64,000 nt of DNA. Origin: Thalassospiraceae bacterium LMO-JJ14. Its GTDB lineage: Bacteria; Pseudomonadota; Alphaproteobacteria; Rhodospirillales; Casp-alpha2. Shown piece after piece: positions 1 through 64,000 of this stretch. Numbering within the stretch: position 1 is the stretch's first letter; each line of letters begins with the position of its first letter. A model generated the notes under the pieces. That model made no database searches and was not told where the DNA came from. It saw only the letters and a program-made list of their open reading frames with translations. Both the position numbers and the translations under genes were made by a program. The DNA lies in assembly GCA_021555105.2 (NCBI GenBank), contig CP134604.1, positions 2,886,001 through 2,950,000 on the forward strand, given 5' to 3'.

Positions 1-553
1 ACGCCAGATCGAGCTGGCCACGGCGCTCGTAATAGAACGCCTTGCCCTTTTCGAATGCGGCGGCAGCGGGGCCGTCGATCTTGACGTTGACCGGCATGCC
101 GAGCGACTGGTTGTTGATGAACACCGTCATCGACAACATTTCACCCGATTCCCACTTGTACGGCTTGGCTTCCATGCGGTTCTCGAGGCAGTAGTTGATC
201 TGCTGCTCAACGGTCTGCACTTTGCCGAGTTCCTGATCGTACTCAGGATAGCTCGCCGCAACGCCCTTCATGGTTTCTCCAGAATCGCCGTGACAACTGG
301 CGCAGGATTTACCGGCCTTGCCGTCAACCTTGCTCCAAAGTTCGGCACCCTGTTCAGCCCAGAGCATGCCCGGGTTCTGGAAGTTGTCGACCTGCATGGC
401 CCGGCTTTCGTCGGTCATGTAGGTGAAACCGCTTCGGCGGTCATCGACTTGATATTGTCCCCAATCCGCAGCATCGGCGGTAGCGGCGAACACGCTTAAA
501 CCGACAGCAACGGCAGCCGACAGAAACGTGATCTGTTTCCAGTTCATTTTCAT
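1..553 (-). CDS. soxA: SoxA, c-type cytochrome of the SoxAX complex (3' part missing)
   Basis: SoxAX starts thiosulfate oxidation by oxidatively joining thiosulfate to the SoxY cysteine in the periplasm. I translated this edge-truncated gene by hand. About 184 residues are visible, with a signal peptide (hydrophobic residues about 8-25, then an Ala-rich cleavage region) and one haem motif CASCH at residues 84-88. The window edge removes the C-terminal part, where the catalytic haem-ligating cysteine normally lies. The start is an ATG with GGGAGG nine bases upstream; a second Met two codons on is possible. It is the fourth gene of soxX-soxY-soxZ-soxA, so soxB probably follows beyond the edge. 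Family assignment rests on the haem motif, order and overall sequence. Confidence 0.93.
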   Translation of the reverse strand, partial: MKMNWKQITFLSAAVAVGLSVFAATADAADWGQYQVDDRRSGFTYMTDESRAMQVDNFQNPGMLWAEQGAELWSKVDGKAGKSCASCHGDSGETMKGVAASYPEYDQELGKVQTVEQQINYCLENRMEAKPYKWESGEMLSMTVFINNQSLGMPVNVKIDGPAAAAFEKGKAFYYERRGQLDLA

Positions 554-585
554 AGGTGTTTGCCTCCCAATGTTTTGTTAGCCGC

Positions 586-915
586 TTATGCTACGGTGAT
601 GCTCGCGGTTTTCTTATAAACGGAACCGTCGTCATCAGTCCAAGCGAAGGCAAACTCACCACTTTCTTCGACCTTCGCAAAGAAGGACATGTATGGATTT
701 GCCGAAATAGCCGGAGCCCAGTCAGAACTGAACAACGGCTTGCCGTTAAACGTGACTTCCATCTTGTTGATGATGCTCCGGGGGATCAGCTTGCCGTCCT
801 TACCTTTACGGCGACCGGATTCCATCTTGTGCGAAATCAGTGTCTTGATTTCGACGATCTCGCCTTTCGCAGCCTTCTTCTGGACACGAACGCGGGGTTT
901 TACATTTTTAGCCAT
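586..915 (-). CDS. soxZ: SoxZ, sulfur carrier partner of SoxY
   Basis: SoxZ pairs with SoxY to form the periplasmic carrier that holds the sulfur substrate during the Sox cycle. The 109-residue protein has the family's usual length and sequence, including the central HKMESGRRKG stretch and the all-beta C-terminal half. It has no signal peptide, as expected, because it is exported together with SoxY. The start ATG follows AAAGGAGAATATC. It lies 21 bases after soxY and about 32 bases before soxA, so it is translated within the soxXYZA operon. Confidence 0.96.
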   Translation of the reverse strand: MAKNVKPRVRVQKKAAKGEIVEIKTLISHKMESGRRKGKDGKLIPRSIINKMEVTFNGKPLFSSDWAPAISANPYMSFFAKVEESGEFAFAWTDDDGSVYKKTASITVA

Positions 916-936
916 GATATTCTCCTTTTGCTCGCG

Positions 937-1416
937 TCAGCCGCCGCAGCCGCCGATTGTGACTTTAACTTCCTGCTGGAAACGGAACGCACTGCCGTCG
1001 CTCATTTCGGCGACTGCAACAACGTTCTGCGTACCGGCAAGACGCATACGCGTCGACGCCGAAGCTTTCCCGCTCATCGGTGTGAAGTACATCGAAGCGA
1101 CTGCCGGCGCCGGGTTGCCGTCAGCGAACAGGTGCACGGCTTTCACATAGTTATCGGCGGTCATTGGGCTTTCGACCGTGAAACCGACCGGAACCGTGTT
1201 GCCGTTTTCGGCGATTTGCGGAAGATCGAGCGTGATCTTGCCTTCGGCCGGTTTTTTACCGACCAGTTTCATGACTGCTTCATCGACCATTTTCTGGTCT
1301 GCATTTGCGGTGCCGCTCGTCAAAACGACGCCCCCGGCGGCGACCATCGTCGCTCCGGCAGCCAGCAACAGTGCCTCGCGGCGCGTCAATGCTGAAAGTG
1401 CTTGTTTCGTGGACAT
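937..1416 (-). CDS. soxY: SoxY, thiosulfate-carrying protein
   Basis: SoxY carries sulfur intermediates as thioether or persulfide on the cysteine of its C-terminal swinging arm. The 159-residue protein ends in IGGCGG, the diagnostic GGCGG arm, so the carrier cysteine is the third residue from the C-terminus. A twin-arginine type leader (TRREALLLAAGATMVAAGG, residues about 11-29) fits Tat export of a folded SoxYZ pair. The ATG has AAGAGGAACAGAC upstream. It sits between soxX and soxZ in the operon. Confidence 0.97.
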   Translation of the reverse strand: MSTKQALSALTRREALLLAAGATMVAAGGVVLTSGTANADQKMVDEAVMKLVGKKPAEGKITLDLPQIAENGNTVPVGFTVESPMTADNYVKAVHLFADGNPAPAVASMYFTPMSGKASASTRMRLAGTQNVVAVAEMSDGSAFRFQQEVKVTIGGCGG

Positions 1417-1441
1417 GTCTGTTCCTCTTGGTTTTTTATGC

Positions 1442-1894
1442 TTACTTGAGGGTTTTCAGATAAGCGACGACATCCTCGACCTCTTCGGCGTTGAGGATCG
1501 GCTTATCCTTGAATTTATCGAGTACTCGGTGAAAACCGTTAACGCGATAAAATGCCGGCATGATGGTGTCGGGGTTGATCACCTTTGCGTTGATGACCTG
1601 CATACGAAGCTGTCCTTCGCTGTAACGCCCCGCAACACCGTCTAGTGACGGGCCGATCTCACCGTGGAACGGCTGAGCCGACAATGCAGTCACTTGATGA
1701 CACGCCAGACAGTTCCCAAGCTTGCGGTTGGTGAACGTCTTAACCCCCTTTTGGGGATCGCCGGCTTTGCCGGTCAGTGATTTGTTTACGGAATTATCGA
1801 CGACCTCGTATTTCACGAGATCGGCGGCATAGGCCGTCCCTGCCAGCAAAAATGCAGCAGCAAGGGCCGGAACAAATGTTCTCAACTTTGGCAT
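1442..1894 (-). CDS. soxX: SoxX, monohaem cytochrome c of the SoxAX complex
   Basis: SoxX accepts electrons from SoxA during thiosulfate conjugation to SoxY. The 150-residue protein has a signal peptide (hydrophobic residues about 8-23, AYA cleavage-like end) and one haem motif CLACH at residues 62-66. A likely distal Met ligand is in the TIMPAF stretch. I chose the internal ATG at 1894 because GGGAGG precedes it by about nine bases; the longer frame starting at 1927 has no such signal and would bury the signal peptide. It is the first gene of soxXYZA, with an AT-rich palindromic promoter region in front. Confidence 0.95.
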   Translation of the reverse strand: MPKLRTFVPALAAAFLLAGTAYAADLVKYEVVDNSVNKSLTGKAGDPQKGVKTFTNRKLGNCLACHQVTALSAQPFHGEIGPSLDGVAGRYSEGQLRMQVINAKVINPDTIMPAFYRVNGFHRVLDKFKDKPILNAEEVEDVVAYLKTLK

Positions 1895-1954
1895 AGGGCA
1901 ATCGCCTCCCAATAAAATGTGCCTCATTCAGGAGCGATCATTTTCCTTGTATTC

Positions 1955-2030
1955 GGAATCATATTCCACACGTGGTGAATTATGATCGTCGCTCCAATTC
2001 CCTTAATCATATTCAAAATATATTATATAT
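1955..2030. promoter_or_regulatory. Candidate operator region of the soxXYZA operon
   Basis: Two related elements lie upstream of soxX: a perfect palindrome GGAATCATATTCC at 1955-1967, and CATATTCAAAATATATTA starting at 2008, which runs into an AT-rich tract and then a TTGAAT half-site near 2035. The second copy matches the TCATATTC-N8-ATATA motif found before other sulfur genes in this window. The operator role is inferred from recurrence and position. Confidence 0.55.
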
Positions 2031-2062
2031 CAACATTGAATACGATTCCTAAATAACACATC

Positions 2063-2467
2063 CTAGTGTGAACAGGGTTGGGGGAGTTTGACAAGTTCCT
2101 GTGCCAGAAGCGGCCAGAAAAAATCTTCCCCCGCATAACCGACGAGACGGGCAACTTCCTTGCCCTCATGGAAAAGGACGAAGGTCGGAGTGTATACGAT
2201 GGCGGAAACACCACTAAGATCGTCGGGCCGCTGATCGTGAATATCCACACGGCGCAAAGGCGCACACTTGGATTCCGGCGTGTTAGGATAGGCTGGGCCG
2301 ATTTCATCATGCCAGCGCTTGCACCACGCGCAAGTCTCGCTTTCGAACATCACCAGCTCTGCACTTCCGGCTGTTCCGGAGATACCGCACAGCATCAAAG
2401 CAATCGCAAAACAGCGCCCCGCAGCCAGGATCGATTTTGTACCCATGGATTGTATTATACCCTTCAT
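2063..2467 (-). CDS. soxS: SoxS-like periplasmic thioredoxin
   Basis: This 134-residue secreted thioredoxin-fold protein resembles SoxS, which in Paracoccus keeps SoxY reduced and reactivates it. The redox motif is CAWC, followed by KRWHDEIGP, and the conserved YTPTFVLFHEG and GYAGEDFFWPLL stretches fit the family. An N-terminal hydrophobic segment acts as a signal peptide. The start is uncertain: ATG at 2467, ATG at 2446 and a TTG at 2491 are all in frame; I prefer 2467. It diverges from the flavoprotein gene at 2514 with under 50 bases between starts, and is on the same strand as, and upstream of, soxXYZA. Confidence 0.8.
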   Translation of the reverse strand: MKGIIQSMGTKSILAAGRCFAIALMLCGISGTAGSAELVMFESETCAWCKRWHDEIGPAYPNTPESKCAPLRRVDIHDQRPDDLSGVSAIVYTPTFVLFHEGKEVARLVGYAGEDFFWPLLAQELVKLPQPCSH

Positions 2468-2513
2468 TGACCGGCCCCACAGCTGCAACAATCGCTACAG
2501 GAATTCATACTAA

Positions 2514-3800
2514 ATGACCAAAACTCCGTACACACGCCGGAACATGCTGATAGGCAGTGCGGCTTTTCTTGCTACGGGCGGTGCCGTGCTTGCCGATGGC
2601 AAAAGCCCCAGAATGTCGCAGGCAAAGGTGCGGATCGTTATCATCGGCGGCGGCTTCGGCGGTGCAACGGCGGCGCGCGCGGCGCGGGCCAACATGCCGG
2701 CGGCCGAGGTGACCCTGCTGACCGACCAGCCGAAATTCTGGATGTGCCCGGGCAGCAATTCCGTCATCGCCGGATATCATGAACTTGCCTCGGTCGAAGT
2801 CGGCTACGACAGCATCAAGGCGCACGGCATCGCCGTCGAGCTTGACCCCGCCGTCGGCATCGACGCCACCGCCCACACCGTCACCACGGCCAGCGGCCGC
2901 AAGCTTGTCTATGACAAGCTGATCCTTTCGCCTGGCGTTGCCTTTAATTACGATTCCATCGACGGCATCTCGCTCGACACCGCCGAGCGCGTGCCGCATG
3001 CCTGGAAGGCCGGCCCGCAGACACTGCTTCTCAGAAGCCAGTTGCAAGCCATGCCCGACGGCGGGTTGTTTGTCATGACCATGCCGCCGGCGCCATACCG
3101 CTGCCCCCCGGCGCCGGCCGAGCGGGCCTGCCTTGTCGCGGATTATATCAAGAACAACAAACCCGGTGCGCGGTTGCTGATCCTCGACGCCAAGGACGAA
3201 TTTCCGTTTCAGGACCTTTTCAGCGAAGCCTGGGATCAGCTTTATCCGGATATTATCGAATACCGCTCGATCGCCGATGACGGCGTGGTGCGCGAGGTCG
3301 ACCCCGAGACCCTGACCGCAATTACCGATTTCGAAGAGATCAAGGCCGACGTGCTCAACGTTATTCCGCCGCAGACCGCCGGTCGTATCGCCATCGATGC
3401 CGGGGCCACCGATGAAACCGGCTGGTGTCCGGTCGACATCCGTACCTTTGCCTCGACGCTGCTCGACGACGTGTACGTCATCGGCGATGCCGCCCTCGCC
3501 GATCCGCTGCCCAAGGCGGGGTCTACGGCCGCCAGCCAGGCGCATGTCGCCATCGAGGCTATTGCCGCCGAACTCAACGGCGATCCGGTCCCCCAGCCGT
3601 CGTGGATTGCCAACTGCTATTCGCTGGCCGCGCCGGATTACGGTGTGCGTCTCGGCGCGACATATACATACGAAACGGATCACGTCATCCGCAACAGCAC
3701 CAACTTCTCCGAGCTGGGCGCCAGCGCCGGTGACCGCAAGGCCGACGCGGAATACACCGATGCATGGCTGCAGCAGATCAAGCTCGAAGTCTGGGGCTGA
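2514..3800 (+). CDS. soxF: SoxF/FccB-type flavocytochrome c sulfide dehydrogenase flavoprotein
   Basis: The protein is a periplasmic FAD flavoprotein that oxidises sulfide or helps the Sox system. It has 428 residues: a twin-arginine-like leader (TRRNMLIGSAAFLATGG), the dinucleotide motif GGGFGG at residues 45-50, and two cysteines, Cys197 in PYRCPP and Cys368, at the positions of the family's redox-active disulfide. The LNVIPPQ and YVIGDAA stretches are typical. No partner cytochrome (FccA or SoxE) is next to it in the window, so the electron acceptor is unknown; one may be encoded elsewhere. The weak AGGAATTC upstream is the only ribosome-site candidate. Confidence 0.88.
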   Translation: MTKTPYTRRNMLIGSAAFLATGGAVLADGKSPRMSQAKVRIVIIGGGFGGATAARAARANMPAAEVTLLTDQPKFWMCPGSNSVIAGYHELASVEVGYDSIKAHGIAVELDPAVGIDATAHTVTTASGRKLVYDKLILSPGVAFNYDSIDGISLDTAERVPHAWKAGPQTLLLRSQLQAMPDGGLFVMTMPPAPYRCPPAPAERACLVADYIKNNKPGARLLILDAKDEFPFQDLFSEAWDQLYPDIIEYRSIADDGVVREVDPETLTAITDFEEIKADVLNVIPPQTAGRIAIDAGATDETGWCPVDIRTFASTLLDDVYVIGDAALADPLPKAGSTAASQAHVAIEAIAAELNGDPVPQPSWIANCYSLAAPDYGVRLGATYTYETDHVIRNSTNFSELGASAGDRKADAEYTDAWLQQIKLEVWG

Positions 3801-3825
3801 AAACACGTCGAAATTCCCTTCTTAA

Positions 3826-3865
3826 CTCATCCAGAGGGGCGGCTGGTTGCGCCTCGTAGGATGAG
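3826..3865. repeat. REP-like palindromic element
   Basis: CTCATCC at the left end pairs with GGATGAG at the right end, with an inner imperfect GAGGGGCG/CGCCTC stem. It lies between the convergent soxF and soxH-like genes. There is no T-run, so it looks like an intergenic palindromic repeat and not a clear terminator. A related element with the same GGATGAG-type ends is at 19969-20071. Confidence 0.5.
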
Positions 3866-3892
3866 ACCCGCGCCACTGTCCGGGGCCGCGTT

Positions 3893-4843
3893 CTATTCGA
3901 ACTCCATCTGTACGAACACACGGCCTGCATTGCGGGTCGCCAGCTGTTCATAGGTATCGAGATGCTTGTACGGTGTCTGATCGACGTAATACGCCTGTTC
4001 AAGCGTGCCGCCGTTCTCCAGATGCGCCGCGATCTTGCCGCGAAGATAAACCAGATAATCATGGGTATAGCGGCGCACCTGCGCCATGTTCGTCGGGTGC
4101 CCGTGGCCCGGAATGACGTAGGTCGCTTTCAAGGCCTCGAACGGGCCCTCCCAGGTTTCCAGCCAGCCCTTGGTGTCGGTGTCGTCGAAGATCGGCAGCA
4201 TGCGTTCGTGAAACGCCATGTCCCCGGCGATGACCAGCGACTGTTCCGGCAACCAGACCTGAATATCGCCGGGGCTGTGTGCGGGGCCGAGATGCAGGAC
4301 CTCGATCCTGAAGTTGCCCATCTCGATCTCGTATTTGTCCTCGAAGGTTTCCGTCGGCCCCTGGATTTTCGTGCCCTGGGCACGCTCCCTCAGCTGCCGC
4401 TTGGCGCTATCCATAATTTGCCCGGCACGGTCGTTGAATTCGTGTGCGGCATCGGCATGCGCGAGAATCTTCACGTTCTGCTCGATCCAATAGCTGTTGC
4501 CGAGCATGGCGTGACCCTGACCGTTTTCATTGATCACCAGTTTCACCGGCTGATCGGTGATCAGTTTTATTTCGTCATGCAACGCCTTGGCCAGCAGGTA
4601 TGCCCCGCCGCCGTTGACGACGATCACCCCGTCGCCGGTGACGATGAAGCTCAGATTATTGTTATGCCCGGTGTTGTCGTAACCAGGCGGGGCCGTGGCG
4701 CCGATCGCCGACCAGACATGCGGGATCACCTCGACCGGTTTCGAATACAGCATTGATGCCGGATATTGATCGGGGATGTCCTCGCTGGCGAATGCCGTCA
4801 ACGGCACTATCAGAGCCATGAATAAACAGATGACTGAACGCAT
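3893..4843 (-). CDS. SoxH-like periplasmic metallo-beta-lactamase-fold protein with a degenerate metal motif
   Basis: A 316-residue exported protein of the metallo-beta-lactamase fold, resembling the SoxH/quinoprotein-associated hydrolase group. The start ATG at 4843 follows GGAGGAATTC; the frame runs far upstream but without support. Residues 1-20 form a signal peptide. The later fold ligands are present (LGPAHSPGD, IAGDMAFH, IPGHGH), but the first metal motif, normally HxHxDH, reads NENGQGH at residues 105-111, so most first-site ligands are lost. Its location beside soxF and a motif resembling the sulfur operator upstream tie it to sulfur oxidation. SoxH has no settled reaction, so none is proposed here. 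Confidence 0.75.
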   Translation of the reverse strand: MRSVICLFMALIVPLTAFASEDIPDQYPASMLYSKPVEVIPHVWSAIGATAPPGYDNTGHNNNLSFIVTGDGVIVVNGGGAYLLAKALHDEIKLITDQPVKLVINENGQGHAMLGNSYWIEQNVKILAHADAAHEFNDRAGQIMDSAKRQLRERAQGTKIQGPTETFEDKYEIEMGNFRIEVLHLGPAHSPGDIQVWLPEQSLVIAGDMAFHERMLPIFDDTDTKGWLETWEGPFEALKATYVIPGHGHPTNMAQVRRYTHDYLVYLRGKIAAHLENGGTLEQAYYVDQTPYKHLDTYEQLATRNAGRVFVQMEFE

Positions 4844-4886
4844 GAATTCCTCCGGTACTTTTTTGCTTACGGGAAGTATGCCTAAA

Positions 4887-4910
4887 CAATTAAGAAAAAT
4901 CGAATATGAA
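4887..4910 (-). promoter_or_regulatory. Sulfur-regulon motif upstream of the soxH-like gene
   Basis: On the minus strand the site reads TTCATATTCGATTTTTCTTA. It is nearly identical to the site between tusA and the YeeE gene (32719-32741) and lies 44-67 bases before the soxH-like start. The role is inferred. Confidence 0.55.
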
Positions 4911-5087
4911 AATCCGATGTACGCGGCGGGCTGGATTTCGGCGGCACGGGACATGATTTCAAGGCGCACCGGGGTGCTGCTCTGAGGCACGGATTTTCCG
5001 CAAATCCATTGTGCTACAAGGGAGGGTTGGCCATCATTGCATGACCGTCCCCTATGGGCCGGCAACAACTCCGGGAGACTCTGCTGA

Positions 5088-5948
5088 ATGACGGATACCC
5101 TACCCGAAGTCGCCGTCAGCGACGCCGATACGGAAACCCGCGACATCTACGAGCGTATCATGACCGCCACGGGGGTCGGCTCACCGGCGCTGATATACAG
5201 GCACTTTGCCGTGTATCCCGGCATGCTCGCCTGGGTCTGGTCGATCGTCGGCGCGTCCCTGGAAAGCGGACAGATCACCGCACACGCGCTCAAGGCCGTC
5301 GGCGACACTCCTATTGTCCCCTTGCCCGCCGTCAGCGCCGCTGAGATGCAGGCCACAGGAGTCGATGCCGACGGGCACCGGCTGATCGAGGCCATGATCG
5401 CCACCTATAATCGCATGAATCCGGTCAACCTGAGCCTGATCACGGCGATCCGAAATCTGCTCGACCCGACTCAACCGCCGGCACCGGCGGCATCGCTTCC
5501 ACCTGTTGCCGTGCAGCCACCACCCGTCGCGCACAAGCTGCCGGCGCCCTTGAGTCTGAATGCCATGCGCGGTGACGTGCGCGACGCGGTACTGGACCTC
5601 AGCGCCGCCATTCCAAGCGCGCTCCCCTCATCCGGGACGCAGGTGATCCCGACGCTGTACCGTCACCTGGCGATCTGGCCGGATTTTCTGATGCATGTGG
5701 CGCCGGGCCTTTTGCAGGCAATGCACCGCGGCGAGGTCGAGGCCCGCATGGCCGACCTGAACGCCGCCATGCAGCCGCTCATCGACAGCGTGACGGCTGC
5801 GGCCCGCGATGCAAACCCGCCGGCACCGCCGCTCGACGATCCGCAGGCGATGGTGACGACGCTGAATTCGTTTCTGTACACAATCCCGCAACTGGTTGTC
5901 GTCGGCACCGCATTACGCGCCGCCATTCCCACCGCGAAAACCACCTGA
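5088..5948 (+). CDS. DehI-like (halocarboxylic acid dehalogenase family) protein
   Basis: The 286-residue protein has two similar halves, each with an LYRH(F/L)A(V/I)(Y/W)P stretch (residues about 36-45 and 187-196) followed by a helical segment, joined by a Pro/Ala-rich linker around residues 125-150. This pseudo-dimer layout matches the DehI family, whose founding member hydrolyses 2-haloacids. Many relatives have no shown dehalogenase activity and I cannot verify the catalytic Asp, so treat the activity as open. The ATG has GGGAG about ten bases upstream. It converges on the glutamate-synthase-like gene with only six bases between. Confidence 0.6.
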   Translation: MTDTLPEVAVSDADTETRDIYERIMTATGVGSPALIYRHFAVYPGMLAWVWSIVGASLESGQITAHALKAVGDTPIVPLPAVSAAEMQATGVDADGHRLIEAMIATYNRMNPVNLSLITAIRNLLDPTQPPAPAASLPPVAVQPPPVAHKLPAPLSLNAMRGDVRDAVLDLSAAIPSALPSSGTQVIPTLYRHLAIWPDFLMHVAPGLLQAMHRGEVEARMADLNAAMQPLIDSVTAAARDANPPAPPLDDPQAMVTTLNSFLYTIPQLVVVGTALRAAIPTAKTT

Positions 5949-5954
5949 CAGGAT

Positions 5955-7544
5955 TCAGGCCGGCGCGTCGACCCGGCGGAACGTCGATGGATCGGCACGC
6001 CGCCAGTGCATGGCGTATTCCTCGGGACAGTCGTCGCGCAGCAGCTGACCCGGCTCCAGCGTCACCATGGTGGTGCCGCTCAGATGCGGTTCGCGGAAAT
6101 TGATCATGTTCAGCGTGATCTGATCCGGCGCGGTCAGGCCCATGGCACCCAGCATCTCGGCAAAGCCGAGCAGTGTGTTGCCGTGGAAATTGGCGACGCG
6201 TCGGGCCTTGTCGCCGACGTGCAGACCGGACTGGCGCATCTGATCCTGCGTTGCGACCCCGGTCGGGCAGCGGTTGGTATGGCAAGCCCGGGCCTGGATG
6301 CAGCCGATCGAGAACATGAAACCGCGCGCCGAGTTACACCAGTCCGCACCGAGCGCGAGCGCCCGCGCCATGTCGGCACCGGAGACGATCTTGCCGCTGG
6401 CGCCGAGCTTGACCTTGTCGCGGATACCGGCGCCGACCAGCGCCTGATGCACGAAATGCAGCCCGTCCCTGAGCGGCAGGCCGAGAGAGTTGGAAAATTC
6501 GACTGGTGCGGCCCCGGTGCCGCCTTCCTTGCCGTCGATGACGATGAAGTCGGGATAACAGTCATTGGCCAGCATCGCCTTGATCATGGCCATGAATTCG
6601 CGCCGGTGTCCGACGCAGAGCTTGAAACCGACCGGTTTGCCTTCGGCGTTATCGCGAAGCAGTTGAATGAAATCGACCAGACCCTGCGGGCTTGAAAATG
6701 CCGAATGCGCCGACGGCGAGATGCAGTTGACCCCAATCGGAACCCCCCGCGCTTCCGAGATTTCCTCGGTCACCTTGGCCCCCGGCAGCATGCCGCCATG
6801 CCCCGGCTTGGCACCCTGCGACAGCTTGATCTCGATCATCTTGATCTGATTGTCGGCGGCCTTCTCCCTGAAGGTGTCGAGACAGAAACGGCCGTCCGCC
6901 GTGCGACAGCCGAAATACCCCGAGCCGATTTCCCAGATAATGTCGCCGCCGTTCTCGCGATGATAACGCGAAATGCCGCCTTCCCCGGTGTCATGCGCAA
7001 AACCGCCCATCGCCGCGCCACGGTTCAGTGCCGCAATGGCATTGCCGCTGAGCGCACCGAAACTCATTGCCGAGACGTTCAGCAACGAGCAGCTATAGGG
7101 CTGTTTGCAGGCGTCCCCACCGATGCTGACCCTGAGCGTTTTCGGATCGACGTGTTCGGGCAGCATGGAATGGCTGAAGTACGTATAACCCGGCGCATAC
7201 ACATCTTGCTGGGTACCGAAGGGAATGGTCTGCAGATCGTTCTTGGCGCGCTGGTAAACCAGCGAACGTTGCTCGCGGTTGAACGGAAAAGCGTCGGCAT
7301 CGCTTTCGATCAGGTACTGGCGGATTTCCGGGCGGATGCCTTCGAACAGCCAGCGCATATGCGATATGATCGGGTAGTTGCGCCACAACGTATGCCGCGT
7401 CTGGATCAGGTCGTAGACCCCGAGTGCCGCCAGCGGCGCACAGACGCCAAGAACCCACCAGCCGATAAAGCTGCCGGCGACCAGCAACACAAACCCGGCC
7501 CCGATGCCGATACCGGCACCGATCAATGCGAAAAACCTCCCCAT
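5955..7544 (-). CDS. Membrane-anchored FMN-dependent glutamate synthase-like protein
   Basis: 529 residues corresponding to the FMN/iron-sulfur synthase domain of the glutamate synthase large subunit, as a stand-alone protein. Residues about 5-45 hold one or two transmembrane segments. The barrel follows with GEGGISRYHRENGGDIIWE, the GAKPGHGGMLPG loop, VIDGKEGGTGAAP and a cysteine-rich region (CIQARACHTNRCPTG) fitting the 3Fe-4S cluster. The amidotransferase and C-terminal beta-helix domains of true GltB are absent. Such stand-alone proteins are common and of unknown physiological substrate; ammonia-dependent synthase activity is only one possibility. GGGGAG lies upstream of the ATG. The neighbours do not indicate a pathway. 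Confidence 0.85.
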   Translation of the reverse strand: MGRFFALIGAGIGIGAGFVLLVAGSFIGWWVLGVCAPLAALGVYDLIQTRHTLWRNYPIISHMRWLFEGIRPEIRQYLIESDADAFPFNREQRSLVYQRAKNDLQTIPFGTQQDVYAPGYTYFSHSMLPEHVDPKTLRVSIGGDACKQPYSCSLLNVSAMSFGALSGNAIAALNRGAAMGGFAHDTGEGGISRYHRENGGDIIWEIGSGYFGCRTADGRFCLDTFREKAADNQIKMIEIKLSQGAKPGHGGMLPGAKVTEEISEARGVPIGVNCISPSAHSAFSSPQGLVDFIQLLRDNAEGKPVGFKLCVGHRREFMAMIKAMLANDCYPDFIVIDGKEGGTGAAPVEFSNSLGLPLRDGLHFVHQALVGAGIRDKVKLGASGKIVSGADMARALALGADWCNSARGFMFSIGCIQARACHTNRCPTGVATQDQMRQSGLHVGDKARRVANFHGNTLLGFAEMLGAMGLTAPDQITLNMINFREPHLSGTTMVTLEPGQLLRDDCPEEYAMHWRRADPSTFRRVDAPA

Positions 7545-7646
7545 GGGTAACGTCTCCCCTCTACCCGAGCGATCACAAACGCTCCCCGATCATAAGTCGG
7601 GCAACGGTCATATTCTAATTTTATCAACGGCGTTGGTGAAGAAACC

Positions 7647-7919
7647 CTAAAAGCCTGCGACGTCGCCGTCGCTGCGCGGGTTGCTGGCCCCTTCGAGCAG
7701 ACCGTTCTCATGCCGGCAAACCGCCTCGGCGTGTCCCATGATGGACGTGAACGGCGCCATGATGTCGACGGCATGCCCGGAATCGCGCAACGCCTTGACG
7801 GTATCCGGGTCGAAGCGGCTTTCGAGCTTGAACGTGGTGTTGTCCTCGCCCCAGGTCCGCCCGAGCAGCCAACGCGGCGAGGTGATCATCCCGCGTGTTG
7901 CCGTGGGCGTATAGAGCAT
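7647..7919 (-). pseudogene. C-terminal fragment of a gamma-glutamyltransferase
   Basis: The 90 codons match only the extreme C-terminus of the gamma-glutamyltransferase family: SPRWLLGRTWGE, the SRFDP segment, then GHAEAVCRHENGLLEGASNPRSDG, ending naturally after AGF. The several hundred residues before this, including the autocleavage Thr and the glutamyl pocket, are absent: the next gene upstream (8164) is unrelated and divergent. An ATG with GGGAGATCTGG in front opens the fragment, so it might be translated, but it cannot be an active transferase. I read it as a remnant left by deletion. Confidence 0.75.
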
Positions 7920-8163
7920 CCAGATCTCCCGATTGCGGCATTGCGCCGGCGCTGCTGTGTCAGCGCATATATGAGGCTCAGGGCCATTGCATCAAGCGAA
8001 GATGCCCAAAAACGCCCGCATAGCGGAATAGGCAGGTCTGAATTCCATGCTTTACGAGGCGGCCGGGGATGGTCGATCCTAGCCCCAGGACAAGATTAAC
8101 GGAGAATATTTGCATGATCCGCACCAGCCAAAGACAGCCCGGCACACAAACGGGAGGCGGCAT

Positions 8164-8847
8164 ATGACATTTTCCATCGTCGCCCGATGCCGCAATACCG
8201 GCATGTTCGGCGTTGCCGTCACATCGTCGAGCCCAGCCGTTACGGCACGCTGCGCATTCGCCGAAGCCGGCGTCGGCGCCGTCGCCACGCAGAATATTAC
8301 CGATCCGTCTCTCGGCCCCCGCGGACTCGGACTGCTGCGCGCCGAAGCCGACGCACTGGAAACCATCGAAACGCTATTGAGCAGTTCCCAACACATGGAA
8401 TTTCGCCAGGTCATGGTCATTGATCGTAGCGGCGACACAGCGATCCATTCGGGTACGGAAATTCTCGGCGCATGGGGCGAAGCGGCGACAAAAAATGCCG
8501 CCGCGGCGGGCAACCTTCTCGGCGACAAGTCCGTGCCGCGATCCATGATCCTTGCCTTCGAGGAATCGGAAAACAGCGCGATGCATCTTGCCGACAGGCT
8601 GATCGATGCCCTGAAATCGGGTCTTGCGGCAGGTGGCGAAGCGGGGCCGGTGCATTCCGCCGGCATCAAGGTCGTCGACCGTGTCTCGTGGCCGATCGTC
8701 GATCTCCGTATTGACTGGACGGATGGCTGCCCGATCAACGAGCTGGAAGCGCTGTGGCAGCGTTACAAGCCGCAGATGGATGATTACGTGACCCGTGCCC
8801 TCGACCCGTCCGCGGCGCCGAGTTACGGCGTACCGGGCGACGCGTAG
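8164..8847 (+). CDS. DUF1028 family (Ntn-hydrolase-like) protein
   Basis: 227 residues starting MTFSIVARC, followed by GMFGVAVTSSSPAVTARCAFA and ATQNITDP, the N-terminal signature of DUF1028. The start at 8164 follows AACGGGAGGCGGCAT; the upstream extension in frame has no such signal. The fold is thought to be related to Ntn hydrolases, but no reaction is established. The remnant gamma-glutamyltransferase, another Ntn hydrolase, is just upstream on the other strand, which may be chance. No operon partner. Confidence 0.85.
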   Translation: MTFSIVARCRNTGMFGVAVTSSSPAVTARCAFAEAGVGAVATQNITDPSLGPRGLGLLRAEADALETIETLLSSSQHMEFRQVMVIDRSGDTAIHSGTEILGAWGEAATKNAAAAGNLLGDKSVPRSMILAFEESENSAMHLADRLIDALKSGLAAGGEAGPVHSAGIKVVDRVSWPIVDLRIDWTDGCPINELEALWQRYKPQMDDYVTRALDPSAAPSYGVPGDA

Positions 8848-8860
8848 GCTTTTTCCTTCC

Positions 8861-8946
8861 GTCACCCTGAACTCGATTCAGGGTCCATGCATACCAACCG
8901 AAATCACGCCGGAAATTATGGATCCTGAATCAAGTTCAGGATGTCT
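8861..8946. repeat. Inverted pair of REP-like palindromes
   Basis: Two related palindromes face each other: one around CCCTGAACTCGATTCAGGG at 8865-8883 and one around TCCTGAATCAAGTTCAGGA at 8923-8941. Each is itself dyad-symmetric (CCTGAA/TTCAGG), and the outer GTCACC/GGTCCAT flanks are inverted. This is the layout of a mosaic extragenic palindromic element between two convergent genes. Confidence 0.7.
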
Positions 8947-8963
8947 GCGGAAATTCTCCGGTA

Positions 8964-10601
8964 TCAGTCCTTTAGAATAATCGGCTCCGGTGGCGCGATA
9001 CCGCGGATCATGTCGGCGGCTTTTTCGGCAATCATGATGGTCGGCGCATTCAGATTGGCCGACGGCATCATCGGCATCACCGAAGCATCGACGACGCGCA
9101 GCCCTTCCAGCCCGTGAACCCGAAGCCGGTCATCGACGACCGCCGTCGGGTCGGTATCGGGCGCCATGCGGCAGGTCCCCATCGGATGGAACGTCGTCGT
9201 GCCGCGTTCCTTGGCAACCTGCAGCAGTTCGTCATCCGACTGCACGTCCGCACCGGGATAGATCCAGTGATCGAAATAGCGTTGCATGGGTTCGGTCGTC
9301 AGCATCCTGCGTGCCAGCTTCATCGCCGCCAGCAGGACCCGGCGGTCTGTTTCGTGTTCCAGATAACGCGGTTGAATAACCGGTTTTTCGAACGGGTCGG
9401 ATGACTTCGCGCGCACGTATCCGCTGCTTTCCGGACGCTGCTGCCAGGATGCAATGGTCATACCCGGGAAGTCGTCGAGTTCGGACTGCACCCCTTCCTT
9501 GTAGCTGGCGGGCGTGAAGGTGAACTGCACGTCGTTATAGTCGATATCCGGATGCGAGCGCCAGAAGCAATAGACCAGGGTCGGGCTCAGCGACAGGATG
9601 CCCTTACGCGACATGCCCCAGCGCGCGATCTCGCTGAGCAGACGCAATCCCTTGGTCCGTTCGTTGAGGCTCTGGACATTCTTGACCCGCGCCGTGAAGC
9701 GGGGTGCGTAATGATCGCGGAGGTTTTCACCAACCCCCGGCAGGGCGTGCATGACCTCGATGCCGAGCGATTTCAGGAAATCGGGCGCACCGATCCCGGA
9801 AACCTGCAGTAGTTGCGGCGAATTGATGGACCCGCCGGACAGAATTACTTCCTTTCGCGCAATGACCTGCATCGGTTTGCCGTTGCGACCGCCCTTGTTA
9901 TAGGCGACCCCGGTCGCGCGCTTGCCGTCGAGAATGACACGGGTGGCATGCGCATTTGTAATGACACGGACATTGCCGCGCTTCACCGCCGGGCGCAGGA
10001 AAGCCCGCGCCGTCGACATCCGCCGGCCGCCTGCGATGGTCCTTTGCGAGTACGTCGCACCTTCCTGCTTGGCGCCGTTGTAGTCGTCCGCCTTGGGAAT
10101 GCCGATGGTCTGCACGCCTTCGATAAAGGCATCCGTCAGCGGGTGCGACCAGTCGATATCAGTGACCGTCAACGGCCCGCCCCGGCCACGAAAAGTGTCA
10201 TCGCCCGCACCGACCCGGTTTTCGGAACGCTTGAAGTACGGCAACACGTCGGCATAGCCCCAGCCCCGGTTGCCGCGTTGCGCCCAGCCGTCGTAATCCA
10301 TGCGGTTGCCGCGCGTATAGATATGCCCGTTGATCGAGCTTGAGCCGCCCAGCGTCTTGCCGCGCGGCTGCTGTATGGCGCGCCCGGCGGTCCATTCCGT
10401 CGGTTCGGTTTCATACAGCCAGTTAATGCGCGGGTTCTTGATGGTATAGATAAACCCGGCCGGAATATGGATGAAGGGATCCCAGTCCGACGGCCCGGCT
10501 TCGAGCACGCAGATGCTGACGTTCGAGTCTTCGCCGAGCCTGTTGGCGAGAACGCTGCCCGCCGAACCCGCACCGACGATCACATAATCAAAAGTTTCCA
10601 T
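8964..10601 (-). CDS. GMC family FAD-dependent oxidoreductase (choline dehydrogenase-like)
   Basis: 545 residues with the GMC hallmarks: FAD-binding VGAGSAGSVLANRL near the N-terminus, the PRGKTLGGSSSINGHIYTRG signature (residues about 79-98), and a C-terminal FHPMGTCRM stretch with the probable catalytic His near 472 and Asn near 516-518 in SANLNAPTI. It would oxidise an alcohol to the aldehyde in the cytoplasm. The family includes choline, glucose and long-chain alcohol dehydrogenases, and no betaine aldehyde dehydrogenase or choline transporter is nearby, so the substrate stays open. No clear ribosome site; the ATG at 10601 is the only good start. Confidence 0.9.
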   Translation of the reverse strand: METFDYVIVGAGSAGSVLANRLGEDSNVSICVLEAGPSDWDPFIHIPAGFIYTIKNPRINWLYETEPTEWTAGRAIQQPRGKTLGGSSSINGHIYTRGNRMDYDGWAQRGNRGWGYADVLPYFKRSENRVGAGDDTFRGRGGPLTVTDIDWSHPLTDAFIEGVQTIGIPKADDYNGAKQEGATYSQRTIAGGRRMSTARAFLRPAVKRGNVRVITNAHATRVILDGKRATGVAYNKGGRNGKPMQVIARKEVILSGGSINSPQLLQVSGIGAPDFLKSLGIEVMHALPGVGENLRDHYAPRFTARVKNVQSLNERTKGLRLLSEIARWGMSRKGILSLSPTLVYCFWRSHPDIDYNDVQFTFTPASYKEGVQSELDDFPGMTIASWQQRPESSGYVRAKSSDPFEKPVIQPRYLEHETDRRVLLAAMKLARRMLTTEPMQRYFDHWIYPGADVQSDDELLQVAKERGTTTFHPMGTCRMAPDTDPTAVVDDRLRVHGLEGLRVVDASVMPMMPSANLNAPTIMIAEKAADMIRGIAPPEPIILKD

Positions 10602-10676
10602 CCCGCACCCATTTCAATACCGGTTTATCCCGGCATTATGAAAATACTAGGCACCGGACCGGAGCTTGAAAAGCGT

Positions 10677-11354
10677 CTACAGGTGTGACGGCAAACCGCC
10701 GGGATCGAGCATAGGATAGTCGAAGGCGGCAAAATCCTCTGCATACAGATCGTTGACCAGTTGAACCGTCGCACGGTTGTATCGGGACAAGTATTTCGGC
10801 TGCTCTGGCGTACCTGCGGCGGGCTCACGCATATTGAACTTCTCCACCGTGCCGATTTCGATCCCGAGTTTATCCGCAAGCGCATGCAGGTCGCGCTCCA
10901 GATGCTCGGTGCGGCCGATCCAGTCGAGCGCGAAGGCCCCGTTCAGGTGCGAGAACGCGACCATCGGACAAAAGCAGACCCAGTCCCAGGCATGGACGAT
11001 ATCGGCCTTGGCGACGTATTCGTGCATGTAGAGGTTAAAGTCATCGCCGATCGCATCGAAGATCGGCTTCTTGGCGGCAATCCACGATGTCCATGTCTTC
11101 GACGCCAGCATGTCCTGGCGGAAACCGGAATACAGCCGGTCATAGGGATTGCGCACAAAGGTGAACTTGAAATATCGCTCGAAACGGTTTTCGCAATCGT
11201 ATTGCCCGAGGAATTTTTCGATCGTCACATGCTGTTCGAAATCCGTCACCGGATAGCCAATGTCCGTATACGGCGCCATCGCGTGCCGCACCGATGCCGA
11301 ACCGCATTTGGGGATGACGAAATACAGGTAACGATAGCAGTCCGAAATCACCAT
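10677..11354 (-). CDS. Sulfotransferase family 2 protein
   Basis: The 225-residue protein has the two PAPS-binding elements of carbohydrate-type sulfotransferases: the 5'-phosphosulfate loop IPKCGSASVRHA (residues about 14-25) and the 3'-phosphate site FVRNPYDRLYSGF (about 66-78). It probably moves sulfate from PAPS to a glycan or another acceptor. It lies 15 bases downstream of an FkbM methyltransferase gene on the same strand, so both may decorate the same surface molecule. No glycan-assembly genes are visible, and the acceptor is unknown. Confidence 0.85.
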   Translation of the reverse strand: MVISDCYRYLYFVIPKCGSASVRHAMAPYTDIGYPVTDFEQHVTIEKFLGQYDCENRFERYFKFTFVRNPYDRLYSGFRQDMLASKTWTSWIAAKKPIFDAIGDDFNLYMHEYVAKADIVHAWDWVCFCPMVAFSHLNGAFALDWIGRTEHLERDLHALADKLGIEIGTVEKFNMREPAAGTPEQPKYLSRYNRATVQLVNDLYAEDFAAFDYPMLDPGGLPSHL

Positions 11355-11369
11355 CCCGTCACCGGCTTG

Positions 11370-12200
11370 TCATGTCGCGGGCGCGGCGCGCTTGTGCATC
11401 GGATGATCCGCGAAGCTTTCAAGTTTATGCAGTCCGGCAGTGTCGAGCGGTTTCGACGCATGGCAGCACAGCAGGCTGAACGAATAGATGTTCGGGAAAA
11501 TGTTTTCCGCCTGCCCGGCCAGATTATCGGGGCGGAACAACGGCACCTGATGCCACCACACGTCATAGCCGAAACCGCGCACCGTTTCGTACAGTTCCTG
11601 CGACAGTGCCGGGCGGTCGTCTTCCAGATAAAGGACCGGCTTGTCCCGTTCGATCAGCCGGCGCGCGCCTTCAATGACCCGTACCTCCATCCCCTCGGCA
11701 TCGCACTTGATCAGGGCGGTTTTCAGCTCTGGTCCAATGATGTCGTCAAGCCGGACAATCGGCGTTTTCCCGAGCGCCATGCCGCCGCCGGCCTCGATAC
11801 GATCCTGATTGACGCCGATGCCGCCGAAGTTAAGCGGCATGGCCGGATCGGCATCCATCATGACGGTATTGCCGGCGACATCGCCGACAGCAGCGTTGAA
11901 GGTGGCGACATTGATGCAGTCGTTATTGATGACGTTCGCGCCCAGCATCTGAAAGCAGATGCGTTGCGGTTCGAAGGCAATGACCCGCCCCGCCGTCACA
12001 TGGCGGGCCAGCGGCACCGTGTGCGCGCCGATGTTGGCGCCGACCTCGACGACATTGGCATTGCGGTCTAGATAGCCGCACAACAGGTCGATTTCGCCAT
12101 ACGACCATTCGCCATAGGTCAGCAGCGATTTGCCGATGTACTGATCGTTCGGGTTTGCCGTCCAGTGAAAACCGGCAATGTCGGCATGAGCAAATTGCAT
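11370..12200 (-). CDS. FkbM family SAM-dependent methyltransferase
   Basis: 276 residues. A SAM-binding Rossmann core is visible: VVEVGANIGAHTVPLA (motif I, residues about 51-66), GRVIAFEPQR (motif II) and a conserved IKCDAEGMEVRVIEGA segment, all typical of FkbM O-methyltransferases. These often methylate sugars in polysaccharides or natural products. It is the first gene of a two-gene unit with the downstream sulfotransferase. The role in surface glycan modification is an inference from that pairing. Confidence 0.85.
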   Translation of the reverse strand: MQFAHADIAGFHWTANPNDQYIGKSLLTYGEWSYGEIDLLCGYLDRNANVVEVGANIGAHTVPLARHVTAGRVIAFEPQRICFQMLGANVINNDCINVATFNAAVGDVAGNTVMMDADPAMPLNFGGIGVNQDRIEAGGGMALGKTPIVRLDDIIGPELKTALIKCDAEGMEVRVIEGARRLIERDKPVLYLEDDRPALSQELYETVRGFGYDVWWHQVPLFRPDNLAGQAENIFPNIYSFSLLCCHASKPLDTAGLHKLESFADHPMHKRAAPAT

Positions 12201-12360
12201 AGCGTTCTCACCCTGCCCGATGGCGGCCGGTCAACACACACGGGACAAGCGTGTCACATGCCGTTCCGGAAGGGCGACCATTTCCTGCGCGGACATGTTC
12301 TTGCACAGGCAAACCTTGGCACCGCCGATCACCCGCAATTAAAGCAGCGTCGCAGTTAAA

Positions 12361-12395
12361 CGAAAAGCCCCGAAACCAACAAGGTTCCGGGGCTT
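12361..12395 (-). terminator. Rho-independent terminator of xsc
   Basis: On the minus strand AAGCCCCGGAACC pairs with GGTTTCGGGGCTT around a short loop, followed by TTTTCGTTT. It lies 28 bases past the xsc stop codon. Confidence 0.88.
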
Positions 12396-12422
12396 GTCTT
12401 AACGCCGGGTACAGGGTCGGCG

Positions 12423-14204
12423 TTAGTTTGCACCCTCTTGCGGGCACATGTCGGCGGGGTCGATGCCGGCGACCTGAACTGGCGCCTTCATGGCATCGCG
12501 GCGGAACGGCTCGCCCAGTTCCTGGTTAAGCACCACTTCGATGAAGGTGGTTTCACCGTTCTTCATCTGCGCATCGACGGCGGCGGCAAGCTGCTCGGTC
12601 AGTTCCGCCATCGTCGTCACCTGGACGCCTTTGACGCCACAGGCCTTGGCGATATCTGCGTACTTCACATCGAGATCAAGCTCGGTGCCGACGAAGTTGT
12701 CCGCATACCACAGTGTGGTGTTGCGTTTTTCCGCACCCCACTGGTAGTTGCGGAAGATTACCATCGTGACCGGCGGCCACGGATCGCGGCCGATCGCCGT
12801 CATCTCGTTCATGGAGATGCCGAATGCGCCGTCACCGGCAAAGCCGATCACCGGCATGTCCGGTTTTGCTATCTTGGCACCGACAATCGACGGCAGACCG
12901 TATCCGCAGGGGCCGAACAGGCCTGGTGCCAGATAGCGGCGACCATGTTCGAAGGTCGGATAAGCGTTACCGATGGCACAGTTGTTACCGATGTCCGACG
13001 AAATGATCACATCCTTCGGCATTGCCGCCTGAATGGCGCGCCACGCCATGCGCGGCGACATCCGTTCGGGCTGGCTGTTACGGGCACGCTCGTTCCAGGT
13101 GGTGCCCGGATCGTCGTCTTCGTGATCCATCGACGACAGTTGCTGCAGCCAGGCCGAACGGGTCTGGTGGATCAGCTTTTCACGGTCTTCGCGGTCGGCA
13201 TTACCGGCATCTGCAGAAAGCTGCGACAGCAGGCTTTCGGCAACCAGCTTGGCATCGCCCTGAATGGCGACGGTAACTTTCTTGGTCAGACCGATGCGAT
13301 CCGCGTTCATATCGACCTGGATCACCTTGGCATCCTTGGGCCAGTAATCGATACCATACCCCGGCAGGGTCGAGAACGGGTTGAGGCGCGTCCCCAGCGC
13401 GAGAACAACATCGGCCTTGGAGATCAGTTCCATCGCTGCCTTCGAGCCGTTGTAGCCGAGCGGCCCGGCGAATAGCGGATGCGAGCCCGGGAAGGCGTCA
13501 TTGTGCTGATAGCCGCAGCAGACCGGCGCGCTCAGTTTTTCGGCCAGCGCCGCGGATGCCGGGATGCCCCCCGACAGCACCACGCCGGCGCCGTTCAGGA
13601 TGACCGGGAACTTGGCTTCCGACAGCAGCTTGGCAGCATCGGCGATGGCGGCGGCGCCACCGGCCGGGCGTTCCAGCTTCACGGTGTCGGGAATTTCGAT
13701 ATCGACGACCTGGGTCCAGAAATCGCGCGGTACGTTGATCTGTGCCGGGCCGCTACCGCGCCAGGCCTGTTCGATGACGCGGTTCAGTACTTCGGCGATC
13801 CGCGTCGGATCGCGCACTTCTTCCTGATAGCAGACCATGTCCTCGAACAGGGCCATCTGCGGGATTTCCTGAAAACCGCCCTGACCGATGGTCTTGTTGG
13901 CAGCCTGCGGCGTCACCAGAAGCAACGGCGTATGGTTCCAGTATGCGGTTTTGACCGGCGTCACGAAGTTGGTAATGCCCGGGCCGTTCTGCGCGATCAT
14001 CATGCTCATCTTGCCGCTGGATCGGGTGAACCCGTCGGCCATCATGCCGGCATTGCACTCATGCGCGCAGTCCCAGAACGTGATCCCGGCCTTCGGGAAA
14101 ATATCGGACACCGGCATCATGGCCGAGCCAATAATCCCGAACGCATGTTCGATACCATGCTTTTGCAGAACTTTTACGAATGCTTCCTCGGTTGTCATTT
14201 TCAT
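12423..14204 (-). CDS. xsc: Sulfoacetaldehyde acetyltransferase
   Basis: Xsc cleaves sulfoacetaldehyde with phosphate into acetyl phosphate and sulfite, using thiamine diphosphate, and is the common end step for taurine, isethionate and other C2 sulfonates. The 593-residue protein has the full three-domain ThDP layout: the N-terminal pyrimidine domain with HECNAGMMADGFTR and NGPGITNFVTPVKTAYWNHTP, the central domain, and the GDGAFGISMNE...N ThDP/Mg site near residue 460. Full-length similarity to Xsc, and not to acetolactate synthase, is clear from these stretches. The ATG has AAGGAG eight bases upstream. No pta or sulfonate transporter adjoins it. The released sulfite could feed AprBA and Sat encoded 40 kb away. 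Confidence 0.93.
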   Translation of the reverse strand: MKMTTEEAFVKVLQKHGIEHAFGIIGSAMMPVSDIFPKAGITFWDCAHECNAGMMADGFTRSSGKMSMMIAQNGPGITNFVTPVKTAYWNHTPLLLVTPQAANKTIGQGGFQEIPQMALFEDMVCYQEEVRDPTRIAEVLNRVIEQAWRGSGPAQINVPRDFWTQVVDIEIPDTVKLERPAGGAAAIADAAKLLSEAKFPVILNGAGVVLSGGIPASAALAEKLSAPVCCGYQHNDAFPGSHPLFAGPLGYNGSKAAMELISKADVVLALGTRLNPFSTLPGYGIDYWPKDAKVIQVDMNADRIGLTKKVTVAIQGDAKLVAESLLSQLSADAGNADREDREKLIHQTRSAWLQQLSSMDHEDDDPGTTWNERARNSQPERMSPRMAWRAIQAAMPKDVIISSDIGNNCAIGNAYPTFEHGRRYLAPGLFGPCGYGLPSIVGAKIAKPDMPVIGFAGDGAFGISMNEMTAIGRDPWPPVTMVIFRNYQWGAEKRNTTLWYADNFVGTELDLDVKYADIAKACGVKGVQVTTMAELTEQLAAAVDAQMKNGETTFIEVVLNQELGEPFRRDAMKAPVQVAGIDPADMCPQEGAN

Positions 14205-14502
14205 AGTTTCGGCTCCTTGCTTGCCAACTTTCCGGCCTTTTCGTCGGCCAGGTTTGAGCGATTATCAAAAAACAATAAAATTCATTAATGAGACGTTATG
14301 TCCTAATTTTTCATATTTATGCATCGCCGTCAAATCTATTTATCAGCCCTGGCGCGGCATGGTCCTTTAGGTAAAAAGCCCTGTATTCCCAGTCCTCCCC
14401 TGTATGGGGTAGTAGTCATTGCAGATATGAGAAAGGGCCAGCACCGTGCGGATCATGGTGCCAGTTCCCTGCCCCGGCATTTCCCGGGAGAGAATACCTG
14501 CC
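14205..14502. promoter_or_regulatory. Upstream region of xsc (no gene seen)
   Basis: This stretch between the xsc start and the terminator of the preceding gene holds no credible coding frame. It has an AT-rich part near 14255-14325 that could contain the xsc promoter, and a small dyad GCACC...GGTGC at 14441-14461. The sulfur-regulon motif seen elsewhere is not clearly present. Confidence 0.4.
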
Positions 14503-14552
14503 TAAAAAACCAAAGGCGGCGTCCGCCGGCTTGCACCGTCAAACGCCGCCTT
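14503..14552 (-). terminator. Rho-independent terminator of the dehydrogenase-like gene
   Basis: On the minus strand AAGGCGGCG pairs with CGCCGCCTT and is followed by TGGTTTTTT. It starts about 30 bases after the stop codon at 14582, so xsc is probably a separate transcription unit. Confidence 0.85.
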
Positions 14553-14581
14553 ATCGGCGGGACAAGTCCGTCAGGGATTGC

Positions 14582-15658
14582 TTAGCCTTTTGCGGCGCGG
14601 TTCGTCTGCAGACGCTTGTTGACCAGTTCGACCGTGTCTTCGACCATTTTCGAGTGCATACCGATCCCGTCCGACAGGGTCTTCACGAGAAGGTCCAGCC
14701 GCTCAATGTTCGGCGCACCGGCAAACAGTGCGCGCGCCGCCGACGACGGTTTCGACAGGCCCTGGGCGGCGTTCGCGTACTTTTCGAACGGTACCATGTC
14801 GGCCGGATCCGCACCCATCGTCTGGCACAGCTGATGCACCCAGTTGTAGACCTCCTTCGAGGCTTCCAGGTTGGAGTGCACGGCTTCCTTGATCGAGCGG
14901 GCCTCGTCCTCCATGACGCAGCGGTAATTGCCGGTCATCAGCATCGCCCATTTCGCCAGCGGCACGAAAACCGACTCATAGACCTTGAGCTTCACCGGCA
15001 GCTCGATCGGCGTGCCGTCACCCGGATCGAAGCGAATGTCCATAATGTCCTGTTCGATCTGGCGCAGCATGTCGGTGTGCGCGTCGGACGCAAAGCGTGC
15101 GACCTTGAAGTTGGTCGGCAGGCTGACCTGCAGAACGTTGACCGGCTCGTCCGGCGGGCGGAAAGCCTGCGGGTCGGGACTGGCCAGCGTCATCAGGTCG
15201 CTGTCGAAGTTTTCCCACACCGTCGGATCGGTATAGCAATGCTTGATGGCATCGGCCTGAATGCCCGGGAGGCGCAACAGGTACGGCAGCGGCGGCATGT
15301 TCATGATCGACATGCACGGCACGCCGGATGTGGCGACCTTGTCGAGAAGCTCGCGCACCCCGGGAGAGCGGTATTGCGGCTCCTGCATCGCCAGCGCGAC
15401 GAGATCGTAATCCTTGGGATCGACGTCGCCGGGGCCGGCGGCATTCAGCTTGCCGGGTGAATTGACGGAATCCACCTGCACAAGTTCATCTCGGCCGCGA
15501 ACAGGTATGCGGACATGAATGCCGTCCTTATTGATCAGGTCGGCCTCTTCCGGCAAGCAGATCAGGGTGGTGTTGTGACCCGCCAACAGAAGTTTTGTCG
15601 CCAGCAATGAGCCGTATGACGCCCCAAGGATCAGGACGTTATATTTTTTACCAGACAT
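14582..15658 (-). CDS. Rossmann-fold dehydrogenase, ketopantoate reductase-like, beside xsc
   Basis: 358 residues beginning MSGKKYNVLILGASYGSLLATKLL, a dinucleotide-binding GxSxxG-type motif, with a ketopantoate/opine dehydrogenase-like two-domain layout (Rossmann to about residue 170, then a helical domain to the end). I chose the ATG at 15658 because GGAGGAAAC precedes it; the longer frame to 15724 has no signal. It ends with its own terminator 80 bases before the next feature, upstream of and parallel to xsc. True PanE proteins are shorter and differ in the second domain, so the substrate is unknown; a role in sulfonate metabolism is inferred only from location. Confidence 0.65.
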   Translation of the reverse strand: MSGKKYNVLILGASYGSLLATKLLLAGHNTTLICLPEEADLINKDGIHVRIPVRGRDELVQVDSVNSPGKLNAAGPGDVDPKDYDLVALAMQEPQYRSPGVRELLDKVATSGVPCMSIMNMPPLPYLLRLPGIQADAIKHCYTDPTVWENFDSDLMTLASPDPQAFRPPDEPVNVLQVSLPTNFKVARFASDAHTDMLRQIEQDIMDIRFDPGDGTPIELPVKLKVYESVFVPLAKWAMLMTGNYRCVMEDEARSIKEAVHSNLEASKEVYNWVHQLCQTMGADPADMVPFEKYANAAQGLSKPSSAARALFAGAPNIERLDLLVKTLSDGIGMHSKMVEDTVELVNKRLQTNRAAKG

Positions 15659-15977
15659 GTTTCCTCCAAAGTTCAGGAAAAACGGCGGCGCTCCTTTTTT
15701 TCGCGAGAAGCGTCTCATCCGCACATAGATTTAATGTTTGAAACCGGTGTTCGGCCAGTCCCCTTTAGTATCTTGATCTTCATTGCAGCACTTGGGCATT
15801 CACGGTGCCAGTACCAATAAAAAATTCAAAATATACAGGGCCACTTTTAGCCCGCCCAGCATCCGGATTCAACCTTTCACGGAGGACGGTGCTGAAATAA
15901 ACTCGCCGCCGCATCAACATCGATCAAAGCACGACCAGGCGGAAGCGATTGCCAGGAAAAACCGCAAAGGTGAAGCC
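15659..15977. promoter_or_regulatory. Divergent intergenic region, no gene seen
   Basis: The 319 bases separate the minus-strand dehydrogenase-like gene from the plus-strand flavoprotein gene and should contain both promoters. An open frame continues upstream of 15978, but without a ribosome site or recognisable protein sequence. No repeat or RNA element was recognised. Confidence 0.4.
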
Positions 15978-17168
15978 GTGACACAAAACCGCCCACTACA
16001 GTTCGACGTCATCGTCATCGGTGCCGGGGCCGCCGGCTTGATGTGCGCATTGACCGCAGGTGCCAGGGGGCGGCGCGTGCTGTTGCTGGATCACGCCGAC
16101 GCGGCGGGCAAGAAAATCCTGATTTCCGGCGGCGGGCGGTGCAACTTCACCAACACTCACTGCCGACCCGATAACTTCATTTCCACAAACCGGCATTTCT
16201 GCAAATCCGCCCTCGCCCGCTACACGCCTGCGGATTTCATACAAATGGTCGAAAAGCACGATATTGCCTGGCACGAAAAGACCCTGGGCCAGTTGTTTTG
16301 CGACGGGCGCGCCGGGGCAGTCGTCGAAATGCTGCTCAGGGAATGCCGCGCCGGGGCGGTCGATATCCGCCTCAACCACAACGTCACCGATGTTACCCGT
16401 GCCGAGCGTTTCAAGGTCGCGACCGACAAGGGGGACTTCGAAGCCGCATCGCTGGTGCTGGCCAGCGGCGGCCTGTCGATCCCGAAAATGGGTGCCAGCG
16501 ATTTCGCGCACCGCACCGCGCGCCGGTTCGGCCTGACGCTGATCCATCCCCGCCCGGCCCTGGTGCCGCTGAAGGTCGGCGCCGACGATCTCGCGTTGAT
16601 GAACCCCTTGAGCGGCGTCGCCACCGAATGCATCGCCCGACACGGCAAGACAAGCTTCCGCGAAGCCATGCTGCTGACGCACCGCGGCCTGTCCGGCCCG
16701 GCAATCCTGCAGATTTCATCATACTGGCGCGAAGGCGATGCGATCTCGCTCAACATCATTCCCGACACCGACGCCGCCGGGTATCTGCTGGCTGCCAAGC
16801 AGTCCGGCGCCAAGGCCAAGCCCGGCAACGTCCTCGGCCGTCTGCTGCCGGCGCGCCTGGCGACGGCGCTGGCCGCCGCCGACCTGCCTGACCGGCCCAT
16901 CGGCGAGATCACCGATCGCGATCTGTCGCAGTTCGGCCACAAACTCAACAACTGGCAGGTCGTGCCGACCGGCAGCGAGGGCTTTGCCAAGGCCGAGGTT
17001 ACGCTCGGCGGCATCGACACCAAGCACCTTTCCTCGCAGACCATGGAAGCCAAGAACGTGCCCGGTCTTTTCATCATCGGCGAGGCGGTCGACGTGACCG
17101 GCTGGCTCGGCGGCTATAATTTCCAGTGGGCCTGGGCCAGCGGCCGCGCTGCGGGCGAAGCGGTGTAG
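15978..17168 (+). CDS. HI0933-like NAD(P)/FAD-dependent oxidoreductase
   Basis: A flavoprotein of about 396 residues, of the HI0933/BaiN (aminoacetone oxidase-like) family. It has the FAD motif VIGAGAAGLMCALTAGARG near the N-terminus, the diagnostic KKILISGGGRCNFTN stretch, ASGGLSIPKMGASDFAH, and a C-terminal FIIGEAVDVTGWLGGYNFQWAWASG. The GTG start at 15978 has AAGGTGAA in front; an in-frame ATG exists at 15783, but the extra 65 residues look non-coding. The reaction is not established for this family. It runs in the same direction as the cupin and egtBD genes, separated by short gaps. Confidence 0.85.
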   Translation: MTQNRPLQFDVIVIGAGAAGLMCALTAGARGRRVLLLDHADAAGKKILISGGGRCNFTNTHCRPDNFISTNRHFCKSALARYTPADFIQMVEKHDIAWHEKTLGQLFCDGRAGAVVEMLLRECRAGAVDIRLNHNVTDVTRAERFKVATDKGDFEAASLVLASGGLSIPKMGASDFAHRTARRFGLTLIHPRPALVPLKVGADDLALMNPLSGVATECIARHGKTSFREAMLLTHRGLSGPAILQISSYWREGDAISLNIIPDTDAAGYLLAAKQSGAKAKPGNVLGRLLPARLATALAAADLPDRPIGEITDRDLSQFGHKLNNWQVVPTGSEGFAKAEVTLGGIDTKHLSSQTMEAKNVPGLFIIGEAVDVTGWLGGYNFQWAWASGRAAGEAV

Positions 17169-17225
17169 GCATTTCACGCCGTATCAAAACCGTTATACTC
17201 GCGACAACATAGACCGGAGGATACC

Positions 17226-17621
17226 ATGACCGAGACCTGGACATTCAGCCACAGCATGGCCACCGACGCCGAATGGACACCGGGGCTTCGCGATATATTC
17301 GACTATCGTGACCTGGGCCTGAAGGCGTCCACCGACGGCGATTACGTGGCACACCTGATCCGCGCCAACGGCCGCAAGGAAGCAGACGCCGTGCAACAGT
17401 GGCACTGCCATCACTGCAGGTTCCAGGTTGTCCTGGTGCTGAACGGCTGGGCCGAATTCGAATACGAGGGCGAAGGCGTGCACCGCATCGAAAAAGGCGA
17501 CTTCATCCATCAGCGCCCAGGCATCCGCCACCGCGAAATCGCCTGCTCGGATGATTTCGAAGTGCTCGAGATTGTCTCGCCGGCCGACTTCAAGACCGAA
17601 ATCACCGACCCGCCCGCCTGA
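17226..17621 (+). CDS. Single-domain cupin protein
   Basis: 131 residues with a cupin barrel: WHCHHCRFQVVLVLNGWAEFEYEGEG supplies the first motif (His-rich metal ligands, then Glu), and GDFIHQRPGIRHRE supplies the second with its His. A metal site is likely. The ATG follows CCGGAGGATACC. The family covers many functions; here it sits between a flavoprotein and the ergothioneine gene without overlap, so no pathway is assigned. Confidence 0.75.
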   Translation: MTETWTFSHSMATDAEWTPGLRDIFDYRDLGLKASTDGDYVAHLIRANGRKEADAVQQWHCHHCRFQVVLVLNGWAEFEYEGEGVHRIEKGDFIHQRPGIRHREIACSDDFEVLEIVSPADFKTEITDPPA

Positions 17622-17717
17622 CCGGCGTCATGACGTTGTCACGAATTTGTTACATGGGCGGGGTGCCATTTCCGTGGCCGACGCGCTAGGCTTTGTGCCA
17701 CAAGCAGGAGATTCCCC

Positions 17718-19955
17718 ATGTTGAAGTCACAGGCGCATGGCCTGAAAGCGCCGGATCCCGCCGAAATCGCCAAGCGTTTCAGCGCCATCCGCGAACAAAC
17801 GCAAAACCTGGCCCAGCCGCTCAGCGCCGAGGATCAGTGCATCCAGTCGATGCCAGATACCAGCCCGACGAAATGGCATCTGGCACATACCACATGGTTT
17901 TTCGAAACGTTTATCCTGAAATCATACGTCGACGGCTACGCGGTATTCGATCCGAACTACAATTACCTGTTCAATTCCTATTACGAGCAGATCGGCGCCC
18001 GCCATGCGCGGCCCGAACGCGGCATGCTGACGCGCCCGCCGCTCAGTGACATTCATGCCTTTCGTGCGCATGTCGATGCCGGGATGAAGGCCTATCTGGA
18101 AACCTCCCCGGCGCCCGACGTGCTCAACCTGATCGAGCTTGGCCTGCAGCACGAGCAGCAACATCAGGAACTTCTGCTCACCGACATCAAACACGCGCTT
18201 TCGATGAACCCGCTTTTCCCCGCCTACCACCGGCCCAGGCCGATGGATGCGACGCGCAACCGCGAAACAGGCTGGGCCGATCATCCGGGCGGCCTTGTCG
18301 AAATCGGCCACAAGGAAGGCGGCTTCGCTTTCGATTGCGAGGGGCCGCGCCACAAGGTCTGGCTGGAGCCGTTCCGTCTGGCGACGCACCCGGTGTCCAA
18401 CGGCGAATATGTTCGCTTCATCGAGGACGGCGGTTATCGAACCGCGGAGCTATGGCTGTCGGACGGCTGGGCGAAGTGTCAGGAAGACGGCTGGCAGGCC
18501 CCGATGTACTGGCAGAAAGGCGATGATGGCGCGTGGCGGATTTTCACGCTCGCGGGCCTGCGCCCCGTCGATCCGGATTCCCCGGTGTGTCACGTCAGCT
18601 ATTACGAGGCCGACGCCTTCGCCCGCTGGGCCGGCGCGCGGCTGGCGCGCGAGGCGGAATGGGAAGCCGTCGCCGCCGAACAGCATATGACCGGGAATTT
18701 CGCCGGCACCGGAATCTATCACCCGATGCCCGCGCCCACCGGCGGGCTGGCGCAGATGTTCGGTGATGTCTGGGAATGGACGGGGAGCGCCTACGACGCC
18801 TACCCGGGCTACCGTCCGGCCGAAGGTGCGGTCGGCGAATACAACGGCAAGTTCATGTCGGGACAGATGGTGCTGCGGGGCGGCTCCTGCGTCACGCCCG
18901 AAGCGCACATCCGCGCATCGTACCGGAACTTCTTTCATCCCTGGGCACGCTGGCAGTTTTCGGGCATCCGCCTCGCCGACGATGCCCCGGCGTCCCGCGT
19001 CGGCGCGGACGCCCCGGCAGACGGCAGCGAAGCGACGTTTCTGCACGATGTCGTCACCGGCCTTTCCGCGACGCCGAAGCGTTTGTCGCCGAAATATTTC
19101 TACGATGCCGAGGGGGCGCGGCTGTTTACGGAAATCTGCGAACTGGACGAGTATTATCCGACACGCACCGAAATGGGCATCCTGAGCAGTAACGCGGACG
19201 ACATCGCGGCCAAGCTCGGCCCCGACGTGATGCTGATCGAATACGGCTCCGGCGCGCTCGACAAGGTGCGTATCCTGCTCGATGCGCTGCACGATCCGGT
19301 GTCGCTGTGCGCGATCGACATTTCCGCCGAGCAACTGCAACAGGCGGCCGATGACGTCCGCGCCGCTTATCCAGATCTTGAAGTCCTCGCTGTCGAGGCT
19401 GACTTCACCCATGCCGTCGATCTGCCGCTGCCGAAGCGCAGCCCGAAAGCACGGGTCGCGTTCTTCCCCGGCTCGACCATCGGCAATTTCGACCCCGCCG
19501 ACGCCGAAGCCTTTCTTGCCGGTATCCGCCAGACCGTCGGGCGCCACGGCATGCTGGTGATCGGTGTCGATCTGAAAAAGGACGCAGGCCGCCTCGTCGA
19601 TGCCTATGACGACGCTCAGGGGATCACGGAAGCATTCAACAAGAACCTGCTGACGCGCATCAACAATGAACTGGATGGTGATTTCAACCCGTCGCTGTTC
19701 CGCCATATCGCGCGTTACAATGCGCTCGCCGGCCGGGTCGAGATGCATCTCGAAAGCTGCACCGACCAGACCGTCCACGTCGGCGGGACCGGCTTTCACT
19801 TCAGCGCCGGCGAGACCATACACACCGAGAATTCATACAAGTTCACGCCTGAGGAATTCGAGGCCATGGCGCAGGCGGCGGGCTTCGCCAAGCTCGCCAT
19901 GTGGTGCGATGCGGACAATCTGTTCGCGGTCATGCTGCTGCGCGTCAGGACATAA
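17718..19955 (+). CDS. egtBD: EgtB-EgtD fusion for ergothioneine biosynthesis
   Basis: One 745-residue chain carries two ergothioneine enzymes. Residues 1 to about 425 are EgtB: a DinB-like part with the iron-binding histidines in HLAHTTW (His54/57) and HEQQHQE (His145 and His149), then the FGE-sulfatase-like domain ending with MVLRGGSCVTP...YRNFFHPWARWQFSGIRLA. Residues from about 430 are EgtD, the histidine trimethylating SAM enzyme (SPKYFYDAEGARLFTEICELDEYYPTRTE, IEYGSGALDK). Together they turn histidine into hercynine and then its sulfoxide conjugate. Fungal Egt1 has the reverse domain order. OvoA, also fused, has a different C-terminal methyltransferase. AGGAGATTCCCC precedes the ATG. 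No egtC or egtE is seen nearby. Confidence 0.92.
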   Translation: MLKSQAHGLKAPDPAEIAKRFSAIREQTQNLAQPLSAEDQCIQSMPDTSPTKWHLAHTTWFFETFILKSYVDGYAVFDPNYNYLFNSYYEQIGARHARPERGMLTRPPLSDIHAFRAHVDAGMKAYLETSPAPDVLNLIELGLQHEQQHQELLLTDIKHALSMNPLFPAYHRPRPMDATRNRETGWADHPGGLVEIGHKEGGFAFDCEGPRHKVWLEPFRLATHPVSNGEYVRFIEDGGYRTAELWLSDGWAKCQEDGWQAPMYWQKGDDGAWRIFTLAGLRPVDPDSPVCHVSYYEADAFARWAGARLAREAEWEAVAAEQHMTGNFAGTGIYHPMPAPTGGLAQMFGDVWEWTGSAYDAYPGYRPAEGAVGEYNGKFMSGQMVLRGGSCVTPEAHIRASYRNFFHPWARWQFSGIRLADDAPASRVGADAPADGSEATFLHDVVTGLSATPKRLSPKYFYDAEGARLFTEICELDEYYPTRTEMGILSSNADDIAAKLGPDVMLIEYGSGALDKVRILLDALHDPVSLCAIDISAEQLQQAADDVRAAYPDLEVLAVEADFTHAVDLPLPKRSPKARVAFFPGSTIGNFDPADAEAFLAGIRQTVGRHGMLVIGVDLKKDAGRLVDAYDDAQGITEAFNKNLLTRINNELDGDFNPSLFRHIARYNALAGRVEMHLESCTDQTVHVGGTGFHFSAGETIHTENSYKFTPEEFEAMAQAAGFAKLAMWCDADNLFAVMLLRVRT

Positions 19956-19968
19956 AAACACGTCGGAT

Positions 19969-20071
19969 CATCCTTCGAGACGGCCTGTCGGCCTCCTCAT
20001 GACGAGGGTCAATTTAATCTCGGGTCCCACCTTATGCTGAGGAGGATGCGGTGCATCCGTCTCGAAGCATG
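19969..20071. repeat. REP-like inverted repeat element
   Basis: CATCCTTCGAGACGG at 19969-19983 is the inverted partner of CCGTCTCGAAGCATG at 20057-20071, with one mismatch. Inside lies a second CTCATGACGAG/CTGAGGAG-type dyad. The element sits between the convergent egtBD and phyH genes and resembles intergenic palindromic repeats common in Alphaproteobacteria. Confidence 0.65.
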
Positions 20072-20079
20072 AGCTTTTG

Positions 20080-20910
20080 CTACAACTTGCCGGTATTGTT
20101 CTCGGCGCCGTGATACAGGACTTCGCGGAATGCCTGCGTGGCGCGTTCATGGAAAGCCACCGCGGCGGCGTCGAAGTCGTGCGCCGGGACCGGTGTCGGC
20201 TCGAAGTGACCGAACGGATCTTCGCCCCGCACCAGCGCCGCGCTGTCCCATGAGCCGACGATCTGTTCCGTTTCCGGCGGCATGAAGTGCATGGAAACGC
20301 CGATCCGCCGGTCGGGCGCATTGTTCGGCCCCGACGCGTGCGCGATCCGGTAGTTGTGAATCGACATCTGACCGGGTTGGAGCGGCATGAACACCGCATC
20401 CTCGTCGCGGGGCACGTTCGAGAGTTCCTGCCCGCGAGTCAGCATATTGTCCTCGTTGTAACGTTCGTCGTGTTCCAGAATATCGCCCCGGTGCGAGCCC
20501 GGCAGCACTTTCATGCACCCGGCTTCGATGCTTGCCGGGGACAGCGCCACCCAGGCGGTCACCACCTTGTCGCTGGAAAGCCCCCAGTACTTGGTGTCCT
20601 GATGCCAGCCGACAAAAGACCTGTGATCGGCTTCCTTGATCCAGAAAAGCGTGTTCCAGCAGAGGATATTCGGGCCGATCAGTTGTTCGACCGGATCGAG
20701 AACGCGCGGATCGCGGATCAGGTCATCGAGCCACTTGAAAAGAAGGTGCCCTTTCGAGCGCTGCCCGGGCAACAGCTTGCCGCCGTGCTTCGCTTCTTCC
20801 GCCTGAAGTTGCGCACGAATATCCGCAACCTCGGAAGAATCAAGGATATCGACGGGAAAAACATACCCGTCGCGGTGAAACTGTTCGATATCGGATGCTG
20901 TCAGCGTCAT
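20080..20910 (-). CDS. Phytanoyl-CoA dioxygenase (PhyH) family protein
   Basis: 276 residues of the Fe(II)/2-oxoglutarate oxygenase superfamily. The metal triad is visible as the HxD in VGWHQDTKYWG and the distal His in IHNYRIAHASGPN, with a following Arg (RRIGVS) for 2-oxoglutarate. It would hydroxylate an unknown small molecule in the cytoplasm. GGGAGGACCGGT precedes the ATG. It is divergent from the SulP transporter gene. PhyH members act on lipids, ectoine or natural products, and nothing here settles the substrate. Confidence 0.85.
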   Translation of the reverse strand: MTLTASDIEQFHRDGYVFPVDILDSSEVADIRAQLQAEEAKHGGKLLPGQRSKGHLLFKWLDDLIRDPRVLDPVEQLIGPNILCWNTLFWIKEADHRSFVGWHQDTKYWGLSSDKVVTAWVALSPASIEAGCMKVLPGSHRGDILEHDERYNEDNMLTRGQELSNVPRDEDAVFMPLQPGQMSIHNYRIAHASGPNNAPDRRIGVSMHFMPPETEQIVGSWDSAALVRGEDPFGHFEPTPVPAHDFDAAAVAFHERATQAFREVLYHGAENNTGKL

Positions 20911-20987
20911 ACCGGTCCTCCCAAACCTGCAGGGATTTTAAGTGGCCCTGTCGCCGTATCACAACCATTACCCGCCGATCCGTGATA

Positions 20988-21010
20988 TTTATGTTGCAAT
21001 GCAGCATAAA
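20988..21010. promoter_or_regulatory. 23-bp near-perfect palindrome upstream of the SulP gene
   Basis: TTTATGTTGCAATGCAGCATAAA is a dyad with one mismatched pair and the centre unpaired. It lies in the divergent region between phyH and the transporter gene and looks like a dimer operator. The TGC-rich core resembles PhaR-type sites of Alphaproteobacteria, but that is only a resemblance. Confidence 0.5.
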
Positions 21011-21146
21011 TGCTTTATCACCACCGCAACAACTCTTCCCCGGCTCAGGCCTGATATTGGATTTTCAAAACGTGGTTAAGCTTTCTCTGGCGACCCTCAC
21101 GGGTCGTTTTTCTTTTGCCCGGCATGAAGGCGGCTGGGCCGCTTCG

Positions 21147-22682
21147 ATGTCGCCCCTCATCATCAAGACCGAAATACTGGCCGGACTGACCGTTGCCCTG
21201 GCCATGGTACCGGAAGCCGTGGCGTTTTCGTTCGTCGCCGGGGTGCACCCGCTGGTCGGCCTGTATGCGGCGTTTATCGTCGGTCTGGTGACGGCCTTGA
21301 TCGGCGGCCGTCCCGGCATGATTTCCGGCGCCACAGGCGCACTGGCCGTGGTCATGGTCGCGCTGGTTGCCCGCCACGGCGTCGAATATTTGTTCGCAAC
21401 CGTGATTCTGATGGGCATCATCCAGGTTTTTGCCGGTGTCTTTCACCTCGGCAAGTTCATCCGTCTGGTGCCGCACCCGGTGATGCTGGGATTCGTCAAC
21501 GGCCTCGCCATCATCATTTTCCTGGCGCAAATGTCACAATTTCAGCTTCCCGGCACAGACGGCCGGATGCAATGGATGACCGGCATGCCGCTTGCCGTGA
21601 TGCTGGGTCTGGTCGCTCTGACGATGGCCATCATCTGGCTGATGCCGAAGCTGACAAAGGCCGTGCCCGCGCCACTCTGCGCGATTGCCGTGGTCGCCGG
21701 TATCGTTATCGCCTTCGGCATCGATGTGCCGCGCGTCGGCGATCTGGCGTCGATCAAGGGCGGACTGCCTTCCCTGCACATCCCGATGGTGCCGCTGACA
21801 CTGGAGACGCTGAAGATCATCTTGCCGTTCGCGCTGATCCTGTCGGCCATCGGCCTGATTGAAAGTCTGCTCACGCTCAACCTTGTCGGCGACATCGTCA
21901 ACAAGCGCGGCGGCGCCTCGCAGGAATGTATCGCCCAAGGCATCGCCAACACGCTGACCGGATTCTTTGGTGGCATGGGCGGTTGCGCCATGATCGGCCA
22001 GTCTATCATCAACGTGAAATCCGGCGGCCGGCATCGCTTGTCGGGCATTTCCGCGGCGCTGTTCCTGCTGGCGTTTATTCTCGTCGCTTCGAGCATGATC
22101 GAGCAGATCCCGCTGGCCGCCCTGGTCGGCGTCATGTTCATGGTCGTCATCGGCACCTTCGCGTGGCAGAGCATCACCATCCTCAGGAAAATTCCGCTGA
22201 CGGATGCATTCGTCATGCTGCTGGTCACCGCCGTCACGGTGATGAGCGATCTGGCCGTCGCCGTCGTCGTCGGCGTGATCGTCTCGGCGCTGGCCTATGC
22301 GTGGAACAATTCCAAGCGCATCCATGCCAAAATCCACACCACGCCCGAAGGCGCCAAGGTCTACCGCATCGACGGGCCGCTGTTCTTCGGATCGGTGGAC
22401 GGATTTACAGAACTGTTCGAGCCGGCATCGGACCCAAGCCTGGTTATCGTCGACTTCATCGACAGCCGGGTCGTCGACCAGTCCGCCCTGCAGGCGATAG
22501 AAGCGCTGGCGATGAAGTACGAGACGCAGGGCAAGACGCTGCAGCTCAGGCACCTGTCACAGGACTGCCACCGGCTGCTGAACCGCGCCGGTCAGCTGAT
22601 GGTCGATTCAGACGACGACCCGAGCTACGGCCTGGCCGTCGATTACGATGTGAAGACCGGTATTCTCGGCAGCGGTCACTAA
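21147..22682 (+). CDS. SulP family anion transporter with STAS domain
   Basis: About 511 residues: ten or more hydrophobic segments beginning ILAGLTVALAMVPEAVAFSF, the Gly-rich FGGMGGCAMIGQSIINVKSGG signature of SulP/BicA proteins, and a cytoplasmic C-terminal STAS domain (residues about 400-500, YRIDGPLFFGSVDG...VIVDFIDSRVVDQSA). It moves inorganic anions, with sulfate and bicarbonate as the family options. The start is uncertain: ATG 21147 gives a usual-length N-terminus, and upstream GTG 21072 or ATG 20991 are in frame. With so much sulfate made by nearby pathways, sulfate transport is attractive but unproven. It converges on the alcohol dehydrogenase gene, with 19 bases between. Confidence 0.85.
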   Translation: MSPLIIKTEILAGLTVALAMVPEAVAFSFVAGVHPLVGLYAAFIVGLVTALIGGRPGMISGATGALAVVMVALVARHGVEYLFATVILMGIIQVFAGVFHLGKFIRLVPHPVMLGFVNGLAIIIFLAQMSQFQLPGTDGRMQWMTGMPLAVMLGLVALTMAIIWLMPKLTKAVPAPLCAIAVVAGIVIAFGIDVPRVGDLASIKGGLPSLHIPMVPLTLETLKIILPFALILSAIGLIESLLTLNLVGDIVNKRGGASQECIAQGIANTLTGFFGGMGGCAMIGQSIINVKSGGRHRLSGISAALFLLAFILVASSMIEQIPLAALVGVMFMVVIGTFAWQSITILRKIPLTDAFVMLLVTAVTVMSDLAVAVVVGVIVSALAYAWNNSKRIHAKIHTTPEGAKVYRIDGPLFFGSVDGFTELFEPASDPSLVIVDFIDSRVVDQSALQAIEALAMKYETQGKTLQLRHLSQDCHRLLNRAGQLMVDSDDDPSYGLAVDYDVKTGILGSGH

Positions 22683-22701
22683 GGCACCGCAGATTCGCGG
22701 C

Positions 22702-23796
22702 CTAGGGAACGATTGCCGCGCGCAAAACCGAACGGTCCGATGCCCGTGCGAACGCTTCGTCCAGTTGATCGAGCGAAAACTTGGAATCGACAAGATCGCC
22801 GAACGGAAAGCGGTCGCGATTGCTCATCACGAAATCAAGCGCCTGTATCAGGTGGCGCGGATGATAATTGTGGACCCCCTTGATATTGATCCAGCCGCGC
22901 AGGATCTGATTGCCGTCGATCGTGAATGTTGCATCCGGATTGACCAATCCGCCGATAACGTAACAGCCGCCGACCCTGAGCATGCGGATGCCAATCGGCA
23001 CCACATCCGGATAGCCGCAGACCTCGATACCGACATCCGCACCGTCGGGCGGGCATTCGGCCCGCACGGCAGCGACCAGTTCGTCATCGCTCATTTTCGA
23101 AACATCGAATGTCACATCGGCGCCGAAGCGCTCCGCGATTTCCAGCCGGCTGGCCACGGTATCCAGACCGATGACCCGCCTTGCACCGCGCGCCTTGGCA
23201 ATCGCGCAGCCGTAAAGCCCGAGAAGGCCGAGCCCCTGCACCACAACGGTATCGCCGATATCGATGGCCGCGGCTTCGGTCACCGAAATCATCGTCGCCA
23301 CGCCGCAGTTGAGCGGCGTCGCCTCTTCGTCGCTGATCTCGTCGGGCAATTTGAGAATCCCCGTCCCCGGCAGGATGTAGCAGTACTCGGCGAACCCGCC
23401 GAGGAAATGCGGATCATCTTCCGCCAAATCGTGACCGTATTTACGCAGGCCCTTGGATTTCTGCGGCATGTCGTGAACATCGCGGTAATACGACGGCCCA
23501 TGATGAAAGAACTCGGTCCAGGTAACCCGGTCGCCGATATTCAGCGTATCGCCTCGCATGTCGTGGGTAATCGTGTGCCCAAGCTGCTCTATAACGCCGA
23601 CGATCTCATGGCCGAGAATACCGGGACACGGGTTCGGCCGGTGCCCCTGATAGGAATGAATATCGGAGCGGCAGATCGTCGACATGGTGATCCGTACCAG
23701 CACCTCGTCAGGCGTGACATCGCGAACCGGATAGTCGCGGACTTTGAACGGTGCATTGGGAGCGTCATATACGACGGCGCGTCCTGTTTTTGACAT
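22702..23796 (-). CDS. Zinc-type alcohol dehydrogenase associated with phosphonate genes
   Basis: 364 residues of the medium-chain dehydrogenase family. Zinc and catalytic residues appear as CRSDIHSYQG and GHEIVGVIEQLG, and the NAD motif is GLGLLGLYG. The start at 23796 follows CTGGAGTAACCAAA; the frame runs 25 codons further without support. It is the last gene after phnD-phnC-phnE-phnE, matching a subfamily repeatedly found with phosphonate uptake genes (proposed phosphonate-catabolism dehydrogenase), though the reaction is not known. The usual structural-zinc cysteines are not obvious. Confidence 0.8.
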   Translation of the reverse strand: MSKTGRAVVYDAPNAPFKVRDYPVRDVTPDEVLVRITMSTICRSDIHSYQGHRPNPCPGILGHEIVGVIEQLGHTITHDMRGDTLNIGDRVTWTEFFHHGPSYYRDVHDMPQKSKGLRKYGHDLAEDDPHFLGGFAEYCYILPGTGILKLPDEISDEEATPLNCGVATMISVTEAAAIDIGDTVVVQGLGLLGLYGCAIAKARGARRVIGLDTVASRLEIAERFGADVTFDVSKMSDDELVAAVRAECPPDGADVGIEVCGYPDVVPIGIRMLRVGGCYVIGGLVNPDATFTIDGNQILRGWINIKGVHNYHPRHLIQALDFVMSNRDRFPFGDLVDSKFSLDQLDEAFARASDRSVLRAAIVP

Positions 23797-23898
23797 TTTG
23801 GTTACTCCAGCTTCTGTAAGGCACACCGCCACATGAACTTCGGTCGTGAATTCAGGCTTCCGGCGGCACACCCGCCGGCAAGTTAAAGTGAAAGAAAG

Positions 23899-24744
23899 CT
23901 ATTTCATCTTCATCACAGCATTTCTTGCCCAGGCGGAAAGCGCTTCCGAGATGATCACCAGCACAATGATCGACAGGATGATTGCCGCCACGCGCTCGGT
24001 TTCGATCTGCAGAACGTTACGCTTGAGATACCAGCCCATACCGCCGGCGCCGAAGAACCCGACCACCGTCGCCGCACGAAACGCCACATCCCAGGTGTAT
24101 ATCGCGATCCCGGTGAAGGCGACGCGGACCTGCGGCCAGACACCGAACACCATCACCTGAAACAGATTTGCGCCGGTTGCCCGCATGGCCTCGACTGGCC
24201 CCATATCGACGGATTCGATTTCCTCGGCAAACAGCTTGGCCGCGAAACCGGCACTGAACAGTGTCAGTGCAAGAACGCCGGGCAGCATCCCGAAGCCCAG
24301 GATCGACACAAACAGGATTGCCCAGATGGTTTCGTGCACGGCGCGGCACGACATACCGAAAAGACGCGCAACCGGGTACACGAACAGACGGCTTGGCGTC
24401 ATGTTATATGACGCGAACCAGGCAACCGGAATCGTGATGATGAGACCGAACAACGCGCCCAGGTACGCCATCTGGATGGTCTCGACGACATATTCGAAAT
24501 AGTCGCGGTCCATGATGTATTCGATATCCGGCGGATAGTAACGCGACGCCAGAATGTCGCCCATCCGGCCCAGCATGCCGAACAGCCGGTCGAGTGGAAT
24601 GTCCAGATACTCGATACTGAACACCACCACCGTGAACGCGAGCAGCCAGGCACCATAGGCGTAAAGGGAATCCGGATAGCGAAAGCGGCGCCATTTAAGG
24701 CGTTTGCCGTCGCCGAACAGGGTGATCGTTTCGTTTTCAGCCAT
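23899..24744 (-). CDS. phnE: Phosphonate-type ABC transporter permease
   Basis: A 281-residue membrane protein with about six hydrophobic segments and a permease EAA-type loop (MRATGANLFQVMVFGVWPQV). It resembles PhnE, the channel of phosphonate importers. It is the second of two permease genes, 12 bases downstream of the first. The two presumably form a heterodimer with PhnC as the ATPase. Confidence 0.85.
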   Translation of the reverse strand: MAENETITLFGDGKRLKWRRFRYPDSLYAYGAWLLAFTVVVFSIEYLDIPLDRLFGMLGRMGDILASRYYPPDIEYIMDRDYFEYVVETIQMAYLGALFGLIITIPVAWFASYNMTPSRLFVYPVARLFGMSCRAVHETIWAILFVSILGFGMLPGVLALTLFSAGFAAKLFAEEIESVDMGPVEAMRATGANLFQVMVFGVWPQVRVAFTGIAIYTWDVAFRAATVVGFFGAGGMGWYLKRNVLQIETERVAAIILSIIVLVIISEALSAWARNAVMKMK

Positions 24745-24756
24745 CGTCGCGGGTTC

Positions 24757-25599
24757 CTATATCAGACGCCGGCGGATGAAATACGACACCGCCTCGCCCA
24801 GCAGAATGATGATCAGAATGGCAAGGATGACCGTCGTCACCCCGTGATAATTGAACGTGTTCATCTGCCGGAAGAACACCAGCCCGAGGCCGCCGGCCCC
24901 GACCAGACCGAGGATCGCCGAACGGCGGATATTAATTTCCCATTCGAAGATGACGACGCTGACGATTTGCGGCAGCACTTGCGGCAGAATGGCGTAGATT
25001 ATGATCTGCAAGGGCGAACCGCCGACGGCGCGGATTGCTTCGACCGGGCCATGATCGATATCCTCGATCGCTTCTGCCGACATCTTGGCGATAAACCCGA
25101 CCGAGCGGACGGCAATTGCCATCACGCCGGCCATGGCGCCAAGTCCGACCACGGCAACGAAGAACAATGCCCAGACGATCTCATGGATCGAGCGACTGAG
25201 CGTCATCATGAGGCGCGCCAGCGGATAGGTAACGGGCTTGTACGGCGTGATGTTCATGGCCCCGAACCACGCAGCCGGCACACACAGGATAAGACCGAAA
25301 AACGTCCCCAGACAGGCAATCAGCAGGGTTTCCAGCGCCGGCACCATGAGTGTGCCGAAAAGCTCGAAATCGATGCCGATGAAGCGGCTTGTCGCTTCCC
25401 ATACCTTTTCAACGCTGCCGATGCGTTCCCAGTCCGTGTCCTGGATGACCGTAACGTCGATACTCCACGCAACCAGCGCCAGCAGAACAACGGTGGCGCC
25501 TGCCGAGAACATACGGCTGCGCCGCCGCTTTTCGACGACACCGTCCGCGACCGCGGCCAGCGAGCCTTTGAGATTGGGTTTCAGGGGTGCTGATGCCAT
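24757..25599 (-). CDS. phnE: Phosphonate-type ABC transporter permease
   Basis: A 280-residue paralogue of the next permease, with a cytoplasmic N-terminal stretch, a first transmembrane segment around residues 30-48, and the coupling loop EAIRAVGGSPLQIIIYAILPQV. It lies nine bases after phnC. Tandem divergent PhnE copies are usual in this transporter family. Confidence 0.85.
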   Translation of the reverse strand: MASAPLKPNLKGSLAAVADGVVEKRRRSRMFSAGATVVLLALVAWSIDVTVIQDTDWERIGSVEKVWEATSRFIGIDFELFGTLMVPALETLLIACLGTFFGLILCVPAAWFGAMNITPYKPVTYPLARLMMTLSRSIHEIVWALFFVAVVGLGAMAGVMAIAVRSVGFIAKMSAEAIEDIDHGPVEAIRAVGGSPLQIIIYAILPQVLPQIVSVVIFEWEINIRRSAILGLVGAGGLGLVFFRQMNTFNYHGVTTVILAILIIILLGEAVSYFIRRRLI

Positions 25600-25608
25600 G
25601 ATGATCCC

Positions 25609-26361
25609 TCAGAGCACTTCCATGGCATAAATCTCGCCAAGTTTTTCTTCGTTCATCAGTTCCGTCACGCCCGAGAACATGGTCACGCCGTCCTGCAGAC
25701 CGATGATCTTGTTACAGAACTCCTGTGCCAGCTTGACGTCGTGAATATTGCAAAGGCACGGCACCTTGAGTTCCTGCGCCATCTGCTTGATCAGTGCCAT
25801 GACCTCGCGCGAAATCTTCGGATCGAGCGCCGAGGTTGGCTCGTCGAGCAGCATCAGTTTCGGATTCTGCATCAATGCACGCGCGATTCCGACCCGCTGG
25901 CGTTGACCGCCGGACAGCTCGTCGGCGCGTTTGTCGACGTGATCGATCAGGCCGACACGTTCGAGCAGCATCAACGCATGGTCGATATCCTTGCGCGGAA
26001 AGGCCCGGAACAGGGTGCGCAGATCGGACGTATACCCGAGGCGGCCGGACAACACGTTGTCCATGACGCTCATCCGGTTGATGAGATTGAATTCCTGGAA
26101 AATCATGCCGATGTCACGGCGCAGACGCCTAAGCTCTCGCCGGCGTAGTGCCGTCACGTTGCGCCCGTCGAAAACGATACTGCCGGACGTCGGCTCGACA
26201 AGCCGGTTGATGCAGCGGATCAGGGTCGACTTGCCGGCGCCGCTGGGGCCGATAATCGCAAAGAAATCATTGTCTTCGACTTCGAATGAGATCCCCTTGA
26301 GGATTTCCGGGCCTGAGGCGCTGTAGCGCGCGCGTAGATCGCTGACTTGTAGGACAGCCAT
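25609..26361 (-). CDS. phnC: Phosphonate-type ABC transporter ATP-binding protein
   Basis: 250 residues with Walker A GPSGAGKST (residues about 38-46), the Q-loop IFQEFNL, the ABC signature LSGGQRQRVGIARAL and Walker B LMLLDEPTSALDP. It powers uptake through the two PhnE proteins. It is separated from phnD upstream by 118 bases that contain a strong stem-loop. Phosphite or phosphonate are both possible substrates for this family. Confidence 0.92.
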   Translation of the reverse strand: MAVLQVSDLRARYSASGPEILKGISFEVEDNDFFAIIGPSGAGKSTLIRCINRLVEPTSGSIVFDGRNVTALRRRELRRLRRDIGMIFQEFNLINRMSVMDNVLSGRLGYTSDLRTLFRAFPRKDIDHALMLLERVGLIDHVDKRADELSGGQRQRVGIARALMQNPKLMLLDEPTSALDPKISREVMALIKQMAQELKVPCLCNIHDVKLAQEFCNKIIGLQDGVTMFSGVTELMNEEKLGEIYAMEVL

Positions 26362-26417
26362 GTCAATAGTTCCTGTCGTCTCGAATGAGGCGGATAGATT
26401 AATTCAAGGCAAGATTG

Positions 26418-26463
26418 CGGGCGACCGGTTTCGGATTGCAACCAGGGTTAAACCGGCCGCCCG
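26418..26463 (-). other. Intra-operon stem-loop between phnD and phnC
   Basis: CGGGCG-A-CCGGTTT pairs with AAACCGG-C-CGCCCG: 13 base pairs with one mismatch and an 18-base loop. It has no T-run in the direction of transcription, so it more likely stabilises the phnD message or attenuates the downstream genes than terminates fully. Confidence 0.6.
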
Positions 26464-26479
26464 TGGGAGCTGGCGTTAA

Positions 26480-27430
26480 TCAGCTCTTCTTTTTCTTGCG
26501 TTCGTCTTTCGCTTTCTTCAGCGCGCGAATGATGTCGTAATCCTCGGACGTCATCGGAACGAATTTGTTCGACTTCACGTTGGCGAGGAATTTTTTCGCG
26601 GAAGCTTCCTTCGAGAGACCGAGGAACGTTTCGCGGACGTTCTTTTTAATGTCTTCGCAAAGCGTGTTGCGATAGACGAACGGATCCTGCGGGATCGGCT
26701 TCGACTGCCAGAGAATATTGACGTCGTCGAGTTTCGCTTCGCCCTTGGAAACGACATTGTCGAAACGGTGCGTGGCGACAAACGCGGCATCGACCTTGCC
26801 CTGGACGACAGCGACCGACGACAGTTCATGCGACCCGGTATAAGCGACCTTGCCGAAGAATTTGTCGATATCCATGCCGACGACCTGCGAGAACACGACA
26901 CGCGGCATCAGGTTGCCGGACGTGCTGCCCGGGTCGGTCAGACCGACGGTGGCGCCCTTCAGTGAATCGATGGTCGTGAACTTCGAGCCTTTTTTGGAAA
27001 TCAGCGCAGCGCGATAGCCGGGGCCTTCTTCCTGCATATGCCCCTTCTTCTTGGCATAAGTCGCAAAAACCTCGACGCTCGGATCTTTCTCGCTGGCGAT
27101 CACGTACGAGTACGGACCAAGCACGGCGACATCGACAAACTTGCTAAGCAGCCCTTCGACCACCGACGCATAAGATGTCGGCATGAAGAACTGAATTTTC
27201 TTGCCGGTCAGCTTGGCCATACGGTCGGTCACGGGCTTGTAAAGCTGCAACTCGGCAACGGATTCCTCGGTCGGTACGATGGCGAACGTCAACGCATCGG
27301 GGTTTTCACATTCGGCAGCCTTTACTGCACCGCTGAATGCGAGTCCGGCAATCGCCGCGATACCCAGAACGCCAATTGCCTGTTTACAGGCGCCGACGCA
27401 GGATTTGGTAAGTTTGGATCTGGACTTCAT
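26480..27430 (-). CDS. phnD: Phosphonate-type periplasmic substrate-binding protein
   Basis: 316 residues starting MKSRSKLTK, with a hydrophobic signal segment (residues about 18-38) and PhnD-like sequence: IVPTEESVAELQLYKPVTDRMAKLTG, FFMPTSYASVVEGL, and SLKGATVGLTDPGSTSGNLMPR for the phosphonate pocket. The ATG at 27430 follows GAGGAG by seven bases; an ATG at 27445 overlaps that site and is less likely. The C-terminus is Lys-rich (KKAKDERKKKKS). As first gene it would be made in excess of the membrane part. Confidence 0.9.
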   Translation of the reverse strand: MKSRSKLTKSCVGACKQAIGVLGIAAIAGLAFSGAVKAAECENPDALTFAIVPTEESVAELQLYKPVTDRMAKLTGKKIQFFMPTSYASVVEGLLSKFVDVAVLGPYSYVIASEKDPSVEVFATYAKKKGHMQEEGPGYRAALISKKGSKFTTIDSLKGATVGLTDPGSTSGNLMPRVVFSQVVGMDIDKFFGKVAYTGSHELSSVAVVQGKVDAAFVATHRFDNVVSKGEAKLDDVNILWQSKPIPQDPFVYRNTLCEDIKKNVRETFLGLSKEASAKKFLANVKSNKFVPMTSEDYDIIRALKKAKDERKKKKS

Positions 27431-27769
27431 TGGATGTCTCCTCATTGATGACTATTACGTCCACCGGCAACATGGCCGACGAACATTGCCCCGTCTCATT
27501 TCCATTTTCGGATTATTGGACGTGACCGGGGACCTGGGAAATCTCCGGGCATCGCCGTTTCGGCATGTTTTTCCGTGAATTTGCCGCCTTTGAAAAAAGG
27601 CAGCACACAGCAAAGTACAAAATCATGTGCAGAGTTATTCATCGCTTCTCCCAGCCATCGCTTGCCGATTATATTTACTGTTCGGCTTGGCGATCAGGCA
27701 AGATGATGATCCTATGAAGCTATCTATTGGACAAATTCATATTTAAGATGTTATCCATTTAAATAAGCA
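27431..27769. promoter_or_regulatory. Divergent control region of phnD and the LysR gene
   Basis: The 339 bases between phnD and lysR hold no gene. They must contain the phn promoter and probably the LysR site. I see AT-rich tracts at 27595-27640 and 27725-27765 but no convincing T-N11-A box, and not the sulfur motif. Confidence 0.45.
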
Positions 27770-28639
27770 ATGATATTTACACAGCTCAGATCCTTTCACG
27801 CCGTCGCTGCCGAGCATGGGTTCACCGCTGCTTCGCGGGTGCTGAATGTCGGCCAGCCGACATTGACCAGTCAGGTCCGCGCACTCGAGGAAATGTTCCA
27901 GGTCGAGCTTTTCCACCGCCGCGGCCGCGAGATCGCATTGACCGATGCCGGAAAAGCGCTGTTCGTGATCACCCGGCGTATCATGGATCTGGAAGGGGAA
28001 GCCCGAGATGTGCTGAATGCCTTCGGCGGGTTTCACACCGGCACGCTCAGGGTCGGTGCGGTCGGCCCGTTCCATGCGACGGAAATGCTCAGCGCCTTTA
28101 GCGAACGCTATCCCGGGATACGTTTGGCCGTGACCGTCGGGAACTCACGCGAGATGGTGAACAAGCTTCTGGATTACTCAGCCGATGTCGCTGTTCTCGC
28201 GCATGTCGAAGATGACCCGCATATCTTCGCTATGCCCTACAGCCGTCACAAGGTCGTTATCTTCAGCAATAAATCGCATCGCTTTGCCAGACGCCGAAGC
28301 ATCCGCATTGCCGAGCTTGAAGGCGAACGCATGGTGCTGCGCGAACGTGGCTCGACGACACGCCTCGCTCTTGAAGCCGCCCTTAAGGATCACGGCGTTT
28401 CAATCAACCCGGTCATGGAAATTGGCAGCCGCGAAGCGGTCTGGCTGGCCGTCGCGCGCGGCATCGGGATCGGGGTGGTATCGGACATTGAATTCATCCC
28501 CCACCCCGATCTGCATGTCTTCGGCGTTTCCGATGCCGATATCTACACCACGGCGCACGTCAACTGCCTGATGGAGCGACGCAACTCGCGGCTGATCGAC
28601 GCCTTCTTCGAGATCGCAAAACTGACCCGACGTTCATAG
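27770..28639 (+). CDS. LysR family regulator of the phosphonate cluster
   Basis: 289 residues with an N-terminal winged helix (FHAVAAEHGFTAASRVLNVGQPTLTSQVRALE, residues about 8-40) and the LysR effector domain. Divergent placement against phnD is the standard layout for control of the operon, and the protein resembles the LysR group reported beside aminoethylphosphonate genes. The inducer is inferred to be a phosphonate. The ribosome site before the ATG is weak. Confidence 0.85.
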   Translation: MIFTQLRSFHAVAAEHGFTAASRVLNVGQPTLTSQVRALEEMFQVELFHRRGREIALTDAGKALFVITRRIMDLEGEARDVLNAFGGFHTGTLRVGAVGPFHATEMLSAFSERYPGIRLAVTVGNSREMVNKLLDYSADVAVLAHVEDDPHIFAMPYSRHKVVIFSNKSHRFARRRSIRIAELEGERMVLRERGSTTRLALEAALKDHGVSINPVMEIGSREAVWLAVARGIGIGVVSDIEFIPHPDLHVFGVSDADIYTTAHVNCLMERRNSRLIDAFFEIAKLTRRS

Positions 28640-28675
28640 TCCGAAAATTACGATGGCGCCGGGATCGGTTGCTGC

Positions 28676-29275
28676 TTACATATCACCTTCAACGACAGTC
28701 AGGCCGAGGATATGCCAGGCCTGCATGCCGCCCCGGTAATAAAGGATTTTATCCGCCGGATAGCCTTCCCGCAGCATCGCCTTGATTGCCATCGGCGACT
28801 GGCCACACCAGGGGCCGTTGCAGAAAAGCAGAACTTTTTCGGCTTTGGTGCAATCCCATTTGCCGGCAGCGCCGGTGCAGCCGATCTCGTCCAGCCGGTC
28901 GGCCATTTGCGTATAAGGCATGTTAACGGCGCCCGGGATCGTTCCATCAAGATGCCATTCCACCGTCCGGCCATCGATCAACTTGCCGCCGTTCTTGGCG
29001 AATTCAAGCAGTTCGACCTCGCCGACGGTGGTCACGCCGGGTGCGACCTGCATCGGCTGGATGCAGAACGGCGGACATTTGCGTGAGGTCTTCGCATATT
29101 TCGAATCGACCGTCGCATCCATGTCCTGATTGCGCATGATTTCGACCGGCCCTTTGGCCGTCGGCACGGTCACGCTCGGTGTCCGCGCATTGATTTTGAC
29201 ATCAAGTTCGGCAGCCGTTGCATTCGTAACAACCAGGCCCAGAACAAGCGTCAATACGGTAAAAAGCATCTTCAT
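28676..29275 (-). CDS. Secreted rhodanese-domain protein
   Basis: 199 residues with a signal peptide (1-21) and a rhodanese domain whose active loop is CNGPWCGQS, Cys152 being the probable sulfur-bearing residue. Extra cysteines occur at KCPPFC (67 and 71), at 133 and at 142, which could form periplasmic disulfides. It may carry or transfer sulfane sulfur outside the cytoplasm. AAGGGG lies before the ATG. The upstream sulfur motif and neighbouring persulfide dioxygenase support a sulfur role. Confidence 0.82.
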   Translation of the reverse strand: MKMLFTVLTLVLGLVVTNATAAELDVKINARTPSVTVPTAKGPVEIMRNQDMDATVDSKYAKTSRKCPPFCIQPMQVAPGVTTVGEVELLEFAKNGGKLIDGRTVEWHLDGTIPGAVNMPYTQMADRLDEIGCTGAAGKWDCTKAEKVLLFCNGPWCGQSPMAIKAMLREGYPADKILYYRGGMQAWHILGLTVVEGDM

Positions 29276-29340
29276 GGATATCCCCTTTCTTTCGTGGCCC
29301 TGATCGGGCGTTTTATAAAACGTCTTAATTTATACATTAT

Positions 29341-29364
29341 CATTATATGATATTTGAATGTATT
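29341..29364 (-). promoter_or_regulatory. Sulfur-regulon motif upstream of the periplasmic rhodanese
   Basis: On the minus strand the site reads ACATTCAAATATCATATAATG, a variant of TCATATTC-N8-ATATA, 66-89 bases before the start codon. The match is weaker than most, with ACATTC in place of CATATTC. Confidence 0.45.
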
Positions 29365-29429
29365 AGTTGCTCGTTCAACGCCCCGTCAGGATTTACCTCC
29401 GTTATGCGCGTCTTCGTGCGGGCCGCGTC

Positions 29430-30296
29430 TCATAATGCGTTGATCGGGATTTTCATGTAGCTGGTGCCGTTGTCCTCGGCGGGCGGCAATGCGCCGGCAC
29501 GCATGTTGATCTGTACCGCCGGCAGGATCAGCTTGGGCATGCCGAGCGTCTTGTCACGTTCGGTCCGCATCTTGACGAACGCATCCTCGCTGATGCCGTC
29601 ATGCACATGAATATTGTTGGCGCGCTGGTCGGCGACGGTGCATTCCCAGGCGAATTCATCGCGGCCGGGCGCCTTGTAATCGTGACACATGAACAGGCGG
29701 GTTTCCGGCGGCAGCTCGAAAATCCGCTTGATCGAGGCATACAGCGCCCGCGCATCACCGCCCGGAAAATCACACCGTGCCGTACCGTAATCGGGCATGA
29801 AGATGGTGTCGCCGACAAAGGCCGCATCGCCGATCGTATACACCATGCATGCGGGTGTATGGCCGGGCGTATTCATGGCCTTCGCCTCGATGTTGCCAAG
29901 CATGAAGGTATCGCCGTCGGAAAGCAGCCGGTCGAACTGCGAGCCGTCTTTCTTGAATTCAGGTTCGGCATTGAAGATATCGGCGAAGACCGTCTGAACG
30001 ATTGTGATGTTTGAGCCGATACCGATCGCAGCGCCGGTTTTTTCACGCAGATAAGGTGCCGCGGTCAGATGGTCCGCATGCACGTGGGTTTCAAGAATCC
30101 ATTCCACCGACAGTTCCTGTTCTGCGATGTAAGCGAGAATGGCATCGGCGGAAGCATGAGACGTCCGGCCTGCGGCCGGGTCGTAATCGAGGACGGAATC
30201 GATGATGGCGCATCTATTCGTTTCACGATCCGTTACCACGTACGAAACCGTAAAAGTCGCCTCGTCGAAAAAGGCTTTCACGTCGGGATTTGCCAC
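29430..30296 (-). CDS. Persulfide dioxygenase (ETHE1/Blh-like)
   Basis: The enzyme oxidises glutathione persulfide to sulfite and glutathione with one iron. The 288-residue protein, starting NPDVKAFFDEATFTVSYVV after a GTG, has the metallo-beta-lactamase motif THVHADHLTAA (residues about 70-80), NTPGHTPAC, GDTIFMPDYGTARCDFPGG and MCHDYKAPGRDEF, which are ETHE1-type signatures. The GTG at 30296 has GGAGG five bases upstream; a longer frame to 30371 lacks support. Unlike fused forms there is no rhodanese domain on the same chain, but a secreted rhodanese gene follows. BigR/SqrR-type repressors control relatives of this gene in other bacteria. Confidence 0.9.
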   Translation of the reverse strand: MANPDVKAFFDEATFTVSYVVTDRETNRCAIIDSVLDYDPAAGRTSHASADAILAYIAEQELSVEWILETHVHADHLTAAPYLREKTGAAIGIGSNITIVQTVFADIFNAEPEFKKDGSQFDRLLSDGDTFMLGNIEAKAMNTPGHTPACMVYTIGDAAFVGDTIFMPDYGTARCDFPGGDARALYASIKRIFELPPETRLFMCHDYKAPGRDEFAWECTVADQRANNIHVHDGISEDAFVKMRTERDKTLGMPKLILPAVQINMRAGALPPAEDNGTSYMKIPINAL

Positions 30297-30372
30297 CAGT
30301 ACCTCCGCAAAATATTCAAAAGCAGCGTTGCCGGAAAAAAGAAACGCCGGACCTTGGCCGTCCAAACGCAAA

Positions 30373-30396
30373 CATATTCAAGAAATATAAAATATA
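30373..30396. promoter_or_regulatory. Sulfur-regulon motif upstream of persulfide dioxygenase
   Basis: CATATTCAAGAAATATAAAA on the plus strand at 30373, followed by a second ATATATTT half. It lies 77-100 bases before the GTG start, in an AT-rich island. Confidence 0.5.
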
Positions 30397-30556
30397 TTTC
30401 CCGCCCTTCAAGTGTAAAATAAACTTCTATCCAGCATCGGCGCACGTTTTACGGCGGCAGGGATCCGTGATCTTGCCGCAGCAAACAAGCCGTTCTTATT
30501 GTCAGAAAATACAGAATACGAAAGTCGGATTGATCTAATCCAATCCGGGGAAATTT

Positions 30557-31168
30557 CTACTTTGCGACGCCAAGCACCTGATATGGCGGGCAATCATGCA
30601 TGCATGAATCAGCGTATGATTCTTTCGTCTTTCTATTGTCCATGTAAAATCCATCGACATTAGGCATTTCAATCCCGGTGATGCTGGTCTGATTTAATAT
30701 GAAATCCTTTGGCACGATATTATTGATGTACAAAACATACGAAGTGACAGAATAAACGTCTTCATCCGCCAAACTCTGCGGTGCCTGCATGGGCATTGTC
30801 CGCTTGATATAATCGAACAGTGTCGTCGCGAAGGGCCAGTAATTGCCGACTGTCCTGATGGGTCTGTCATCCAACAGCGTGCCGCTGCCGCTTATCAGTT
30901 TGGGCATATTACCTACCCCCTCGCCGAAGTCGCCGTGGCAGTGAGCGCATTTTTCGAAATAGACCGCTTCACCGTTTGAGACATTGCCGCTCCCCGGCGG
31001 CGCCCCGGCACCATTTGGCGCGACATCGATGTTCCAGGCACGGATCAGATCCGCAGAAGCGGCAGCGCCAATGCCATCGTATCGGGCTTCGCCGGCTTCC
31101 GCGCCGTGGCTGCCCACGATAGCGAGCCCCGTCAATCCACAGCGTATGATCCTAGCCCAAACGGACAT
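30557..31168 (-). CDS. soxD: SoxD, cytochrome c subunit of sulfane dehydrogenase (short, one haem)
   Basis: SoxD takes electrons from SoxC during six-electron oxidation of the sulfane sulfur bound to SoxY. The protein has 203 residues, with a signal peptide and a single haem motif CAHCH (residues 74-78); the FDYIKRTMPMQAPQSL segment can supply the Met ligand. Paracoccus SoxD is nearly twice as long with two haems, so this is the short form. The C-terminus has extra cysteines (SCMHDC). The ATG at 31168 lies inside the end of soxC (17-base overlap); a GTG at 31180 is also possible. Confidence 0.87.
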   Translation of the reverse strand: MSVWARIIRCGLTGLAIVGSHGAEAGEARYDGIGAAASADLIRAWNIDVAPNGAGAPPGSGNVSNGEAVYFEKCAHCHGDFGEGVGNMPKLISGSGTLLDDRPIRTVGNYWPFATTLFDYIKRTMPMQAPQSLADEDVYSVTSYVLYINNIVPKDFILNQTSITGIEMPNVDGFYMDNRKTKESYADSCMHDCPPYQVLGVAK

Positions 31169-32402
31169 TCTGTACTTCACCGCTGGGTTTCACATGCCAC
31201 GTTTGAATGGCATTGTTATGATATGTGGAGTTCACGCCCCGGACCTTTTTGAGCGCCGCCATCTGTGGCTGGACGTATCCCGTACTATCGACAGCGCGGC
31301 TTTGCAGATAAAGTTCTTCGCCATTCCACGACCAATCCTCAAGGAAAAAACGGGTCAGGCATTTATCGTAGACAGGCCCCTCCAGTTTCGCGTGGCGCCA
31401 ATTCCGTCCGCCATCAAAAGACACGTGCACTTCCGCAATCATGCCGCGACCGGACCACGCAAGTCCCCGCAACAGGTTGGTCCCTTTCCGGGCAATCGGA
31501 TTTTCCGGGCATGGTGTCGTGATCACGGACTTGCAGTCCATCTCCCACGTGAAGCGGCGTGCGCGACCGTCGGGCATCAGATCGGTGTAGCGCGCCGTTT
31601 CCTCGCGCGTTTGCCAGGCACCTTCCCCTACTTCGATCCGGCGCAGCCATTTGATCCACATGCTGCCCTCGAACCCCGGCACCACCAGCCGTAACGGGTA
31701 GCCTTGCTCCGTGCGAAGGCGCTCGCCATTCATGAACAACGCGATCATGCAGTCATCCAGGGCCTTGTCGATCGGCAGGGAACGCGTCATTGCCGCGCCG
31801 TCGCCGCCTTCTACCAACAGCCATTTGGCTTTGTCGCTGATGCCGGCGTGCTCCAGCAGCAGCCTCAAGGGCACGCCTGTGTACTGTACGCAATGCACCA
31901 TGCCGTGCGTGAATTGCACCGCATTCATTTGTGCATTTCGCCATTCCATGCCGCCATTGGCCGCACATTCGAGAAAATAGAAGCGTGAAATCCTGGGCAA
32001 CCTGAGCAGGTCCTCAAGCGTGAATGTCATCGGCCGGTCGACCATGCCATGCAAAAGCAGGCGGTGCGCAGACGGATCGACCACCGCAGCGCCGGCATGG
32101 TGCCGCTCGAAACAAAGGCCGTTTGGGGTGACGATGCCCTCGAGCGCATGCAGGGGTGTGAAATTCACCGATGACTCGCGCGTTGGCGTCAGCCAGTCGA
32201 CATTCTTGCGCACCACGTCCGCTTCATACGGCGACGGCATGCCATAAGGCGACGCATCGACCCCCGCCCCGAGCGAACGCGTCCATTCCGGGACAAGGCT
32301 ATTGCCCTCTTCCGCTCGCGACACCGATGCCCCTGCACCGCCGGCAACGGCGGCAAGGGATCCTGCTACAAGAAAACGCCGGCGCCCGAAATCGGGTCGC
32401 AC
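31152..32402 (-). CDS. soxC: SoxC, molybdenum subunit of sulfane dehydrogenase
   Basis: 416 residues of the sulfite-oxidase fold. A Tat leader (GRRRFLVAGSLAAVAGGAGA) is followed by the SoxC-specific SPYGMPSPYE, FTPLHALEGIVTPNGLCFERHH, and the molybdopterin-binding ECAANGGMEWRN, with Cys146 as the metal ligand. With SoxD it oxidises the outer sulfur on SoxY. I chose GTG 32402, five bases after the tusA stop; an ATG at 32468 would overlap tusA by 62 bases and lacks a ribosome site. Genes run tusA-soxC-soxD. Organisms with SoxCD usually do not store sulfur. Confidence 0.92.
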   Translation of the reverse strand: MRPDFGRRRFLVAGSLAAVAGGAGASVSRAEEGNSLVPEWTRSLGAGVDASPYGMPSPYEADVVRKNVDWLTPTRESSVNFTPLHALEGIVTPNGLCFERHHAGAAVVDPSAHRLLLHGMVDRPMTFTLEDLLRLPRISRFYFLECAANGGMEWRNAQMNAVQFTHGMVHCVQYTGVPLRLLLEHAGISDKAKWLLVEGGDGAAMTRSLPIDKALDDCMIALFMNGERLRTEQGYPLRLVVPGFEGSMWIKWLRRIEVGEGAWQTREETARYTDLMPDGRARRFTWEMDCKSVITTPCPENPIARKGTNLLRGLAWSGRGMIAEVHVSFDGGRNWRHAKLEGPVYDKCLTRFFLEDWSWNGEELYLQSRAVDSTGYVQPQMAALKKVRGVNSTYHNNAIQTWHVKPSGEVQNVRLG

Positions 32403-32406
32403 CCAG

Positions 32407-32631
32407 TCAGGCCTTTTTGATCTGGAACGTAAATACGCCCGCGTCTTCGTTCCATTCCAACAGCTCATTGCCTGTTTTGCGGGTGAATGCCTCGAAGTCT
32501 TTCACCGCGCCGGGATCCGTCGCCAAAATTTCAAGAACCTGCCCTGCGGACATGTCTGCGAGTGCTTTTTTTGCCTTAACGATAGGGATAGGGCAGTTGA
32601 GCCCCTTTGTATCGAGCGTTTGGTCCGCCAT
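32407..32631 (-). CDS. tusA: TusA family sulfur carrier
   Basis: 74 residues with the TusA signature KGLNCPIPIVKAKKAL; Cys13 carries sulfane sulfur as a persulfide. In sulfur oxidisers TusA moves sulfur between rhodanese, DsrE-type proteins and the Dsr or sHdr complexes. It heads tusA-soxC-soxD and is divergent from the YeeE/YedE importer, a typical donor-carrier pairing. A sulfur motif lies in the shared upstream region. Confidence 0.95.
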   Translation of the reverse strand: MADQTLDTKGLNCPIPIVKAKKALADMSAGQVLEILATDPGAVKDFEAFTRKTGNELLEWNEDAGVFTFQIKKA

Positions 32632-32718
32632 GAATCATCAACCTCCCGTGTGTACTGCTACAAATACCAAAACTTGAATCGAACACTTACATAAACTGTT
32701 GTAAAAAAAACTGTTTTT

Positions 32719-32741
32719 TCATATTCGATTTTTATATATTG
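32719..32741. promoter_or_regulatory. Sulfur-regulon motif between tusA-soxCD and the YeeE-type importer
   Basis: TCATATTCGATTTTTATATA on the plus strand, about 80-110 bases from each divergent start codon. One such site could control both directions. Confidence 0.6.
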
Positions 32742-32818
32742 ATAGTATCATGTGAAATCAAATTTTGAAGTCTTAAAATCGCAGGACACCGTGATTGTCC
32801 GCGACAGGCAGGAATAAA

Positions 32819-33922
32819 ATGATCGAATTTTCAGTCACCACGCAGGTGGCCTTACTTGGACTGCTGCTCGGTGGTATTTTTGGAGCAACGGCACACAGAA
32901 CAAATTTTTGTACAATGGGCGCCGTTTCCGATCTGGTCATGATGGATGACTGGAATCGCTTTCGCGCCTGGCTGCTAGCGATTGCCGTGGGCATTTTCGG
33001 CACGCAGGTTCTGCACCTCGCGGGCTATATTGACATCAACAACGCCATATATCTGACACCGAGCCTTGGCTGGCTGGGGGCGATTCTAGGCGGCCTCATG
33101 TTCGGCTTTGGCATGACCCAGGCAGGCGGGTGCGGCTCGAAAACACTTATTCGGCTCGGTGCGGGCAACCTCAAATCGCTGATCGTCGCGCTTATTCTGG
33201 GTGTCTTCGCCTACATGACGCTACGCGGCCTGATTGCGTTGGGGCGTACGGCGCTGGAGGGTGCTACCAATATAGATATGCTGACGATCGGTGCGAACAA
33301 TCAGGGCATCCCCGATGCACTCGCCGCCAGCGGCGTCATCGATATCGATACGGCACGTTTGCTCGTCAGCGCCATCGCGGTTCTGGGTCTGCTGTGGTTT
33401 TGCCTCAAGGATGCCGATTTCAGAGCCTCTAAACCCGATGTCATTGCCGGCATCGTCATCGGTCTGTGCGTTCCCGCCGGCTGGATCATCACCGGCATCG
33501 TCGGGTTCGACGAATTTGAGCCGACACAAATGGCATCGCTGACATTCGTTGCCCCTGTCGCCAACAGCATTCAGTACCTGATGACCTTCACCGGTTCGAC
33601 CATCGACTTCGGCATTTCCACCGTCGGCGGGGTTATACTCGGGTCCTTTATCTCGGCTAAGCTTGCCGGCGAGTTCAAGTTCGAATCGTTCGTCGGCACC
33701 GACGACATGCTGCGCCATATCGGTGGCGCGGCGTTGATGGGAATCGGTGGCGTGCTGGCGCTCGGATGTACCATTGGTCAGGGACTGACCGGAATGTCGA
33801 CGCTGGCCATCGGGGCTTTGCTGGCGTTCCTTTCAATCGTTGCCGGCGGCGTTCTCGGCATGAAGTACATCGAGGAAGGTTCGTTCGGCGGCGCCGTTGC
33901 CGCAATGATGGGCCGCGGATAA
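32819..33922 (+). CDS. YeeE/YedE family (TsuA-like) sulfur-compound importer
   Basis: 367 residues, about nine or ten transmembrane segments, with the conserved cysteine loops of the family: RTNFCTMGAVSDL near residues 26-38, GGCGSKTLIRLGAGNLKS near 105-122, and LALGCTIGQGLTGMS near 310-325. Well-studied members import thiosulfate through cysteine relay. It lies next to tusA, as is common. The ATG at 32819 follows AGGCAGGAATAAA; an in-frame start at 32795 is unsupported. A bidirectional terminator follows. Substrate (thiosulfate or another sulfane) is inferred. Confidence 0.9.
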   Translation: MIEFSVTTQVALLGLLLGGIFGATAHRTNFCTMGAVSDLVMMDDWNRFRAWLLAIAVGIFGTQVLHLAGYIDINNAIYLTPSLGWLGAILGGLMFGFGMTQAGGCGSKTLIRLGAGNLKSLIVALILGVFAYMTLRGLIALGRTALEGATNIDMLTIGANNQGIPDALAASGVIDIDTARLLVSAIAVLGLLWFCLKDADFRASKPDVIAGIVIGLCVPAGWIITGIVGFDEFEPTQMASLTFVAPVANSIQYLMTFTGSTIDFGISTVGGVILGSFISAKLAGEFKFESFVGTDDMLRHIGGAALMGIGGVLALGCTIGQGLTGMSTLAIGALLAFLSIVAGGVLGMKYIEEGSFGGAVAAMMGRG

Positions 33923-33943
33923 ATACGACAATCCGTAAACAAC

Positions 33944-33975
33944 GAAAAAGGCCCGCAGATTGCGGGCCTTTTTGT
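33944..33975. terminator. Bidirectional terminator between the importer and lbpA
   Basis: AAAAAGGCCCGCA and TGCGGGCCTTTTT pair around GAT at 33945-33973. It serves the plus-strand importer gene and the minus-strand lbpA end of the shdr operon. Confidence 0.93.
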
Positions 33976-33995
33976 TTGTCCGCCCGTCGAGCCGT

Positions 33996-34436
33996 TCAGC
34001 CGCAGCCGGCGAACCCGTCTGCTTCCATCTTCGCCTCGTAAGGGGCTGCAACGTCGCTGCCGGCAACGAGATCGCCCCGCACCGAGTCCCAGTCTTCAGG
34101 CTTCAGGATGACAAGCCAACCCGCGTCGTAAGGGTCCCCGTTGATAATATCCGGTTGATCGACGACCGCCTGATTGATCTCGACGATCTCGCCCGCTGCA
34201 ATGGATTTTGCCGGCCCGACCCACTTTCCGGATTCGATGGTGGCGCAGGATTTCCCGGCCTTAACGCTACGTCCGGCTTTCTTGGGGGTGACCGCGACCA
34301 ACTGCCCGGCCATTGCTGCGGCAACCGCCGTCATGCCTATCTTGACGTTACCGTCGCCCATTTCCTTGAACCACACCTGATCTTCCACATGATAAAGCAG
34401 ATCGTCAGGCAGGTTACATCCCCTCACATTAGCCAT
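33996..34436 (-). CDS. lbpA: Lipoate-binding protein LbpA of the sHdr pathway
   Basis: 146 residues resembling the glycine-cleavage H protein, with the lipoyl-attachment Lys71 in the stretch CATIESGKWVGPAKS. Other features, VWFKEMGDGNVKIGMT and the C-terminal GCG, are typical of the LbpA group of sulfur oxidisers and not of GcvH. No gcvT or gcvP is nearby. LbpA is thought to carry sulfur on its lipoyl arm to the sHdr complex. The ATG at 34436 follows AAGGAGTTACGACCG. It is the last gene of the dsrE-shdr operon, with a terminator after it. The longer frame to 34511 runs into the preceding gene. Confidence 0.93.
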   Translation of the reverse strand: MANVRGCNLPDDLLYHVEDQVWFKEMGDGNVKIGMTAVAAAMAGQLVAVTPKKAGRSVKAGKSCATIESGKWVGPAKSIAAGEIVEINQAVVDQPDIINGDPYDAGWLVILKPEDWDSVRGDLVAGSDVAAPYEAKMEADGFAGCG

Positions 34437-34477
34437 CGGTCGTAACTCCTTTACTTCCAGTGCCGCGCACCACTGAT

Positions 34478-34891
34478 TTATTCTGCCGCATGGAGCGGCT
34501 TCGAGGAACAACAGAATTCACCAAGTCCCTCGACTTCCATCTTTCCGGATACGAACAGATACAGATGCATGGCGACAAGGGCCATCATCTGCAGCTTCGC
34601 CCGCTGCTGGTCTTCGTTCGCTTCCCGCTCAATCAGGTTATAATGATAAACGAGCTCGCGGCAGGTTTCACGGCAGGCGTTGAACGACGGCGACCCTTTG
34701 GCCCCTTGCCGGTGCAATGCCAGCAGCCGAAAGCCTTCCTTTTCATCCAGCGTCGGCTGTTCGCCGCGTCCGATAATCCAATGTTCCAGCACCGTCTCGC
34801 CAATCGAAACAAGCGTTTGAGCGCCGTGTTTCGCATCGCCTTCAGCGGCGGCGACGGAAATCGCCAGCTCAAGCTCGGACAGAGGCGTCAT
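34478..34891 (-). CDS. Small conserved protein of the sHdr operon, function unknown
   Basis: 137 residues, soluble and predicted mostly helical from its sequence, starting MTPLSELELAISVAAAEGD. It has a Cys pair near the C-terminus (GEFCCSSK) and other cysteines in CRETCREL. The start overlaps the shdrB2 stop by four bases (ATGA), so translation is coupled and the gene is real. It lies just before lbpA, so a helper role in the sHdr-LbpA complex is plausible, but nothing in the sequence identifies a domain. Confidence 0.8.
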   Translation of the reverse strand: MTPLSELELAISVAAAEGDAKHGAQTLVSIGETVLEHWIIGRGEQPTLDEKEGFRLLALHRQGAKGSPSFNACRETCRELVYHYNLIEREANEDQQRAKLQMMALVAMHLYLFVSGKMEVEGLGEFCCSSKPLHAAE

Positions 34892-35823
34892 ACGAACCCC
34901 CTGTCCTGCAGAAAGCCCATGGAGTCGGAGATATTTTCATGCACGCCGAGATCGCGGAGCGGCACGCCGAGCGCCATGCCGAGAAGCTGCGTGAAATACA
35001 GGATTTTCACGTTGGACTGAAAACCGAACCGCTTCTCGCCGCGGATCTGATGCATTTCCAGGCCCGAATGACAGGTCGGGCATTCGGTGGCAATAACCTC
35101 GGCACCCGAGGCCTCTGCCGCGCGGATGATATTGATCACCAGCTTGGTCGACATATCGGAATCGGAAAGCGTGTGCGCGCCGCCGCAGCATGCCGTCTTG
35201 AGCGGAAAATCCACGTTCTCCGCACCGGCTGCGGCAAGAAGATCGTCCATGAAGTGCGGCTGAGATGTCGACTCGCTCCCCGGCCCCTGATCCTTTTCAG
35301 GAAAAATGTGCCGTGGGCGGGTGTACATGCAACCGTAATAGTTGGCGACTTTAAGCCCCTTCAGTGAATTCTTGACGCGCGCCTTGAGGCCTTCTTCGCC
35401 GATACCTTCCTTGATCCAGTCGAGCGCATGGATGGTTTCTATCTGCCCCGCCTCATAGGTGCCGTGCCCTGCCTTGCCGGACAACCGGTCGACGACTTCC
35501 TTGCTCTCTTCGTCGTGTTCAAGATCGTATTCGGCTTTTTTAAGGTTGTGATAGCAGCCGTTGCACGGTGCCATAACGGTGTCGAAACCCATTTCATTGG
35601 CGGCTGTATTCATCACCCGCGAGGAAAGATAGGTCTGGATCTTCGGGTCGATGTTCTTGACTTCCATCGCGCCGCAGCAGTTCCAGTTATCGACCTCGGT
35701 CAACTCCATGCCGAGGTTCTTGCCGATCGCCTTTGTCGACGTATTGTAGGAATGCCCGGATCCTTCCAGCGCACAGCCAGGATAGTAGGCGACCTTTTGA
35801 TATTTTTTTGAGGTCTCGTTCAT
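34888..35823 (-). CDS. shdrB2: sHdrB2, CCG-domain subunit of the sulfur-oxidising heterodisulfide-reductase-like complex
   Basis: 311 residues with two cysteine-rich CCG domains: Cys17/Cys49-50/Cys87/Cys90 and Cys165/Cys212-213/Cys248/Cys251. These resemble HdrB, where such motifs bind unusual iron-sulfur clusters at the disulfide site. It probably acts on the sulfur-loaded lipoate of LbpA. The ATG at 35823 follows GGGAGAAGACG, six bases after the shdrC2 stop region. The complex is the cytoplasmic machine that produces sulfite from sulfane sulfur in these bacteria. Confidence 0.93.
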   Translation of the reverse strand: MNETSKKYQKVAYYPGCALEGSGHSYNTSTKAIGKNLGMELTEVDNWNCCGAMEVKNIDPKIQTYLSSRVMNTAANEMGFDTVMAPCNGCYHNLKKAEYDLEHDEESKEVVDRLSGKAGHGTYEAGQIETIHALDWIKEGIGEEGLKARVKNSLKGLKVANYYGCMYTRPRHIFPEKDQGPGSESTSQPHFMDDLLAAAGAENVDFPLKTACCGGAHTLSDSDMSTKLVINIIRAAEASGAEVIATECPTCHSGLEMHQIRGEKRFGFQSNVKILYFTQLLGMALGVPLRDLGVHENISDSMGFLQDRGFV

Positions 35824-35834
35824 CGTCTTCTCCC

Positions 35835-36584
35835 TCATTCGGCCGCTTGCGGCTGATCCAGTTTAAGCGCCTTGCGATGCTCGGCATCTTTTTCGGCAAC
35901 GTATTCCTCGATTGCGGCGCGGGCGCCGTCCCATCCCTTGGTGCGCGGACGGAGCACGCCCTGCATGCCCATTGCGAACAGCATCTTGACCGGCAGGTGA
36001 CGCAGCATGCGGCGCACCATTTCGATCAGCCAGTCCTGATTTAAGGATTGCTTGGTACGTGCAAAGAAGCCCCGGATGATCCGGCCTTCTTCTATCTTGC
36101 CCGTGGCGATAACTTGCGACGCGAACTCTTCATCAAAGTGCATCGATGGTGATTTCTCGGTGTGGCCCTTCAACTCGCACCAGTGCGACAACGCCTTCAT
36201 CACGCCTTCGGGATTGACGTCGCGCGGACAGGCATAGGTGCATTTATTGCAAGAAACGCACTGCCAGATGATGTCCTTGTCTCTAAGCAATTCATCTTCC
36301 ATGCCGAGACGCGCCAGATAAATCCAGTATCGGGGGTTAAAGTCGGGATTTACAGCGTTCACCGTACACGCGTTGGTGCACGATCCGCACTGCCAGCAGC
36401 GGTGTATGTATTCACCGCCGGGAAGTGCCGCGATTTCCTCCTGCATCTCCTCGTTATAGTCCCGAACGACGCGGGATTCGATGAAGGTACTCCAGTGTCC
36501 CGAAACATCCACACCGTCTATTTCCAGGTGTTCCTGTTCGATCAGGTTTTCGGGCCGGATCAGCGATTTCTCATGGATTGGCAT
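35835..36584 (-). CDS. shdrC2: sHdrC2, 4Fe-4S subunit of the sHdr complex
   Basis: 249 residues with two 4Fe-4S motifs, CWQCGSCTNAC (Cys63, 66, 69, 73) and CVSCNKCTYAC (Cys109, 112, 115, 119), as in HdrC. It would shuttle electrons between the FAD subunit and HdrB-like subunits. GAGGGAAGC lies upstream of the ATG. It sits between shdrH and shdrB2 and continues the operon without a gap. Confidence 0.94.
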   Translation of the reverse strand: MPIHEKSLIRPENLIEQEHLEIDGVDVSGHWSTFIESRVVRDYNEEMQEEIAALPGGEYIHRCWQCGSCTNACTVNAVNPDFNPRYWIYLARLGMEDELLRDKDIIWQCVSCNKCTYACPRDVNPEGVMKALSHWCELKGHTEKSPSMHFDEEFASQVIATGKIEEGRIIRGFFARTKQSLNQDWLIEMVRRMLRHLPVKMLFAMGMQGVLRPRTKGWDGARAAIEEYVAEKDAEHRKALKLDQPQAAE

Positions 36585-36602
36585 AAATGCTTCCCTCGCG
36601 GT

Positions 36603-37472
36603 TCAGTGCGTCGTCTCGTCGATGTCGAGTATAATCGGCCGGCCCTCAATGCCCTTGGCACGGGTCCGCCCGGTTTCGGGGTCGATGCCCTCCAGGCCAA
36701 GCATCCGGCGCGTATACTGAAGCGGATCCTCTGCCGCGGAAAAGTCCGTACGCAAATAACTGCCGCCCTGTTCACAGATGTAATCGGCGTAGATTTGCGC
36801 ACAAAGGATATCCACATACGCCATCACGTCCCGGAAGACCCCGTTATCCGAAAGATACTGGCTCAACTCTTCGCGCAGCATCAGGAACGTGTCGTAATTG
36901 TCCGGCACATCCAGCGTCATATGGTCGATATTCGGGTCATGCCATAATTCACGGATCACACCCGTGTTGGCCTTCACATCCCAGACCCACCTGTTCATCA
37001 GCGGATAACGTTCGGGCATCACGCCATGCAGGATTTCAGCGGCGAGATCACGAACCCAGCGATACCCCCGGCCATCCGGAAATTTCTCACAGAAACGGCG
37101 CACGGCGTCATCGCACTCGCTCGCGGCCTGCGCCTGGTCCAGAAGCGATGCCACGGCCGTCCTGATTGTTTCCATGCCCGAGGTGCCCGCTTCTTCGAGC
37201 CAGGGACCGATACGGCGGCGCACCGGCGCCATAAAAGCGACGACGCTGAGAAACGTATCGATATCCAGCGCGTCGATGCCGTCACGCTTGAAGACATCGG
37301 CGACGACCTCGGACTTGAACTGCACGCCCCTGACAAGAAATTCGATCCCGCCGACACCTTCCGATCTCGAAACCACGGTTTCGAGTGCCGCAGCGAGTTT
37401 CGGCCCATCCAGGTGCAGGACTGGCCGGCTGGTACTTGCGATCGGCTTTCTAGATAAGATCATCCCATCCAT
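36603..37472 (-). CDS. shdrH: sHdrH, hypothetical protein conserved in shdr operons
   Basis: 289 residues in the position always taken by the hypothetical gene of sHdr clusters, between shdrA and shdrC2. No known domain was recognised; it appears soluble, with a long helical central part (DTFLMLREELSQYLSDNGVF) and a C-terminal GIDPETGRTRAKGIEGRP. The start could be 37472 or the ATG three codons later. It is probably a structural or accessory subunit; that is only an inference from conserved synteny. Confidence 0.85.
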   Translation of the reverse strand: MDGMILSRKPIASTSRPVLHLDGPKLAAALETVVSRSEGVGGIEFLVRGVQFKSEVVADVFKRDGIDALDIDTFLSVVAFMAPVRRRIGPWLEEAGTSGMETIRTAVASLLDQAQAASECDDAVRRFCEKFPDGRGYRWVRDLAAEILHGVMPERYPLMNRWVWDVKANTGVIRELWHDPNIDHMTLDVPDNYDTFLMLREELSQYLSDNGVFRDVMAYVDILCAQIYADYICEQGGSYLRTDFSAAEDPLQYTRRMLGLEGIDPETGRTRAKGIEGRPIILDIDETTH

Positions 37473-37481
37473 CCGATGTTC

Positions 37482-38534
37482 TTATTCCGCGGCCTGAATT
37501 TTGTTGCCGTTGGCGACAGCCAGGGCCGCCAGGGCCGCTCCCTGACCCTGGGCAATGGAATCGTCGATCGTCTCGGGGCCCGTTGCGGCACCGGCCACGA
37601 ACACGCCTGCACGAGACGTTTCCGCCATCGAGCTGTAGGTATCCATGCGCTTGATATGCCCATGTTGTTGCAGCTCGACACCGAAGATCGATGCAATCAG
37701 GACGTTGTCCACATTCGGGTCCATGCCAATGGCGTGAACCACCATATCGAACGGCACCGTGATCGGGCGCTTGACCAGCGTGTCTTCGCCTTTGACGATC
37801 AGCTTGTTCCCGTCCGACGTCACCTCGGCGATCCGCGCCTTGATGTACTTGATCTTAAACTCTTCCTGGCTCTTCCAGTAATACGTGTCCTCATAAAGAC
37901 CGAATGTGCGAATATCCATGTAATAGATATAGACGTGACAGTCCGGCAGCTCTTCACGAATTTCCATGCCGAGGTTGGACGACACGGTGCAGCATATTTT
38001 GGAGCACCACTCACGGCCGATCTGCCGGTCACGCGAGCCGACACAAAGCAAAATTGCAACCCGCTTCGGTTTACGCCCATCCGACGGACACCTGACGCCC
38101 GCACCTGATGAAATCATCTGCTCGACCTGGGTCGTTGTGACGACATCGGGGAAGGTGCCGAAACCCCACTCGGGTTTGTTGACGGAATCGAAATGAGTGA
38201 ACCCCGTGCAGAGCACTGCCGTCGACGCGTTGATCGACTCGCCATTCGAAAATTGAGCCGTGAAATCACCAGGCGTACCGTCGAAGGCCTGTACCATGGT
38301 ATCCGTATAGACCTTTATCGAGCCGTTGCCGGTGACACGATCGACCATGCCGCCAATGGCATCCTTCGCCCATTCGCCGCTCGGGACCAGCTTTGCGTAA
38401 CCAGACAATATCGGCGTGCCGCCCAGGCGATCCGCCTTGTCGACCAGGACAACTTCCTGACCGACCGATGCCAAGGCATGTGCAGCAGAGAGCCCCGCCG
38501 GCCCGGCGCCGACAACAAGAACAGGTTTAGTCAT
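37482..38534 (-). CDS. shdrA: sHdrA, FAD and iron-sulfur subunit of the sHdr complex
   Basis: 350 residues with FAD motif VVGAGPAGLSAAHA (residues about 7-20) and the cysteine cluster CVGSRDRQIGREWCSKICC (Cys164, 177, 181, 182) that in HdrA binds a 4Fe-4S centre. It is much shorter than methanogen HdrA, lacking the extra ferredoxin domains, as expected for the sulfur-oxidising type. The ATG at 38534 follows GAGGAAATTGAGC; an in-frame TTG at 38549 is less likely. It is the electron-bifurcating-like core, but the physiological electron acceptor is not settled. Confidence 0.94.
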   Translation of the reverse strand: MTKPVLVVGAGPAGLSAAHALASVGQEVVLVDKADRLGGTPILSGYAKLVPSGEWAKDAIGGMVDRVTGNGSIKVYTDTMVQAFDGTPGDFTAQFSNGESINASTAVLCTGFTHFDSVNKPEWGFGTFPDVVTTTQVEQMISSGAGVRCPSDGRKPKRVAILLCVGSRDRQIGREWCSKICCTVSSNLGMEIREELPDCHVYIYYMDIRTFGLYEDTYYWKSQEEFKIKYIKARIAEVTSDGNKLIVKGEDTLVKRPITVPFDMVVHAIGMDPNVDNVLIASIFGVELQQHGHIKRMDTYSSMAETSRAGVFVAGAATGPETIDDSIAQGQGAALAALAVANGNKIQAAE

Positions 38535-38553
38535 GCTCAATTTCCTCAATCTT

Positions 38554-39903
38554 TTATTCAGCGGCCGCCTTAAAACCCGGCCCCGACGTAATCATGCGGC
38601 GCGGATCGTACAGATTTTCGCCATTACCCGCTTCGACTTCCTTGAGATAAGCCTCGAACTCGGCCTTCGATTTTTCCCAATCGATACCCATTTTCGCGAG
38701 CAGGGTCTCAACCGGTGAAGCATGCCAGTGCATTTGTGCGATCTTGTAAGGGTGTGCACCGCAAGCCAGCGCCGCAAATTGGCAATCTGCGACGACGGGC
38801 AGGGAAACACTCGATTTGTCGGACGCCTGGCTGATCCACTGGTTCTTGTCGAGCGTCGTGATGCAGCCGGTATCGTGGCCGATCATGACGTCGGATTTGG
38901 CTTCCTCGACAGCGACTCGGATTTTGCGGTCGATGGCAAACGAGCGGGTAAACTCTCGCTCGGAAATAATGTGACGGAAGCCGAAACCGCAGCAATCGTA
39001 CCATGTCGAATAGTCGATGACGTCTGCGCCCAGTTCCTGCATCAGGCCGGTCGACACCGCAACGCGGTTCCCTTCAAGAATATCATCGTCGTAGATCGCA
39101 TCCTCGGGGATCATCTTGTAGACGTGACAGGCCGGATGGACCGTGGCGCGGATATTGGAGACATCGATGGTCTGATGTTCCTTGATACGGTAGCGCATGG
39201 CGTGAAGCCATTCCGAGTAATGCACGATCTCTTCCGGGATCAGCAGCTTGCCGTCGACCAAACGGCCGAGTTTGCCGAGAATTTTCTTCACGCGCTCGCG
39301 CAATTCCGCGGAATGCAGCAGGAAGCCCCGAATTTCCTTATAATTGCCGAAAGACGTCCCGCAATGAACCAGCGGGTAATAATGGCCGCGGCCCTTACCC
39401 TCTGCTTCACCGGCGACGTAGGCCTGATGGAAATTACGGAGGAAAACGGCAGCCAGGCTCTCGACGTTGCCGATACCTGATCCATGGTAATTCCAGGCGG
39501 TGCAGGAGGTCTGGTCGGTCTCGTCCAGATACTCGATCCCCATCTGGTTCATCAGCCACAGCAGCGAGGTCGGATAGCCGGGAATATTACCGCACTGACC
39601 GCAGGATTTATGGTGCCACAACCGCGTTGTCGGGATTTTCTTTTCCCATCCGAACAGGGTGCGGAGCGTGATCGGCTCGTATTCATCGCGCATGCGATGA
39701 ACGATGATCTCGCCGTCCTTTTCAAGCTGCCACATGATGTCGCGGACATCCTCGACCCGGTCTTTGTTGGTCAGCATCGAGCGCTTGTCTACGCGCGCCT
39801 CAACCCACGAGGTGGCCGTCTGCGCCTGCTCGGGGCTGAGTTGAGCATCCCGCCATTCTGAACCGTGCCCGGTGAAACGTGTGTCGTCAGTTTGATCGCT
39901 CAT
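38554..39903 (-). CDS. shdrB1: sHdrB1, HdrB-like subunit of the sHdr complex
   Basis: 449 residues, larger than sHdrB2 because of an N-terminal extension of about 90. Conserved Cys sets include KSCGQCGNIPGY (Cys101, 104), TSCTAW, YDCCGFGFRH and GHDTGCITTLDK, together giving CCG-type cluster sites. It lies 20 bases before shdrA and is translated in the same operon, with AAAGGATGAGAAA before the ATG. The division of work between the two HdrB-like subunits is not known. Confidence 0.92.
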   Translation of the reverse strand: MSDQTDDTRFTGHGSEWRDAQLSPEQAQTATSWVEARVDKRSMLTNKDRVEDVRDIMWQLEKDGEIIVHRMRDEYEPITLRTLFGWEKKIPTTRLWHHKSCGQCGNIPGYPTSLLWLMNQMGIEYLDETDQTSCTAWNYHGSGIGNVESLAAVFLRNFHQAYVAGEAEGKGRGHYYPLVHCGTSFGNYKEIRGFLLHSAELRERVKKILGKLGRLVDGKLLIPEEIVHYSEWLHAMRYRIKEHQTIDVSNIRATVHPACHVYKMIPEDAIYDDDILEGNRVAVSTGLMQELGADVIDYSTWYDCCGFGFRHIISEREFTRSFAIDRKIRVAVEEAKSDVMIGHDTGCITTLDKNQWISQASDKSSVSLPVVADCQFAALACGAHPYKIAQMHWHASPVETLLAKMGIDWEKSKAEFEAYLKEVEAGNGENLYDPRRMITSGPGFKAAAE

Positions 39904-39954
39904 TTTCTCATCCTTTCGGTCGCCGCGCGCCTGTTTCGGGCGGGCAATTCCCTA

Positions 39955-40713
39955 TCAATCGTCGTCCTCGTCATCGTCCTGGTCTTCCAACCAGTCCTCA
40001 TAATCGTCACGCTTCTCGTCCATGATGTCCGAGATCACGTCGTACAGGTTTTCGTCGATTGTCTCGAGTTGCTCGAGAACACCGGTCATTTCCCAGATCG
40101 TATACAGTTCGACCGATGTCTTGAGGTTCACTTCCCAGGCCGTATCCGTGGTATTCAGGGTCGGCATGGGTATCGCCTGGCGCAGCAGTTTAAGCGGCGC
40201 ATCGACCTTCGAGATGTTCGGTCCCCAGTCCGGGAAGTGATCGGGCGTGATCATGTTCGGGGCAAGCTGGTTGCCGGTCGAAATCAGCTTCAGCATGACA
40301 CGGGAAAACGGCCGCAACACGTCCTTCGCGGACTGCATGCCATGCTTGATGGCAACTTCCCGCATGATCATCACCAAACCGCCCGGAGAGTTCCCGAAGG
40401 GGCAACGCGCGGCACAGGTATAGCATTGCGCGCAGGACCAGATTTTCTCCTGCATGGCATCGTGAATGCCTTCGAGATTCTCGGTCCATAGCAACTGCAC
40501 GATCTCTCGTGGACTGAAATCGTAATAATGAGCTGCCGGACAGGTCGCCGTACAGATCCCGCAATTCAGGCATCCGTTCAGTTCATGGTCATAACGCATG
40601 TCCGCCTGAATATCCTGGAACACCTTTTCCATGGTGTCGTAATCGACCGCCGGCTCCGCAGAGACGGGGTCGCCTATGAATTCCTGAATACGGCTTCCGC
40701 TTGCGTGGCTCAT
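39955..40713 (-). CDS. shdrC1: sHdrC1, 4Fe-4S subunit of the sHdr complex
   Basis: 252 residues with two 4Fe-4S motifs, CLNCGICTATC (Cys48, 51, 54, 58) and CAQCYTCAARC (Cys94, 97, 100, 104). The C-terminus is a highly acidic tail (WLEDQDDDEDDD). It is the first hdr gene of the operon after the DsrE-like gene, nine bases downstream of it, with GAGGATGCACAC as ribosome site. Confidence 0.94.
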   Translation of the reverse strand: MSHASGSRIQEFIGDPVSAEPAVDYDTMEKVFQDIQADMRYDHELNGCLNCGICTATCPAAHYYDFSPREIVQLLWTENLEGIHDAMQEKIWSCAQCYTCAARCPFGNSPGGLVMIMREVAIKHGMQSAKDVLRPFSRVMLKLISTGNQLAPNMITPDHFPDWGPNISKVDAPLKLLRQAIPMPTLNTTDTAWEVNLKTSVELYTIWEMTGVLEQLETIDENLYDVISDIMDEKRDDYEDWLEDQDDDEDDD

Positions 40714-40723
40714 GTGTGCATCC

Positions 40724-41104
40724 TCAATACGTCAGAACCTTGGCGTCATCGTTCTCCATCACCTCTTCGATGACATGCGCGCCGCCGACAATCCCCGAAC
40801 ATTCAGGGATCAGGTCGTCCTCGGTCATGTCGAAAAGATCAAGGTTCGGCGAACAGCAGTAAAAAGTGACACCCGCCTCATGCGCGTCCTTGATGAAATC
40901 GTAAACGGTCTTGGGGGAGCCTTCCTTGACGACAAGACTTTCAGCAAAGCCCTTTTTCATAAGCTGCCCTGAGGTTGCCGTGCATATGACCTCGACCTCG
41001 TAATCCATCGCCGCTGCGACGGTGGCCTGGAAAAACGGCGCACCGAGCTCCTCACCGTTACGAGGATCGGTGTTCACCATAATGATCACGAGTTTTTCGG
41101 CCAT
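40724..41104 (-). CDS. DsrE-family sulfur-transfer protein at the head of the shdr operon
   Basis: 126 residues of the DsrE/DsrF-like fold: N-terminal KLVIIMVNTDPRNGEEL, and cysteines at 41, 83, 84 (FYCCSPN) and 102 (PECSG). In sulfur oxidisers DsrE-type proteins receive sulfur from TusA and pass it on; DsrE3-like forms serve the sHdr route. The ATG at 41104 follows GGGAGGCATT. It precedes shdrC1 by 10 bases, so the operon probably reads dsrE-shdrC1B1AHC2B2-hyp-lbpA. Which DsrE subclass it belongs to needs alignment. Confidence 0.85.
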   Translation of the reverse strand: MAEKLVIIMVNTDPRNGEELGAPFFQATVAAAMDYEVEVICTATSGQLMKKGFAESLVVKEGSPKTVYDFIKDAHEAGVTFYCCSPNLDLFDMTEDDLIPECSGIVGGAHVIEEVMENDDAKVLTY

Positions 41105-41174
41105 AATGCCTCCCAAGCTGTTTTTGTTTTTACGTTAGGCACATAATCACAAAGGAGACGCGTCAAAGCAATAA

Positions 41175-41198
41175 CAAATTCACTTTTTCGAATGTGTT
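41175..41198 (-). promoter_or_regulatory. Sulfur-regulon motif upstream of the dsrE-shdr-lbpA operon
   Basis: The minus strand reads ACACATTCGAAAAAGTGAAT, flanked by TAACA/TGTTA-type ends that make an imperfect palindrome. It lies 71-94 bases before the dsrE-like start and downstream of the gat gene, so the shdr operon can have its own promoter. Confidence 0.45.
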
Positions 41199-41246
41199 AT
41201 TTTGCGTCAATGCAACCCGCAATACCGATACTTGCAGGTCTTGGCA

Positions 41247-41969
41247 TTAGGGCTTGTCAGGTTTCGGCTGCATCAGCCCTGTGATCTGAATAACCCCGGT
41301 CATCATTTCGACCAGCGCATCTTCGATCGCCGGCGTTTTTTCGCTCAGCGCCTGCAGACCCGGCGCAATGACGTCTGGCGATTCTTCGAACTCCATCACC
41401 AAGTCTTCTATCATAGCGCGTTTTGCCCCCGGATGCCCAAGAAAACCCAAAGACGTCCCGCCCAGTTGAAACACGAGCGGCGCACCCGACGCATCAGCCG
41501 CCAGCACATCCGCATATGAGGGCAGAACCGGACGGTCGCGCATATAGATCGCCATCGGAAATCTATCCGGCATATACCCATTGAGCGCGTCTTGCTTGCA
41601 GCGCACGGCCTCGACCACATCGAATGTCAGCGGTGTCTTTTCAACCTTTCCACCGCCGCCGAGCGCAACGATCAGGGCGCCGAGACCGATGCCGATTTGC
41701 GGAATCCCAAGGGCCAGGCACTCGTGTGACAAGGCAACTTCGTTCGCCAGCGACGGCAAGTCCCGATCGCCCGCCGCCCCCCATGGACCGCCGCCAAGAA
41801 ATATGACGCCATCGACGAAGCGCGCCGACGGCGGCAATTTGCCGTCCGTCGTGTGCGGGCGAATATAGGTAAAGCGGATACCGCGCCCTTCAAAGTGATC
41901 TTCCATGCGCCCGAGGTATTCGCTATCGGTGTGCTGGATGACGTAAAGGTTGCGTTCCGGGCGTATCAT
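41247..41969 (-). CDS. Glutamine-amidotransferase-like protein lacking the catalytic Cys and Glu
   Basis: 240 residues of the class I glutamine amidotransferase fold (DGVIFLGGGPWGAAGD, GIPQIGIGLGALIVALGG). The nucleophile elbow, normally GxCxG, reads GIGLG with Gly95 in the place of Cys, and the downstream HPE dyad reads GHPG (His179, Gly181). It therefore should not hydrolyse glutamine. It is the last gene of the lipoate-assembly operon, its start overlapping the ligase gene by four bases. Similar genes occur with lbpA clusters. A structural or binding role for LbpA maturation is likely but unknown. Confidence 0.85.
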   Translation of the reverse strand: MIRPERNLYVIQHTDSEYLGRMEDHFEGRGIRFTYIRPHTTDGKLPPSARFVDGVIFLGGGPWGAAGDRDLPSLANEVALSHECLALGIPQIGIGLGALIVALGGGGKVEKTPLTFDVVEAVRCKQDALNGYMPDRFPMAIYMRDRPVLPSYADVLAADASGAPLVFQLGGTSLGFLGHPGAKRAMIEDLVMEFEESPDVIAPGLQALSEKTPAIEDALVEMMTGVIQITGLMQPKPDKP

Positions 41970-43030
41970 GAAACACCCCCCGCCGCCGCTTCACGGATGA
42001 CACCGGCCAAAGCATCACCGGGCACCGTAATCGCCCCGCCGTCAGCAAGCACAGCGTCGATCGTGTCGCCGATGTTTTCCAGCGGTGCATCCTTCAGCGC
42101 CGCTTCCAGGTCAAAAACGAGGCGCGGCGGATTGGCGAAAAAATCACCGGTGATGAGCACTTGCTGAATACGCTGCTGGCCCCGGTGCAGGCGCAAATAA
42201 ACCGTTACGCTTCCACCGGGCGTGGTGATGCTCGCCGATTGGAAGCCGCTGTCGCTTTCCGGATCGTCGATTTCGGCGACAAAGTCATCCGTTCCGATTT
42301 CCTCGTCATGGATCTCCCGCGCCCGCGCCCATTCACGCTCGCTCACCTCTCCATCCTCGGCGCGGAGGCCGAGACCTGCTTCGAAGCCCTGCAACAATGC
42401 CTGCTTGGCCGCATCGATGCCCGGCGTCCTGTCGCCGAGCAAGGCACGCAGTGTGACAACCCGCTGTGCCGCGGAATCAAGGTCACGCTTGGCCAGCTTG
42501 GCTTGTGGCACCTTCAGCGCCTGCGCCATCACTTCCGGGTTGGTGTCGATCAGCAACGTCCCCTGATAGAACAGCACATCGCCATCGAAAAAGCCGCCGG
42601 TCCCGGATATTTTGCGGCCATCGACCTCGATATCATTACGTGGCCTGAAACGTGCATCGATCCCGAGCGTGCGCAGCCCTTCGGCCGCGGCGGTGCAAAT
42701 AAGCTCGGCCGTGGCCCCGAGATCCGGTGCCGGCAGCGACGCACGATGGAAAACCAGTTCCCAACCCAGTTGCCCTTCATCGAAGAATATACTGCCGCCG
42801 CCGGTGATCCGCCGCCCGAGCCCGATACCATTGGCGGCGCAGTAATCGACGTCGACTTCACGGCTTAAAGCCTGGTGCCGGCCGACCAGCGCAGTCGGCT
42901 TGAAGCGCAGAAAGCGGATGGTGTCGGGAATTTCACCGGACGCCCGCGCATCGATCAGCGCCTGATCGAAAGCAATGTTGAGCCGCCCGTGCTCGACCCC
43001 AGTGTCGATCACGCGGAAGATTTTACTCAT
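41966..43030 (-). CDS. sLpl(AB): Lipoate/octanoate-protein ligase of the sHdr type
   Basis: 354 residues, LplA-like: RRITGGGSIFFDEGQLGWE (residues about 73-91) is the acyl-adenylate signature, and RNDIEVDGRKISGTGG includes the catalytic Lys140. A C-terminal LplB-like domain from about residue 250 follows. It would adenylate and attach octanoate or lipoate to LbpA Lys71. Its clustering with two radical SAM genes fits the dedicated LipS1/LipS2 lipoylation route. It follows lipS2 by 10 bases. Confidence 0.9.
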   Translation of the reverse strand: MSKIFRVIDTGVEHGRLNIAFDQALIDARASGEIPDTIRFLRFKPTALVGRHQALSREVDVDYCAANGIGLGRRITGGGSIFFDEGQLGWELVFHRASLPAPDLGATAELICTAAAEGLRTLGIDARFRPRNDIEVDGRKISGTGGFFDGDVLFYQGTLLIDTNPEVMAQALKVPQAKLAKRDLDSAAQRVVTLRALLGDRTPGIDAAKQALLQGFEAGLGLRAEDGEVSEREWARAREIHDEEIGTDDFVAEIDDPESDSGFQSASITTPGGSVTVYLRLHRGQQRIQQVLITGDFFANPPRLVFDLEAALKDAPLENIGDTIDAVLADGGAITVPGDALAGVIREAAAGGVS

Positions 43031-43040
43031 CTTGCGCGGC

Positions 43041-44300
43041 TCAGTTCACGGTTTTCGGAAAACCCATTTGGCGGCGGACTTTCCGAATATCCGTCTTATT
43101 GGGTTGGAACGGGAAACTCGCAATATCGCTTGGCGGAGAGTCGCCGTACGGGCGGTCACAGGCGGATATGTCCTCCTGGAATTTACCCGGGCAGCCAGAG
43201 GTCCGGAACGGGAGGCCGGTATCGATGATGCCGTCCAGTTCGGCCTTCGGCAGGCCGAAATCGCTGACCCGGCCATGTTCGTCGAAGCTCATGTGCTCGA
43301 GCCGCACATTACAGTAATCGATGAGGTAGCGCGCCATCTGTACACGGCGCCATTGATCGCGGGGCGTCGCCGGAAGGTGGTCCATCAGCGAGCCTTTTTC
43401 AGGGAAGAAACAGAACATATGACTGTGTCCCCCCATATCGCGCAGGTCCTGGACGACCGAAAGAACATCGTGTTCGGTCTCACCCATGCCAACGATCAGA
43501 TGCGCACCGAATTTTTCCTTGCCGAAAATGTCACGCGCATCGTTGAGGATTTCCCAGTACTTCTTCCAGGTGTGCGGCGACTGCACGCCCTTACCCCGAG
43601 TGCGGTCGAAAAGCGTCGGTGTCGCCGCGTCCAGGGCAACGGTAAAGATATCGGCGCCGAGACCGTGCAGTGTTGCGACATCGTCTCTCTGCATGGTCGT
43701 CGGGTTCGATAAAATCGACACCGGCACTGTTTTCGGATCGATCCGGTCGGTCCAGGCCTTGAGCACGGATACCGTATCCGCATCCGAGTTCGGATGCGTG
43801 ATCATGCTGATGCACATCCGATGGAACGGCGTGTTCTCGCCATCCGCTGCGACTTTTTCAATAATTTCCGCGACCGGTACCGACGGCCAGTCGACGCGGA
43901 TAAAGTTACGGTCGGCATAATCACGATCGGCTTCACGATGGCGGGCCAGACCGCAATAGGCACAATTCGCGCGGCAGCCTTCGGGATACGTCAGCAGAAG
44001 ATTGAGACACCGCGTACATTCGCAACGGTACATCTTGCCGGCCATGATCCCGAGCGTGATCGCCGCCGCCGTCGACATCTGCACGTATTCAGGCGAGCGC
44101 ATATCCGGCGTCTGGATATTGTTGTTGGGCAAATAGACGCCGCTCGGCGTCGCCGCCTGCGACTTGACCCTACCCCCGTTGCGGAGTTCAGCGGGCGTTT
44201 TATCCGGGCTGCGCGGCGCCATCTCGTCATAGGCATTGAAGTCCATGCCTTTCGCCGTTTTGTCTCCAGGCATTTTGCCCTCGGGCTTTAAACAGGTCAT
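43041..44300 (-). CDS. lipS2: LipS2, radical SAM lipoyl synthase component
   Basis: 419 residues. The radical SAM site is CRANCAYC (Cys109, 113, 116) of the CxxxCxxC type, with extra cysteines at 93, 95 and 98 (YRCECTRC) that could bind an auxiliary cluster. With LipS1 it is thought to insert the two sulfurs into octanoyl-LbpA. The ATG at 44300 overlaps the preceding gene stop (ATGA) and follows GGGGAAACGC; the longer frame to 44339 is not needed. The conserved C-terminus runs to DIRKVRRQMG. Confidence 0.9.
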   Translation of the reverse strand: MTCLKPEGKMPGDKTAKGMDFNAYDEMAPRSPDKTPAELRNGGRVKSQAATPSGVYLPNNNIQTPDMRSPEYVQMSTAAAITLGIMAGKMYRCECTRCLNLLLTYPEGCRANCAYCGLARHREADRDYADRNFIRVDWPSVPVAEIIEKVAADGENTPFHRMCISMITHPNSDADTVSVLKAWTDRIDPKTVPVSILSNPTTMQRDDVATLHGLGADIFTVALDAATPTLFDRTRGKGVQSPHTWKKYWEILNDARDIFGKEKFGAHLIVGMGETEHDVLSVVQDLRDMGGHSHMFCFFPEKGSLMDHLPATPRDQWRRVQMARYLIDYCNVRLEHMSFDEHGRVSDFGLPKAELDGIIDTGLPFRTSGCPGKFQEDISACDRPYGDSPPSDIASFPFQPNKTDIRKVRRQMGFPKTVN

Positions 44301-45406
44301 GCCGCGTTTCCCCTTACCAAAGTCGTTTCGTCGTTCCAATATTCTTCGTATGCAATCCAGCCGCGCCGGAAATCCGCCGCCGTTGCCTCACCGCTGCCAA
44401 GGGCGCCGAGCAATTCGCACCGACGCCGCACCGCCCTGTTCAAGGCCGGATCGAAAATGGCGGCAAGTTCACTTTCAAAATCGTCAAGGCTGTCTTCGTC
44501 GCCGTCCAGCCATCCAACCGCTGCTTCCCCGGCGAGCCCGCCGGAGATCACCGCCGACGCAATTCCGCCACCCGTCACCGGATTGGCAAGACCGCATGCG
44601 TCGCCGCAAAGTAAAACCGCCGTGTCCCCGAGCATGGCATAACTGAAAAGCCGTCCACCGACCGGGATTGCGCCGCCGGTATAAGACAACACCTCCGCGC
44701 CGACGCGCCCCTGGGCGACGAGATCTTCGTGGAGTTCGTTCAGGTAGTCCTTCAATACGGTGCGGGCACACGGGATCACGCCCGCGCCCAGGTTCGCAAC
44801 GTCGCCCCGCGGGAACAACCAGGCGTACCCGCCTGGCAGTTGTTCGCTAAGGAATATATCCGTGGCGTCGTGGGCGCGAAGCAAAGGCACCGTCAACTGG
44901 CGCGTCTCCACCATGTCGGTATTAACTGCACCGATTGCCGCGCCGACACATGAACGCGGGCCATCGCCGCCGATCAGTACCGGGGCTTTCAGGGTCTGGC
45001 CATCAGAAAGGTGCACAGCACCATCCTCTGCGATGGCTGCGATCTTGACCCCGAACCGGCAATCGCTCCCCGCATGGATGGCGTCCTCGACAAGCCGGCG
45101 GTCGAACGCTTCCCGGCTGATCATACGGCCCGGGAAATTCTCCGTCCGCTCGCATGTCTCGCCTTCGATAAACGTTTCCATGGCGTTGATCCGCTGGCGC
45201 GTAACGGCATCCAGTTCGCCAAGTTCCTGAGATACCATGGTCGGAATGAATTCAGCGCATTGCACCGGCATCCCGGCGCGGCGTTTACGTTCGAGCGCGA
45301 TAACGCGCTTGCCCTCCTTCGCCGCCGCCGCTGCAGCGCGCGCGCCGGCCGGCCCCAGACCGGCGACAATTACATCAGCGTCAAAGTTTTCACTTACGCC
45401 GCGCAT
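44297..45406 (-). CDS. Geranylgeranyl-reductase-like FAD oxidoreductase of the lipoate operon
   Basis: 369 residues. FAD motif IVAGLGPAGARAAAAAA at residues about 13-29, the family's second motif GDACGLANPVTGGGIASA, and a GGYAWLFPRGDVANLG stretch place it in the geranylgeranyl reductase/BchP-like group. It is wedged between lipS1 and lipS2 with overlaps at both ends. The corresponding gene in other such clusters has been called lipT, as I recall. It may supply electrons to the radical SAM lipoyl synthases. A lipid role is unlikely here. Confidence 0.8.
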   Translation of the reverse strand: MRGVSENFDADVIVAGLGPAGARAAAAAAKEGKRVIALERKRRAGMPVQCAEFIPTMVSQELGELDAVTRQRINAMETFIEGETCERTENFPGRMISREAFDRRLVEDAIHAGSDCRFGVKIAAIAEDGAVHLSDGQTLKAPVLIGGDGPRSCVGAAIGAVNTDMVETRQLTVPLLRAHDATDIFLSEQLPGGYAWLFPRGDVANLGAGVIPCARTVLKDYLNELHEDLVAQGRVGAEVLSYTGGAIPVGGRLFSYAMLGDTAVLLCGDACGLANPVTGGGIASAVISGGLAGEAAVGWLDGDEDSLDDFESELAAIFDPALNRAVRRRCELLGALGSGEATAADFRRGWIAYEEYWNDETTLVRGNAA

Positions 45407-46431
45407 GAAGACCCTTTCTCAAGGCTCAGACTGCCGCCGATCTTGATCGAGCAGCACGCATGTTCCTGATGATGCGCACGCCCTAACGCCTGCGCTAACG
45501 CTGCCGTACCGTCGGCAGGAAAAGCAATGCCATCCAGACCGGCCATGACGGCATAGGCATCGGTGACACGTTTGTGCATACCGGCAGGACGCGCGCACCC
45601 TAACAACACTTGCCGGTCGGGCAGCCTGCGACGCGCTTCCAGGAATACATGGCCGACGTCGGATGTGGGTGTCGTCACGAAGGTCCGGTTCTTGGCATAA
45701 AACGGCATGACGACGACCAGGACCAATGCATGCACATCGTGGCGCGAGACGATGTCGAGAGCGTTTTCCTCACCCAGCAATTCACCGTAGTGAAGGCCGA
45801 TCACGATATGCGGCACGATCTCCATGGACGTCGAGACCAACGCCGCAAGGGTCGCTTCGAAATCTTCTACGGGACGGTCGAGATGATAGACGTCGCGGAT
45901 GGTTTCCTGTGCGCCGATCACATCCATCATCGCCGTATCCACGCCGGCGCTTTCCATCAGCTTCGCACGTTTCTCATCAAGCAACGCGGTGTGGATTGCG
46001 ACCTTAAGGTCCGGGTAATCGCGTTTCAGGCCTTCTATCACCGGATAAAACCGCTCGTAAGCAATCTCGTTTTGCCGGTTGGACCCGCCTGAGAGCAGGA
46101 AGCCCTTTAAATCCTGCAGCATGATGAGGTCTCGGACTTTCTGATCCAGCATTTCGGGAGACGTTGCCGGAATCATGGGCTCGAGTATTTTGGCTTCGCA
46201 ATGATCACACATCAGCGCACAGCCGCCGGCGGTGATCGAAAATGCAGGGAAACTGTTCTTCGAACAGCCTTTCATCTCGGCGGATTCGAAATCCTTGAAG
46301 GTCGGTGTCGAGAAACGGATCGGCCGCGAGAGTGCAAGTGCCTGTTCACGCTCGAAAGCATTCACAAGATCACGGTCGAACTCGGCGTCCTCGTATTCTT
46401 CAATCGCCGAAACGGCGTCAATCCAGGCCAT
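45394..46431 (-). CDS. lipS1: LipS1, radical SAM lipoyl synthase component
   Basis: 345 residues with radical SAM cysteines CALMCDHC (Cys71, 75, 78) after a 70-residue leader, plus other cysteines at 56 and the C-terminal CCSIK and SSCAA that could hold a second cluster. It is the first gene of lipS1-FAD reductase-lipS2-ligase-gat. The product is thought to introduce sulfur into octanoyl-LbpA together with LipS2, replacing the classic LipA. The ATG overlaps no upstream gene, and a sulfur motif lies 30-50 bases in front. Confidence 0.9.
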   Translation of the reverse strand: MAWIDAVSAIEEYEDAEFDRDLVNAFEREQALALSRPIRFSTPTFKDFESAEMKGCSKNSFPAFSITAGGCALMCDHCEAKILEPMIPATSPEMLDQKVRDLIMLQDLKGFLLSGGSNRQNEIAYERFYPVIEGLKRDYPDLKVAIHTALLDEKRAKLMESAGVDTAMMDVIGAQETIRDVYHLDRPVEDFEATLAALVSTSMEIVPHIVIGLHYGELLGEENALDIVSRHDVHALVLVVVMPFYAKNRTFVTTPTSDVGHVFLEARRRLPDRQVLLGCARPAGMHKRVTDAYAVMAGLDGIAFPADGTAALAQALGRAHHQEHACCSIKIGGSLSLEKGSSCAA

Positions 46432-46460
46432 CTCTATTCTCCCTGCGCCACGGAGCTTTT

Positions 46461-46482
46461 ATTATATAAAAATTGAATATGT
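46461..46482 (-). promoter_or_regulatory. Sulfur-regulon motif upstream of the lipS1 operon
   Basis: On the minus strand ACATATTCAATTTTTATATA. It is one of the closest matches to the 32719 site and lies 30-51 bases before lipS1. Confidence 0.6.
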
Positions 46483-46507
46483 ATCGTGGCATTTTTTATT
46501 TTTTGGA

Positions 46508-47629
46508 TCAAACGACTTCTCTCCAATCGCTTCCAGTGTCACCGATCAATGCGGCGACTTCTTCGCGCACCGGCGCTTTGTTTGGTGCGTCATCCAGCCG
46601 CTCCCGCCAGGCTTGATCGATGTCTTCTTCGTCAACCAGATCGCATTCGATTTCGTCGAACCGAACCTTGATTTTCTCCGGCACGGGCCATGGCGGCGTC
46701 CTGCCAGAAAGCCGCCCCCAGAGCCCCGACCAGCAACGTGCCACGGTCCACGGATTGTACCCGCCGCCACCAAGAACGACGGCGCCGGGAACCCGTTCGG
46801 TGACAGCTGTGACCGCATCCCAGAGCGCAACATTCGAGAGCATCATACCCGAGAGCGGATCCCCGGCCAACGCGTCGGCACCGCACGTGATCACGGCGAC
46901 ATCGGGTTTGAGTTCCTCGATCATCGGCAGAACGGCGCCCGACATCAACGCCGCCAGTTCGCAGTCGTTGAAGCCCTTCGGAACAGGATAATTGTAGGCA
47001 CCGGCTCCCCTGCCGCCATGCGCGGTCCCCGTCCCGGGCCAGCGTGCGCGCTCATGAATAGAGAGCGTGACGACGCGCGGCTCATCCAGGAACGCGGCCT
47101 CGACCCCATCACCATGGTGGGCATCGAGATCAAGATAGAATATCGACCCCGCACCGCCGTCCAGCAATGTCATGATCGCCATGACCGGATCGTTGAAGTA
47201 ACAGAAACCGTGCGCATGGTCCGGCATGCCATGATGGGTGCCGCCTGCGGGGTTGAAAGCCACGCAACCAGCAAGCGCTTTTTCAGCCGCCAGAATAGAG
47301 CCGCCGCAAGTTGTCCGGGCGCGCTGTTCCAGACCTTCGAAAACCGGGTTTTCCATGGTTCCCAGTTGATACCGCACGCGGTCGTTTTCTTCCGCCCGCC
47401 CTGCCATGGCGACCCGTTTCACGGCCTCAAGATAATCGCGGTCATGGAACCGCAGCAGCGCCTTGTCATCGGCCATCGGACTGTCGAGATAATTTTCATC
47501 GAGCCAGGACATCGCCTCGCAAATCTCGAGCACGAGACCCACTCTTGGAATCGCCAAAGGGTGGTTGGCGCCGAAACCGGGACGGCGATAAATGTCACCG
47601 CCGACAAAAAACGGCCCGGCTGTTTTCAT
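46508..47629 (-). CDS. Histone-deacetylase-like / AcuC-like amidohydrolase
   Basis: 373 residues. The zinc deacetylase fold is shown by FNPAGGTHHGMPDHAHGFCYFND, DLDAHHGDGVEAAF and CGADALAGDPLSG, which supply the His pair and the Asp/His/Asp zinc ligands. It should cleave an acyl-amide. Bacterial relatives include acetoin-utilisation proteins and polyamine deacetylases, so the substrate is open. The start overlaps the upstream AurF-like gene stop by four bases. It is the last gene of the LLM-AurF-HDAC unit. Confidence 0.85.
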   Translation of the reverse strand: MKTAGPFFVGGDIYRRPGFGANHPLAIPRVGLVLEICEAMSWLDENYLDSPMADDKALLRFHDRDYLEAVKRVAMAGRAEENDRVRYQLGTMENPVFEGLEQRARTTCGGSILAAEKALAGCVAFNPAGGTHHGMPDHAHGFCYFNDPVMAIMTLLDGGAGSIFYLDLDAHHGDGVEAAFLDEPRVVTLSIHERARWPGTGTAHGGRGAGAYNYPVPKGFNDCELAALMSGAVLPMIEELKPDVAVITCGADALAGDPLSGMMLSNVALWDAVTAVTERVPGAVVLGGGGYNPWTVARCWSGLWGRLSGRTPPWPVPEKIKVRFDEIECDLVDEEDIDQAWRERLDDAPNKAPVREEVAALIGDTGSDWREVV

Positions 47630-48498
47630 TGCACGCTCGCCGTCGCCTGCGGATTATTCGAGAAACGCTTGTCTATCAGCTTCATTGCAGGCTCGGCGCA
47701 ACTCTCGGCCAACGACCGCCCGGCCGGGCTTCGGTGCGCCTGGCGCCAGACCTCCCGTGCGTTCGGAAATTGAAGCGCTTCCAGACTCTGCAAACTCGGA
47801 AACAGGGTCGCACTCAAGAAGCGCCGGATCAGCAGCTTCGTCAGCAGCCGGAACCCGGCACGCTCAACAGCCGACATCGCTTTGATTTTTTCGCCGAGCA
47901 GCGCTTTCGCCGCGGCAATGTGGCGGGCTTCGTCGGCGTGGTGCCACTGCATCACTTGGCGGGCCAGCGGGCAGATCGCCTGCCCCTCTCCGTCGGCTTC
48001 TTTCAGCGCTTTCAAGGCAAACGTATCGGTTACCGACTCGCCGATAAAGACCATGGCCCAGAACCCGGCACCCTTCGGATTCAGCATTTTCGCGACGGTG
48101 GTCAGTAGTCCGGTGGGCCCCAGCAGATGCTTGCCGCTCATCCCGGCCCGCTCGATCATTTTCAGAAACATAAGGCTGTGACCGGTCTCTTCGCGTACTT
48201 CCTGCAGAACAATCTGCGTCTCCAGCGTGTCGGCGGCGACAAAGCCCGCATGCGTGACCCGGTGAATCATCAAACCTTCCAGCCACAAACCGGCAGCACA
48301 CAAGCGCGCAAATTCGACGCGCGAGACCTGGCGTTTCTTGTTTTCGTCCAACTCGTTCCAAACGGGAAGGCTGGAAAGGCTGATCATGCTATCTGGCAGC
48401 CACGGCAGTTCGGGATCGGCGCCTGCCCAGTCGATCTCGTTCATCGGATCCTTGTAAGGCGGCACGGCGGCCGCAAGACGGTTGAAAATCGTACTCAT
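47626..48498 (-). CDS. AurF-like di-iron oxygenase family protein
   Basis: 290 residues with the di-iron ligands of the p-aminobenzoate N-oxygenase family: EGLMIHRVTHAG, EVREETGHSLMF and QWHHADEARHIAAAK. The family oxidises amines to nitro or N-hydroxy compounds, and some members act on other substrates. It overlaps the genes on both sides by four bases, so it belongs to one three-gene translation unit. Substrate is unknown. Confidence 0.8.
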   Translation of the reverse strand: MSTIFNRLAAAVPPYKDPMNEIDWAGADPELPWLPDSMISLSSLPVWNELDENKKRQVSRVEFARLCAAGLWLEGLMIHRVTHAGFVAADTLETQIVLQEVREETGHSLMFLKMIERAGMSGKHLLGPTGLLTTVAKMLNPKGAGFWAMVFIGESVTDTFALKALKEADGEGQAICPLARQVMQWHHADEARHIAAAKALLGEKIKAMSAVERAGFRLLTKLLIRRFLSATLFPSLQSLEALQFPNAREVWRQAHRSPAGRSLAESCAEPAMKLIDKRFSNNPQATASVQ

Positions 48499-49550
48499 GC
48501 AGTTACCGCCTTCCGTACATCAGATAATCCGCCGGCCCGCTGCCGCCACGCCTCACCAAGCAATTTCAGCGAGCGGGCAACCTCGTCGGGGAGCAGATCA
48601 CCACCGCCGCAGACCAGACTGACGCGATCCAGCCCCGCCGTCTCGAGTGCGGACAGCCGGGCGGTCACATGTTCGGGATCACCGACCGCCGCGAGGCCCA
48701 ATCGCTCAAGCACGGCGATCGACAGCATCTTGTCGAGCAACGGCACCGTCCACCCCAGTTGCCGGTAATGCTCATATCCCTCGACCTGCTTCGACAGCAT
48801 CGGCTTGGCAATCTCGAACAGCCGGCGGTAGACCCATACAATCCCACGCCGGGCGCGTTCACGTGCCGCTTTATGATCCTGCTCGCAGTAAACCGAAAGT
48901 GTGAACGATGTCTGCCCGCCGGCACAGGCCTTCCGGTAGCGGGCCAGATCCGCATTCACAAACGCCCACGGCTTGAACGGCCCGGTCATCACATTGAGGC
49001 CCTGCTGTGCGGCGAACGTAAACGTCTCGGGGCTGACCGCTGCAATCCACCCCTGATCAAGTCCACCCGGAACCGGCGGGTAAATGGGAAGCCTCTGCGC
49101 ATCGCGCTCGGCATGCCCGGTGCTTAAAATGTCCTGCAATTGCGCAAACTTGGCCTCAAAAATCTCACGGCTCTCGGCCGGGTTTATGCCAAAGCCGGCA
49201 AGTTCGGTTACCGTCACGCCGCGACCAACGCCCCACCGCACGCGGCCAGGCGCCAGTGCATCCAGCGTCGCCAGCCGCTCGGCAACCCGGACCGGGTCGT
49301 GCAGCGGCAGCGGAATGATCGCAAAACCGAGATTAATGCGCTTCGTCGCCTGGGAAACGGCCGCCAGCAACATATCAGGCGCGGCGGCATTCGAATAACC
49401 TTCGAGAAAGTGATGCTCGGGGAGCCACAGCGTATCCATGCCGGCAGCCTCTGCAGCGACCGCGATTTCGACCGTATCGCGTATGACGTCCGCAGGCGTC
49501 TTGGATATCCATGGCGGCGACGCCAGCTCCAGAAACAAGTCCAGTTTCAT
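48495..49550 (-). CDS. LLM-class FMN-dependent monooxygenase
   Basis: 351 residues of the luciferase-like fold: N-terminal MDTLWLPEHHFLEGYSNAAAPDM, INLGFAIIPLPLHDPVRVAERLATLD, and GRVRWGVGRG(V)TVTE. It would use reduced flavin and oxygen on an unknown substrate. First of the three-gene unit with AurF-like and HDAC-like genes. The ribosome site before the ATG is weak. Confidence 0.88.
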   Translation of the reverse strand: MKLDLFLELASPPWISKTPADVIRDTVEIAVAAEAAGMDTLWLPEHHFLEGYSNAAAPDMLLAAVSQATKRINLGFAIIPLPLHDPVRVAERLATLDALAPGRVRWGVGRGVTVTELAGFGINPAESREIFEAKFAQLQDILSTGHAERDAQRLPIYPPVPGGLDQGWIAAVSPETFTFAAQQGLNVMTGPFKPWAFVNADLARYRKACAGGQTSFTLSVYCEQDHKAARERARRGIVWVYRRLFEIAKPMLSKQVEGYEHYRQLGWTVPLLDKMLSIAVLERLGLAAVGDPEHVTARLSALETAGLDRVSLVCGGGDLLPDEVARSLKLLGEAWRQRAGGLSDVRKAVTA

Positions 49551-49628
49551 TGCCCTACCCCATCAAGAGCATGCCGTCCCCGGACACGAAGATCAACAAT
49601 CAGCAGCCCAAGGCCGGCAGCAGCGCTT

Positions 49629-50000
49629 TCAGGTATCGACCGGGCCATCAATCTCGGTCCATGCATTGAATGTTTCGAGGGTGCGGACATCCTTGTATCC
49701 AAGGTCCAGAAGCGCGGCGCCGCAAAGCGCAGCCCGCGCCCCGGTGGCGCAATAGACTATGATTGTCTCGGCATCCTCAAAGTCGTCATTGAACAGCGGC
49801 GAGGCTTTATCCGCCTTGAACTCCAGGGTGCCGCGGGAAACATGTAAAGCACCTTCAATTTTACCGCCCCTTGCGATCTCGTGCTCATCACGCACATCAA
49901 CGATCAGCACATCGCTGCGACCGGCCAGTTCCTTGACCTCTTCCGCGGAAATCGTGCTTAACCGCAGCTTTGCCGCCTTAACTTTTTCCATTATCGACAT
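49629..50000 (-). CDS. Cytoplasmic rhodanese, single domain
   Basis: 123 residues with one rhodanese domain: VLIVDVRDEHEIARGGKIEGALHV and the active loop VYCATGARA (Cys84). It likely hands persulfide sulfur to carriers such as TusA or DsrE. GGGGGAACAA precedes the ATG, and the start overlaps the preceding small gene by 10 bases, so they are translated together. The sulfur motif is about 195 bases upstream, before that small gene. Confidence 0.88.
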   Translation of the reverse strand: MSIMEKVKAAKLRLSTISAEEVKELAGRSDVLIVDVRDEHEIARGGKIEGALHVSRGTLEFKADKASPLFNDDFEDAETIIVYCATGARAALCGAALLDLGYKDVRTLETFNAWTEIDGPVDT

Positions 50001-50161
50001 TTGTTCCCCCTTGCCTGAATCAGGGCTGCCGATTCCAAGGCATCGGCATATTCACCGTTGCCAATGCACATGTGCCCACAAGACTCGCCTCTAATACCAA
50101 CAGCCATCGCCTCGCCACCCCTTAAAAGCGTCTCATGTTCATGAGGGGAGATAGCTTGCAT
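49991..50161 (-). CDS. Small protein coupled to the rhodanese gene, function unknown
   Basis: 56 residues from MQAISPHEHETLL to RGNKCR, with cysteines in SCGHMCIGNG and at the end. The ATG has GGAAGAG eight bases before it, and its stop overlaps the rhodanese start, which suggests translational coupling and a real gene. A Cys-rich small protein beside a rhodanese could bind sulfur or a metal. The longer frame to 50260 has no start signal. No homologue is recognised by eye. Confidence 0.5.
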   Translation of the reverse strand: MQAISPHEHETLLRGGEAMAVGIRGESCGHMCIGNGEYADALESAALIQARGNKCR

Positions 50162-50193
50162 ATGCCGAACTCTTCCAACAAATTCATAAATTA

Positions 50194-50217
50194 CAATATA
50201 TATTATATGAATATGAT
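50194..50217 (-). promoter_or_regulatory. Sulfur-regulon motif upstream of the small gene-rhodanese pair
   Basis: The minus strand reads TCATATTCATATAATATATA, a full match to TCATATTC-N8-ATATA. It lies 33-56 bases before the small gene's ATG. Confidence 0.6.
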
Positions 50218-50292
50218 AGAAAAGAGTGTCGCCACCGAGGTGCTGTGAACCGACAAGCACTCAACGGACATCGTCCAGAAAATGGGATGAGG

Positions 50293-51177
50293 TTAGACCG
50301 GTCCCAGAACCATTTCGATAAGGGCCGACTGCGCATCGCTCGGCTTCGCCTTGCTACGGCGGACCATCATGAATTTACGCGGCGGCATATCGAGAGGAAG
50401 GGCACGCAGCAATTCGGCTTCAATGGCGGTTGCAACCACATGCCGGGAGAGGACGGCAGCACCGACCCCCGCCACAACCGCCTCGCGCACGGCCTCGTTG
50501 CTCGGAAGTTCGAGGATAATGTTGAGATCGGACAAGCTCAGACCTTCGTCGGCGGCAAGCTTTTCCAATACCCCCCGGGTGCCGGAGCCGGGCTCACGCA
50601 CAACCCACGGCACGGAAGTCAGATCAATGGCCCTTTTCCCTCGTCCCAATGAAGGCCAGCGTTTAAATGGCACGACCATAACCGGTTGGTCGTGATCCAC
50701 CTCGTCCAGCTTCAGATTTTTAGAACTGATGGAGCCTTCGACGAAGCCGATGTCGGCATCTCCGGCATCGACGAGGTTTTCGACCTCACGCGTATTGCCG
50801 ATGGAAATATTGAGATTGATCCCCGGGTAGCAGTCATGAAAAGCGGCCAGGCGGCGCGGCAGCCAGTAATTGGCGATGGTCTGGCTGGCGGCGATCTCCA
50901 GCCGGCCGATCGTGCGCCCCCCAAGGGCATCCAGCATGCGTTCCGCCGCCTGGGCCCGTTCCAGTACGTCATGCGCATGTTCCAGAAAGATTCGCCCGAC
51001 TTCCGATAGCTCTATGGCCCGGCCAACGCGATTGAACAGCTTGATATCGTGCTGCTTCTCGATTGCAGATATGGCAGCCGATGCTGCGGATTGCGTAATA
51101 TGGAGCTTTTCGGCGGCACGGGTGACATGCCCGAATTCGGCGACAGCGGCAAAGATCTTTAGCTGCGTAAGGGTCAT
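50293..51177 (-). CDS. LysR family transcriptional regulator
   Basis: 294 residues: winged helix FAAVAEFGHVTRAAEKLHITQSAASAAISAIE (residues about 9-40) and a LysR effector domain. It resembles the CbbR/YeiE type, but the ligand is not clear. It has no Shine-Dalgarno site, yet the start fits the family, and a sulfur-motif copy lies close upstream. Targets may include the rhodanese unit or itself. Confidence 0.85.
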   Translation of the reverse strand: MTLTQLKIFAAVAEFGHVTRAAEKLHITQSAASAAISAIEKQHDIKLFNRVGRAIELSEVGRIFLEHAHDVLERAQAAERMLDALGGRTIGRLEIAASQTIANYWLPRRLAAFHDCYPGINLNISIGNTREVENLVDAGDADIGFVEGSISSKNLKLDEVDHDQPVMVVPFKRWPSLGRGKRAIDLTSVPWVVREPGSGTRGVLEKLAADEGLSLSDLNIILELPSNEAVREAVVAGVGAAVLSRHVVATAIEAELLRALPLDMPPRKFMMVRRSKAKPSDAQSALIEMVLGPV

Positions 51178-51185
51178 ATGAATTG

Positions 51186-51209
51186 ATAAAATATATGTGT
51201 GAATATGAC
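51186..51209 (-). promoter_or_regulatory. Sulfur-regulon motif upstream of the LysR gene
   Basis: On the minus strand TCATATTCACACATATATTT, 9-32 bases before the LysR start. It is also 200 bases from the divergent CBS gene. Confidence 0.5.
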
Positions 51210-51408
51210 AATTACTATTTGTTAGATTTATCAGTCAAAATGCCCAGAATAACCAGTGTAGGGAAATAAATTCAGGTGAGGTGCGAAAACACTCTCTGGA
51301 GTCCGATACGTGTTATTCGGGTCCATCCGCTGACAAAACGTCTGCACGAATGGTCACGGGGCTTCGAACACATCGCTAAGAGAAAATACCCGATAGGAGG
51401 AATAAATA

Positions 51409-51843
51409 ATGCAAATCAGGGACATCCTGCGGATCAAGAAAACCACATTAGCCGCCACCTTGCCCGACGCATCAATTAAGGTCGCGATCGACCTGCTGAG
51501 CGAGCACAATATCGGCGCCCTGCCGGTTTGCGATGCATCCAACAAGGTCGTGGGCATACTCTCCGAACGGGACATTGTTCGCTGGCTTTCGAAGAACTTA
51601 TTGAACTTCGAAAACGTTCAGGTTTCCGGGCTGATGACGTCTGATGTCGTTACGTGCACAGAAGACTTCGACCTCGTAGACGTCATGACCATGATGGACA
51701 AAAATGGTATCCGCCATATGCCCGTGGTATCGGATGACAAGTTGATCGGGATGGTGAGTTCCCGCGACATTCTGCATACGCTTCACGACGATATGAAAGC
51801 GTATGCGACGAAAATGACTCTGAATTATGAGATCATGCGCTAA
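51409..51843 (+). CDS. CBS-domain pair protein
   Basis: 144 residues made of two CBS domains: residues about 8-60 (ALPVCDASNKVVGILSERDIVRWL) and about 75-130 (RHMPVVSDDKLIGMVSSRDIL). Such modules bind adenine nucleotides. GGAGGAATAAATA precedes the ATG. It stands alone, between the LysR and CysH-like genes. Its partner is unknown; a role as an AMP/ATP sensor near an APS/ATP-linked pathway is only a thought. Confidence 0.88.
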   Translation: MQIRDILRIKKTTLAATLPDASIKVAIDLLSEHNIGALPVCDASNKVVGILSERDIVRWLSKNLLNFENVQVSGLMTSDVVTCTEDFDLVDVMTMMDKNGIRHMPVVSDDKLIGMVSSRDILHTLHDDMKAYATKMTLNYEIMR

Positions 51844-52022
51844 GCCTTCGGGAGCAAGTACCCGTTTCTGAGAGCGATACTTTCTCAGCACCCGCGATAT
51901 TGAACCCCGGAGCGGATAGGAGCGACTTCACACCCTTTGCCAGCAAATCCCTGTTTCCGGCTGCCATTTGAGTTATATTATGACGGCAAGCTTATGCATC
52001 CAGTTTTTGGAGGATAGTGATC

Positions 52023-52646
52023 ATGGCAATGTCACTGCCGGAAATCATCAATGAGTGCGAGGGAATGGAAGCGGCAGAACTTTTGCGCTACCTCGTCGTC
52101 GATAAATTTCCCGGCAAGGTCATGGTCACGGCATCTCTTCGTGCCCGAAGCGTGGCAACGCTCCGACTGATTGCGGATATCGATCCGGCGACACCGGTCG
52201 TATTTTGCCACATGAAAAACGTCTTCCAGGAAAGCCTTGAGTATAAATCGACGATTATTGAAGAACTGGGTCTGACGGATGTCAGGGCCCCGGCTGAAGA
52301 TCCTGGAATTATACACGGAGATTCTTATCACTGTGAAAACCTGTGGGGCGACGATCCCGACGACGGCACCCGCCGATACTCCACGATCCCCTTGAATGAA
52401 ACGCTCAAACCCTTCGATTGCTGGATCAGTGCCGTGTATCACAATCCCTACACATACGAACCGCGTCCGAAGTTGTCAGCGGAGGGCCGTATCCTTCGCG
52501 TTCATCCTTTGGCCGGCTGGACGCAAGACGAAGTGCGCGCATATCTGAAAGAACGCAATCTACCGTTCCACCCCAAGGCGATGCAGCTGGTTCACCAAAA
52601 CATCGCGCCCACACCTTTCATCCATACCGACGATTATCATTACTGA
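52023..52646 (+). CDS. CysH-like protein without the reductase cysteines
   Basis: 207 residues resembling PAPS/APS reductase in outline: KVMVTASLRARSVATLRLI aligns with the PP-loop region, and GWTQDEVRAYLKERNLPFHP with the conserved C-terminal stretch. But the SGGKDS-type loop is degenerate and the C-terminal catalytic ECGxH is missing, the protein ending in TDDYHY. The paired and CxxC cluster cysteines of APS reductase are absent too. It is therefore not expected to reduce APS or PAPS. The ATG at 52023 is nine bases after GGAGG. It lies 2.5 kb from aprA. Confidence 0.75.
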   Translation: MAMSLPEIINECEGMEAAELLRYLVVDKFPGKVMVTASLRARSVATLRLIADIDPATPVVFCHMKNVFQESLEYKSTIIEELGLTDVRAPAEDPGIIHGDSYHCENLWGDDPDDGTRRYSTIPLNETLKPFDCWISAVYHNPYTYEPRPKLSAEGRILRVHPLAGWTQDEVRAYLKERNLPFHPKAMQLVHQNIAPTPFIHTDDYHY

Positions 52647-52716
52647 TTATTGCGGCCTGAGTTTCAAAAGTGACGCCTCCCCAAACCCCACCGCCTGAAA
52701 TAACGACGTTGTTTTC

Positions 52717-53490
52717 ATGATCATCGCACAAATATCGGATACCCATATTGATCCCGCGCACGAAAACGGGCCGGCACGCCTCGGCGACCTTGAGGCGTGT
52801 GTCGAAGACATCAACGCATTGGAACCGGCACCGGATCTCGTGATTCATACAGGCGACATGGCCCACGATGGGGATGAAGATAAATATCGCCTGGCGCTTG
52901 GCATCCTCAAGAATCTTAAAATGCCGTTGTTCATCTGCGCGGGAAACAGAGACGAGCGATCGTTGTTGACCGAGCGGTTCAGCATTGGACGCCGCCTGAT
53001 GCCCGACGCCCCATACGTTCAATACGTCGTCGATGATTTTCCGGTGCGTCTGGTCGCTCTCGATACATTGAGTGAACAAAGCAACCAGGGTTCATATTGT
53101 CAGGACCGGGCGGATAATTTGCGTGGTTATTTGTCATCGGACACGTCGAAACCAACGGTGGTTTTCATGCACCACCCGCCGTTCGAAATAGAGGAATCCG
53201 CATATCCCCGTCAGTTTGAGTCGTGGGAAAGCGCGGAACGTCTTGCCGGTGCGCTCAAAGGCCAGAACCACGTCGTGCGAGGTTTTTGCGGGCATTCCCA
53301 CCGTCATGCCGTGGGCACCGTCGCCGGTATTCCCTTCAGCACCGTCCCCAGCGTCGCCCGTGACCTTCGCTTGGGCGATTTTGCACCGGAGATGACGGAT
53401 ACCCCCGTCTACCACCTTCATACGTTCAATGGAGAAGATGCCTTCAGAACGGAAATACGCCCGGCATCGAAGCGCGCGTTTACTGTATAG
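52717..53490 (+). CDS. Calcineurin-like metallophosphoesterase (CpdA-like)
   Basis: 257 residues with the dimetal motifs QISDTHID, HTGDMAHDGDEDKY, AGNRDER (family GNHD), MHHPPF and CGHSHRH. It may hydrolyse a cyclic or bis-nucleotide, in line with CpdA relatives. No ribosome site is obvious. It converges on the SlyD gene, overlapping by 11 bases. Confidence 0.85.
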   Translation: MIIAQISDTHIDPAHENGPARLGDLEACVEDINALEPAPDLVIHTGDMAHDGDEDKYRLALGILKNLKMPLFICAGNRDERSLLTERFSIGRRLMPDAPYVQYVVDDFPVRLVALDTLSEQSNQGSYCQDRADNLRGYLSSDTSKPTVVFMHHPPFEIEESAYPRQFESWESAERLAGALKGQNHVVRGFCGHSHRHAVGTVAGIPFSTVPSVARDLRLGDFAPEMTDTPVYHLHTFNGEDAFRTEIRPASKRAFTV

Positions 53491-53992
53491 GCACGGTCAA
53501 GCCGGCATCGATATCCGGCTGGGCTTCGATGGGGCCGCCAATTTTAATTTCCTCTTCCGTCGCATCGCGAACGGAAAGAACCTTCAATTTGAAAATCACC
53601 TGGCGGCCGCAAAGCGGATGATTGCCGTCGACGGTTAGCGTCTCTTCATCCATCCGGGTAACGATAAACCGCTGCGATTTCCCTTTTTCGTTCTCGGTCA
53701 GGATCGAAGTGCCGACTTCACGATATTCCTCCGGTACGTTCTCGATCCGGTCCGTAAACACCAGGTTTTCATCTCTGGGGCCATATATCTGGTCACCATT
53801 GAAAGGGACTTCGATCTCATCGCCGGCAACCTTGCCGGCGAGAGCTTCAAGGACATCAGGCCCCAGAATTTCGTTGGCGCCGTGGACGTATCCAAGTGGA
53901 AACTCGACCGAAACCAGGACGTCGCCGGTTTTTTCGTCGATCACATCGTATTTCAGTTCGACGTATTTGTTGTCTTCTATCGTTTCGGTCAT
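53480..53992 (-). CDS. SlyD-like FKBP peptidyl-prolyl isomerase
   Basis: 170 residues: FKBP core (YVELKYDVIDEKTGDVL, FPLGYVHGANEILGPDVLEAL) with an inserted chaperone flap (about residues 75-130) and DGNHPLCGRQVIFKLKV. The His-rich C-terminal tail of E. coli SlyD is missing. It assists folding of proteins, and some members deliver nickel. AAGGGTTCAAG precedes the ATG. Confidence 0.85.
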   Translation of the reverse strand: MTETIEDNKYVELKYDVIDEKTGDVLVSVEFPLGYVHGANEILGPDVLEALAGKVAGDEIEVPFNGDQIYGPRDENLVFTDRIENVPEEYREVGTSILTENEKGKSQRFIVTRMDEETLTVDGNHPLCGRQVIFKLKVLSVRDATEEEIKIGGPIEAQPDIDAGLTVPIQ

Positions 53993-54012
53993 CTTGAACC
54001 CTTGCCGTTTAA

Positions 54013-54366
54013 TCAGAAGACTGAAGCGCCGAATATCTTGATCTCGTCATCCTGATTGAAACCGAGGACGAGGCGGCCAAGCCACTCGCCTTGCTTCTTT
54101 TTGCTACGCACCCGGTATAGAACCGTAACGTGTTCGCCGCGACGGATGATCCCGAGAAAGTCATAGACTTCGGAAAGTGACCGCGTCAGTTCGCTGTTCG
54201 CGAATTGCTTTCCGACTTCGATTTCGTTCAGGCCTTGGGTCAGGCTGTAATCGAAATTTCGGATGAACTTTCCGTAATCACCGTCATTGGACGCGCGAAC
54301 GAGTTCCGTCCACAAAGGCTCGGCAACGGCCAGAATTTCATCGTCCGAGAGTTTGATAATGTTCAT
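54013..54366 (-). CDS. Conserved hypothetical protein
   Basis: 117 residues, soluble, with no motif I recognise: MNIIKLSDDEILAVAEPLWTELV, then a basic central part (YRVRSKKKQGEWLGRLVLGF). GAGGATACAA precedes the ATG. It lies 20 bases before slyD and after the aprA terminators, so it is probably co-transcribed with slyD. Its structure suggests a small alpha/beta domain of the SnoaL/NTF2-like kind, which is a guess. Confidence 0.65.
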   Translation of the reverse strand: MNIIKLSDDEILAVAEPLWTELVRASNDGDYGKFIRNFDYSLTQGLNEIEVGKQFANSELTRSLSEVYDFLGIIRRGEHVTVLYRVRSKKKQGEWLGRLVLGFNQDDEIKIFGASVF

Positions 54367-54408
54367 TTGTATCCTCAGTCATGCGGAAGCGGAATCTCGC
54401 AGGGTCAC

Positions 54409-54445
54409 AAAAAAAGATCAACATGTGACTGCTGATCTTTTTTAA
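54409..54445 (-). terminator. Second terminator after aprA
   Basis: AAAAAGATCA pairs with TGATCTTTTT around a 12-base loop, followed by a T-run on the minus strand. It forms a tandem terminator with the stem at 54448-54482. Confidence 0.8.
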
Positions 54446-54447
54446 AC

Positions 54448-54482
54448 GCCCGCCAGGAATTCAAAGAGAACGCCTGGCGGAT
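54448..54482 (-). terminator. First terminator after aprA
   Basis: On the minus strand CCGCCAGGCG pairs with the complementary CTGGCGGGCG around a loop, followed by TTTAAAA. It begins about a dozen bases after the aprA stop. Confidence 0.8.
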
Positions 54483-54494
54483 GTTTATATATGC

Positions 54495-56378
54495 TTATTC
54501 GGCCGCAGCCACTTCATCATCATCGACAAGATGATACAGCGGCGCTTTTTCCATCGTGTATTCGCCGGTCTTAGGATCGCGGCGCGATACGGTCAGGACA
54601 TGCCAGTTCTCATCGTCGAGTTTCATGGCATCGCCACGGTAGTAGTAGCCCGGCCAACGGGTTTCCTTACGGAACAAGGTGTGCTGCAAGACGCACTCCG
54701 AAGCCCGGTGGCGGTGTTTGACTTCCCAGGCCCGAAGTAATTCGTGCAGGTCCTGGGCCGCAATCTTCTCAAGATCCTCTTCCATGATTTTGAGTTTCTT
54801 GAGGCCGATGCTCAGGAGTTTGTCGTTGGTCATATAGTTGACCGTGACACCCCCGCCGTACTCGTCCATCAACTTCTGCAGGCGGTCGAGTGCCTGCCGC
54901 GGGTTGTGGTAGTTCGGGTTGACCGTACCGGCGACGATTTCGTTGCGGTGGACCTTGTAATGTTCAAGCGGTTTGAAGACCTCTTCCTTGCGGTCGAAGA
55001 TCTGCTTTTCCGAAACAGTGATCCCCTCGGCCTTGCCGTCATCGATGTACTTGCAAGCGGCTTTCGCGGCCAGGCGGCCTTCGGTGAACGAACCCGACGA
55101 AAACGCATGCGGCGTACCGCCGACTGCGTCGCCGGCGCCGAACAGGCCTTCGATGGTCGTCATCCGGTTATAGCCCCAGAAGTACTCGGGCGGCGAAATG
55201 TCCTCAGGACCTGAGCACCATGCCCCGCAACCGGTGGCATGGGACCCCATGACGTACGGCTCGGAGGTGGTCAGTTCCGGATTTTCATTCTTCGGATCGA
55301 CGTCGGTCGCAGCCCACAGAACGGCCTGGCCGACGGTCATACCAAGGAAGTTATGCCAGCCGATTTCTTCCAGATGCGGATCCTGGAACGAGTGCATGGT
55401 GACCATGTGGATCGGCCCGCGGCCTGCGTTCACTTCATGAATGATGCAGTGGTTACGAAGGCACGTCGGGATCGGGCGGTGGGTAAGGTGCGAAACTTCG
55501 GGGTCCAGATATTCCTTACCGACCAGCTTCTGCAATTCGGGGAACCACTTGGATTCGTACTCTTCGCCGTAGGCGTTCTGCGTATAGGTCTTGAGGTGCA
55601 GGAAGTAAGCACCGACCGGGCCGTAACCGTCTTTGAAGCGGGCCAGAACGATGCGGTTTTCCATCTGCGTCATCTTGGCGCCGGCATTGATCATCAATGC
55701 GTAGGCGGAACCAGAAGACCAGGGTGCATACCAGACACGGCCTGCACCCTCGCCGACGGAACGCGGCTTGAAGATGTTGGACGCCCCGCCTGCACCGCAG
55801 ATCACGGTCTTCGATTTGAAGACATGGAAATCGCCGGTCCGGACATTGAAGCCGACGGCGCCCGCAACGCGGTTTTCCTTGGCTTCGTCCATCAGCAAGT
55901 GCGTGACGCAGATACGGTTGAATACCTTGTCGGCGTTTTTCTTCGCCGCCTCGGCGACAATCGGCTTGTAGGATTCGCCGTGGATCATGATCTGCCAGCG
56001 GCCTTCGCGCAGGAAGGAGCCTTTCTCCTTGTCGCGCATAATCGGCAGGCCCCAATCTTCAAAATTGTGAACCGTGGAATCCACGTGGCGCGCCATATCG
56101 AACAGAAGATCTTCGCGGACCATGCCCATCAGATCGATCCGCGCATAGCGTACGTGATCTTCCGGATTGTTCTCGCCGAAGCGGGTGCCCATGTAGCAGT
56201 TGATCGCGTACAGCCCCTGAGCGACGGCGCCGGAGCGGTCGATGTTGGCCTTTTCGGCGATCACGATTTTCTTGTCCTGGCCCCAATAGCGGGCTTCGAA
56301 AGCTGCACCGGTGCCGCCAAGTCCTGCGCCGGCGACCAAGACGTCGATGTTGTCTTCTACGATCGTTTTATAAGCCAT
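54495..56378 (-). CDS. aprA: Adenylylsulfate reductase alpha subunit (flavoprotein)
   Basis: AprA binds FAD and, in sulfur oxidisers, joins sulfite with AMP to make APS. The 627-residue protein has the FAD motif VAGAGLGGTGAAFEARY (residues about 15-31), then SGAVAQGLYAINCYMGTRFGENN and RWQIMIHGESYKPIVAEAAK, full-length AprA sequence. Its start overlaps the aprB stop by one base. It acts with AprB, AprM and Sat as the cytoplasmic sulfite-to-sulfate branch. Tandem terminators follow. Confidence 0.97.
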   Translation of the reverse strand: MAYKTIVEDNIDVLVAGAGLGGTGAAFEARYWGQDKKIVIAEKANIDRSGAVAQGLYAINCYMGTRFGENNPEDHVRYARIDLMGMVREDLLFDMARHVDSTVHNFEDWGLPIMRDKEKGSFLREGRWQIMIHGESYKPIVAEAAKKNADKVFNRICVTHLLMDEAKENRVAGAVGFNVRTGDFHVFKSKTVICGAGGASNIFKPRSVGEGAGRVWYAPWSSGSAYALMINAGAKMTQMENRIVLARFKDGYGPVGAYFLHLKTYTQNAYGEEYESKWFPELQKLVGKEYLDPEVSHLTHRPIPTCLRNHCIIHEVNAGRGPIHMVTMHSFQDPHLEEIGWHNFLGMTVGQAVLWAATDVDPKNENPELTTSEPYVMGSHATGCGAWCSGPEDISPPEYFWGYNRMTTIEGLFGAGDAVGGTPHAFSSGSFTEGRLAAKAACKYIDDGKAEGITVSEKQIFDRKEEVFKPLEHYKVHRNEIVAGTVNPNYHNPRQALDRLQKLMDEYGGGVTVNYMTNDKLLSIGLKKLKIMEEDLEKIAAQDLHELLRAWEVKHRHRASECVLQHTLFRKETRWPGYYYRGDAMKLDDENWHVLTVSRRDPKTGEYTMEKAPLYHLVDDDEVAAAE

Positions 56379-56860
56379 CAGTAGTACACCCCTACCTTCA
56401 TCTTGAGACCATTGGATTCCAGGGTGTGCACATCGCCGTCATCCATGCGGATGTATTTCGGCTCGCTGTACAGTTGCTGGCTGTCGCGCTGTTCCTGGGT
56501 CGGTGCCGTTTCCTTCCTGAGGTCCGGGGTTGCCGAGCCCCAAGGTTTCGTGGTGATCGGCGCCAGCAGGTTAAGGTCCTTTTCGCCATTGCGGAATTTA
56601 ATACGCCAGGCAATGACGCCCTTTTCCTCATCGCGAATGACGCGGACACTGTGACCGAGCGGTGCGAAATCCGCATAGCCACGTACGTCGATCGCGTTCT
56701 GCGGGCAAGCTTTCACGCAGGAATAACATTCCCAGCACATATTCGGTTCGATGTTATAGGCACGCCGGTACGTCTTATCGATGTGCATGATATCGGACGG
56801 GCAGATATCGACGCAGTGGCCGCATCCGTCGCATCGGGTCATATATACAAAAGTAGGCAT
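56378..56860 (-). CDS. aprB: Adenylylsulfate reductase beta subunit (iron-sulfur)
   Basis: 160 residues with two 4Fe-4S motifs: CDGCGHCVDIC (Cys10, 13, 16, 20) and CWECYSCVKAC (Cys42, 45, 48, 52). It relays electrons from the AprA flavin. The C-terminal tail wraps around AprA in known structures. It lies 42 bases after aprM. Confidence 0.96.
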   Translation of the reverse strand: MPTFVYMTRCDGCGHCVDICPSDIMHIDKTYRRAYNIEPNMCWECYSCVKACPQNAIDVRGYADFAPLGHSVRVIRDEEKGVIAWRIKFRNGEKDLNLLAPITTKPWGSATPDLRKETAPTQEQRDSQQLYSEPKYIRMDDGDVHTLESNGLKMKVGVYY

Positions 56861-56902
56861 CGTGATGTTTCTCTCTGTTCAGAATTTTGTTTCGCTTTGG
56901 GC

Positions 56903-57745
56903 TCAGTAATGGCGTGGCGCTTCGCGCTTGATGCCGAGGCCCATGTAGGACGGCTTGCTGCCCAGGTATTCCGGGATATCGGGGAAACGCTGCTGTAACG
57001 CCGGGTCCGACAGATCGCCCAGTTCCGGCAGGTTTTCCATGGAGCCGTCTGCTTTGATGACACGCTTGTTGAATGCGGCTGCCGGCTTGAAGAACATGTG
57101 CGCGAACTTCGACCACAGGACACCGCCGAAAAGCACCGTCGAGGAAATCAGGAACAAGGCCAGCAGAAGCGTGTTCAAGGTGCCGCCCGCTGATTGCGTG
57201 AGAGACCACAGGAACCCGAAGGTCGTAGTGCCGAGAAGCGAAAGAATGAAAAGGTCCGCCTTGACGAGGTGGTACCATTTGTTGGCTTCCGCGGCGATGT
57301 CGACACGGATGAAGAACCAGAACCAGAAACCGCCGACCATCACCATAAGGGCGCCCAGATGCCAAAGCTGCGAGACAATGGCCGGGGCGGCGTCGCTCGG
57401 ATAGGCGAATACCAGGGCAACGGTCGTCAGGATAAACAAGATGAAGCCGTACATCGTCAGCAGGTGCGCAATGCGGCGCTTCGGGTTGCAGAATTCGGCG
57501 GATGTCGCCACGTCGATGACCGCGGTCTGAACGGCGATACCGGCTTTGTCGCCTGCGCTCAGTTCACGGGTGCGTGCGGCTTCGGCAGCCTTGGCTTTGG
57601 CGAAAAAGTACTTGGCGCTTCTCTTGTGGATGATGTCGACAAGCGTACCGCCGACGACCAGAAGGAACATCAAAACGACGTACCCCTGAATGACGTCAAG
57701 CGGGATCGTCGTCACAAGATCAGCAAATGGATTACTGGCGAACAT
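56903..57745 (-). CDS. aprM: AprM, membrane partner of adenylylsulfate reductase
   Basis: A 280-residue membrane protein with about five hydrophobic segments (residues about 17-37, 93-113, 125-150, 160-180, 190-210), in the position of aprM in sulfur-oxidiser aprMBA operons. It probably takes electrons from AprBA into the quinone or cytochrome pool, substituting for the QmoABC complex, which is not seen in the window. GGGGAGACATCT precedes the ATG. It resembles the membrane part of HdrE/QmoC proteins, as expected for AprM. Confidence 0.82.
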   Translation of the reverse strand: MFASNPFADLVTTIPLDVIQGYVVLMFLLVVGGTLVDIIHKRSAKYFFAKAKAAEAARTRELSAGDKAGIAVQTAVIDVATSAEFCNPKRRIAHLLTMYGFILFILTTVALVFAYPSDAAPAIVSQLWHLGALMVMVGGFWFWFFIRVDIAAEANKWYHLVKADLFILSLLGTTTFGFLWSLTQSAGGTLNTLLLALFLISSTVLFGGVLWSKFAHMFFKPAAAFNKRVIKADGSMENLPELGDLSDPALQQRFPDIPEYLGSKPSYMGLGIKREAPRHY

Positions 57746-58139
57746 AGATGTCTCCCCGTTTCACAGCCCTAATTTCTTGAAATCCCCTGCGACAGGTCTT
57801 CCTAATTGCCGTTTATTATATGAAGGCCGAATATAAAAGTAACGTATTTTGATAATCCTCACGGCTAAAAAATTGTATAATTCGCAAATAATGGACACTT
57901 CGGGACCCGACTAACAATTTTTATTTCTTGAACCAACAAGATCAGCTTATGAATAGGTTGGTGTTGCTACCTATCTGACCAAGTAGGCATTAGAATTCGT
58001 TCAAAAAGCTGCTTCCCTCCTGCACCGTCATCCTATAAATTCGGAAATTGAAATGTGAACATTACTCTTCGGGATCGGATGCTTTGCCGCGATGCGGCCG
58101 GCAGTCCCGGTGAGCAGTCAAACGACGGGGAGATCACCG
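57746..58139. promoter_or_regulatory. Divergent region upstream of aprM and a small gene
   Basis: The 394 bases hold the aprM promoter with its sulfur motif at 57814-57836, an AT-rich stretch at 57840-57930, and a small dyad ATAGGT...ACCTAT near 57952-57975. I see no gene, tRNA or riboswitch. Confidence 0.5.
57814..57836 (-). promoter_or_regulatory. Sulfur-regulon motif upstream of aprMBA
   Basis: The minus strand reads TTATATTCGGCCTTCATATA, 69-91 bases before the aprM start. It keeps the TATTC and ATATA halves of the shared motif. Confidence 0.5.
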
Positions 58140-58298
58140 ATGGCCAATGTAGACAAGAATGCGCCGGTTCCTGAAGGCAAGACAAAGTACTACACCACGA
58201 AGCAGCAACCGGCGAACAAGGAAGGTTTCGTCGGATACCATACCGATTGGGTCGCGTGGCATAAGGAAGTACCGTACGAAACCCCCAAGAAACCGTGA
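58140..58298 (+). CDS. Small basic hypothetical protein
   Basis: 52 residues starting MANVDKNAPVPEGKTKYYTT, rich in Lys and Tyr with a central EGFVGYHTDWVAWHKEVPYE. The ATG at 58140 follows GGGGAGATCACCG, and a terminator lies 45 bases downstream, so a short transcript of one gene is likely. A frame to 58092 exists but is unsupported. No family recognised; placed between aprM and the repeat-protein gene. Confidence 0.6.
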   Translation: MANVDKNAPVPEGKTKYYTTKQQPANKEGFVGYHTDWVAWHKEVPYETPKKP

Positions 58299-58340
58299 GC
58301 GGTTCCGGTCAGCTGTAAGCTGCCTGAATAAGCACGAAAC

Positions 58341-58369
58341 AGGAGGCGTTTACGCCTCCTTTTCTTTTG
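58341..58369 (+). terminator. Terminator after the small basic protein gene
   Basis: GGAGGCG and CGCCTCC flank a TTTA loop at 58342-58360, followed by TTTTCTTTT. Confidence 0.9.
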
Positions 58370-58379
58370 TCCCGACGGC

Positions 58380-59138
58380 TTAGCTGGCGCCGGTTATTTT
58401 CTTGAGAAATTCGGCGCGTCGCTCACGATCCATAACGACGCTTTCTTCCGTCGGCTCGCCATGCAGATACCATTCCCCCGGGCCGTCATCGTATTCGACG
58501 GCGGGGCCGTCTTCGCGGTGCAGCCAGCCGTTCACCCACCACTGGCGCATGATGTGTTCCTCGATCACGGCGGGGCCGTCGTCACGGTGACGCACGCCGT
58601 TGACCCACCACTGCTGCACGCCGTCCGGGCGAATGACCGCCGGGCCGTCTTCGCGATGCGCGATCCCGTTCACATGCCATTCCTGGGTGCCGTCGGATTC
58701 CATGATGGCGGGCCCGTCGTCACGGTGCAATTTACCGTTCTGCCACCATTCCCTGCTGCCGTCGTTGTGCTCGACGGCAGGGCCGTCGTCGCGGTGTTGC
58801 TTGCCATGGCGGAACCAGACACGTGTGCCGTCAGGGCGTTCGACGGCGGGACCGTCTTCACGGTGCAGCTTATCATTCAGACGCCACTCGATCATACCGT
58901 CTTCGGCTTCGGTTCGCTGCGGCGTCTGCTGAAGCTGGCCGTTCAGCCAGTATTCCTTGCTGCCGTCCGCGTGCTCGACGGCAGGGCCATCCTCGCGATG
59001 CTGTTTGCCGTGTTTGAACCAGACCCGGGTTCCGTTCGGTTTTTCCACGGCAGGACCGTCTTCGCGGTGCAGTTTCCCATCGAGACGCCACTCGACCGTT
59101 CCGTCTTCTTTTTCGATTTTTTCCGGTGTTTCGGGCAT
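58380..59138 (-). CDS. MORN-like tandem-repeat protein
   Basis: 252 residues made almost wholly of about ten degenerate units of roughly 22-25 residues, each with W-x-x-(N/H)G-K and HR(E/D)DGPAV(E/I). Eight HR(E/D)DGPA cores are clear, for example at residues 24-31, 47-54 and 94-101. It matches MORN_2-like repeats found in bacterial and phage proteins. No catalytic motif. It ends in an unrelated basic segment (MDRERRAEFLKKITGAS). A binding role is likely; there is no signal peptide, so it is probably cytoplasmic. Ribosome site weak. Confidence 0.75.
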   Translation of the reverse strand: MPETPEKIEKEDGTVEWRLDGKLHREDGPAVEKPNGTRVWFKHGKQHREDGPAVEHADGSKEYWLNGQLQQTPQRTEAEDGMIEWRLNDKLHREDGPAVERPDGTRVWFRHGKQHRDDGPAVEHNDGSREWWQNGKLHRDDGPAIMESDGTQEWHVNGIAHREDGPAVIRPDGVQQWWVNGVRHRDDGPAVIEEHIMRQWWVNGWLHREDGPAVEYDDGPGEWYLHGEPTEESVVMDRERRAEFLKKITGAS

Positions 59139-59234
59139 TCAGATAATCCGTTTCAATGTGACGTTGCCAGACAATGAGCCGTTTCCTCGGCAAGGTGATC
59201 GTTCTATACAACAGATTGAGGAATGGAGAAAACG

Positions 59235-59420
59235 ATGCCAAATGTCGAAGTTCGGGATGCTGATGGAAGCTTGCTCCATACGTATCAGATCATTGTGGAA
59301 GAATACGGCACCCTGATCAAAGACGATCATGTCATCGAGATTGCGAAACTAAACGCTATCGAAGACGAACTCGTTTCCGAAGACCGGGCCGGTGAGCTGA
59401 CTTTCAACGTCGTCGCTTAA
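59235..59420 (+). CDS. Small hypothetical protein
   Basis: 61 residues (MPNVEVRDADGSLLHTYQIIVEEYG...), acidic, probably alpha/beta. GGAG six bases before the ATG at 59235 supports this start over the ATG at 59223. It lies between the repeat-protein gene and sat, with no recognised domain. Confidence 0.55.
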   Translation: MPNVEVRDADGSLLHTYQIIVEEYGTLIKDDHVIEIAKLNAIEDELVSEDRAGELTFNVVA

Positions 59421-59456
59421 GCCCGATCGGGATTCCGACCGGGCAAACAGTAGCGT

Positions 59457-60725
59457 TCAGTCCTTCAACGAACCGTAATAAGCCTGAAGCACGGCGACGA
59501 CTTCGGGCCGGGAAAATTCCCCCGGCACCTGTTCCTTGTTCGCGAACATCTCGCGGAGCCGGGTACCGGAAATCTGAAGCTTCGTCTCGGGGCCGTATTT
59601 GCATGGGCGCGGTGGCGCTTTACCTGTCGCGACATCAGCCGAAATCTTGAGCCGTTCGGCCTCCGTGGCGATCGAGCCGTCCTCGCGCTCATAACAGACC
59701 TTCCCCGTCGCCATCCCGCCACACTGGTGGCAGAAAAACGTGATATCGATCTTCAGCGGCTTGGTGACCAGGCTCCCTTCCGGGATCGTGTCGAATATGT
59801 CGTGCGCGTCGAACGGCCCATAGTAATCGCCGACACCGGCGTGGTCGCGGCCGACGACAAGGTGCGAACACCCGAAGTTCTGGCGGAACAGAGCGTGCAG
59901 CAGTGCCTCCCTGGGACCGGCATAGCGCATCTCGATCGGATAGCCGGCCTGCACCACCGTTGCCGGCGCGAAGTAATTCTGCACGAGGGCATCGATCGCC
60001 TTGACGCGGACATCGGCAGGAATGTCGCCGGGCTTGAGCGCACCGAGAACTTGGTGGATCAGCAAGCCGTCACATACTTCGACGGCTGTTTTGGCCAGGA
60101 ATTCATGCGAGCAATGCATCGGGTTGCGGGTCTGAAACGCGGCAACCGTTTTCCAGCCCTTTTCAGCGAAAAGTGCGCGGGTTTCGAGCGGACGAAGGTA
60201 GAGACCGGCATATGTTTCCGGGAAGTGACCTTCGGAAACAACGCGTACGGCGCCGCCCAGATTGACAGGGCCTTGTTCCAACACCTTTTGTACGCCCGGA
60301 TGTTTCGGGTCGGTTGTGCCATAAACACTTGAGCATTCGAGGTCTTTGTCGATGCCGTATTTTTCGCGAACCACCATCGTTGCGAGAATCTCGCCCGTGT
60401 CGCCGTCGGTCAGCGCGACCTCCTCGTCCGGGGCGATACTGTCGGCGAGGTCTTGCGTGGCCGACAGGGTGATCGGAATGGGCCAGAAAACACCGTTCGA
60501 AAGCTGCATATCAACACAGCTCCCACGCCAGTCATCATGCCCCATGAAGCCGGTCAGCGGTGTGTAAGCACCCATCCCCAACATCAACAGGTCCGAGACT
60601 TCCCGGCTTGAAAGCGGCACCTTCTTGAGTGCCTGCGCGCGTGCTATTTCGGCGTCTCTATCTGCTTCTGCAAGCAGCAACTGTTGAATGCTTTCTGCAC
60701 CGTGTGGCGGCACCAATTCCGACAT
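59457..60725 (-). CDS. sat: ATP sulfurylase (dissimilatory type)
   Basis: Sat turns APS and pyrophosphate into ATP and sulfate when run in the oxidative direction after AprBA. The 422-residue protein has an N-terminal PUA-like domain and the catalytic [17 protein letters not shown] (residues about 196-212, QxRNP and HxxH motifs) and [19 protein letters not shown]. The HCS...E pocket and a Cys pair in CHQCGG point to the bacterial monofunctional form with a zinc site. The ATG at 60725 has GAGGAAGT nine bases before it; the ATG at 60731 is too close to that site. The sulfur motif lies upstream. Confidence 0.95.
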
Positions 60726-60808
60726 ATTCATACTTCCTCAACCCACTTCAATTTTATTGCCAATACCACGACGGCAATTTCATAGGCGCTAATGCATACA
60801 CAGTCCCG

Positions 60809-60840
60809 CTACACATTCAATAATTTATAAATGTAATTCG
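60809..60840. promoter_or_regulatory. Sulfur-regulon-like motif upstream of sat
   Basis: ACACATTCAATAATTTATAA runs into ATGT, giving ACATT...AATGT symmetry. It resembles the shared motif in its ACATTC half but is more diverged. It lies 80-110 bases before sat. Confidence 0.4.
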
Positions 60841-60880
60841 TCCTTCGGAACTTGGGCGATCTTGCAAACGGCCCGGACAG

Positions 60881-60918
60881 CAAAAAGCCCCTAACCTTTT
60901 GAGTTAGGGGCTTTTTTT
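60881..60918 (-). terminator. Terminator of the rRNA operon
   Basis: AAGCCCCTAAC pairs with GTTAGGGGCTT around CTTTTGA or its complement, flanked by A and T runs. It follows the tRNA-fMet at the end of the minus-strand operon. Confidence 0.9.
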
Positions 60919-60920
60919 AT

Positions 60921-60997
<77 letters not shown>

Positions 60998-61144
60998 TCA
61001 ATGTCGCAAAACCGGTGGAACGACGTCCCGAACGTGGTTTTGCGCAAACACTTCAGCTGCACCGTTGCGGGCATGAATGGATTGACCGAAGCGGTACAGA
61101 AGAAGAAAGAGGAACGATTGTTTTGTTTGCCTTGCGTTTCGAAG

Positions 61145-61260
61145 ACCTGGCGGCGACCTACTCTCCCACACCTTAAGATGCAGTACCATCGGCGCTAAGG
61201 GCTTTCACGTCCGAGTTCGGGATGGGATCGGGTGGGGCACCCTTGCCATGACCACCAGGT
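61145..61260 (-). rRNA. rrf: 5S ribosomal RNA
   Basis: About 116 nt on the minus strand with 5S features: the terminal helix ACCTGG(C/T)GG...CCAGGT, CCCGATCCCATCCCGAACTCGG and GGGAGAGTAGGTCGC. Ends are estimated to a few bases. Confidence 0.93.
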
Positions 61261-61432
61261 CGTCGAAGCGCAAGGTTTGTTGCCTGTCACTGTTGTGACG
61301 CGGCGTTCTCTGTCTGGTTTGTGTGCGTTTGAAGTATATGCCGCTCTACGATGCGTAAAGCGCGCCCAGACATTGAGTATGGGCAAACATATTGAGTTAA
61401 TAAAGGTTCCGTTCGTCCGTGCGCATGAGCAC

Positions 61433-64000
<2,568 letters not shown>

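Follow-up and report, generated by a model that had tools for sequence, protein, structure and literature searches.

A type I sHdr-LbpA2 locus in a Thalassospiraceae bacterium and its accessory proteins LipX and sHdrI

Introduction

Does a run of minus-strand genes in the 3.89 Mb single-contig genome of Thalassospiraceae bacterium LMO-JJ14 encode a complete sHdr-LbpA sulfur-oxidation system together with its own lipoate-assembly operon, as an earlier note on this DNA had claimed, and what might its least characterized members do? A type I sHdr system is one in which shdrC1B1AHC2B2 form a single syntenic cluster (PMC11582611). In H. denitrificans the sHdr-LbpA pathway is needed for conversion of sulfane sulfur to sulfite (PMC6067878, PMC10332631), and others have shown that SoxT1A is needed as well. 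Deletion of lbpA2 or slpl(AB) in that organism almost halts thiosulfate oxidation, and without sLpl(AB) its LbpA2 is made solely as the apo form (PMC10332631), so that much of the testing that the note proposed has already been done in a relative. Both the system and the exact gene order are already in print (PMC6067878, PMC10332631, PMC11582611). The system itself is ordinary, and the locus adds another alphaproteobacterial lineage to those described. What is new here is the loss of catalytic residues from LipX, the invariant cysteines and tail of sHdrI, the extension of the pathway into neighboring genes, an SqrR-type palindrome, and corrected gene starts; the value to specialists is confined to the LipX and sHdrI observations.

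Identity of the locus

All 14 named genes are intact minus-strand ORFs that are contiguous or overlap (Table 1). The genes, strand, and order that had been claimed are therefore real, and the recognizable ones match their families. They run in the order lipS1-lipT-lipS2-sLpl(AB)-lipX followed by dsrE-shdrC1-B1-A-H-C2-B2-shdrI-lbpA2. The core shdrC1B1AHC2B2 lies in one syntenic cluster, in which shdrC2 and shdrB2 are separate ORFs rather than a fused shdrB3. None of the Fe-S ligands or active-site residues checked in LbpA, the Lip enzymes, or the sHdr subunits has been lost, and they are conserved among the relatives; they include the radical SAM CxxxCxxC motifs and the ligase lysine. On the basis of the family matches, the published gene order, and the intact residues, the locus is very probably a complete type I sHdr-LbpA2 system with an sLpl(AB)-LipS1/S2 lipoate-assembly operon, and we hold the proposed pathway as a whole with the same high confidence. 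The claim of a complete system with its own lipoate operon was thus borne out, and the further description of a "full working version" stands at the sequence level only.

The comparison with known shdr clusters that the note had suggested gave agreement in both segments, which have the same genes in the same order in H. denitrificans: lipS1-lipT-lipS2-slpl(AB)-lipX (PMC10332631) and dsrE-hdrC1B1A-hyp-hdrC2B2-hyp-lbpA (PMC6067878). The two organisms also share the ATGA overlap of slpl(AB) with lipX, and in both, promoter gaps precede lipS1 and dsrE. The LMO-JJ14 locus differs in that soxT is convergent with lbpA, in that no ArsR-type sHdrR gene was seen beside shdr while a SoxR-like one lies near the sox genes at a distance of ~40 kb, and in that aprAB and sat are found in the same window (the whole 64-kb stretch of DNA that was analyzed). 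Thioalkalivibrio sp. K90mix has the same lipoate-assembly enzyme set and the same sHdr core, but encodes two LbpA proteins (lbpA1/lbpA2) and has a lipoate set, lipS1-slpl(AB)-lipT-lipS2, that is described without lipX (PMC10332631).

LipS1, LipS2, and sLpl(AB), recognized by family profile matches, are encoded together near lbpA. Elsewhere the genome encodes LipA and a genuine GcvH, and it has a single LbpA, which argues that the operon is a dedicated lipoylation route for LbpA. In E. coli, the Thioalkalivibrio lipS1-slpl(AB)-lipT-lipS2 set, without lipX, modifies LbpA, with inefficient insertion of the second sulfur (PMC10332631), an inefficiency that leaves room for missing helpers.

Table 1 Features of the sHdr-LbpA2 locus and neighboring sulfur genes, with positions counted from the first nucleotide of the window.
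Feature	Position	Strand	Description
lipS1	45394..46431	-	radical SAM lipoyl synthase part 1; CxxxCxxC at residue 71; NCBIfam LipS1 E 2.5e-54
lipT	44297..45406	-	FAD-dependent oxidoreductase, geranylgeranyl-reductase superfamily; TIGR02032 E 1.1e-51; position as in H. denitrificans
lipS2	43041..44300	-	radical SAM lipoyl synthase part 2; NCBIfam LipS2 E 3.2e-54; 11 Cys invariant in 31/31
sLpl(AB)	41966..43030	-	lipoate/octanoate:protein ligase; TIGR00545 E 4.5e-45; RRITGGG motif; Lys140 in 36/36
lipX	41247..41969	-	class-I glutamine-amidotransferase-like, without catalytic Cys or Glu; NF005458 E 1.9e-15
ATTC-N8-GAAT palindrome	41178..41193	.	upstream of dsrE; candidate operator for an SqrR/SoxR/sHdrR-type repressor
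dsrE	40724..41104	-	DsrE3C-like sulfurtransferase; PF13686 E 7.2e-12; Cys83-Cys84 pair in 57/57
shdrC1	39955..40713	-	two 4Fe-4S motifs; HdrC model E 1e-25
shdrB1	38554..39903	-	CCG-domain protein; HdrB model E 2e-31; 9/10 Cys invariant in 57/57
shdrA	37482..38534	-	FAD / Fe-S subunit; matches solved H. denitrificans HdrA-like protein 6TJR, E 2.9e-180
shdrH	36603..37472	-	helical protein, no family match
shdrC2	35835..36584	-	two 4Fe-4S motifs
shdrB2	34888..35838	-	two complete CCG motifs; 10 Cys in 74/74; HdrB-like, E 3.5e-45
shdrI	34478..34891	-	small helical protein; CxxxC and C-terminal FCCSS tail; name from PMC11582611
lbpA2	33996..34436	-	GcvH-like lipoate-binding protein; PF01597 E 1.5e-33; lipoyl Lys71 in ESGKWVGP, 78/78
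terminator hairpin	33945..33973	.	between convergent lbpA and yeeE/soxT
YeeE/SoxT1-like sulfur importer	32795..33922	+	PF04143 E 9e-68; TsuA E 9e-33
tusA	32407..32631	-	sulfur carrier; PF01206 E 3e-24
SoxC equivalog	31152		1.5 kb from lbpA
single-haem cytochrome	30557		SoxC partner; no evident SoxD
metallo-beta-lactamase protein	29430		related to Blh
rhodanese	28676		
AprA, AprB, Sat	54495-60731		

The arrangement in relatives

Relatives were found by scanning bacterial and archaeal genomes with an sHdrI alignment, and the best 80 of 249 loci were fetched; counts refer to testable loci, those where the contig reaches far enough. Within these best 80 of 249, shdrB2 and lbpA are each present in 76/76 testable loci, shdrH in 69/69, shdrB1 in 60/60, dsrE in 55/56, lipX in 43/49, and the ligase in 36/47. 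The same gene order in about 80 independent proteobacterial loci is far beyond chance, with the uniformity partly by design because the loci were chosen by sHdrI. The independent test is a sample based on shdrB1, in which sHdrI occurs in 13 of the 14 shdrB1-positive genomes of the class and phylum samples and in all eight of the family. No match to sHdrI was found among 72,556 plasmids. The three-gene HDAC-AurF-luciferase-like operon at 46508-49550, immediately ahead of lipS1, was rejected as part of the pathway, as none of its genes occurs in any of the 80 related loci.

A small protein with invariant cysteines

The small gene at 34478, which the earlier note had counted among the least understood parts of the locus, is indeed uncharacterized, but it has already been named as sHdrI, described only as soluble, cytoplasmic, and of unknown function (PMC11582611), and sHdrH is equally obscure. 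For sHdrH, family searches gave no match, and a known fold was rejected for its AF2 model (pLDDT 86), with the best structural match at Z 4.0 and nothing usable. In sHdrI, Cys73, Cys127, and Cys128 are present in 80/80 sequences and Cys77 in 66/80 (best 80 of 249). The AF2 model of sHdrI is a helical bundle with a mean pLDDT of 91 that falls to ~50 over the last residues, which include the Cys-Cys pair, and this C-terminal tail is probably flexible. Among solved folds, HEPN-like bundles come closest in helix arrangement (sacsin HEPN 3o10, Z 12.9; TT1696 1ufb, Z 11.7), at a level that helical bundles can reach by chance and with no significant Foldseek match (best E 0.027). A HEPN RNase was rejected for sHdrI, given this chance-range fold match and a highly conserved R55-x4-H60 that structural alignment places outside the helix that holds the HEPN RNase site. 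PADLOC gave no match to sHdrI.

The genomic position of shdrI offers a further clue. The gene lies between shdrB2 and one lbpA, and 80/80 sHdrI loci (best 80 of 249) have a single LbpA. In the only sHdr cluster found without sHdrI (L132, one genome), which is similar to that of Thioalkalivibrio sp. K90mix, the stretch from shdrB2 to lbpA2 is occupied by one LbpA1-like gene together with a further DsrE-like gene. The presence of LbpA1 and DsrE in the sHdrI slot, in this one counter-example, suggests that sHdrI does their job as a sulfur or electron relay to LbpA2. It is a plausible though far from assured alternative that sHdrI serves sHdr as a structural or assembly subunit, binding sHdrB2 or delivering an Fe-S cluster through its cysteines: shdrI directly follows shdrB2 with a 4-bp overlap, the predicted helical bundle would suit such a role, and its CxxxC and CC motifs could hold a cluster, but one related sHdr cluster does without the protein and Cys77 falls short of universal. 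The relay reading casts sHdrI as a small accessory protein that might use its flexible Cys-Cys tail to shuttle electrons or sulfur between sHdr and LbpA2; it draws on the conservation and the predicted tail, and we advance it only tentatively. The invariant cysteines and the fixed genomic slot allow a direct mutational test of sulfur or electron traffic at the LbpA2 lipoyl arm.

A proposed route from thiosulfate to sulfate

Judged by its gene neighborhood, the pathway appears to reach beyond the 33996-46431 interval. The YeeE/SoxT importer gene is convergent with lbpA here and in eleven related loci (best 80 of 249), and further sulfur genes lie on both sides of the cluster (Table 1). SoxX and SoxY are encoded at the left end of the 64-kb window and SoxB just outside it. 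Together with the sHdr cluster, the products of these neighboring genes would take thiosulfate to sulfate.

For LMO-JJ14 we infer a mechanism from the gene presence, gene order, intact motifs, and conservation observed here. In this process, sulfane sulfur produced by the Sox reactions would enter through the SoxT/YeeE importer, and TusA and DsrE3C would hand it on to the sHdr complex. The complex would then oxidize the sulfur to sulfite while it is bound on the lipoyl arm of LbpA2, and AprAB and Sat could carry sulfite on to sulfate. The arm itself would be built by sLpl(AB), which would attach octanoate or lipoate, and by LipS1/LipS2, which would insert two sulfurs with LipT as the probable electron source.

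We think it very unlikely that sHdr is minor or a relict here, with full thiosulfate oxidation proceeding mainly through periplasmic Sox and the neighboring SoxC-like dehydrogenase. Such a route would fit the SoxX, SoxY, and SoxB genes in the same chromosome region, the closeness of the SoxC equivalog to lbpA, and the absence of shdrB1 from other members of the genus. However, a relict would not keep every checked cofactor residue in sHdr, LbpA, and the Lip proteins intact; TusA, DsrE, and the importer are retained as well, and the partner of SoxC is a single-haem cytochrome with no evident SoxD.

LipX and the amidotransferase triad

The gat-like gene, the other part singled out as least understood, is likewise uncharacterized but already appears in the literature as LipX, a "putative glutamine amidotransferase". 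LipX is homologous to class-I glutamine amidotransferases (PRK07053, PDB 9xfs, 3m3p, 1o1y), with a profile that matches solved GATases (E 2.1e-13), and hence has their fold, but it is without the catalytic cysteine and glutamate. Among 44 LipX sequences, the position of the nucleophilic cysteine is occupied by glycine in 43 and aspartate in one, the position of the triad glutamate is glycine in all 44, and the triad histidine is kept in just 28. The Cys-His-Glu triad of a class-I glutamine amidotransferase is therefore lacking, the name is probably misleading, and from its sequence LipX is almost certainly not a glutaminase. That LipX is nonetheless a working glutamine amidotransferase, supplying ammonia or amidating a lipoylation intermediate, is highly improbable despite the fold and the retained glycine-rich loops, because both catalytic residues are absent from all 44 sequences and LbpA is modified in E. 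coli by a Thioalkalivibrio gene set that does not include lipX (PMC10332631).

LipX is more probably a non-catalytic protein with the GATase fold that binds a substrate or partner, or acts as a scaffold, during maturation or use of LbpA2, and loss of the cysteine may also be compatible with another activity. In some loci lipX adjoins dsrE even where there is no adjacent ligase gene. Despite the literature name, the lack of catalytic residues in the relatives examined changes what should be tested. It is conceivable, if rather unlikely, that LipX and sHdrI define an sHdr sub-architecture in which they together replace the LbpA1 and extra DsrE of Thioalkalivibrio-type clusters; the cluster without sHdrI gave no lipX match in the part of the locus that was read.

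Regulatory elements and gene boundaries

The cluster has only two gaps of promoter length, a very AT-rich one of 76 bp upstream of lipS1 and one of 142 bp upstream of dsrE. In H. denitrificans, the fragments upstream of lipS1 and dsrE3C are those that were tested for binding of the sHdrR repressor (PMC12423496). About 74 bp ahead of the dsrE start is a perfect copy of ATTC-N8-GAAT, the palindrome that SqrR is deduced to recognize (PMC9774250). The palindrome occurs in 7/57 dsrE upstream regions compared with 0.14 expected from shuffles, an excess that is inflated by related sequences. With 1.5 perfect sites expected in the whole 64-kb window, the one upstream of dsrE is suggestive only. The ArsR-type repressor encoded near the sox genes has two cysteines, Cys30 and Cys96, placed as in SqrR/SoxR, and another perfect palindrome is found nearby.

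Several gene starts were revised. The start of lbpA is the ATG at 34436, nine bases after AAAGGAG, rather than the TTG at 34511, and that of dsrE is the ATG at 41104, behind GGGAGG, rather than the TTG at 41116. From homologues, shdrA probably starts at 38534 within an ORF that reaches 38549, and we infer that lipS2 starts at 44300, in an ATGA overlap with lipT, although the longest ORF reaches 44339. An ATGA overlap also joins sLpl(AB) and lipX. After lbpA, the cluster ends in a strong terminator hairpin of 13 pairs.

Genomic context of the sHdr cluster

The sHdr cluster is adjoined by genes for a SoxC equivalog, which scores 617.8 bits against a cut-off of 420, and its partner cytochrome c. 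According to PMC11582611, cytoplasmic sulfur oxidation is absent from alphaproteobacteria that have complete Sox systems; this genome may therefore combine both pathways, or the SoxC equivalog may be a sulfite dehydrogenase. The seven remaining genomes from the same genus lack both shdrB1 and shdrI, whereas 5 of the family's 14 genera have them, a distribution pointing to transfer-derived gain or repeated loss.

Of the core proteins of the cluster, sHdrH shows the lowest conservation (about 50% identity vs 75–85% for most others), and searches gave neither a family match nor a close solved fold for it. In the gammaproteobacterial loci L014–L085, mostly from Woeseiaceae, lipS1 directly adjoins lipS2 and the intervening lipT, encoding an FAD-dependent oxidoreductase, is missing; LipT is therefore dispensable or encoded elsewhere there. 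The operon of three overlapping genes at 46508-49550 lies 76 bp upstream of lipS1, and not one of the three is present in any of the 80 best sHdrI-selected loci.

Alongside the AprA, AprB and sulfate adenylyltransferase genes is a membrane-protein-like ORF that matched no family; it may encode an AprM-like anchor. An ArsR-family regulator encoded elsewhere in the genome has Cys30 and Cys96, positioned as in SqrR, SoxR and sHdrR; thioredoxin-like and CcdA-like genes and soxB lie nearby. The phosphonate uptake operon is accompanied by genes for a LysR regulator and an alcohol dehydrogenase of the phosphonate type.

Features in and near the window (window coordinates unless stated)
Feature	Position	Strand
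Phosphonate uptake operon (PhnC, PhnD, two PhnE)	22702-28639	
Single-haem cytochrome c	30557-31180	-
SoxC equivalog	31152-32468	-
sHdrH	36603-37472	-
Histone-deacetylase-like hydrolase, AurF-type N-oxygenase, luciferase-like monooxygenase	46508-49550	-
AprA, AprB, sulfate adenylyltransferase	54495-56860 and 59457-60731	-
Membrane-protein-like ORF	56903-57745	
ArsR-family regulator	L121 (locus near sox genes):13191-13541 = genome 2881190-2881540
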